Virus record (IMG/VR): IMGVR_UViG_3300019487_000425
Coordinates: 1 to 26,826 of that record
DNA: 26,826 nucleotides
From: a virus
Strand: one strand, 5' to 3'
How positions within the stretch are numbered: position 1 is the stretch's first letter; every line of letters starts with the position of its first letter. Of the stretch, positions 1-26,826 are shown one piece after another. The notes below the pieces were generated by a model. The model was not told the origin of the DNA. It saw nothing but the letters and a program-made list of their open reading frames with translations, and ran no database searches. Both the position numbers and the translations under genes were made by a program.

Positions 1-659
1 AGGTGGACGTCGATCGCGCGCTGGGCGTTGGTGGCCGCCTGCTCCCCGGCCGCGGTGGCTTCGGCTTCGAGCGCCGACTGCGCGGTGCCGAGCCCCTTCG
101 TGGCCTCGCCCCACCGCTTGAGCCGGTCGCCACGGCCCACGTCGAACCGCGTCTGCACCGCCTTCCGCGACAGCCCGCGCTCGGCCTGCGAGATTTCGTC
201 GGCCTCGGCCGTGTTCGTCTCCGGGTCGTAGGTCCGCAGGGTCGGGGTGATGGACTCGAGCCCCTTGTAGATCGTGGCCCGGCGAGGCTCGCGCGGCCGG
301 CTCCCGCGGGCGTGCGCTGCCGCCTGGGCCCCTGTCAGTCGAACGGTCTGCCCGCCGCCGATGTCCACGTCGTAGAACTGCTCGGTGGGCTCCGCGAGGC
401 GGCGCTCGAGCTGCTGCGTCAGGGCCTCGGTGTAGCGGCGGCGGGCGTCGCGGTCCTCCCGCAGCGCCCGCGCGTTCGCAGCCGCGCGTCGGCCGGCGAT
501 GAGCGCCGCGATGCTCTTGAGCGCGACGGCCTCGCCAGTCACCTCCCCGGGCCGGAAGGGAGACGGGCGCAGTTCTGGCCCCGGGGCGTCCGTGGCGTCG
601 TAGGCTTCGCGGAGGCGCCGGCCTACCGCTCCGACCGCGTCGAGCAGCGGGTTCGGCAT
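1..659 (-). CDS. Internal virion / ejection-type protein, N-terminal part (cut by window edge)
   Basis: An uninterrupted frame from an ATG to the window edge gives at least 219 residues starting MPNPLLDAVGAVGRRLREAY. It is rich in Ala, Arg and Glu with long helical stretches, for example the segment reading RRYTEALTQQLERRLAEP. There are no Cys residues or membrane segments in the visible part. It begins just downstream of another Ala-rich helical protein, at the distal end of the virion operon after the fibres. In short-tailed phages this position usually holds DNA-ejection (internal core) proteins, which share this composition. The family is not recognised from sequence alone, so ejection protein is inference from position and composition. 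The C-terminus lies outside the window. Confidence 0.6.
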   Translation of the reverse strand, partial: MPNPLLDAVGAVGRRLREAYDATDAPGPELRPSPFRPGEVTGEAVALKSIAALIAGRRAAANARALREDRDARRRYTEALTQQLERRLAEPTEQFYDVDIGGGQTVRLTGAQAAAHARGSRPREPRRATIYKGLESITPTLRTYDPETNTAEADEISQAERGLSRKAVQTRFDVGRGDRLKRWGEATKGLGTAQSALEAEATAAGEQAATNAQRAIDVH

Positions 660-666
660 GGCCGCG

Positions 667-1305
667 TCAGTAGGCGACCCGGACTCGCGGCCGGTAGGTC
701 GGGGTCGAGCGCAGCGTGGCGTCCGATGCCGTGGAGAGCATCGTCGGGTCCGCCGTCGTCGCACGGCCGACGATTCCGGCGGCGTCGCGGCCGAGGCCGG
801 AGAACGCCCCGGCGACCGCCGGGATGGTCTCGTTGAGCGAGTTCCAGAACGAGGCGTTCTGCGCGTCGGCCAGCATCGCATCTTGTGTCGCCACGCCGAG
901 TTCCGCGCCGAAGGCCCGGTCCGTCTTGGCGCGCTCGTACCCGAGGTTCGACTGGAACGACTTGTAGAGCAGGTCCGCGCTCGTCCGCGCGCCCTCCTCG
1001 GCCCCCGCGGCCGAGATGTCGCTCGCCTGGCGCTCGAGCGCCGCAGCCGCGGGGCCCGAGAGCCCTCGGGCCGTGGTCTGCCGGACGTTCTCCGCCCGGC
1101 GACGCTGGGCGGCTGCCTCGCTGGCTCCCGTGATGCGCGTCCGCGCGCGCTCGGCGGCGGCCTCGTCCTCGGCGCTCGTGTAGCCGACCGGGCGGGCCTG
1201 TCGGTAGCGGTTGATGATCCCGTATCGGTTCGGCCCCTTCTTCTGGCGCCGGAACGCGCCGAAGATGACGGGCGCCAGGGTCAGAGCGGCGGTCGCAGGG
1301 TCCAT
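667..1305 (-). CDS. Ala-rich helical virion protein, possible DNA-ejection protein
   Basis: This 212-residue protein starts MDPATAALTLAPVIFGAFRR. A short hydrophobic N-terminus is followed by a basic patch (RRQKKG). A long Ala/Glu/Arg helical region runs from about residue 45 to 130 and contains AERARTRITGASEAAAQRRR. A Gly/Ala-rich segment near residues 155-180 (NETIPAVAGAFSG) could insert into a membrane. The composition resembles podoviral internal or ejection proteins such as the T7 gp14 and P22 gp7 classes, but no diagnostic motif is seen. One base separates it from the fibre gene upstream, and it stops 7 bases before the start of the partial gene downstream, so co-expression is likely. 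Function is inferred from place and composition. Confidence 0.6.
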   Translation of the reverse strand: MDPATAALTLAPVIFGAFRRQKKGPNRYGIINRYRQARPVGYTSAEDEAAAERARTRITGASEAAAQRRRAENVRQTTARGLSGPAAAALERQASDISAAGAEEGARTSADLLYKSFQSNLGYERAKTDRAFGAELGVATQDAMLADAQNASFWNSLNETIPAVAGAFSGLGRDAAGIVGRATTADPTMLSTASDATLRSTPTYRPRVRVAY

Positions 1306-1306
1306 C

Positions 1307-1702
1307 CTAGCGTTCCCCTCCGATCAGGAACCACATCGTCGCGCCGGAGACATTGCCCACCTCGGCCCGGACTCTCATGCGGACCTCCGACGCGGTCCAC
1401 TTTTCCCACTCGAACCAGTTCGCGGTCAGCACGGTCGCCGTGCCGAACGGTTCGTCGCACCCGAGAAGGATACACCACGCCGGGATGAAGCCCAATCCGT
1501 GCGGGATGTTGTAGACAGTCGCCCCGGTCCCCGCGACCTTCCGGTACTCGGACGCGATGCGCCCGAGGCGTGCGCCGTCACGCATGTGCCCGAAGGTGAG
1601 GCCGTCCGGCGCCATCGACGCATCGCCGCCCTGCGAGGCGGCCGCCGGGCGCAGAGGCCCGAGCCCGCCCGCCACCGAAGGCTGTCTGCCGTGCTGCTCC
1701 AT
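1307..1702 (-). CDS. Short tail-fibre-tip-like protein
   Basis: The ATG at 1702 is preceded by AGGGGGACTC, a good ribosome binding site, and gives 131 residues. The same frame stays open far upstream, but that part is antisense or out-of-frame noise over the neighbouring gene. Residues 1-50 are Gly/Ala/Pro-rich. The C-terminal 75 residues form a beta-rich domain with the pattern IPHGLGFIPAWCILLG followed by alternating strands ending MWFLIGGER. A HGLG-x-xP motif ahead of beta strands is common in small phage fibre or tip domains. It sits directly after another fibre-like gene, separated by 8 bases. A receptor-binding or fibre-tip role is plausible but not proven. Confidence 0.65.
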   Translation of the reverse strand: MEQHGRQPSVAGGLGPLRPAAASQGGDASMAPDGLTFGHMRDGARLGRIASEYRKVAGTGATVYNIPHGLGFIPAWCILLGCDEPFGTATVLTANWFEWEKWTASEVRMRVRAEVGNVSGATMWFLIGGER

Positions 1703-1710
1703 GAGTCCCC

Positions 1711-2322
1711 CTAGCTTGCTGCGAAGTACCAAACGCGCCACGTGCCGGACAGCGTCAGGTTGCCGCTGGCCGTCGGGTTCGTGACGGAGAGGTAGTAGGT
1801 GTTCGTCGATGTGTTCAGCCAGATGTTCACGATTGCCTGCATCTGTGAGCCGGCGGGTACTCCGGCCCGGCGGTGCTCGACCATGAACACCTGCCCCATC
1901 GCCGTCGTGATGCCTGTCGTGAACTGGACCGAACCGTCCGGCGGGATGATGTTCACTGGCGTCAGGTCCACGAACAACAGCTTCAACTTGCTCTGAATGA
2001 CGGCCTGCGCTGCGATTTTCGCCGCGGTCACGGCGGCGTCTCGGATGTGGTCCGTCGTGACGGCCCGGTTCGCGTCCACGGTCGCGTCCTCGCGCAGCTT
2101 GTCCGAGGTCACGGCGTCGTCCTCGATGCGGTCGGTCGGGACCCGGGACCCGGCGACATTCGAGAGCTTGGAGCCGTTGATGGCGGCCCCGACCTTCACG
2201 TTCACGTCCTCGATGTTGCCGTTCACCGCTTGCGTGAGGATCGCGTTGTCGTTCGCCAGCACCTCGGACCCGCGGGCGGGGGTCCCGGCGGTGAGTGGGT
2301 GCGGCAGGGTCACGAGTGCCAT
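1711..2322 (-). CDS. Tail fibre protein with AVTSDKL-type repeats
   Basis: The 203-residue product starts MALVTLPHPLTAGTPARGSE, preceded by AAGGAG seven bases before the ATG and inside the end of the nozzle gene. Residues 10-40 (GSEVLANDNAILTQAVNGNI) resemble the attachment end of many phage fibres. Residues 60-120 hold degenerate repeats of the form DAVTSDKLRE / AVTTDHIRDA / AVTAAKIAAQ, which are typical of trimeric fibre shafts. The last 80 residues are a beta-rich C-terminal domain ending in TWRVWYFAAS. The role is almost certainly structural, with the N-terminus docking to the tail. Which receptor it binds, if any, cannot be told. Confidence 0.75.
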   Translation of the reverse strand: MALVTLPHPLTAGTPARGSEVLANDNAILTQAVNGNIEDVNVKVGAAINGSKLSNVAGSRVPTDRIEDDAVTSDKLREDATVDANRAVTTDHIRDAAVTAAKIAAQAVIQSKLKLLFVDLTPVNIIPPDGSVQFTTGITTAMGQVFMVEHRRAGVPAGSQMQAIVNIWLNTSTNTYYLSVTNPTASGNLTLSGTWRVWYFAAS

Positions 2323-2325
2323 TGG

Positions 2326-4467
2326 TCAGCTCCTTGAGTAGTCGGGCTTCGGCTGCACGACGCCGTCCATGGAGTAGCCGCGGAAGATCATGTCGCCTTC
2401 CGGCTGGGCCACGATGCGCGCGGAGTATCGCTTGCCGGTCGTCCCGATGGGGAGTCCGACGTAGGTGGAGGCGTCTGCGTCCTCTGACCAGTTGAAGGCG
2501 TCCCAGTTCGGGGTGTCCCACACCGCTCCGCTCTGCGATGCGACCAGCGTGGCCGTGACAGACGGCCCACCCTCCACCTTGATCGTCACGCTGGCGGAGA
2601 GGTTCGTGCCGGAGAGGAAGCCCTGGATGCGCTCCCAGTCCTTATCGAGCGTGGGGGCCCCGTCGTCCTTCGTGATCGTCTCGATGACGACCTGCGGTGG
2701 CGAGCCGCCGGTGCCGTTCGCGGCCTTCTGGTCCTTGAACCCGAAGAAGCCGAGCCACACCGGGAAGTCGAAGCCGGCTCCGGCGTCCAGGTCCCGGCGA
2801 TCGATGGCGATGATGGCCTGCGCGTCTCCGAACGCCCCGCCCTTCTGCACGAGGATGTCGGAGAAGAACCAGCCGGTGATGCGGGTCCACGCGCCGAACC
2901 GCTGGTCGTACACGAGCATGTCGTCGTTGTCGGCAGTGGCGCTGGCGAACGAGATGAGGATGTGCTGGCCGAGGTAGTTCTTCACCACCACGTCGCCGAG
3001 TTGCGCGGGCCGGAACGTGTCGAACAGGTGCCCGACCTCGATCCAGCCGAACGGTTCGACGACGTTCCCGCGGATGCGGTGGAAACCAGCGTCTCCCATG
3101 AAGTAGACGGTCGCTCCGATGGCCGCGGCCGCGCGCGGGCCAGCGCAGCCTGCCCCCTTGAACAGCGGGAACGCGCGGAAACTGATGATGTCGTCGCCCT
3201 CCACGGCCCATGTGCTCCACCGCTTGAGCACCACGAGGCGGTCCACTTGGAGCACGACGGCCTTGATGCTGTCGCCGTCGTCCGGGCCGATGTCGCTCGC
3301 CGAGAGCGCGTTCCAGTTGCAGATGCCGGTCGCCTCGATGTCAGCGACCGCCTGCGAGAAGTAGAGCGTCGAACCCGCCCAGCCCACGAGGCGGTCCTTG
3401 TAGGCGATCACGCCGTCCAGGTGCGGCGGCTCGCCGTGCAGGTTCTCGTCGGAGCGGTACCCGAGGTCAGCGTCGGCGATGACATCGTTGTAGGTCGCCC
3501 CGTTCCCGTCGGCGACGAAGTAGAACGGGCCGGCCGCCGTCCCGCCGGCCTTCGTCCGCTCGAGCGTCCAGCCGACGTAGTCGGACCGAATCTCGTCGGG
3601 GATGGTCGTGATCTGGACCTGCGTGTTCACGCCCATCGCGATCGAGTGTGTGTTCGTGGTCGCTCGCCCGGACCCGTGGGTGAACCGATAGCGGAGCCGG
3701 TAGTAGTAGGTGGTGGCGGCCGTGAGCCCGCCGCCCGCGGCGCCGGTGAGCGTCAGTTGGACGCCAGCCGCCGCTCCGGGGCCGTCGTAGGTCACGGTGG
3801 TGCTCGTGGCCGTCGTCTGGCAGTGCGGGACCTGGAACGTGTACGGGGCGGTGCCGAACGTGAGCGTGACCTCGGCGGTGGCCGAGGCGGGCGCCGAGAG
3901 CGTGAGGCTCGGCGCCCCGGCCGCGACCGAGCCGTTGAGCGTGGTGCCGCCAGGGATGCCCGCTCCTGCCACCGCGAGCCCGGTGGGCATCGCCGGGAAC
4001 GCGGGGCGCGGCAGGATGCCCGAGTGCCAGGTGTTAGCCGGGTTGTTCGCGCGGAAGAACATCGGCGGGTTCGCCCCGCCCTGCTCGCACGCGAACAGCG
4101 ACCCGTGAAGCTGGTCCCAGGCGAGCTTCGCCGCCGGCTGGAGCGTGAACGGCACGGTCTGGAGGTTGAACGCGCCAGCCGTCGCCTGGTAGAGCAGTCC
4201 GTTCGTGTCGTCGCAGCCGACGTAGATGCTGCCCGTCCCGGCTGACGACACCCACTCCATGACGCTGTGCGGCTTCTTCGTGAGCGTGGCGGTCGAGAGC
4301 CGCTGCGACCCCTCGCGCACGCGCAACGCCCCGTAGGGCCGGAGCAGCATGTTCTGGATGACGCGCGCGTAGTTGAGGGTCGAGCGCCGCCCGTAGTCCG
4401 AGATGCCTCCGACGATGCCGCCGGCCCAGTTGACCTGCTCGCTCGTGACCCGGCGCGGGACCGGCAC
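2326..4467 (-). CDS. Tail nozzle / stabilisation protein (P22 gp10-like or tubular-B-like)
   Basis: The chosen start is a GTG preceded by GGGGAGAGG, two bases after the adaptor stop. An upstream ATG at 4572 would add an Arg/Pro-rich segment overlapping the adaptor by 100 bases and is unlikely. The 713-residue product is beta-rich. It begins with VNWAGGIVGGISDYG and RVIQNMLLRPYGALRVREGS, a pattern seen at the N-terminus of podoviral nozzle or packaged-DNA-stabilisation proteins. Blade-like repeats follow, including GSTLYFSQAVADIEATG, VDRLVVLKRWSTWAVEGDD and TVYFMGDAGFHRIRGN, which suggest a beta-propeller. The length fits the P22 gp10 and T7 gp12 classes (several hundred residues). Its place right after the adaptor supports a role in closing the tail channel. 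The exact subfamily is uncertain. Confidence 0.75.
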   Translation of the reverse strand: MPVPRRVTSEQVNWAGGIVGGISDYGRRSTLNYARVIQNMLLRPYGALRVREGSQRLSTATLTKKPHSVMEWVSSAGTGSIYVGCDDTNGLLYQATAGAFNLQTVPFTLQPAAKLAWDQLHGSLFACEQGGANPPMFFRANNPANTWHSGILPRPAFPAMPTGLAVAGAGIPGGTTLNGSVAAGAPSLTLSAPASATAEVTLTFGTAPYTFQVPHCQTTATSTTVTYDGPGAAAGVQLTLTGAAGGGLTAATTYYYRLRYRFTHGSGRATTNTHSIAMGVNTQVQITTIPDEIRSDYVGWTLERTKAGGTAAGPFYFVADGNGATYNDVIADADLGYRSDENLHGEPPHLDGVIAYKDRLVGWAGSTLYFSQAVADIEATGICNWNALSASDIGPDDGDSIKAVVLQVDRLVVLKRWSTWAVEGDDIISFRAFPLFKGAGCAGPRAAAAIGATVYFMGDAGFHRIRGNVVEPFGWIEVGHLFDTFRPAQLGDVVVKNYLGQHILISFASATADNDDMLVYDQRFGAWTRITGWFFSDILVQKGGAFGDAQAIIAIDRRDLDAGAGFDFPVWLGFFGFKDQKAANGTGGSPPQVVIETITKDDGAPTLDKDWERIQGFLSGTNLSASVTIKVEGGPSVTATLVASQSGAVWDTPNWDAFNWSEDADASTYVGLPIGTTGKRYSARIVAQPEGDMIFRGYSMDGVVQPKPDYSRS

Positions 4468-4469
4468 GG

Positions 4470-5129
4470 CTACCTCTCCCCGAACGAGGATGGGTAGGGG
4501 CGAAGCCGTGGCCGGCGGTCTGCCGAGCGATCCTCGAACTTCTCGCGGTCGGTGGTCAAGCTCGCGATCCACTCCTGCTCGTGCTCGCGCGCCTTGTCGA
4601 AGCGGTCCAGCGCGCGGAGGCCGTAGATGACCATGCGCTCCTTGAGTGTGTCGCGAGCCGTGTCGCGGATGGTGATGGCCTGCGTCGTCTCGTCAGTCAC
4701 GTTGTCCGGCATCCCCCAGTAGGTGATCTTGCCGCCACCGTCGATCTCTCGGTCCGGTCTCGGATAGAGCCGGAAGGTGTCCGTGAGCGCCAGGTACTTG
4801 CGGGGGTCTCCGCTCGCGAAGGCTCCGTCGGTACCCGCCCGGAACTCGTCCTCGAACATCTCGGCCAACCAGCGCCACGTCTCGCGGTTGGTCGGGGTGT
4901 CGTTCCACTGGAAGGAGACGGACTGGATGCAGTCGTCCGGCATCGCGTACTCGTCGGAGTCCTCGATGTCGAATGTCGCGGTGTGCCTCACGAGCCGGAG
5001 CTTGCGCGCCATGTCGCGCTGGGACTGGTTGAGGATGACGAGCCACTGGGGCCGCTTGAGGCGCGTGAAGGCGGGGTCGCCGATGGCGAGCGCGGCGTCG
5101 TTGATGACATCCAGTGCTGGGACGCTCAT
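4470..5129 (-). CDS. Head-tail adaptor (tubular-A / gp6-like)
   Basis: This 219-residue protein starts MSVPALDVINDAALAIGD. It has the helical opening seen in phage adaptor proteins that dock under the portal (LNQSQRDMARKLRLVRHTAT). A beta section follows with SDEYAMPDDCIQSVSFQWND and KYLALTDTFRLYPRPDREID. The C-terminal helix has alternating acidic and basic residues (RALDRFDKAREHEQEWIASL). This order of helical bundle, strand section and C-terminal helix is typical of adaptor families such as the T7 gp11 type. The gene overlaps the lectin-like gene by ATGA and ends two bases before the nozzle GTG, so the three are translationally linked. Adaptor function is inferred from pattern and synteny. 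Confidence 0.75.
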   Translation of the reverse strand: MSVPALDVINDAALAIGDPAFTRLKRPQWLVILNQSQRDMARKLRLVRHTATFDIEDSDEYAMPDDCIQSVSFQWNDTPTNRETWRWLAEMFEDEFRAGTDGAFASGDPRKYLALTDTFRLYPRPDREIDGGGKITYWGMPDNVTDETTQAITIRDTARDTLKERMVIYGLRALDRFDKAREHEQEWIASLTTDREKFEDRSADRRPRLRPYPSSFGER

Positions 5130-5914
5130 GCCGGGACCCTCGTGAACTTCGTGGTTGGCTTCGCAAGCCTCGTGAACTCGGTACCGAGTCCCCAGCGGTA
5201 CGCTGCGTCAGGCGACGTGCCGGGGCTCGGAACGTTGCCCCACGGCGTCGAGAACACGGGGTCGTAGTAGGCGGCGCGCATCACGCAATCTGTTGGCATC
5301 TTGAACAGGGGAGACCCGAAATCCGGGAAGTCGGGTTCGATCGTGTCCGTGTAGTCGTCGTGGAAGTCGTAGAGGATGTTGGCTGCGGATGGGGCGGTGT
5401 CGGCGAACGTCAGCGTCACTCGTCGGAGACTCAGCCCGGCGCGCGTGAGCCCGTCTCTGCCGTTGAACAGCATGAGGCGCGTCGAGTACCCGGCGTTGGG
5501 GAGCAACGCCCCGCCAGCGCCCGACACTCCTACGGGGGGGGCGTCGTCTATGTTCACGACAAGGTCCCCGGACTCGTCGTAGTCGAACAGCGCCGTGTGC
5601 CATCGAGACGAGTCGGCGAAACGGCTGGGGCCCGTCTGGAACGTGAGCCCGTACCGGGTGACGGCCTTGAGACGCCCAGACGGCGTGATCCCAACCTCGA
5701 AGATCGCTGGCTGCGTCTGGAGATCGTGCGCGAACGAGAAAAGCGGGTGCAGCTCGTCGGCGCTCGCGTTCTGCTGCGCTGGTCGGTCCACGCGGTACTC
5801 GATTCCGACTCCGACGAGGCCGCGGTCCGGTAGCGTGCTGAGATCACCGACGTTCTCCGCGGTGAAGGCGAAGTATGGCTCGCCGAGCGAGCGCACGTAC
5901 CGGAAGTTGCTCAC
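5126..5914 (-). CDS. Concanavalin/laminin-G-like lectin domain protein
   Basis: The start is a GTG sharing four bases (GTGA) with the stop of the upstream exported protein, giving 262 residues. The frame is open further upstream, but that part is antisense noise over the neighbour. Residues 1-160 read as a beta sandwich: LGEPYFAFTAENVGDLST, then GIEYRVDRP, SRWHTALFDYDESGDLVV, YSTRLMLFNGRDGLTRAG and LRRVTLTFAD. The RWHTALFDYD...LVVNIDD stretch matches the usual laminin-G/concanavalin strand where the ligand-bearing face is measured (cf. 'W-H-x-v-a-v-t-x-d'). No signal peptide is present, unlike its two upstream neighbours. Carbohydrate binding is inferred from fold pattern only. The gene continues into the adaptor by ATGA overlap. 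Confidence 0.6.
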   Translation of the reverse strand: MSNFRYVRSLGEPYFAFTAENVGDLSTLPDRGLVGVGIEYRVDRPAQQNASADELHPLFSFAHDLQTQPAIFEVGITPSGRLKAVTRYGLTFQTGPSRFADSSRWHTALFDYDESGDLVVNIDDAPPVGVSGAGGALLPNAGYSTRLMLFNGRDGLTRAGLSLRRVTLTFADTAPSAANILYDFHDDYTDTIEPDFPDFGSPLFKMPTDCVMRAAYYDPVFSTPWGNVPSPGTSPDAAYRWGLGTEFTRLAKPTTKFTRVPA

Positions 5915-7920
5915 AGCTCGTCCGCGAACACCATGCGGTAGAACGGTCGCCGCGCATAGTAGTTGGCGGCCGCGACGCGATTGATCGCCCACTTGAGGAA
6001 CCAGTAGCCAGGGTTCTCGTTGACCGTCACAGGGTCGCTCGTGAACGTCGCCGCCGGCACCGACAGGAACGACAACTCGGTGCGGAAGTTGTGGTAGTAG
6101 GGCCACGGGTCGGCGTGATACCACTTGGGCGTGACCGTGCCCTGGGCGAACTCGTGGTGGTAGGGGTGGGACGCCGCGCTGGGGGCTGTGATCGGGGTCT
6201 CGAACTCGGTGCCGCGCTCCGCGACGGACTTCACGAATCCGCGCTCGGTCATGCCCTGGAGCCAGCCGCGCAGCAGCACGCCGTCCACGGGTCCGTACCA
6301 GATTTTGTTCGAGACCTCGGGCTGGAGCGTCCCGGGTGCGTTCGGGGCGAGTGTCAGGCCGGGGGCGGCCCCGCGCGTCTCGACGTTCACCGCCACGACG
6401 CGGATGCCAGCGGCCCACAGCGTCGTGCCCATGGTATCGGGGTGCGGGAGCGCCCGGCGCGAGTAGCCCTGCGGGAAGTAGTCGCTCTCGGGGGCGTAGC
6501 GGAACCCCAGGACCGCGCCGAACGCATCGACGGCCTGCTGGTTCTCGCGCTTGATGAGGCAGTAGATGGAGGTGTCCTCGGGCGCGCAGGTGTAAGGAGG
6601 CGGCCCCAGCCCCGCATCCCACCAGGTCCGGTTCGATCGCTGGTTCCCCCACGGGTCATCGCCGTTGCCCGACTTGGAGCCGAGCGTCAGTTGGAGGCCG
6701 GCGGTGTTATAGGGGTAGACCTTCCATGTCCCCGCCGGCATCGCCTTCACCCACGCCAGCTCGTTCGGGTAGACGGCGACGGTGTCGGGGTCCACCTGGT
6801 AGCCGATGGACAGTTTCGCCCCGCGCGCCCGCGCGAGGCGCCCGAGCGAGTCGGAGAAGAACCGCTTGAAGTTGTTGCTGTCACACTTGGCCGCGTAGCA
6901 GGGGTATCCGGCGAAGCTCCAGCCGCTCCCGGCGGCGGTGTTCTCGCTGTGGAATCCGACGCCGTGCACGCCGAAGGCGATGCGGCGCGGCTCCCACCCG
7001 GCCCTGGACCCCGTGAGGACCCCTCCGGCGGCCGAGTCCGCCCGGGCGAGCGCCACCTCCCACAGGCTGATGTCGGGGGCTCCGCCCGAGAGCGCGGCCT
7101 CGGCGAAGATGATGGGTGCCGGCTCGACGCTCGAGCGGCCGCGCTCCCATACCACTGCGGTATCGGGGGCGTTGAGATTCGTGGTCGGGATCGGTCCGTC
7201 GTGGTCTGTCGTGTTCGCCACGTCGATGAAGCCGGCGGAGGCATAGCCGACGAGCGCGCGCAGGTATCCGGTCCGCGGCGGGGACGCCCCGGCGCCGTGC
7301 GCCGCGGTGTTGTTCGCGTAGTCGATCGGAGCCCCCACCGAGGACCACGAGTCCCATTCGATGTCGGTGCCGGGGATGAACGCCGTCATCAGGTTGGTCG
7401 GCTGGTTGGCGGGGAAGCCTAAGCCCGTGAAGAACACGGTCACGCCGGTCGAGCAGGAGGCGAGCGAGGCGACCATGGAGTTGCCGGGGAGGCCGGTGCA
7501 GGTGATGAGCACGAGCGGCTTGACCGGCCAGCGCCCGCCCAGGGTGAGCGAGTCGATGTTGACCGTGCCATTGAACACATTGTTGACCGACTGGCCGGAG
7601 CGCCAGCCCCACACCACCACCAGGTCGTACTGCCGGACCCCCGACCGCTGCGTGTTGCCGAAGTCCGCCATGATGGGGACGTGCGCCTGACGTATCCATT
7701 CGGTCCTCAACTGGCGCATCTCGTACTCGTCCACCGTCCAGCCCATCTTGTCCATGATGCCGCGGAGGTAGGAGAGGTTCTGGTTCTCGGCGAACGCGCC
7801 GCCGGCGGTGCCGTTGTGTGGCATCCGCACGAACATCGCACGCGCGGGCTCCTGGGCGGTCGCGGCGAGCGGCAGGAACGGCAGGAGCAGCAGGGCGAGG
7901 CGGCCGAGCAGGCGGCGCAC
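5911..7920 (-). CDS. Large Sec-exported protein of unknown function (669 aa)
   Basis: The GTG start gives a textbook signal peptide: MRRLLGR, a Leu-rich core LALLLLPFLPLAA, then ATA before QEP, with cleavage likely after residue 22. The mature part has six Cys in three close pairs (141/156, 341/346, 445/454), as expected of disulfides in an exported protein. Residues 45-160 read like an alpha/beta domain, with VRQYDLVVVWGWRSG and KPLVLITCTGLPGNS. Residues 312-395 (RRIAFGVHGVGFHSEN, then RLARARGAKLSIGYQVD) vaguely recall TIM-barrel or polysaccharide-deacetylase-like enzymes. Residues 585-611 are His/Tyr/Trp-rich (ASHPYHHEF, KWYHADPWPYYHNF). No family is recognised with certainty. It lies inside a virion operon, which is odd for an exported protein. 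A glycan-active enzyme is speculation. Confidence 0.75.
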   Translation of the reverse strand: MRRLLGRLALLLLPFLPLAATAQEPARAMFVRMPHNGTAGGAFAENQNLSYLRGIMDKMGWTVDEYEMRQLRTEWIRQAHVPIMADFGNTQRSGVRQYDLVVVWGWRSGQSVNNVFNGTVNIDSLTLGGRWPVKPLVLITCTGLPGNSMVASLASCSTGVTVFFTGLGFPANQPTNLMTAFIPGTDIEWDSWSSVGAPIDYANNTAAHGAGASPPRTGYLRALVGYASAGFIDVANTTDHDGPIPTTNLNAPDTAVVWERGRSSVEPAPIIFAEAALSGGAPDISLWEVALARADSAAGGVLTGSRAGWEPRRIAFGVHGVGFHSENTAAGSGWSFAGYPCYAAKCDSNNFKRFFSDSLGRLARARGAKLSIGYQVDPDTVAVYPNELAWVKAMPAGTWKVYPYNTAGLQLTLGSKSGNGDDPWGNQRSNRTWWDAGLGPPPYTCAPEDTSIYCLIKRENQQAVDAFGAVLGFRYAPESDYFPQGYSRRALPHPDTMGTTLWAAGIRVVAVNVETRGAAPGLTLAPNAPGTLQPEVSNKIWYGPVDGVLLRGWLQGMTERGFVKSVAERGTEFETPITAPSAASHPYHHEFAQGTVTPKWYHADPWPYYHNFRTELSFLSVPAATFTSDPVTVNENPGYWFLKWAINRVAAANYYARRPFYRMVFADEL

Positions 7921-7922
7921 GG

Positions 7923-8747
7923 CTACTGCCTCGCCGCCAACAGGTCGATCGTGACGAACATCGGCTTGCCCACCGGCATCGCGGTCGGGGGCGAAGCGTC
8001 GAAGTAGAAGTCGATCGTCCTGACCCGCAGCCCGAAGAAGTCACCCACGAGCGGTTGCCCGTCCCGGCCGATCAGGTCCACCTCGCGCGTGTAAATCTGG
8101 TAGTGGCGGTTGGCACCCGTCCCCAGCGGGCCGGCGACGTTCGGCCACACGAACACGAACTCTCCGTGGTCGGGGTTGGAGCCGAGCGGGCGCAGCGCCT
8201 CGGTCATGGAACCGGCCGAGTCCACCGCGCTCGATGCCGCCCCCCCCGTGGGGGACCGCCGCCAATCCACCTTGACCATGCCCGACGTCGTGTCCCACAC
8301 GGCGGAGGTGTTGAACCGCGGCTGGAACCCGAAGTGGATGGTGAAGATCGAGTCCATCGCCGTGCGCGTGACCGTATAGGCTGGGGTGACGTTGCAGAAC
8401 TCGGTCGGGGCCGCCCCGGCCGTGTTCGGTGCGGCGACGCGGACGCGGAGCCGGAGCCGGGTGTAGCCACGCACGTCGTAGAAGCCGGACGAGTCGAAGT
8501 CCACGATGTTGGCGCAGGCGTTCCCGTCCCCGAAGATGTTGCTGATGATGTTCGGCTGGAGCAGGCGGAAGTCGCGGTCTCGTGACTGCTCGTTGACCGG
8601 GAACCCGCCGGCGCCGAGGCGCGGCGCGTTGTTCTTGCCGTTGCTGTCCACCCAAATCGGAACGACGGGCTGCTGGCCGATCGCCGGAGCAGGAAGAAGC
8701 GCCGCTCCGAGCGCGGCGAATAGAGCGAGCGCACAGAGACGGCGCAT
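7923..8747 (-). CDS. Sec-exported beta-rich protein of unknown function (274 aa)
   Basis: The ATG at 8747 follows AAGGAGACAGACAC, a strong ribosome binding site, and fixes the start. The open frame upstream overlaps the decoration gene antisense and is noise. The product begins MRRLCALALFAALGAALLPA, then PAIG before QQP, so a signal peptide is likely cut after residue 24. The mature protein is beta-rich (YTRLRLRVRVAAP, DSIFTIHFGFQPRF, GMVKVDWRR, PMFVTIDLLAARQ) with two Cys at 78 and 118 that could form one disulfide. The segment NRHYQIYTREVDLIGRDGQP looks like a jelly-roll or virion-protein edge. It is paired with the 669-residue exported protein, two bases apart. Function is unknown; a partner or carrier of the larger protein is a guess. 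Confidence 0.75.
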   Translation of the reverse strand: MRRLCALALFAALGAALLPAPAIGQQPVVPIWVDSNGKNNAPRLGAGGFPVNEQSRDRDFRLLQPNIISNIFGDGNACANIVDFDSSGFYDVRGYTRLRLRVRVAAPNTAGAAPTEFCNVTPAYTVTRTAMDSIFTIHFGFQPRFNTSAVWDTTSGMVKVDWRRSPTGGAASSAVDSAGSMTEALRPLGSNPDHGEFVFVWPNVAGPLGTGANRHYQIYTREVDLIGRDGQPLVGDFFGLRVRTIDFYFDASPPTAMPVGKPMFVTIDLLAARQ

Positions 8748-8775
8748 GTGTCTGTCTCCTTCGTGGTGCGGGGCG

Positions 8776-8795
8776 GGCGGGGCCGGAGCCCCGCC
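8776..8795 (-). terminator. GC hairpin with UNCG-type loop between decoration and exported-protein genes
   Basis: The minus-strand RNA can form a perfect 8-bp stem, GGCGGGGC with GCCCCGCC, closed by UCCG, a member of the very stable UNCG tetraloop class. It lies in the only sizeable gap (74 bases) within the structural genes. No U-tract follows, so it may be a partial terminator, an RNA end-stabiliser or a processing barrier that sets capsid/decoration expression above that of the exported proteins. Confidence 0.5.
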
Positions 8796-8821
8796 TGCGT
8801 CCGCGGTCGTGCTGCTGGCTG

Positions 8822-9370
8822 TCAGATCGTCGCCGCCCCGACGTCCACGAGGACGCCCATGCGGGTTGCGACACCCGTGTCCGTCGCGCCGCCGGTCGCG
8901 CCGGACGGCTTCATCACGAGACCCAGGTTCTTCGAGGGGGCCGTGTTGCCGGCCGCCGAACTGACCGCGAGGCCAGCCGTGGTGGTGGGTGCGGCGAGGT
9001 GCCCGAGCGTGCCGGTCGTGCCGGCCACCCGGACGGTGACGATGCTGCCCTGGCTCGCGATGACGACCTGCTCGCCGATCGCGGCCGCGTTCAGGGCCAC
9101 GCCGAGGAGCGCACGATCGAAGCTGCCAGTCGTGATCATCGGTCGTGCCGTGAGCAGGTTCGACACCGGCGTCGCCGTCGCGGCCAGGTTGTCCGCCTGG
9201 ATGATGAAGGTGCCGGGGTCTGCGGCGAGTCCGTCCGACTGCGTGATCGCCACCGCCTTGCAGATGGCGGTGCGGACGACGCCGAGCCACCCGGCCCCTT
9301 GCCACAGCACCGTCGTCCCGTCAGGGCCGATCACCCGGAGGGGAATCTCGAACTGCGAGGACTGCTGCAT
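8822..9370 (-). CDS. Head decoration-like protein (DUF2190-like pattern)
   Basis: The 182-residue product starts MQQSSQFEIPLRVIGPDGTT. Its ATG follows a long purine run (AAAGGAGGGAGGAGCC). The second half alternates small strands and Gly/Ala/Val: ALNAAAIGEQVVIASQGSIV, TVRVAGTTGTLGHLAAPTTT, AGLAVSSAAGN and TGVATRMGVLVDVGAATI. This resembles the DUF2190-type capsid-decorating or stabilising proteins often found beside the major capsid gene. It is 15 bases downstream of the capsid gene, and the strong ribosome binding site suggests high expression. Decoration is the favoured role; a minor head-tail protein is an alternative. Confidence 0.6.
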   Translation of the reverse strand: MQQSSQFEIPLRVIGPDGTTVLWQGAGWLGVVRTAICKAVAITQSDGLAADPGTFIIQADNLAATATPVSNLLTARPMITTGSFDRALLGVALNAAAIGEQVVIASQGSIVTVRVAGTTGTLGHLAAPTTTAGLAVSSAAGNTAPSKNLGLVMKPSGATGGATDTGVATRMGVLVDVGAATI

Positions 9371-9385
9371 GGCTCCTCCCTCCTT

Positions 9386-10438
9386 TCAGATGGTGAGGAC
9401 GGTCGACGTGTCCACGTTGCTGATGCAGCCCGAGCTGCGACGCTCGTTGAAGCACAGCTCCGTGCGATGGAAGATGTAGCCCACGCGCGCGTCCTGGTCG
9501 TAGGCTTCGCGCCACCCCTTCCAGGCGAACTTGCGGGCCGGGTGCGTGTAGAGCGACACCGCGCGCTCGTCGATGAGGTAGACCTTCTCGATGTTGGTCG
9601 CGCTGTGCGGCGCGCGCTCGTCCACCACCCACGCGGCGTTGCGGTACATGAGGTTCGTGAATCCGGCCTTCGCCATGTCCGTCTGCTGCTGCGGCCGGTC
9701 GTACCGCTCGTTCTTCGCGATGGAGTTGTGGTAGTCGGTCCACGCACCCCAGTTGGAGACGATGAGCGTCGGTGTCTTGCCCGACCGGAAGCCGCACTTC
9801 GCGAACATGGTGCCCACCGGGCCCTGCGCTCCGGCCAGCGGGGCTCCCATGAACGTCCCGGCCGCGCCGGTCGTGTAGGGGCCGGTGTTGTCGCTGTTCG
9901 GCTGCCACCACCCGTTCGGGTCGGCCGCGACCGGCGTGCCGCCACAGGGGATGCCGCCGTAGGTCTGTGTCGCGCCCACGATGTTGTCCGGGAGCGCGAG
10001 CTGGAGCCCGCCGATCGCCTTCGCGTTCGACCCGTTGTTGAACAGGGCCGTGCCCACGAGGTCCCGCATCGTGTCCTCGGCGATCTGCATCTTCGAGTCC
10101 AGCAGGTTCAGCACGGCGTTCGGACCGTTCGCCGCCAGCTCCTCGTCCCCGTCGATGGCGAGCGTGACCTCCGCGTTCTTCGCGAAGTAGTTGGCCGCCT
10201 TGATCGGGTTGCGGATGGTGGTGTCGAACTTGTCCGTGCCGGAGTACCAGGCTCCGCCTCCGCCCTCGGGCGCGAACCCGAGCGGCACGACGAGAACCGG
10301 GCCGCCCTGCCACTCGCGCTGCTTCGGCTTCCAGCGCATGAGCAGAGCATTCGAGAGGAAGAACTGGTCGGCCAGCTTCGCGACGTGCTTGTTGCGCGTC
10401 AGCGAACTGACCTGATCCCAGTTGATGGTGTACGCCAT
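9386..10438 (-). CDS. Major capsid protein
   Basis: The 350-residue protein starts MAYTINWDQVSSLTRNKHVA. Its ribosome binding site is one of the strongest in the window (AAGGAAGGAGAGG, seven bases before the ATG). The pattern is that of HK97-fold coat proteins of this size. An N-terminal helix (KLADQFFLSNALLMRWKPKQ) is followed by a strand block (GGPVLVVPLGFAPEGG), an acidic spine-helix-like part (VTLAIDGDEELAANG, LLDSKMQIAEDTMRDLVGTA) and a C-terminal strand section (KVYLIDERAVSLYTHPARKF). It is flanked by the scaffold-like gene upstream and the decoration-like gene downstream, the canonical order. The Gly-rich insert around residues 160-200 could be a surface loop. Family assignment below 'major capsid' is not possible by eye. 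Confidence 0.85.
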   Translation of the reverse strand: MAYTINWDQVSSLTRNKHVAKLADQFFLSNALLMRWKPKQREWQGGPVLVVPLGFAPEGGGGAWYSGTDKFDTTIRNPIKAANYFAKNAEVTLAIDGDEELAANGPNAVLNLLDSKMQIAEDTMRDLVGTALFNNGSNAKAIGGLQLALPDNIVGATQTYGGIPCGGTPVAADPNGWWQPNSDNTGPYTTGAAGTFMGAPLAGAQGPVGTMFAKCGFRSGKTPTLIVSNWGAWTDYHNSIAKNERYDRPQQQTDMAKAGFTNLMYRNAAWVVDERAPHSATNIEKVYLIDERAVSLYTHPARKFAWKGWREAYDQDARVGYIFHRTELCFNERRSSGCISNVDTSTVLTI

Positions 10439-10465
10439 TTGCGCCCTCTCCTTCCTTGGAGATTC

Positions 10466-10482
10466 GCGTCATTCCGTGACGC
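10466..10482 (-). promoter_or_regulatory. Small hairpin in the leader of the capsid gene
   Basis: The 68-base gap before the capsid gene holds a perfect 6-bp inverted repeat, GCGTCA and TGACGC, around a 5-base loop. It ends about 27 bases upstream of the capsid ATG and just ahead of the strong ribosome binding site. It could protect a processed capsid mRNA or pause transcription after the scaffold gene. It is short and could be chance. Confidence 0.35.
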
Positions 10483-10506
10483 AGGCGCTCTCAACGGTCT
10501 AGCCGC

Positions 10507-11277
10507 TCACGTGTATTTGCCGAGCGAAGCGGCCTCCCCCGTTGCGAGCATGTGTTCGGAGATGTCGTTGTAGCCCCCGTCGCGGGTGACGGTGTGCTTC
10601 CACGGCTTCGGTGCCGCGGGACCGGCCGCTCCGGGTGCCCCGAGGATTCCGTCGCTCCCGTCCCCCCCGCGCGGCGTCTGCGGCGTGGGCGAGGTGCGGA
10701 GCCGGTCGGCGAGGTGCGGGAGGCGGCGAGTCGCGGCCTCCTCGAATCCCATGCCGCCGCTGACCAGGTCGGGGTTCCCCTGCATGTAGACGATGGTGGC
10801 CTTCGTCTCCTCGGGCGTCATCTTGTATTTGCCGACCGTGGAGGCGATGGAGTGCTCGAGCGCCGAGATCGCGTCCTGCTGCTCGCGCTCCTCGGCGGCC
10901 TTCGCGCGCTGCTCGTTCTCGGCCTTGAGGCGGGCGTTCTCCGCGCGCAGGTCCTTGACCTCCTGCGGCGTCTCGTCGTCGTCCGGGTCGGGCTCGTCGC
11001 GCAGCTCTTTCGCGGCGGTCTTGACCGCCTTGGCGACGATGCCCTCGATGTCGTCCGCCGTCAGGTCATCGAAGTCCTCCTCGCCGTCGGGGTCCCCGGC
11101 GGGATCGGGCTCGGGGTCCTTCGGCGGGTCAGCCTTGGGCTCGGGCTTCGGTGCGGGATCGGTCCCGGCCTTCGGCTGCGGCTCGGGGTCCGGCTTCTCC
11201 GCTGGCTTCGGGGGGGCGTCCGCGCCCTCGAAGGTGCCGAGTGCGTTCAGGTCGATGTCCTGGGGCTCGTCGAACAT
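10507..11277 (-). CDS. Scaffold protein
   Basis: The preferred start is the ATG at 11277 preceded by GGGGTGAGAG, giving 256 residues. A GTG three codons earlier overlaps the previous stop (GTGA) and is an alternative. The N-terminal third is a Pro/Glu/Asp/Lys-rich disordered tail (PKPEPKADPPKDPEPDPAG). Next comes an acidic stretch (GEEDFDDLTADDIEGIVAKA), then a coiled coil (VKDLRAENARLKAENEQRAK) between about residues 110 and 150. The C-terminus is basic-aromatic (KPWKHTVTRDGGYNDI). A disordered acidic start with a central coiled coil directly upstream of the capsid gene is the usual signature of phage scaffolds. No protease domain is visible. Confidence 0.8.
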   Translation of the reverse strand: MFDEPQDIDLNALGTFEGADAPPKPAEKPDPEPQPKAGTDPAPKPEPKADPPKDPEPDPAGDPDGEEDFDDLTADDIEGIVAKAVKTAAKELRDEPDPDDDETPQEVKDLRAENARLKAENEQRAKAAEEREQQDAISALEHSIASTVGKYKMTPEETKATIVYMQGNPDLVSGGMGFEEAATRRLPHLADRLRTSPTPQTPRGGDGSDGILGAPGAAGPAAPKPWKHTVTRDGGYNDISEHMLATGEAASLGKYT

Positions 11278-11282
11278 GGCTC

Positions 11283-11594
11283 TCACCCCTGCATGTACGA
11301 GGCGCCTTCCGGCTCCTCGTTCACGGGTTCGGTTCCGGCGGCGACCCCGAACGGTTCGGTCTCGTCGCTGATCCCCTGCTGCGCCTGTGCGGCGGCAGCT
11401 TGGGCCTGGTGCTGCGCTCCGATGGCCTGCAACCCGCCCATGAGACGCTGGATCTCACGAATCTCGTCGGGCGAGATGATGCGGTCGGCGCCGACGGTGG
11501 CGAGGATGGCGTCCACGTGTTCGGAGAGCGCCTGCGGGCGCTGGTCGGGGCCGGGGTCGGCGAAGTAGCCGCCCGGCTGGTCGAGGTTCGCCAT
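11283..11594 (-). CDS. Small Ala/Gln-rich protein between portal and scaffold
   Basis: The ATG at 11594 shares one base with the preceding stop (TGATG), giving 103 residues starting MANLDQPGGYFADPGPDQRP. Residues 25-80 are predicted helical (SEHVDAILATVGADRIISPD, then IREIQRLMGGLQAIGAQHQA) with an Ala/Gln run, followed by an acidic C-terminus (EPVNEEPEGASYMQG). The family is not recognised. Small helical proteins at this place are sometimes scaffold or portal helpers. Start and stop overlaps with both neighbours support it as a real coupled gene. Confidence 0.7.
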   Translation of the reverse strand: MANLDQPGGYFADPGPDQRPQALSEHVDAILATVGADRIISPDEIREIQRLMGGLQAIGAQHQAQAAAAQAQQGISDETEPFGVAAGTEPVNEEPEGASYMQG

Positions 11595-11845
11595 CACTTG
11601 CCTCGCTTCTTGCGGACGCGGAGACGCTTCGACTTCGACATCTCGCGCGACTGCGCGCGCGCTTCGGCCTTGCCGCCCTTCGCCTGCATGGCGTGGACGG
11701 CGGCGGCGGCGCTCTTGATGTGTGAGCCGTATCCGTGCACCTTCGTCTCCCGGTCCCATTCGCGGACCTTCGCGGCGCCACCCAGCGCGCGAGTGCCCGC
11801 CGGGGTGTGCGCCCACCTCTGTTGACGACGACTAGCGTAGGGCAT
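11594..11845 (-). CDS. Small basic phage protein (MPYxSxxQQRW type)
   Basis: This 83-residue, very basic protein starts MPYASRRQQRWAHTPAGTRA and ends in RLRVRKKRGK. The N-terminal pattern MPxxSxxQRRxxH with a later VREWDRETK matches a common family of small phage proteins usually found near the portal or capsid genes, whose function is not established. Net charge suggests nucleic-acid or acidic-protein contact. It begins 14 bases after the portal stop, and its own stop overlaps the next ATG by one base. The frame stays open upstream over the portal gene, but that part is not coding. Confidence 0.75.
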   Translation of the reverse strand: MPYASRRQQRWAHTPAGTRALGGAAKVREWDRETKVHGYGSHIKSAAAAVHAMQAKGGKAEARAQSREMSKSKRLRVRKKRGK

Positions 11846-11859
11846 GGCCGTCCCCCGCC

Positions 11860-13689
11860 TCAAGCCGCCCGGCCGGCGGGCTTCGCCGAAGCGGTCGCCT
11901 GCGCCTGAATCTGCGCCTGAGCCGCGAGTCGCTGGAGGATCACGGGGATGTTCGGCACGCCCATCTTCTCGAGGGCGGTTTGCTGGTCGATGAGCCCGGC
12001 CTGGGCGAGCCCGAGGTACTTCTCCTCGTTCATGGCTCGGCCGAGCGCGGTGCCGGAGCCCTGGGCGAAGCGGATGTCGTACTCGTAGCAGAGCCACGCC
12101 GGGTCCACGGCGGCGGTCTGGCCGTTCGACGCCCGGAAGTAGATGGGACCCTTGGCCTTCCGGCCGGTCGCCACCATCATCTTCTTCAATAGCCGCGCGT
12201 ATTCGGTGAACGCCGGCCCCTCCTTGCCGCGGATGCGGGTCTGCGCCGCTTGCTGGAGGTTCTCGATGGCTTTGGCGGCCTCGATTCCCACGGGCCGGCG
12301 CCCCTGCTGCACGTCGTGGACCCCCGAGACGGTGTCCATGTCCCGCTGCTCGAGCGCCAGCATCTCGAACTGGTGGCTCTGCGCGCCGTGGAACTCCATC
12401 CAGCGGATATCCGAGCCGCGGATCTTCTTGAGCACGTCGCCCGGCAGCACCGTGCGCTGGTCGATGTCGATGCCGGTGTCGTTGTCGGCGACGAGGACGG
12501 GGACGGACTCGTACTCGAGGGAGCGGTTCAGGAGGTTGTAGCGCCGGTTGATGCTGCGGTTGATCGGGATGACGTGGTCCTGCTCGCCGGGGCCGTAGAA
12601 GCGCCCGGCTTGCGCGTAGTCGCGGCCGATCTCGATGGGGGCCCCGAGGAAGCACGGGTCGAGGGGCTTCGCATCGAGCATGAGTCCGCTGGCGGTGAAC
12701 GGGACGGAGAACCAGCCCGACTCGCAGTAGGGCTCGTGGTTGACGTAGTTACGCATCGACGGCGTGTGCACGAAGCCCTCGCCGGTCGGGTTCGGTTCGG
12801 CGATGTCCCCGGTGTAGTGGACCGACATGAGGCGCCGGTCCCGGAAGAACCCGTGCACGACGAAGGTGGTGCCGGCGGACTCCTGCTTGTCGAACCCCGA
12901 GGGGATGAGCGCGCGCCCGCCGCCCGGGTCGGGCTCGTTCTCCAGGTGGAAGGAGCCGGAGACGATCTTGTCGAGGCCCGAGTAGTCGCCGGACATGCCG
13001 TAGGCGTCGAAGTAGGGCTTCTCGAGCACGTCGTAGGACGGCGAGGCGATGTTGTCCGAGAAGATGCGGTCGGCGGCCTTAGGGTAGCGTTCCCGGAGCC
13101 ACGAGGTCGGCACGGGGCGCGCGAGGAAGAAGTATTCCATCTCGTCCTCGTGCCGTGCGCCCGGGGACGGGTAGAAGTCGAACGTGAGGAACGGCTTCGG
13201 CCAGCAGATGCCGGTCTCCGGGTCCACGACGAGCAGGTGGACGCACCAGCCGTACTTCAACTTCTCGCGCGTGTTCACGTGGTGGTTCACGTCGAACTCG
13301 GTGGTGTCCATGCACCACTGCGCGTATTCCTGGATGGCAGAGACTTCCTTCTCCTGGTACTGCCGGCGCGGGATGATCTCCGGCCTCGGCTTCATCTCGG
13401 TCATCACCGGGTGGACGGTCTCGACCGTGGAGAAGCACAGGTTCGTGACCTTCATGGTCCGGTTCTGCTCGGCGGTGAGGTAGTGGAAGCCGGAGTAATA
13501 CAGCTCCAGGAGCTTGAGGCGTTCCTGCTCCGGGCGCTTGGCGGTGTACGCCTCGCGGAATCGGTCGAAGAACCAGCCTTGGAAGTCCTCGGTGCTCATG
13601 CCGCGGAGCGGGTCGATCTCTGGCTCGAGACGGTTGTGGGCGATGAACCAGCGGCCGCCCCCGAGGCTCTTGGAGAACAGGTTCGGCAT
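11860..13689 (-). CDS. Portal protein
   Basis: The 609-residue product starts MPNLFSKSLGGGRWFIAHNR. Clip/stem-like features are seen in order. There is an N-terminal helix (EDFQGWFFDRFREAYTAKRP), then strand blocks (CVHLLVVDPETGICWPKP; TFDFYPSPGARHEDEMEYFF). Next is the helical segment DHVIPINRSINRRYNLLNRS (371-390). The signature tunnel region SGVHDVQQGRRPVGIEAAKA (455-474) follows, then IENLQQAAQTRI, a hallmark pattern in podoviral portals. The C-terminus is an Ala/Gln-rich helix (RLAAQAQIQAQATA), as in P22-type barrels. The size fits short-tailed phage portals (about 500-730 residues). Its place between the terminase block and scaffold is canonical. Confidence 0.85.
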   Translation of the reverse strand: MPNLFSKSLGGGRWFIAHNRLEPEIDPLRGMSTEDFQGWFFDRFREAYTAKRPEQERLKLLELYYSGFHYLTAEQNRTMKVTNLCFSTVETVHPVMTEMKPRPEIIPRRQYQEKEVSAIQEYAQWCMDTTEFDVNHHVNTREKLKYGWCVHLLVVDPETGICWPKPFLTFDFYPSPGARHEDEMEYFFLARPVPTSWLRERYPKAADRIFSDNIASPSYDVLEKPYFDAYGMSGDYSGLDKIVSGSFHLENEPDPGGGRALIPSGFDKQESAGTTFVVHGFFRDRRLMSVHYTGDIAEPNPTGEGFVHTPSMRNYVNHEPYCESGWFSVPFTASGLMLDAKPLDPCFLGAPIEIGRDYAQAGRFYGPGEQDHVIPINRSINRRYNLLNRSLEYESVPVLVADNDTGIDIDQRTVLPGDVLKKIRGSDIRWMEFHGAQSHQFEMLALEQRDMDTVSGVHDVQQGRRPVGIEAAKAIENLQQAAQTRIRGKEGPAFTEYARLLKKMMVATGRKAKGPIYFRASNGQTAAVDPAWLCYEYDIRFAQGSGTALGRAMNEEKYLGLAQAGLIDQQTALEKMGVPNIPVILQRLAAQAQIQAQATASAKPAGRAA

Positions 13690-14165
13690 CAGTCGCTCCC
13701 GGGTTCCTGCCAGCGTCCGGCTCCGGTGCGCTCGAGGCGTTCCTCGGCTCCGGCGTGGTGGCTGATGCGTGTTCCGATGTCTCGCGGGGCGTGTCGCTCG
13801 GCACCGTCACCCTTCACGACTGCGTCCTCCGTGCCGTGGCGCTTCTGGAGCGCCTTCATCTGGGCGAGGGAGCGGACCGGGCGGTGGAAGGCGCGATTGA
13901 AGTGCGGGGTGAAGTCCGACTCGGAGGTGGAGAACCCGGAGACCCGCACCCGGAGCGGTCGAGGCTCGTGGATGAAGTCGTGCTCCCACGCCGCGACGGG
14001 CGGCGCCCCCTTGAAGCACACGGCGTCACAGCAGTCCGCCGTGTGCGGGGCCTGGTCTGACGGCTTCTCCTCCTGCCAGCGGACCCCGCCGAGCTTGCCC
14101 CACGGGTCTGACGACTTCCCGCAGTGGAGGCAGGTCGCGGTCCAGACGTGCCCGTGCTCTCTCAC
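13689..14165 (-). CDS. Zinc-ribbon-like protein upstream of portal
   Basis: The GTG start overlaps the previous stop (GTGA) and gives 158 residues. Residues 12-50 hold CLHCGK and, later, CCDAVC, a possible Cys4 site with atypical spacing. Residues 85-115 read SDFTPHFNRAFHRPVRSLAQ then KALQKRHGTEDA. This resembles the 'phage-encoded FmdB/zinc-ribbon' proteins that often lie between terminase and portal and carry a conserved (F/Y)N.AL...V.S..E...L...HG tail. The rest is polar. Its own stop overlaps the portal ATG by one base, so expression is coupled to the portal. Function is unknown. Confidence 0.6.
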   Translation of the reverse strand: MREHGHVWTATCLHCGKSSDPWGKLGGVRWQEEKPSDQAPHTADCCDAVCFKGAPPVAAWEHDFIHEPRPLRVRVSGFSTSESDFTPHFNRAFHRPVRSLAQMKALQKRHGTEDAVVKGDGAERHAPRDIGTRISHHAGAEERLERTGAGRWQEPGSD

Positions 14166-14377
14166 CAGATGCCCTCGGACGGACGCAACTCGTGAGTGAC
14201 GACGAGGTCGTCCACCTGCTTCGGTTCCTTGAGCGCGACGATGGTGTGGCGGACGGTGTTACCGAGCGAGTCCATCGTGTCGATGAAGCCGCGCTGGAGG
14301 TCGTCCGGGGACAGCATCTTCGTGCGGCCGTCGTCCGGGCCGCCGAAGAAGCAGGCGTGCGCGTCGGGCTGGCTCAC
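14162..14377 (-). CDS. 71-aa protein of unknown function, coupled mini-gene
   Basis: The GTG start shares GTGA with the stop of the preceding mini-gene. The product starts VSQPDAHACFFGGPDDGRTK and continues with an amphipathic helix, LQRGFIDTMDSLGNTVRH, then a strand ALKEPKQVDDLVVTHELRP. There is one Cys and no membrane segment. The family is not recognised. The frame is open upstream, but that region is the next gene in another frame. It is the third link in a chain of four tiny genes between the large terminase and the portal, all joined by stop-start overlaps, which argues that it is translated. Confidence 0.6.
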   Translation of the reverse strand: MSQPDAHACFFGGPDDGRTKMLSPDDLQRGFIDTMDSLGNTVRHTIVALKEPKQVDDLVVTHELRPSEGIW

Positions 14378-14664
14378 GCGAAGCTCCCCCACACGCGCGG
14401 AGCCGCCGGGTTCGGGGTCTCGCGCTCTCCCTTGACGGCGGCGCGGATGGCCTGCCAGTAGCGGACCATGACCTCGAACGCCGGCCGGTTGTCGAGGCAG
14501 GCGGCGTGGGCGTGGAGACCGACCGAGGCGCCGGTCTCCACGGTGAGCGCGACCTCGCGGCGGACCCGTTTCCCACACAGGAAGCAGTCGGGGTCGTCGG
14601 CCGCGGCGCGCAGCCGGGGGTCCAGCGCGCGCGTGTCCGCCGCGTGTCGGTCGAACTCGCTCAC
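14374..14664 (-). CDS. 96-aa protein with CxxC...HxHxxC zinc motif
   Basis: The GTG start overlaps the previous stop by GTGA. Residues 27-56 give CFLCGKRV, then GLHAHAACLD, that is Cys27, Cys30, His51, His53 and Cys56, enough for one zinc site of HNH-knuckle or treble-clef style. The C-terminal part is an aromatic helix (FEVMVRYWQAIRAAVKGERE). No HNH catalytic motif is complete, so nuclease activity is not claimed. It is linked by GTGA overlaps on both sides to other mini-genes. It could be a regulator or virion-assembly helper. Confidence 0.65.
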   Translation of the reverse strand: MSEFDRHAADTRALDPRLRAAADDPDCFLCGKRVRREVALTVETGASVGLHAHAACLDNRPAFEVMVRYWQAIRAAVKGERETPNPAAPRVWGSFA

Positions 14665-14882
14665 GCCACGCTCGGGGGTGGGGTGCTGCGCCTGAACTTC
14701 CGGCCCACGCTGGCCTTCTGGCAGGCGGGGCAGCGGTCCCGGCCCTTCGTGATGGCGACGAACGCCGTCACCCGGAACCCGCACAGCGCGATCGGCCATG
14801 TGGTGTGGGGGACGATGTGGATGATGGGGTCGCCGAGGGCGGCCTTGCCGAGCATGTCGCTGGGTTCGACTTCGGTGTGCAT
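14661..14882 (-). CDS. 73-aa zinc-ribbon-like protein (DUF3039-like pattern)
   Basis: The ATG overlaps the terminase stop by one base (TAATG). The protein starts MHTEVEPSDMLGKAALGDPI and has His22 and His26, then ALCG (Cys34) and CPAC (Cys51, Cys54). The pattern H-x(n)-ALCG-x(16)-CxxC resembles DUF3039-like and other short phage/actinobacterial zinc-ribbon proteins. The tail is basic (RKFRRSTPPPS). The position right after the terminase, in a coupled chain, suggests co-expression with packaging functions. The biochemical role is unknown. Confidence 0.65.
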   Translation of the reverse strand: MHTEVEPSDMLGKAALGDPIIHIVPHTTWPIALCGFRVTAFVAITKGRDRCPACQKASVGRKFRRSTPPPSVA

Positions 14883-16672
14883 TACCGATACCCCCCGAGA
14901 CCGTCCCGCAGCGCCGCTCTCTCGCGGCGATCCTTGTCGTCGTCCAGCCTGACGATCTCGTCGATGGTGAGTTGCCCGAGGTCGATGTCCTCCTCGGGGA
15001 TGCCCATGCTCCGCCGCACCTGATTCTCATGGTACAAGGCGAGCGCCCGGTTCGTCACCTCGAGCGGCAGCGGGGCGAGTTGGGCGTCGGCGGAGCCCAT
15101 GTGACTGTAGAGGGCCATCGCGAAGGCGCTGGTGCCGTCCAGGAAGCCGCCCTTCGGGTGATCGGCCCGGTCCCTGCCGTTCGCCAGCCGCTCGTAGTAC
15201 GCCTCGGAGAACTCCTTCAAGAGATTGGGGTCCAGGCACCGCCCGGCGTGCTCGCGGACGTAGCGGCGGGGCAGGTTGAACAGTCCCTCCCGGTTCTCGC
15301 CGGTGGTGAGGATGCCGGGCTTGTCCGACACCTGCCGGGCGACAGACTCCTCGTTCACCCGGCGGTAGTGGATGTTCGGGTAATGGATGCGGCGCAGCAG
15401 CTCGTCGAAGAACAGGATGCCGTGGTTGTTCGCTTCCCCGGCGATCTTCGCGGTGTTGTACCACCACGAGATGAGCGCCGCCGCGTGTGCGAGCTGGTCG
15501 GGCGGGAGGCGAGCGTAGAACACGGCATCCACGTCGAGGGTCATGCGGTTCAAGACGATGCCGGGGGTGTAGTCGCCGCCCGGGTCTCCCGAGGCGATGT
15601 CCCAGCCGGAGATGTAGGAGTGTCGGGGCTGCGGGGGCCGGTAGATGCGCCAGCGGCCGCCGGGGACGACCCGGATGTTGACGCCCTTCTTGTCGTCCGG
15701 GTCGCGCTCGATCTCGACTTCTGGCGGGAGCGCGCCATCGTCCTTAGCGGCGGTGTATTCCTCGAGGTAGCGCGGGAGCCCGGCGTCGAACACGCGCCGC
15801 CCCGAGGCGAGGAAGCAGGTGACGGGGTCGCTCGCGTACTCCTGGTCCATGAGGTTCTGGTCGCCGTTCAGTTTGTTCTCTCGCGTGCTGATGTACCACG
15901 CGATCTGCTCGAGGGAGAGGTTGTGGTCGGCGACGAGTTTGGCGTCGTGCGCCGACAGGTCTCTGGCGTCGAACCACGGGTGCATCCGATACGCCTTCTC
16001 CTCGAACCACGGGGAGAAGAACGGGACCCAGTCGTTCTTCTTGGCGACGGCGTTGACCCATAGGTTGTGGAAGTAGTTGCCGATACCGTTCGGGGTGCTC
16101 TCGGCGACGATGAGCGAGTCGGGGTCGTCGGGGGCGGTCTGGAGCAGAGCGGCCATCATGGCGTCGGCGTCCTCGATGAACGCCAGTTCGGAGATGTGGA
16201 GGTACTGGGCGGTCATGCCGCGGCCGCCGGCGGCGACGACCTGCATCCGCGAGTTGTTGTGCGCGAAGTCGATGAGCTTCTTGGTCGCGTATCGGGTCGG
16301 CGGCCTCACGCTCGTGGGCAGCTCGTCGTAGAACCGCTTCGACATCTTGAAGATGCGGTCCACCGAGTCGAGGTCGTGCGCGATGACCAGCGCGCTCCGG
16401 TCCGGGCGCGTGTGGCACATGCGGAACAGTTCCGCCTCGACGACCGTGGAGCAGCCGACTTGGCGGCCTTTCAGGACGACGACCTTCGGGGGGCGCCCCT
16501 GTCGGCGCTCGTGGTCGATGGCGGCGAGGAGCCGGTTCTGTTCCGGCTTCGGGACGAACGGGATGGGTCCTAGCGCGGCCTGCTTCGGGACGATGCGGAT
16601 GCACTTCTCGAAGTAGAGGGCTCGGTTCTCGCCCAGGGCCTCGAGCGTGACGGGAGCGGTGCGCCTAGCCAT
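14882..16672 (-). CDS. terL: Terminase large subunit (packaging ATPase/nuclease)
   Basis: This 596-residue protein, starting MARRTAPVTLEALGENRALY, cuts concatemeric DNA and drives it into the head. The ATPase domain has a deviant Walker A, KGRQVGCST (68-76), and Walker B YLHISELAF (157-165, catalytic Glu162). A coupling motif, VAESTPNG, lies at 189-196. The nuclease domain has the acidic set expected of an RNase-H fold: GWDIASGD (Asp358), GEANNHG (Glu413) and GFLDGTSAFA (Asp512). The length is typical. It begins 8 bases before the end of the preceding small gene and ends in a TAATG overlap with the next. Catalytic residues are assigned from motif position, not structure. Confidence 0.93.
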   Translation of the reverse strand: MARRTAPVTLEALGENRALYFEKCIRIVPKQAALGPIPFVPKPEQNRLLAAIDHERRQGRPPKVVVLKGRQVGCSTVVEAELFRMCHTRPDRSALVIAHDLDSVDRIFKMSKRFYDELPTSVRPPTRYATKKLIDFAHNNSRMQVVAAGGRGMTAQYLHISELAFIEDADAMMAALLQTAPDDPDSLIVAESTPNGIGNYFHNLWVNAVAKKNDWVPFFSPWFEEKAYRMHPWFDARDLSAHDAKLVADHNLSLEQIAWYISTRENKLNGDQNLMDQEYASDPVTCFLASGRRVFDAGLPRYLEEYTAAKDDGALPPEVEIERDPDDKKGVNIRVVPGGRWRIYRPPQPRHSYISGWDIASGDPGGDYTPGIVLNRMTLDVDAVFYARLPPDQLAHAAALISWWYNTAKIAGEANNHGILFFDELLRRIHYPNIHYRRVNEESVARQVSDKPGILTTGENREGLFNLPRRYVREHAGRCLDPNLLKEFSEAYYERLANGRDRADHPKGGFLDGTSAFAMALYSHMGSADAQLAPLPLEVTNRALALYHENQVRRSMGIPEEDIDLGQLTIDEIVRLDDDKDRRERAALRDGLGGYR

Positions 16673-16994
16673 GCTGGACCGGGATCATGTGGGAGAGGAG
16701 CGAGCGTTCCTGCTCCCGGGTGAGTGGGTTCCGGCCGAACACAAAGACGATGTCCGCGCCGATCACGGCGAGGGCCGGGTCTCGCGTGAACCGCACCCGA
16801 ACGGAGCGTGCCTTGGCCGACTGCCTCAACCGCGTGTCCGCCGCTGGACCGGACCACACGCGGAGCGCGGCGCTGTTCGGCAGCGACTCGACGTAGCGCC
16901 GCGCGGCGATGTGGTGGTGGGGGCCGCCGGAGACGAGTAGGGCGATGACTGTCGAGCCTCGCGGCGCGGTGCCGGACTGCCCGACGGTGGGCAC
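16665..16994 (-). CDS. 109-aa alpha/beta protein of unknown function
   Basis: The chosen GTG lies four bases after the previous stop and is the first plausible start that avoids a long overlap. The product reads VPTVGQSGTAPRGSTVIALL with a hydrophobic strand and Gly turn (VIALLVSGGPHHHIAARRYV). It then has alternating strands and helices (ALRVWSGPAADTRLRQSAKA, DPALAVIGADIVFVFGRNPL). The ADIVFVFGRNPLT part recalls Rossmann-like SLOG/DUF2493-type nucleotide binders, but the match is loose. It overlaps the terminase start by 8 bases. It could modulate packaging, which is unproven. An earlier start is possible because the frame is open upstream. Confidence 0.55.
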   Translation of the reverse strand: MPTVGQSGTAPRGSTVIALLVSGGPHHHIAARRYVESLPNSAALRVWSGPAADTRLRQSAKARSVRVRFTRDPALAVIGADIVFVFGRNPLTREQERSLLSHMIPVQHG

Positions 16995-16998
16995 GGTC

Positions 16999-17289
16999 TC
17001 ACTCGGTGGCGAGGGGTGACGGCTCCACCCAGTCCAGGCACCGCTCGAGCCAGACGTATCCGCACGCCTGGCACGCACAGTGGAGGTGCTCGCCCTCCTG
17101 CCTGCACTGCTGCCGCTGGCCGGAGAGGTGGATGGGTCCGTGGCACCACCGCTTGAGGAACGCCTGCTTCGGGGCTCCGCACTTCTCGCAGCCCGTCTCG
17201 TCTCTCGCCTTCGGTTCGCGGACCGGACCCATGAGGCGTTCGGCGGCGGCGGTCAGGGCCATTTCGTTCAGGTCGGCTTCTCGTCCCAC
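16999..17289 (-). CDS. 96-aa zinc-ribbon protein between small and large terminase
   Basis: The GTG start lies one base after the preceding stop. The protein contains CEKCG (34, 37), CH (49-50) and H54, then HLHCACQACG (Cys71, 73, 76). This gives up to two zinc sites, and the C-terminal CACQACGYVW looks like a classic ribbon knuckle. The N-terminal helix MALTAAAERLMGPV is short. Zinc-ribbon proteins next to terminase genes occur in several phages and may help DNA recognition, but the role here is not established. Confidence 0.7.
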   Translation of the reverse strand: MGREADLNEMALTAAAERLMGPVREPKARDETGCEKCGAPKQAFLKRWCHGPIHLSGQRQQCRQEGEHLHCACQACGYVWLERCLDWVEPSPLATE

Positions 17290-17290
17290 G

Positions 17291-17698
17291 TCAGTCCTCC
17301 TTCTCCGGCACGAGGTCGGGGAGCCCGACCATGTGCCCGTAGAGACGCATCCACTCGCGCTGGTCGGCGGCGGGGAGCTTCGCGTTGAGTGAGTTGTTCA
17401 GGACCGCTTCGCGAACGTCCACGACGCGACCGAGCCATGGTCCGATCTCTCGGGCGACGGCCTCGTACCAGCCTGGCTCGGCGCGGACGCGGGCGAGGAC
17501 GGCATCGGAGGAGCCCCAGTTGGAGAACGCGCGGATGAACTGCTCCTCGGTGGCTGGCTGGCGACTGCCGGCGGGCAGCGCGCACCAGATCAGGTAGGCT
17601 CGCCGAAGGCGTGCGCGCGCACCTTCTCGCCGGCGTTCCGGTCCTTCGTATCGCTCTCGAACCCCTGCGGCGGGAGCGGCGGTGCCTCCCTCTCCCAC
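17291..17698 (-). CDS. terS: Candidate terminase small subunit (start uncertain)
   Basis: The folded part reads RRAYLIWCALPAGSRQPATE, then FIRAFSNWGSSDAVLARVRA, EPGWYEAVAREIGPWLGRVV and SLNAKLPAADQREWMRLYGH. A helix-turn-helix-like start, a W-containing linker (ARVRAEPGWYEAV) and a final oligomerisation helix ending in HMVGLPDLVPEKE match the layout of many small terminases. The location two genes upstream of the large terminase agrees. No ATG, GTG or TTG is present near the fold. The nearest is the GTG used here, which overlaps the preceding gene by 108 bases. A CTG at 17593 that overlaps the previous stop (CTGA) is an alternative. Confidence 0.55.
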   Translation of the reverse strand: MGEGGTAAPAAGVRERYEGPERRREGARARLRRAYLIWCALPAGSRQPATEEQFIRAFSNWGSSDAVLARVRAEPGWYEAVAREIGPWLGRVVDVREAVLNNSLNAKLPAADQREWMRLYGHMVGLPDLVPEKED

Positions 17699-18033
17699 GG
17701 CGGGCGGACCACCGGGCCCGGCGGTCGGCCGTCCGGGACCTCCCCCACCTGGAGCGGGCGGTCGAGGATCGTCCGGCTGCGGATGATCGGCAGCATGTTC
17801 CCCACCGACACGTCCAGTTTCTCCAGGACCTCCGCGACCCGGCGCAGGGACTCGTCCCGCATCCTCTCCCGTTCCTCGTGCGTCAGCATCTTGATGGCCA
17901 GGTCCAGCACCTCGACCGAGTGCCGTTCTCTCGATGTTGAGGACGCCAGTGAAATCCGGCTTGCCAGGAGCCCGACGATCGCTCCGACCCCGAGCAGCAG
18001 GGCTTCTTGCATCGTGTACCCCCATGGGGTCAT
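17590..18033 (-). CDS. Membrane-anchored helical protein (147 aa)
   Basis: The ATG at 18033 overlaps the previous stop (ATGA); a second ATG at 18012 with GGGGG upstream is a strong alternative. Residues 9-27 form one membrane helix (QEALLLGVGAIVGLLASRIS). Residues 33-85 are a charged amphipathic helix (HSVEVLDLAIKMLTHEERER, then RVAEVLEKLDVSVGNM). The last 60 residues are Pro-rich. An N-terminal anchor plus a long helix suggests an inner-membrane lysis helper such as an i-spanin, or a membrane-tethered regulator, but no partner o-spanin is seen. The 3' end overlaps the candidate small terminase. Confidence 0.65.
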   Translation of the reverse strand: MTPWGYTMQEALLLGVGAIVGLLASRISLASSTSRERHSVEVLDLAIKMLTHEERERMRDESLRRVAEVLEKLDVSVGNMLPIIRSRTILDRPLQVGEVPDGRPPGPVVRPPWEREAPPLPPQGFESDTKDRNAGEKVRAHAFGEPT

Positions 18034-18293
18034 CGCCTCCACTCGAGAGGCTTGGCCTCGGCGTCGGCGACCAGTCGGGCGACGGCGCGCGGCTGTGCGT
18101 CGTAGACGCGGCGCTGCGGGTGTTTCAGGGCCATCTCGGCACGCTCCTGTTCCAGCATGCGTTCCTCGTCACGGAGCGCCATCCTCAACGCCGGAGCGTC
18201 GAAGCCAAGCCGAGAACGGATCATCGTCCGCACCGTCGGCAGCGAGAGCGGGTCGGGGTGTCGGAGCAGGGCTCGGAACTCCTCTCGGCTCAT
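18030..18293 (-). CDS. 87-aa charged helical protein
   Basis: It starts with the ATG of MSREEFRALLRHPDPLSLPT and continues as helices (VRTMIRSRLGFDAPALRMAL, RDEERMLEQERAEMALKHPQ). It has no Cys or membrane segment and is not recognised as any family. Its 3' end joins the membrane-anchored gene by ATGA. Its 5' 125 bases overlap, in another frame, the end of the preceding gene, which is unusually long for this phage. The frame is open upstream, but that part is low-complexity and lacks a good start. A small regulator is possible. Confidence 0.55.
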   Translation of the reverse strand: MSREEFRALLRHPDPLSLPTVRTMIRSRLGFDAPALRMALRDEERMLEQERAEMALKHPQRRVYDAQPRAVARLVADAEAKPLEWRR

Positions 18294-18816
18294 GTGGAGG
18301 GAGAGGCGGACCCGGGCGACCCCCCCGAGGCGTCGGCTGAGGAGCCGGAGCCAGGGAAGGTGGCTCGCGGTCGGGGTCTGCGTCGGCTTGATCGGGACCA
18401 TCCAGCGGCCCGCCAGGATGGTTTTCGCGCTCGTCCAATAGGAGGCTGTCGCGAAACGCCCTTTCCTGGGCCGCTTCGTGATCCGCGACTTCCTGCCTGC
18501 GGCGTTCCATGCGAACGGGGTCCCAGTCTTGCCGGTAGCACCACTCGCAGAGGCCGGACTTGGCCCACTCCCCGGTCCTGGGATCGACGGAGCGGCAGTG
18601 GGTGCCGTGGTAGGCGCAGCAGACGTAGCCGGTCTCGGCGTCGCTCGAGAGCGTGCCGCGGTTGAAGGCGTCCTTACCCGCGTGCTTGCCGTAGGCGGCG
18701 TCCCACTGAGCGGCGTCGGCGGCGGCCAGCCGCTGCGCGCCCATAGCAGCGAGCGCAGCGCGTTCCGAAGTCGGCGGAGGGGCCGGCCCGCCACCGCTTA
18801 CGGGTCCTTCGGCCAC
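18169..18816 (-). CDS. 215-aa protein with Cys/His cluster and Pro-rich tail
   Basis: The GTG chosen overlaps the previous gene by 19 bases; an ATG at 18744 (residue 25) is an alternative. Residues 63-95 read GYVCCAYHGTHCRSV and GLCEWCYRQ. Cys66, Cys67, His70, His73 and Cys74 with Cys90 and Cys93 could bind one or two zinc ions. A charged helix follows (RMERRRQEVADHEAAQERAF). Residues 135-190 are Pro-rich and disordered, and the C-terminus is acidic (ADGADDDPFSAWLRRSG). No family is recognised. The last 125 bases also code the start of the next gene in another frame. Confidence 0.5.
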   Translation of the reverse strand: MAEGPVSGGGPAPPPTSERAALAAMGAQRLAAADAAQWDAAYGKHAGKDAFNRGTLSSDAETGYVCCAYHGTHCRSVDPRTGEWAKSGLCEWCYRQDWDPVRMERRRQEVADHEAAQERAFRDSLLLDERENHPGGPLDGPDQADADPDREPPSLAPAPQPTPRGGRPGPPLPPHEPRGVPSPAPTPRPALAADGADDDPFSAWLRRSGVEDGAP

Positions 18817-19091
18817 GACCAGTGCCCGGCCAGGATGCCGGTGCCGTCGAAGTGGATGGGGCCGTCGGCGATCCACGAGCCGGTGCCGGTGAGGACGGCG
18901 AGGTTCACGTTCATACCGAAGGCGCGGGCGACGACGGCGTGCTGCGGCGGGTCGTCCGGCGCCGCGGCCCACGGCCGGAACAAGACGTGGTCTCCGACCT
19001 TGGGGAGGCGGTCGGGGAAGGTGACAGCGGACCGCTTCTCGTCACGCGGTCTCGGGGCCGTCGTCTCGGCCGGGACGGTCGGGTTCGGCAT
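18798..19091 (-). CDS. 97-aa small beta-rich phage protein
   Basis: The ATG start gives MPNPTVPAETTAPRPRDEKR, a polar tail, followed by a compact beta domain. KVGDHVLFRPWAAAPDD opens it, then AVVARAFGMNVNLAVLTGTG, and it ends in GHWSWPKDP. The order 'KVGD-V-(aromatic)...A-V...VNL-V...W-WP' is common in short SH3-like phage proteins of unknown function that end with (T/G)WHWPE. It overlaps its upstream neighbour by 50 bases and its downstream neighbour by up to 19. The fold is likely real; the function is unknown. Confidence 0.65.
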   Translation of the reverse strand: MPNPTVPAETTAPRPRDEKRSAVTFPDRLPKVGDHVLFRPWAAAPDDPPQHAVVARAFGMNVNLAVLTGTGSWIADGPIHFDGTGILAGHWSWPKDP

Positions 19092-19296
19092 CGGTGGTCT
19101 CCTCGGGGGAATGGCCGGGGATGTCCAAGTGGACCGTGACCCCGGGTGGCGCGTTTACGAGGGAGGGGAGGAAGTGGGCCCGCTCGCCGGGTGCGAGTTC
19201 CACGGGCTGCCCCGCGTGGACGCGGAACACGGCGGATCGGCTCCCGTCAGCACGGCGCTTATAGTACCACGCCCCGTGGCGCGTCGGGTCCGTCAT
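19042..19296 (-). CDS. 84-aa small protein, first gene after the leader hairpin
   Basis: It starts MTDPTRHGAWYYKRRADGSR with GGGAGAGCCCCC before the ATG. A short beta segment (SAVFRVHAGQPVELAPGERA) is followed by VNAPPGVTVHLDIPG and an acidic, Pro-rich tail. The family is not recognised. Small proteins with an RGD-like 'RADGSR' turn and alternate strands are frequent accessory products. Its end overlaps the next gene by 50 bases. It is the first coding unit after the hairpin at 19343-19368, so its level may be set by that element. Confidence 0.6.
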   Translation of the reverse strand: MTDPTRHGAWYYKRRADGSRSAVFRVHAGQPVELAPGERAHFLPSLVNAPPGVTVHLDIPGHSPEETTDAEPDRPGRDDGPETA

Positions 19297-19342
19297 GGGG
19301 GCTCTCCCGTGATTGGATCGGGCGGGCCCGTCCCCACGGCTC

Positions 19343-19368
19343 GCTGCCTGCCCTCGACCGCAGGCAGC
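19343..19368 (-). promoter_or_regulatory. Perfect 9-bp inverted repeat upstream of an operon start
   Basis: Arms GCTGCCTGC and GCAGGCAGC flank an 8-base loop. The stem lies about 47 bases upstream of the ATG of the 84-residue gene, in a 186-base gap without genes. There is no T-run, so it is more likely an RNA structure or an operator palindrome than a simple terminator. Confidence 0.5.
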
Positions 19369-19436
19369 TACCCGCCCGACATTCAGAAGCGTCCTCCGGC
19401 CGCCGCTGGCCGCAGCTCACGGAGCCCGGTTTGGAG

Positions 19437-19458
19437 GTGACGACGCACGTGACGACGC
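19437..19458. repeat. Tandem 10-bp repeat (period 12)
   Basis: Two exact copies of GTGACGACGC lie end to end with a two-base spacer, in the non-coding gap between the 100-residue gene and the main operon. The 12-bp period is near one helical turn. It may be a binding site for a regulator of the downstream operon. It is short, so chance is not excluded. Confidence 0.4.
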
Positions 19459-19459
19459 C

Positions 19460-19482
19460 GGCCAGCGCCCGGGTGCTTGGCC
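19460..19482 (-). terminator. Bulged hairpin directly after the 100-aa gene
   Basis: On the minus strand GGCCA(A)GC can pair with GCTGGCC around an 8-base loop. It lies right after the stop codon of the upstream gene, with one bulged A and no U-tract. It could attenuate readthrough from the strong promoter into the main operon. This is weak evidence. Confidence 0.35.
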
Positions 19483-19785
19483 CTAGAGCGCGCTCAGCAC
19501 CTCCTGGAGCCTCTTGTGCAGGGAGCCGATCCGCCTGTGGCTCTCCTCGAGCACGAACGTGATGTGCTCCGGGTCCGTCGCCGGCAGCTTCCCTTCTCCG
19601 GCCGGAGCCGGCGGGTGGACCTTCGCCTCGATCCTCCGCAGCACCGCGTCCAGGTCGTGCAGCCCCGACAGCACGAGGAGCGCCTTCTCCGTGATGCCGC
19701 CTGCTCCTTGAGGCTCCTCGATGCTGATTGCTGCCGCACCGTACTTGACCCCGAACCGCTCCGCGTAGGCTCTCTCCTGTGCCAT
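19483..19785 (-). CDS. 100-aa helical protein, first gene after the strong promoter
   Basis: The ATG follows GGAGGCTGCACC, a good ribosome binding site. The product starts MAQERAYAERFGVKYGAAAI and is mostly helical (TEKALLVLSGLHDLDAVLRR, then HITFVLEESHRRIGSLHKRL), with a polar Pro/Lys-rich middle. It has no Cys, no membrane segment and no recognised family. It is followed by a bulged hairpin and then a 186-base gap, so it may be made separately from the genes beyond. Being first behind the promoter near 19903-19930, it could be a regulator or a highly expressed early-late product. Confidence 0.65.
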   Translation of the reverse strand: MAQERAYAERFGVKYGAAAISIEEPQGAGGITEKALLVLSGLHDLDAVLRRIEAKVHPPAPAGEGKLPATDPEHITFVLEESHRRIGSLHKRLQEVLSAL

Positions 19786-19868
19786 GGTGCAGCCTCCAAT
19801 CGAAGTCTCGAACCGTGAGAGGCGTGGTGTTCGCTTCGCTCACGCCTTCCGCCTAACACCCTACTTCT

Positions 19869-19888
19869 CGACGGGTCCCTCCCCGTCG
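19869..19888 (-). promoter_or_regulatory. 7-bp leader hairpin downstream of the promoter
   Basis: CGACGGG and CCCGTCG form a perfect 7-bp stem around a 6-base loop. It starts about 8-10 bases after the predicted transcription start, so the mRNA would begin with a stable stem, a common way to protect the 5' end. A second, looser stem (GGCGTG/CACGCC) lies nearer the gene. Confidence 0.45.
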
Positions 19889-19902
19889 CCGCATAAGCGC
19901 GG

Positions 19903-19930
19903 ATTCTATGGGGGTCTTGCGCGGAGTCAA
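19903..19930 (-). promoter_or_regulatory. Strong sigma70-type promoter for the minus-strand late operon
   Basis: On the minus strand TTGACT is followed by 16 bases and TAGAAT (-10 at 19903-19908, -35 at 19925-19930). The -35 box is part of a TTGACTTGACT doublet, which could be an operator or an alternative -35. Transcription should start near 19896 and read the 100-residue gene and probably the whole virion block. In DNA this GC-rich such a match is unlikely by chance. Confidence 0.7.
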
Positions 19931-19939
19931 GTCAAGCTT

Positions 19940-19964
19940 CACGAGCGAGGTGGCAAGAAACTGG
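19940..19964 (-). repeat. Left copy of inverted 25-28-bp repeat
   Basis: Read on the minus strand it holds CCAGTTTCTTGCCACCT followed by CGCTCGTG. The right copy (23234-23261) has the same order with one mismatch and a 3-base insertion, on the opposite strand. It sits just upstream of the TTGACT promoter and just downstream of the receptor-binding gene. It may be a regulator site or a recombination site. Confidence 0.6.
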
Positions 19965-19979
19965 CCGGCTAGAAACTGG
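19956..19979 (-). repeat. Two direct copies of CCAGTTTCT (period 15)
   Basis: On the minus strand CCAGTTTCT occurs twice, 15 bases apart. The first copy starts directly at the TGA stop of the receptor-binding-like gene and the second is the start of the longer repeat. It is a tandem arrangement typical of multiple binding sites, in otherwise GC-rich DNA. Confidence 0.55.
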
Positions 19980-20771
19980 TCACTCGCCCGCGTAGTAGAA
20001 GATGTTGGCGATGCCGATCGCCGGGGCGTTGCCGCCGGTGCTGCCGTTGGAGACGACGCACTGGGGCCCGGTGAACGCGGTCTCGTTGACGCCGCTGGTC
20101 GAGTTGTGGATGGAGAGCCCTTCCTGGACGTCGTAGACGACGAGGGACATCGTGCTCTGGTTCGCCCACGCGATGAGTTCGACCAGGAACATGCGGCCCG
20201 CGGCGAGCACGGGCGGGCTGAAGGCGCCGCCGGTGATGGCGATCTTGTTCCGGGCCCCGCCGCTGGCCCGGGAGACGGCGTTCAGGACATTGGCGCCGTC
20301 CACGGTGTCGTGCATGAGCCCGAAGTAGTTGCTCGCGGCGATGGCCGTGGAGTCGGCCGAGGCCATGTTCGAGCCCGCGAGGTCCGACAGCCCGCAGAAG
20401 AACCGCGAGGTGTTGTCGGGCCACGTCTCGATGCGGAACGTGAACGAGCAGTAGAACCCGCCGATAGCTAGTTTGTCGCCTAGGGCGGTGGTGTGTACCG
20501 AGCCCTGGACTCCGCGCACGAAGGGGAAGTCGGCTGCGGCATTGAACCGGACCCCGGCGACGTTGTTCGGGGCTCCGGCGGTGACGGTGTGGATGCGGCG
20601 CCGGTACTGGGTCGTGACGCCGAGCGCGGGGGTCGCGAACGTCGAAGCAGTGTCCTCCTGGAACACCGGACCGATCGGGGTGCTGCGGGCGGCGGTGTCG
20701 GCGGGCATGTAGAGGCCCATCGAGCGATACCGCTCGAGGCCGAGCTGGTAGGGGTGTCCGAGTTTCGGCAT
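19980..20771 (-). CDS. Receptor-binding-like tail protein (263 aa)
   Basis: The ATG shares one base with the previous stop (TGATG). The product starts MPKLGHPYQLGLERYRSMGL and is rich in beta strands. GVTTQYRRRIHTVTAGAPNN comes first, then GGFYCSFTFRIETWPDNTSR, FFCGLSDLAGSNMASADSTA, NYFGLMHDTVDGANVLNAVS and STMSLVVYDVQEGLSIHNST, ending in AIGIANIFYYAGE. The alternation of short strands and Gly/Asn/Ser loops is what jelly-roll receptor-binding or carbohydrate-binding tips look like. The FRIETWPDNTSRFFCGLSD stretch recalls fibre proteins that carry a 'phage tail fibre C-terminal' domain. It follows a beta-helix tailspike-like gene, making a two-part receptor unit. The family is not certain. Confidence 0.65.
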   Translation of the reverse strand: MPKLGHPYQLGLERYRSMGLYMPADTAARSTPIGPVFQEDTASTFATPALGVTTQYRRRIHTVTAGAPNNVAGVRFNAAADFPFVRGVQGSVHTTALGDKLAIGGFYCSFTFRIETWPDNTSRFFCGLSDLAGSNMASADSTAIAASNYFGLMHDTVDGANVLNAVSRASGGARNKIAITGGAFSPPVLAAGRMFLVELIAWANQSTMSLVVYDVQEGLSIHNSTSGVNETAFTGPQCVVSNGSTGGNAPAIGIANIFYYAGE

Positions 20772-21805
20772 CAGTGACCCATCCTTGTCGGGTGGCCGGC
20801 GGAGAACACCTTCGAGTGGTGCACCGAGCGGTTGTCCGTGGGCGGGCCAGGCTGGTCCACGTAGTAGATGTCCTCGATGCGGTTGCCACTGCCGCGCTCG
20901 TCAAACTGCGCGTTCCGGCCGCCGGGGTAGTTCTCGACCCGGATGTTGTGCGCGTGCCAGCCGTTACAGGAGGCCCCTTCGAGCCAGCGCGGGATGCCCA
21001 AGGGGACTCCGCCCGAGAGCGACTGGACGAAGTTGCAGTTCTTGATCTCACCGATGTTGCAGGTGCTCAAGGCGAACGCCGAGGTCGTGAACGCGACGCT
21101 CGACTCGAAGTCCACCTGTTCGATGGTGCAGTCGATGACGCTCTCGAGTTGCATCTCGTGGTAGAGGGCGGGGTCGGCGTAGCCGTTCTGTTCGACGGAG
21201 CCCCGTATCCAGTGTCCGCAGGTGAGGCTCTGGCGGACGTACCAGCCGTTCTTCGCGTTGGCGACGGCGGAGCAGCATTCGAAGCCGAGCGTGGTGTTGG
21301 GGTAGAGGGAGTCGGTGGAGTCCACGAGCCAGCCGTGGCCTAAGCAGAACGCACTGGTGACGTGCCGGAAGGTGGTGAGCCAGGTGCCATCGATCTCGAC
21401 GCCGTTCTCGGGGCCGTCACCGGCACCCTGGAACGTGGCTCCGATGACGAGGTTCGAGATGAGGTTCCGGGGCATGTTGGCGAAGCCTAAGGCGGGGTTC
21501 CGCTTAAGCCGGAGCGCGTAGGGCCTTCCGGCTCCGCGGATCGCCATGTCGTGGATGCTGGTGCGCTGGGCGAACGTCGTGACCTTCCCCAGCACCTCGG
21601 TCCCCTCTCCGTCCCCGCACAGTTCGATCCACGGGTGGTTGATCGTGATGTCGGTGTCCCACACCCCCTTCTGGAGCCACAACCGCACGCCGCCGCGGAA
21701 GTCCGCCGAGTCGGAGGTCGCGAGGCCGTCCAGGATGCGCTGCAACTGCTCCGTCTCGCTCACCCGCCACGTCGTGACCGCGTGGTCCCCGAGCCCCGGC
21801 CTCAC
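20771..21805 (-). CDS. Right-handed beta-helix tailspike-like protein (344 aa)
   Basis: The GTG start overlaps the previous stop by GTGA. The opening VRPGLGDHAVTTWRVSETEQ with LQRILDGLATSDSADFRGGV is typical of pectate-lyase-like spikes: an index helix and then a 'ggtvyLp.G.y'-like strand (GVRLWLQKGVWDTDITINHP). Repeated turns follow: GVEIDGTWLTTFRHVTSAFC, NTTLGFECCSAVANAKNGWY, ESVIDCTIEQVDFESSVAFT and STCNIGEIKNCNFVQSLSGG. N and C stacks (NIGEIKNCNF) fit a parallel beta helix. No catalytic triad can be assigned by eye. It may depolymerise or bind a surface glycan. It is short for a complete tailspike, so part of its role may be shared with the next gene. Confidence 0.75.
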   Translation of the reverse strand: MRPGLGDHAVTTWRVSETEQLQRILDGLATSDSADFRGGVRLWLQKGVWDTDITINHPWIELCGDGEGTEVLGKVTTFAQRTSIHDMAIRGAGRPYALRLKRNPALGFANMPRNLISNLVIGATFQGAGDGPENGVEIDGTWLTTFRHVTSAFCLGHGWLVDSTDSLYPNTTLGFECCSAVANAKNGWYVRQSLTCGHWIRGSVEQNGYADPALYHEMQLESVIDCTIEQVDFESSVAFTTSAFALSTCNIGEIKNCNFVQSLSGGVPLGIPRWLEGASCNGWHAHNIRVENYPGGRNAQFDERGSGNRIEDIYYVDQPGPPTDNRSVHHSKVFSAGHPTRMGH

Positions 21806-21993
21806 GCGCCCGCCCGCTCGAGCAGCGCCGGCCCGAACTGGAACGCCCACAGCCCCATGCGCCGCAGCCAGCCGTCGTACTCCGCCACGTGGTCCTGGCT
21901 GCACCCGACCCGGCAGGTGCTCGTGTGGTGTCGCTTCGGCGGCACCGGAGTTGGGAACCGCTCCCGCGCCAGAACTACCTCCGCCTCGCTCAC
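21802..21993 (-). CDS. 63-aa Cys/His protein
   Basis: The GTG overlaps the previous stop (GTGA). The sequence VSEAEVVLARERFPTPVPPK is followed by RHHTSTCRVGCSQDHVAEYD with Cys27, Cys31, His22, His23 and His35, a possible zinc or disulfide site. The C-terminus, WLRRMGLWAFQFGPALLERA, is aromatic-amphipathic. The frame is open upstream, but that part is low-complexity and non-coding. It is not recognised. It is coupled to a small two-helix membrane protein on one side and the tailspike on the other. Confidence 0.55.
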   Translation of the reverse strand: MSEAEVVLARERFPTPVPPKRHHTSTCRVGCSQDHVAEYDGWLRRMGLWAFQFGPALLERAGA

Positions 21994-22208
21994 CGGTCCG
22001 GCGGCAGCGGCCCGAACGGTGCCCGCCCCGCTCCCACGTTCACGCTCACGTAGTGCTCCACGAACAGCCCCACCAGCAGCACCACCGCCGCCACCACCTG
22101 CACCGAGAACGACAGCCCGCTCCCCAGCTTCAACAGCGCCCCCCACGCCACCAGCGTCACCTCCTCGATCAGCGTGAACAAGATGACGCCCCGTAACGCC
22201 TTGCTCAT
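21990..22208 (-). CDS. Small two-helix membrane protein (holin-like size)
   Basis: It starts MSKALRGVILFTLIEEVTLV with a purine run (GTGTGGGGG) before the ATG. Two hydrophobic segments lie at about 7-27 and 36-53, linked by a short Leu/Gly/Ser turn, and the C-terminus is hydrophilic. Two Glu (15 and 16) sit in the first helix, which is unusual. Size (72 aa) and topology fit class II/III-like holins, but no lysin or spanin pair is in the window, so this is only a possibility. It is the first gene of the receptor-binding unit and may have been recruited for another membrane role. Confidence 0.6.
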   Translation of the reverse strand: MSKALRGVILFTLIEEVTLVAWGALLKLGSGLSFSVQVVAAVVLLVGLFVEHYVSVNVGAGRAPFGPLPPDR

Positions 22209-23149
22209 CCCCCACACCCCCCACCCGGGCGGGGCTCGCATGGTCTGAGCGCCCACGCGCCACCCCGCCCACCGCCCACCACAACGCACTCCCACGGGCC
22301 ACTGCGGAACCCGCGGGAGCGCTCACGCCGGCTCATTCGGCCCGCAGACCTCACCAGCGCCAGCCCAGCCATCCTACACCACCCAGCCCCAAGCATGCGA
22401 CATCCCACTGACCACCCCGAGAACAGGGATGATACCCCGCGCGCGCGCTCGTAGGCTCCGAGGAGTCCCGTCAGGTGGGGTCGGGTGCGGGGGCCTGCCG
22501 GGCGGGCAGGGAGAGGGCGGGCGGCCGGTGGCACGGGCCCGCAGGGGAGCGCGGCCGCCTCCGCGACACGGCGCACGCCCTCGGGAGGCGATGCCCCGGC
22601 GGGTTCGCCAGGCGGCACCGGCTCCCGCAGTCGCGCGCCACGCTGCGCTCCGCACGGCTCCGCTGGCGCGCTCGACGGTCCGCCCAGCTCGAGCCCGCTC
22701 CGCACGTCCGCCGCCCAGTTCCAATCCGCCCGCGCTCGCTCGAGCACGCCCACACCGCTCCGCGGCTCGCCGGCCTGCCACCGGCACGGGCGACGTCGCT
22801 CACGTCCGCCTCGCGTCCCCGCACCGCTACCTCGCGGGCTCGCGCACCCGGGCTCGGCCAAGGCCTCGCCCGGTCGCCGCGCCTGCGGCTCGGCGCCCTC
22901 GCGTGTCCCCGCTTGCTGGGGACTCGGCCCGCCAGCTCACCGATGCGCGGATCGCTGCGGGTGCGCGGGCCCGTTCCCTCCCGGCGCCATTGGCGGGGGC
23001 GAGTGGCCTGCGGGCGCGTGGGGCGTGGGCGGCTGACGCTGGAGGGGAGGAGGCGCTCGGAGGCTCGTGCGCTCCCTAGGCGGGCAGGGCCGTTTCTTCG
23101 GGCAGGCGCGCGTGGGGCTCGCGCGAGCATCGGGCTAGAGCGGGGGGCG

Positions 23150-23200
23150 TGTCAAGCGCCGGCGCGTTTCGGCGCGATCCACCGCGTCAAGAGTTGTCAA
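23150..23200 (-). promoter_or_regulatory. Array of TTGAC boxes
   Basis: On the minus strand TTGACA occurs at 23195-23200 and 23150-23155, and TTGACG at 23185-23190. The plus-strand GTCA cores at 23186, 23196 and 23206 are exactly 10 bases apart. They could be -35 boxes or an operator array. No good -10 is found at 16-18 bases, so a standard promoter is not proven. TTGAC boxes also form the doublet at the late promoter. Confidence 0.4.
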
Positions 23201-23233
23201 ATGTCGTCACACGCACTCGGCGGCGCGCGCTGC

Positions 23234-23261
23234 CCAGTTTCTTACCACCTTCGCGCTCGTG
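23234..23261 (+). repeat. Right copy of inverted 25-28-bp repeat
   Basis: On the plus strand it reads CCAGTTTCTTACCACCT then TCG, then CGCTCGTG. The first 17 bases match the left copy in 16 positions, and the last 8 are identical after a 3-base insertion. With the left copy it flanks a 3.27-kb segment carrying the whole receptor-binding unit. It is the only recognisable match seen by eye. Confidence 0.6.
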
Positions 23262-23414
23262 CCGCGTCCTGCCGCGTTCGTCGGTTTCGGGTGGCGCGCC
23301 GGCTGTGGCAGGACGATACTACGGATGGCACACCCCACACCATGCGCTCGAGCCCGCCCCGGCCCCCCGGCTCCCGCGCCCACGTGACCCCGGGCCGGTC
23401 GGAGGCTATTCCGA

Positions 23415-23648
23415 ATGCTCGCCAACCTCACCCGCTGGCCCACGCGCCCGCCCCGCGTCGAACCGTCCGACGCCGCCGGCGTCATCTGCTACGCCCCCTC
23501 CCTCGACGCGGTCCTGTGCGTCCCCTGCCAGCGCGTCGCGGGTCCGGCGGGGCACCGTGAGCTTGGCGCGGTCCGGCCCGCCACGAGCACCGACTTGGCC
23601 CGCCTCTCTTGCTGCTCCTCCTGCGGCAGCGCGCTGGTGACGCCGTGA
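23415..23648 (+). CDS. 77-aa zinc-ribbon-like protein, first gene of the plus-strand cassette
   Basis: The ATG follows GGAGG with nine bases spacing. The protein starts MLANLTRWPTRPPRVEPSDA and has CVPC (35, 38) and CCSSCG (66, 67, 70), enough for one zinc site. The rest is polar with no recognised family. Its stop overlaps the next GTG (GTGA), so it leads a coupled pair. As the first gene after the divergent region it is probably an early product, possibly a host-interaction factor. Confidence 0.55.
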   Translation: MLANLTRWPTRPPRVEPSDAAGVICYAPSLDAVLCVPCQRVAGPAGHRELGAVRPATSTDLARLSCCSSCGSALVTP

Positions 23649-23956
23649 GCGCGCAGGCGAGAGTGGTTCCGCCGTGCCTCTTTCTCGAACGCGGCGTCCG
23701 CTACTACTACGAGGCATGGGACGCGCTGGCGAGCGAGACCGGCGGCGACAAGGTGGAGGAGAACCCGGCCTCCGGCGAGGTCTGGCAGTACATGGGATCG
23801 TGGAAGCTCTACCCGGACGCGCCCTGCCCAGCCCGCTGGGTCCATCAGTTCCGCCACCGGGACCATCCCCGCACCGGAAGCCGCCTCGTGCGGAACCTCC
23901 CGGTGAGCGAGGGGTTCCGGCTGTGGGCGGACCGCGAGCTGCTGGCGCGGCGCTGA
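23645..23956 (+). CDS. 103-aa protein, coupled to zinc-ribbon gene
   Basis: The GTG overlaps the previous stop (GTGA) and gives VSAQARVVPPCLFLERGVRY, followed by YYEAWDALASETGGDKVEEN and GEVWQYMGSWKLYPDAPCPA. The C-terminus is basic (HQFRHRDHPRTGSRLVRN) and then helical (EGFRLWADRELLARR). The centre is rich in Tyr and Trp. Two Cys could bind metal. No family is recognised. It is followed by a strong hairpin, which may end the first two-gene transcript. Confidence 0.6.
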   Translation: MSAQARVVPPCLFLERGVRYYYEAWDALASETGGDKVEENPASGEVWQYMGSWKLYPDAPCPARWVHQFRHRDHPRTGSRLVRNLPVSEGFRLWADRELLARR

Positions 23957-23972
23957 GCTGGGCCGGGTGGGT

Positions 23973-23995
23973 GCCGCCGGGACCGACCCGGCGGC
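23973..23995 (+). terminator. Strong 9-bp hairpin after the second plus-strand gene
   Basis: GCCGCCGGG and CCCGGCGGC form a perfect 9-bp stem around a 5-base loop, in the only real gap (66 bases) of the plus-strand cassette. There is no T-tract, so it may be a partial terminator or an RNA stabiliser protecting the 3' end of the two-gene message. Confidence 0.5.
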
Positions 23996-24022
23996 GGGGA
24001 GATGTGAGAGAGGAGGAGTGAC

Positions 24023-24310
24023 ATGGGATGGTCATGTGCCGTTGACGCAGCCTACACGATGGATCGGCTGACGGCCGCGTGCGTCGCGCAGACCGGCATC
24101 CAGAACGTCTACACCGACAACGGCAACCGCTACATGTGGGAGCGGTCCGACGTCGAGCACGCTGACGGCCGCATTACAGGCTCCGTTTGGCGCTTACTGC
24201 CCGACGGCCGCGTAATGAGGTCGGGCCGGTTTTCGATCGGCGAAAATGGCGAGATGCATGAGGGGCCCGCCTGGCTCAAGCGCGCTGCCAAGGTATGGAT
24301 GGCGCCATGA
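24023..24310 (+). CDS. 95-aa small protein of unknown function
   Basis: The ATG follows AGAGAGGAGGAGTGAC, one of the best ribosome binding sites of this strand. The product starts MGWSCAVDAAYTMDRLTAAC and has a mixed helix/strand body (GNRYMWERSDVEHADGRITG, then SVWRLLPDGRVMRSGRFSIG), ending GPAWLKRAAKVWMAP. Strands with Gly/Asp turns suggest a small beta-rich domain. The base composition is less GC-rich than its neighbours, which could mean a recent or different origin. It overlaps the next gene by ATGA. The function is unknown. Confidence 0.7.
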   Translation: MGWSCAVDAAYTMDRLTAACVAQTGIQNVYTDNGNRYMWERSDVEHADGRITGSVWRLLPDGRVMRSGRFSIGENGEMHEGPAWLKRAAKVWMAP

Positions 24311-24546
24311 CCGGCCTCTCCCGCCCCGTTCGCCGCCGCGTCATGCTCCCGCGCGGCCCCGTCGCCGTCACGCTATGGAGGAGCACCCTTCACCCCGGCG
24401 GCCTGATCGGCTTCCGGGCACACCGCAGCCGCATCGAATACGTGCTGCCGCTCGCGCGCGTGTTCGTGCTCGCCGCCGATGCGTACCAGCAGCAGCGCCG
24501 CGCGGAGCGCAAAGCCGCCGCGCGCGCTAGGAGGAATTCACGATGA
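24307..24546 (+). CDS. 79-aa basic protein of unknown function
   Basis: The ATG overlaps the previous stop (ATGA). The product starts MTGLSRPVRRRVMLPRGPVA and is strongly basic. It has a strand-like centre (VTLWRSTLHPGGLIGFRAHR), a hydrophobic helix (YVLPLARVFVLAADAYQQQR) and an Arg/Ala C-terminus. The two-strand plus helix pattern could bind nucleic acid. No family is recognised. An in-frame ATG four codons earlier is possible but would overlap the previous gene more. It is stop-start coupled downstream as well. Confidence 0.6.
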   Translation: MTGLSRPVRRRVMLPRGPVAVTLWRSTLHPGGLIGFRAHRSRIEYVLPLARVFVLAADAYQQQRRAERKAAARARRNSR

Positions 24547-24728
24547 CAAACCGCCCCAGCTACGAACCCGCGGACCTCGCGGCAGTCACGCTCGGCGCGA
24601 ACGATGCCGCGCACGCGGCGCAGCAGAGAATCGAGAGCCTCGAAGATGCCCTCTACGTCGAGCGGGTCAAGGTGATGGTGCTGACGGCCGCGCTCAAGGC
24701 GATCGCCGGAGAGGGGAACACGAGATGA
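24543..24728 (+). CDS. 61-aa helical protein with very strong ribosome binding site
   Basis: AGGAGGAATTCACG precedes the ATG, a near-perfect Shine-Dalgarno with 7-8 bases spacing, so high translation is expected. The product MTNRPSYEPADLAAVTLGAN is followed by an uninterrupted amphipathic helix (AAHAAQQRIESLEDALYVER, then VKVMVLTAALKAIAGEGNTR) of coiled-coil type. It has no Cys or membrane segment. It overlaps both neighbours by ATGA. It may be an oligomeric partner of the DUF3560 protein that follows, but this is inference from coupling only. Confidence 0.65.
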   Translation: MTNRPSYEPADLAAVTLGANDAAHAAQQRIESLEDALYVERVKVMVLTAALKAIAGEGNTR

Positions 24729-25525
24729 CACGTAGAGAGAGGTTGGAGGCGCGGGCCGAGCGGCGCCGCGAGTGGGCGGGGAGCCGCACCCGCAAGTCCG
24801 AGGCCGCATTCGAGCGGGCTCGCGTCGTCGCGGACGGCATCCCGCTCGGGCAGCCCGTGCTCGTGGGGCATCACTCCGAAAGGCATCATCGCCGCGATCT
24901 GGCCCGCATCGATGCCGGCATGGCGCAGGGCTGCGAGTCGGCCAAGATGGCTGACCATCACGCGAGCAAGGCGGACGGCATCGAGGCCCAGCTCGAGCGG
25001 TCCATCTTCTCCGACGACTCCGACGCCCTCGAGGCGCTGGAGGCGAAGGCGGCCGCGCTGGACCGCGACGCCGAACGGGCCAACGCCATCAACGCCGCGT
25101 GGCGGAAGCACTTGAAGGCGACCGAGGCCGGCGACTCGGAGTCCCTGTTCGCGGCGTGGGCCGCGCTCGGCATCGGCCCGAAGTCAGCCGAGCGCATGCG
25201 CGGGGACGCGATGGAGTTTTCCTGGACTCGGCGCAAGGGTCCGGCGAGCGCAAGCTATGCTCGCGCCAACGCCCGCCGCGCCCGGCAGCGCATCGAGGAA
25301 GTCAAGCGTCTGCGGGAGCGGGCGGCGGAGGCGGAGGCCGCCCCGGGCGGGGTGGTGATCCGCAAGGCGGAGGGGGTGGACTGGTGCTCCGTGACCTTCG
25401 CCGAGAAGCCGAGCCGCGCCAGGCTAGAGGCACTCCGGGCCGCTGGCTTCCACTGGGGTGCCGGCTGCTGGTCAGGCCGTACCAGCGCGCTGCCGGCGTG
25501 TGTGGCCGAGCGGGGGGCCAGATGA
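24725..25525 (+). CDS. DUF3560 protein
   Basis: The 266-residue product starts MTRRERLEARAERRREWAGS, with the ATG overlapping the previous stop (ATGA). Residues 29-61 give FERARVVADGIPLGQPVLVG then HHSERHHRRDLARI. The IPxGQPIxVGHHSE motif followed by an RR-rich helix is the hallmark of DUF3560, a family found on phages, plasmids and islands. A long helical region with Ala/Glu repeats follows (about 85-205). Residues 210-250 (VVIRKAEGVDWCSVTFAEKP, then LEALRAAGFHWGAGCWSG) match the small C-terminal domain often fused to DUF3560, which ends in 'aGFrW....WqR'. Biochemical function is unknown for the family. It is the largest gene of this cassette. Confidence 0.9.
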   Translation: MTRRERLEARAERRREWAGSRTRKSEAAFERARVVADGIPLGQPVLVGHHSERHHRRDLARIDAGMAQGCESAKMADHHASKADGIEAQLERSIFSDDSDALEALEAKAAALDRDAERANAINAAWRKHLKATEAGDSESLFAAWAALGIGPKSAERMRGDAMEFSWTRRKGPASASYARANARRARQRIEEVKRLRERAAEAEAAPGGVVIRKAEGVDWCSVTFAEKPSRARLEALRAAGFHWGAGCWSGRTSALPACVAERGAR

Positions 25526-25725
25526 GCCCCCGCGACCGCTACCGCCGCATCCGCGCCTACGCCAGAGCGAGCAAGCGGGAGGACGACGCGCGCCTCGCCG
25601 TCGTGCGGGGCGACCGCGGTGCGGCGTGGCGAAACCTGCCGCAGCTAGTGGACAACGCGAGCGAGGCTTGGTCCCGCCTGCCCGACGTGGCGAGGCGGGC
25701 GGTTCTCGACCCGAGGGAGGGGTAA
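25522..25725 (+). CDS. 67-aa basic helical protein
   Basis: The ATG overlaps the DUF3560 stop (ATGA). The product MSPRDRYRRIRAYARASKRE is followed by DDARLAVVRGDRGAAWRNLP and a C-terminal helix VDNASEAWSRLPDVARRAVL. It is Arg-rich and could bind RNA or DNA. No family is recognised. It is linked to the DUF3560 gene by overlap and ends four bases before the next start. It may work with DUF3560. Confidence 0.6.
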   Translation: MSPRDRYRRIRAYARASKREDDARLAVVRGDRGAAWRNLPQLVDNASEAWSRLPDVARRAVLDPREG

Positions 25726-25729
25726 TGCC

Positions 25730-25990
25730 ATGAAGCGGCCAGACGAAATCGAGTTTTGCCGCCGACTGTGGGGCCAGTGCGACAGGAGACCGTATGTGCT
25801 GGTCGAGCACAACGGCGGCCCGTGCGCCGAAGGCGTAGCAGGGCGAATGGGGATGTCGAGGAAGCGCGCCAACTACCTACTGAAGAAGTGGCCGTTTTGG
25901 GAGTTCGGAATCACCGCTCGGTTCGGATGGTTCACGCGCGAGCCAGTAGAAGTGTTGATGCCAGAGCGTCCCGGGGAGGTACAGCCATGA
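25730..25990 (+). CDS. 86-aa winged-helix/HTH-like protein
   Basis: The ATG is preceded by GAGGGAGGGG. Residues 31-55 (PCAEGVAGRMGMSRKRANYL, then LKKWPFWEFG) resemble a helix-turn-helix: a helix with Ala-Gly-Arg turn, then a recognition helix SRKRANYLLKKW. An aromatic beta-like tail follows (FGITARFGWFTREPVEVLMP). This suggests a small DNA-binding regulator. Base composition is milder than that of its neighbours. It is tightly coupled by ATGA to the Lar-like gene. It may control this cassette. Confidence 0.6.
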   Translation: MKRPDEIEFCRRLWGQCDRRPYVLVEHNGGPCAEGVAGRMGMSRKRANYLLKKWPFWEFGITARFGWFTREPVEVLMPERPGEVQP

Positions 25991-26436
25991 GAGAGATCGC
26001 GAAGTGCCCGGAACACCCCGGGGGGGAGCCGCGCATAGACACCCTAGCCGAGTGGCATCGTGTCGTTTGCGAGGAAGCCGTGTTCTTTGGTGGGCGGTAC
26101 GGGCGTTGCTGGGTCGGCCCCGAGCGGCGCACTGTGCCAGAGGCCATCGCCGTGTGGGGAAAGGTGGTGGGGGCGGTCGCCGAGGCACGCGCGCTGCGGG
26201 AGGCGCTGTACCCGCTCGTGACCGGGTGCTTGGAGGCCGACGCGCTGGAGGATGCACCGGAGTTCGACAACGACGAGGCGTACAACGGGGTGCGCGCCCT
26301 GCCGGAGTGCAAGCGCTGCGAGCGCACCGGCGCGACGGATAAGAAGAACCGAGACGAGGAGCCCATCCCGCACAACCTCCTGTGCTCCGACTGCGGCGGC
26401 TGGGGCTTCCTCATGCACCCGAATGAGACGCCATGA
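25987..26436 (+). CDS. 149-aa zinc protein, Lar-like N-terminus
   Basis: The ATG overlaps the previous stop (ATGA). The N-terminus MREIAKCPEHPGGEPRIDTL then EWHRVVCEEA and GRCWVGPERRTVPEAIAVWG follows the plan of Lar-type restriction-alleviation zinc ribbons ('CP.CGG.P...W.V.C..C..GP...T..EAI..W'), but two Cys are replaced (CPEH, CEEA), so a normal zinc site is doubtful. A helix (VAEARALREALYPLVTGCLE) and an acidic stretch follow. The C-terminal CKRCER...CSDCGGWGF (108/111, 133/136) is a second, complete CxxC pair of DnaJ-like style. Restriction alleviation is therefore only a hypothesis. Confidence 0.65.
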   Translation: MREIAKCPEHPGGEPRIDTLAEWHRVVCEEAVFFGGRYGRCWVGPERRTVPEAIAVWGKVVGAVAEARALREALYPLVTGCLEADALEDAPEFDNDEAYNGVRALPECKRCERTGATDKKNRDEEPIPHNLLCSDCGGWGFLMHPNETP

Positions 26437-26631
26437 GCGCCGCGAAGCCCGTCATGCCCCGCGCTGCCCAAGCTCTCGCTCCGACTCCCGCCCGAGCTGG
26501 GGCATGGGTTCCCGCTCGAGCGGCTCCCCGAGGGCCGCACCGCCGCCGCACGCCAGGAGCGGAGCCCGCTCTACCGCTGTGTCTGGTGCGGGTCGCAGTT
26601 CGACCAGTTCACGCCCGCGTGGCCGCGATGA
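26433..26631 (+). CDS. Zinc-ribbon mini-gene needing a +1 frameshift (or damaged)
   Basis: The ATG overlaps the previous stop (ATGA) and the first codons give MSAAKPVMP. The good protein continues one base further in another frame: ALPKLSLRLPPELGHGFPLE, then GRTAAARQERSPLYRCVWCG and a final QFDQFTPAWPR. It ends in a TGA that overlaps the next ATG (ATGA). No ATG, GTG or TTG exists in that second frame, so translation must shift at CCC-C (26457-26460) or one base is an error. CVWCG is half of a zinc knuckle. Downstream of the shift point the first frame gives only low-complexity Pro/Arg/Ala. The product would be about 65 residues. Confidence 0.45.
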
Positions 26632-26777
26632 TCTGCCCGGACTGCGGTCGGAACCAGCCATGTCCCTGCTCGCGGCGCAGCGAGGCGCGCGCCGCCCTCC
26701 TGCTGCTCCTGGTCCTAGTTCTCACCGCGGCGGCCATAATGCTCGCTGCCAGTTCGCCGCGCCCACCCGCCGGTTAA
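26628..26777 (+). CDS. 49-aa zinc/membrane mini-protein
   Basis: The ATG overlaps the previous stop (ATGA) in the shifted frame. The product is MICPDCGRNQPCPCSRRSEA followed by a hydrophobic helix (RAALLLLLVLVLTAAAIMLA) and a short Pro tail. CPDCG plus CPC gives a possible zinc site on the outside of a single-pass membrane protein. Tiny membrane proteins of phages often block superinfection or act in lysis; neither is shown here. After it 49 bases remain without a gene up to the window edge. Confidence 0.6.
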   Translation: MICPDCGRNQPCPCSRRSEARAALLLLLVLVLTAAAIMLAASSPRPPAG

Positions 26778-26826
26778 GCCAGCCGGCCGCAGCGCCCCGC
26801 CACCACTCCCGGCCCCTCGGGACTCG

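Follow-up and report, generated by a model that had tools for sequence, protein, structure and literature searches.

The DNA analysed here (the window) is a 26.8-kb virus fragment, IMG/VR virus record IMGVR_UViG_3300019487_000425, positions 1-26,826. Its minus strand carries the late genes of a tailed phage with an SU10/P22-type portal and adaptor, in the order terminase, portal, scaffold-like gene, capsid, decoration, P274, P669, P262 and adaptor (Table 1). A sequence-only reading had singled out the adjacent genes for proteins of 274 and 669 residues, P274 and P669, as lying after the capsid and decoration genes, and their coordinates, lengths, N-termini and position proved to be correct, both genes being on the minus strand. 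The capsid gene was assigned by profile, and the decoration gene by position, by 33-66% identity in five relatives and by a sub-threshold match to Phage_cement_2. From this gene order, P274 and P669 would be expressed late. We refer to the interval between the decoration gene and P262 as the slot. Elsewhere in the window, a gene on the strand opposite the late genes (24479-25525, +) encodes a DUF3560 domain (E 1e-29) and has a primase-like phrog match. Upstream of the terminase, a 377-aa frame (20771-21904, -) with relatives in two related contigs (L002 and L003) gave a weak right-handed beta-helix match below the curated cut-off, and its product is possibly a tailspike-like protein.

Table 1. 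Features of the late region of the window and the equivalent hairpins of its relatives
Feature	Position	Strand	Remarks
Large terminase	14882-16672	-	
P22/SU10-type portal	11860-13689	-	PF16510, E 5e-9
Scaffold-like gene	10507-11286	-	
Major capsid protein	9386-10438	-	profile phrog_9953, E 1e-37
Decoration/cement-like gene	8822-9370	-	182 aa; upstream border of the slot
GC-rich RNA hairpin	8768-8804	-	between decoration gene and P274; 8-bp perfect inner stem, no T-run, z -3.1
P274	7923-8747	-	274 aa; predicted exported
P669	5911-7920	-	669 aa; predicted exported
P262	5126-5914	-	conserved (30-49% in L002-L005), without signal peptide; downstream border of the slot
SU10-type adaptor	4470-5129	-	PF24175, E 3.5e-17
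Virion protein	2326-4572 at most	-	732-748 aa
Tail fibre gene	1711-2322	-	
Hairpin in L002	11654-11698		
Hairpin in L003	11676-11731		
Hairpin in L004	11633-11671		
Hairpin in L005	11610-11663		
Hairpin in L006	6419-6475		

P274 begins at an ATG with a strong Shine-Dalgarno sequence, GAAGGAG, upstream. Its frame stays open farther upstream (460 aa), and two observations support the ATG as the start, namely the Shine-Dalgarno site and the alignment with it of the start of the homologue in the related contig L006. P669 begins two bases past the P274 stop at a GTG that is the first possible start in its frame, leaving no earlier start as an alternative to the one that gives the signal peptide; at its other end P669 overlaps P262 by four bases. 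Third-position GC was 0.91 for P274 and 0.93 for P669, and their codon usage correlated with that of the pooled structural genes at 0.96 and 0.98, respectively, the structural genes correlating with one another at 0.94-0.99. Codon usage is thus native to the phage, and these features support both as real genes.

To score signal peptides, we used a home-made measure that combines the charge of the n-region, a hydrophobic core of 10 uncharged residues and the presence of a small-x-small site. P274 scored 4.57 and P669 4.52, and among the 727 start codons followed by at least 80 open codons on the two strands of the window they were the only ones to reach 4.3, a cut-off chosen once the scores were known. 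The same value was reached by 8 of 4571 starts in four related contigs, mostly in shadow frames, and among 201 greedy gene calls from the window and related loci none apart from the pair scored above 3.88. In both proteins the predicted signal peptide comprises residues 1-22. For P274, it reads MRRLCALALFAALGAALLPAPA before a predicted cut between APA and IGQQ (or after G24), leaving a mature part of ∼250 aa; for P669, it reads MRRLLGRLALLLLPFLPLAATA, with the predicted cut between ATA and QEPA.

Capsid-based scans yielded five related virus contigs, L002-L006, and in one of them, L006, a search for the pair elsewhere succeeded. This 8.8-kb contig has the order capsid, decoration, a 265-aa protein and a protein of at least 516 aa, within whose gene it ends; the order and the place are those of the window. 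The 265-aa protein is 26% identical to P274 (E 2e-9, single comparison) and the longer one 26% identical to P669 (E 1e-14). Compared with the capsid (66% identical between the window and L006) and the portal (56%), the two families have thus diverged down to 26%, a rapid divergence that agrees with proteins acting at a surface. The L006 homologues scored 4.85 and 4.60, and all four N-termini have the layout of a type I signal peptide, with a charged n-region, a hydrophobic core and a small-x-small site near residue 20-25. The textbook signal peptides that had been claimed for both proteins are the top-scoring starts of the window, and each of the four proteins that make up the two families has one. 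The suspicion that homologues might start inside the mature part did not hold, since the L006 proteins begin with signal peptides of their own and show no inner start; export thus appears to be conserved and the inner start unused. On this evidence, P274 and P669 are very probably exported by the infected cell. A random hydrophobic N-terminus in GC-rich DNA, in which frames readily encode Leu, Ala and Val, or a misassembly in what is a contig of a virus fragment, could in principle mimic such a pair. This explanation is highly improbable, being contradicted by an independent contig with the same order in strongly diverged sequence and by signal-peptide scores that are outliers. Because the same pair occupies the same place in a distantly related phage, we take it to be a real, maintained feature, which in the collections searched is known from these two examples.

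We next considered where the exported proteins might end up. A lipobox, defined as [LVI][ASTVI][GAS]C at the end of the signal peptide (PMC11893012), was absent from the N-termini of P274 and P669; the sole near-N-terminal cysteine of P274, C5, lies inside the n/h-region, and P669 has no cysteine before C141. Nor was a strong membrane segment found in either mature part. The lack of a lipobox and of a second strong membrane segment argues for a soluble end point, which would be the periplasm, the cell surface or the medium. The motif RRL stands at or adjoining the start in all four N-termini, so the Tat route is formally possible, and the strongly hydrophobic core favours Sec.

P669 had also been said to carry three close cysteine pairs. 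These are present (141/156, 341/346 and 445/454), and the argument built on them is weak: the cysteine density is ordinary, with 6 in 669 residues compared with 7 in 609 for the portal, and half of the cysteines are kept in the L006 homologue, namely C156, C445 and C454. The last two retain their spacing of 9. A C445-C454 disulphide is plausible, and this conserved close pair fits an oxidising compartment.

Database searches yielded no relative of known function. Single-protein scans of viral contigs with P274 and P669, and of genome contigs with P669, found no relative. A DNA motif scan for the region ADS..GG.L.G....W.P gave 7 matches, among which L006 was the only true relative. Likewise, neither tblastn searches of phages with P274, P669 and the two L006 homologues nor one of plasmids with P669 gave a match. 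Neither P274 nor P669 matched a family among protein-family profiles and PDB sequences, and profiles built from the aligned window and L006 pairs matched PDB sequences at chance level only. A similarity of P274 to DsbM (E 0.005, 53 residues) disappeared with a profile search and was taken as chance. Among the glycan enzymes that had been suggested as a possible function, polysaccharide deacetylase (NodB, PF01522), prompted by motif-like words in the two proteins, gave no Pfam match up to E 10, and its alignment by hhalign stayed at the level of unrelated controls, a comparison of weak power with a query profile of two rows. AlphaFold models were unusable (pLDDT 33 for P669 alone; 29 for residues 265-669 with the L006 row) because there were too few homologues.

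The other four relatives, L002-L005, are contigs of 32-47 kb, of which L002-L004 are also G001-G003, and neither the P274 nor the P669 family has a match anywhere in them. In the same place, between the decoration gene and P262, L002-L004 hold a family of 428-454 aa (∼36% mutual identity) and L005 a 157-aa protein, all without a signal peptide and without significant similarity to P274 or P669. L002 has in its slot an additional 219-aa frame (11666-12325) after the decoration gene; its product weakly matches decoration proteins from the other contigs (29%, E 0.02), and it is perhaps a duplicated decoration gene. Three further relatives (L008, L010 and L013) end before the slot, and another (L018) has distant downstream genes only. 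In a tree of capsid and portal, L005 and L006 fell together, and the window formed a separate group with L002, L003 and L004; occurrence of the pair thus does not track the tree. The unrelated proteins in the slot of four relatives and the patchy occurrence of the pair on the tree indicate an exchangeable accessory slot. With two examples, the pair may be ancestral and replaced several times or may have passed between lineages. The claim that such a function is not usual at this locus holds within the clade, where four of the five relatives with a readable slot hold other, signal-peptide-free proteins.

A GC-rich hairpin lies directly 3' of the decoration gene in all six phages. Its sequence differs in each; mostly it has an 8-11-bp stem with a 4-5-nt loop, and it lacks a T-run (z -1.8 to -3.8 in the five relatives). 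It is a possible attenuator or RNA-processing element, and, standing where the capsid module gives way to the slot, it may lower or separate the expression of the slot genes.

The position of P274 and P669 among virion genes, and the fact that in L002-L004 a signal-peptide-free protein of 428-454 aa stands in their stead, would suit parts of the particle. The hydrophobic N-terminus would then stay uncleaved, or would serve as a membrane anchor on meeting the host, and the pair would replace a slot protein that is perhaps a surface fibre or decoration in its own right. However, each of the four N-termini shows the complete n-h-c arrangement and a small-x-small site, a layout that is rare in these phages, and P274 and P669 are dissimilar to the slot proteins of the relatives. 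We therefore regard virion proteins as improbable.

Host-lysis aids had been among the functions suggested for the pair: proteins that, once exported, would finish lysis by weakening the envelope or cell wall. Their late position agrees with this, as does the finding of no endolysin-like match inside the window. In Stenotrophomonas phage BUCT555, whose capsid protein is remotely related, an annotated holin and endolysin lie between the capsid genes and the pre-tail-fibre genes, so envelope-acting genes can lie between capsid and later structural genes; those are annotated as holin and endolysin, both small proteins, whereas P274 and P669 showed no similarity to phage records. On the other hand, L002, L003 and L004 have an M15-type/phrog_894 endolysin-like gene at a long distance downstream of the slot, where the equivalent sequence would lie beyond the edge of the window; its presence weakens a lysis role for the pair. 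Relatives lacking the pair must also lyse without it, and neither protein matched an endolysin family or had the lipoprotein or membrane-anchored layout of spanins, which need a lipobox or a paired membrane segment. Lysis is therefore not favoured, and we rate it a minor possibility, on a par with the virion alternative.

Patchy occurrence in a slot would also be expected of cargo for the host, of the moron or lysogenic-conversion type, that plays no part in the lytic cycle. In lambdoid phages (lambda, Stx), most accessory genes, such as the exported lom and bor, sit in the late region (PMC3430580), and like the pair as we read it these act on the host cell rather than the particle. P274 and P669 differ from them in showing no sequence relation that we could find and in lying inside a capsid-connector operon of a clade that shows no integrase: the window and the four longer relatives yielded neither an integrase nor a resolvase. 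The pair also lies on the coding strand of the operon and has the native codon usage described above. Cargo is therefore slightly less probable still than either of the two preceding alternatives.

Taken together, we propose that P274 and P669 form a late, Sec-exported accessory cassette of two proteins that acts on the host envelope and occupies an exchangeable slot, a proposal for and against which we consider the chances evenly balanced. The cassette, flanked by the capsid/decoration module on one side and the connector genes on the other, would be produced together with the late virion proteins; cleavable signal peptides would let both products leave the cytoplasm, most likely via Sec, and they would alter or cover host surface structures late in infection, such that sister phages or fresh progeny fail to re-adsorb. 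The sequences support the two genes, their signal peptides, the conserved pair with its order and the exchange in the slot, whereas export itself, late timing and the final location of the proteins are inferred. By analogy with known systems, modification of the surface or of a receptor is the most likely function, although we advance it as a tentative one.

Superinfection exclusion is a reasonable inference, as it has precedents. The cor genes of N15, phi80 and Rtp adjoin tail fibre genes and encode exported exclusion proteins described as lipoproteins (PMC4936722), so exported phage proteins encoded beside virion genes have been described. P274 and P669 differ from Cor in having no lipobox, in being larger and in being placed after the decoration gene, and the missing lipobox places them outside the exclusion lipoproteins of the Cor or Lpp type. 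This lowers a claim to membership; the two proteins could still work in a similar way. To our knowledge, at 669 residues the larger protein far exceeds the exclusion proteins known.

Somewhat more probable than that specific function, yet short of an even chance, is that the two new families constitute a dedicated secreted phage pair, coexpressed with the capsid, acting outside the cell and swapped against a probable virion protein that takes up the slot in phages of otherwise collinear gene order. Such a pair may mask or alter the surface or may work in the medium. Late operons of tailed phages normally encode parts of the particle, and the conserved exported pair suggests that, in some phages, part of late translation goes into proteins with a task outside it. 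The two families have no relative of known function, and the collinear phages with and without the pair provide a natural comparison.

A scan of genomes with the large terminase, made in search of the host, returned remote Firmicutes sequences only (29-32% identity). In L004, the large terminase matches in two pieces within 2136-4682, residues 2-73 and 75-596, which lie ∼760 bases apart; an intron, an intein or an inserted gene could account for this split.
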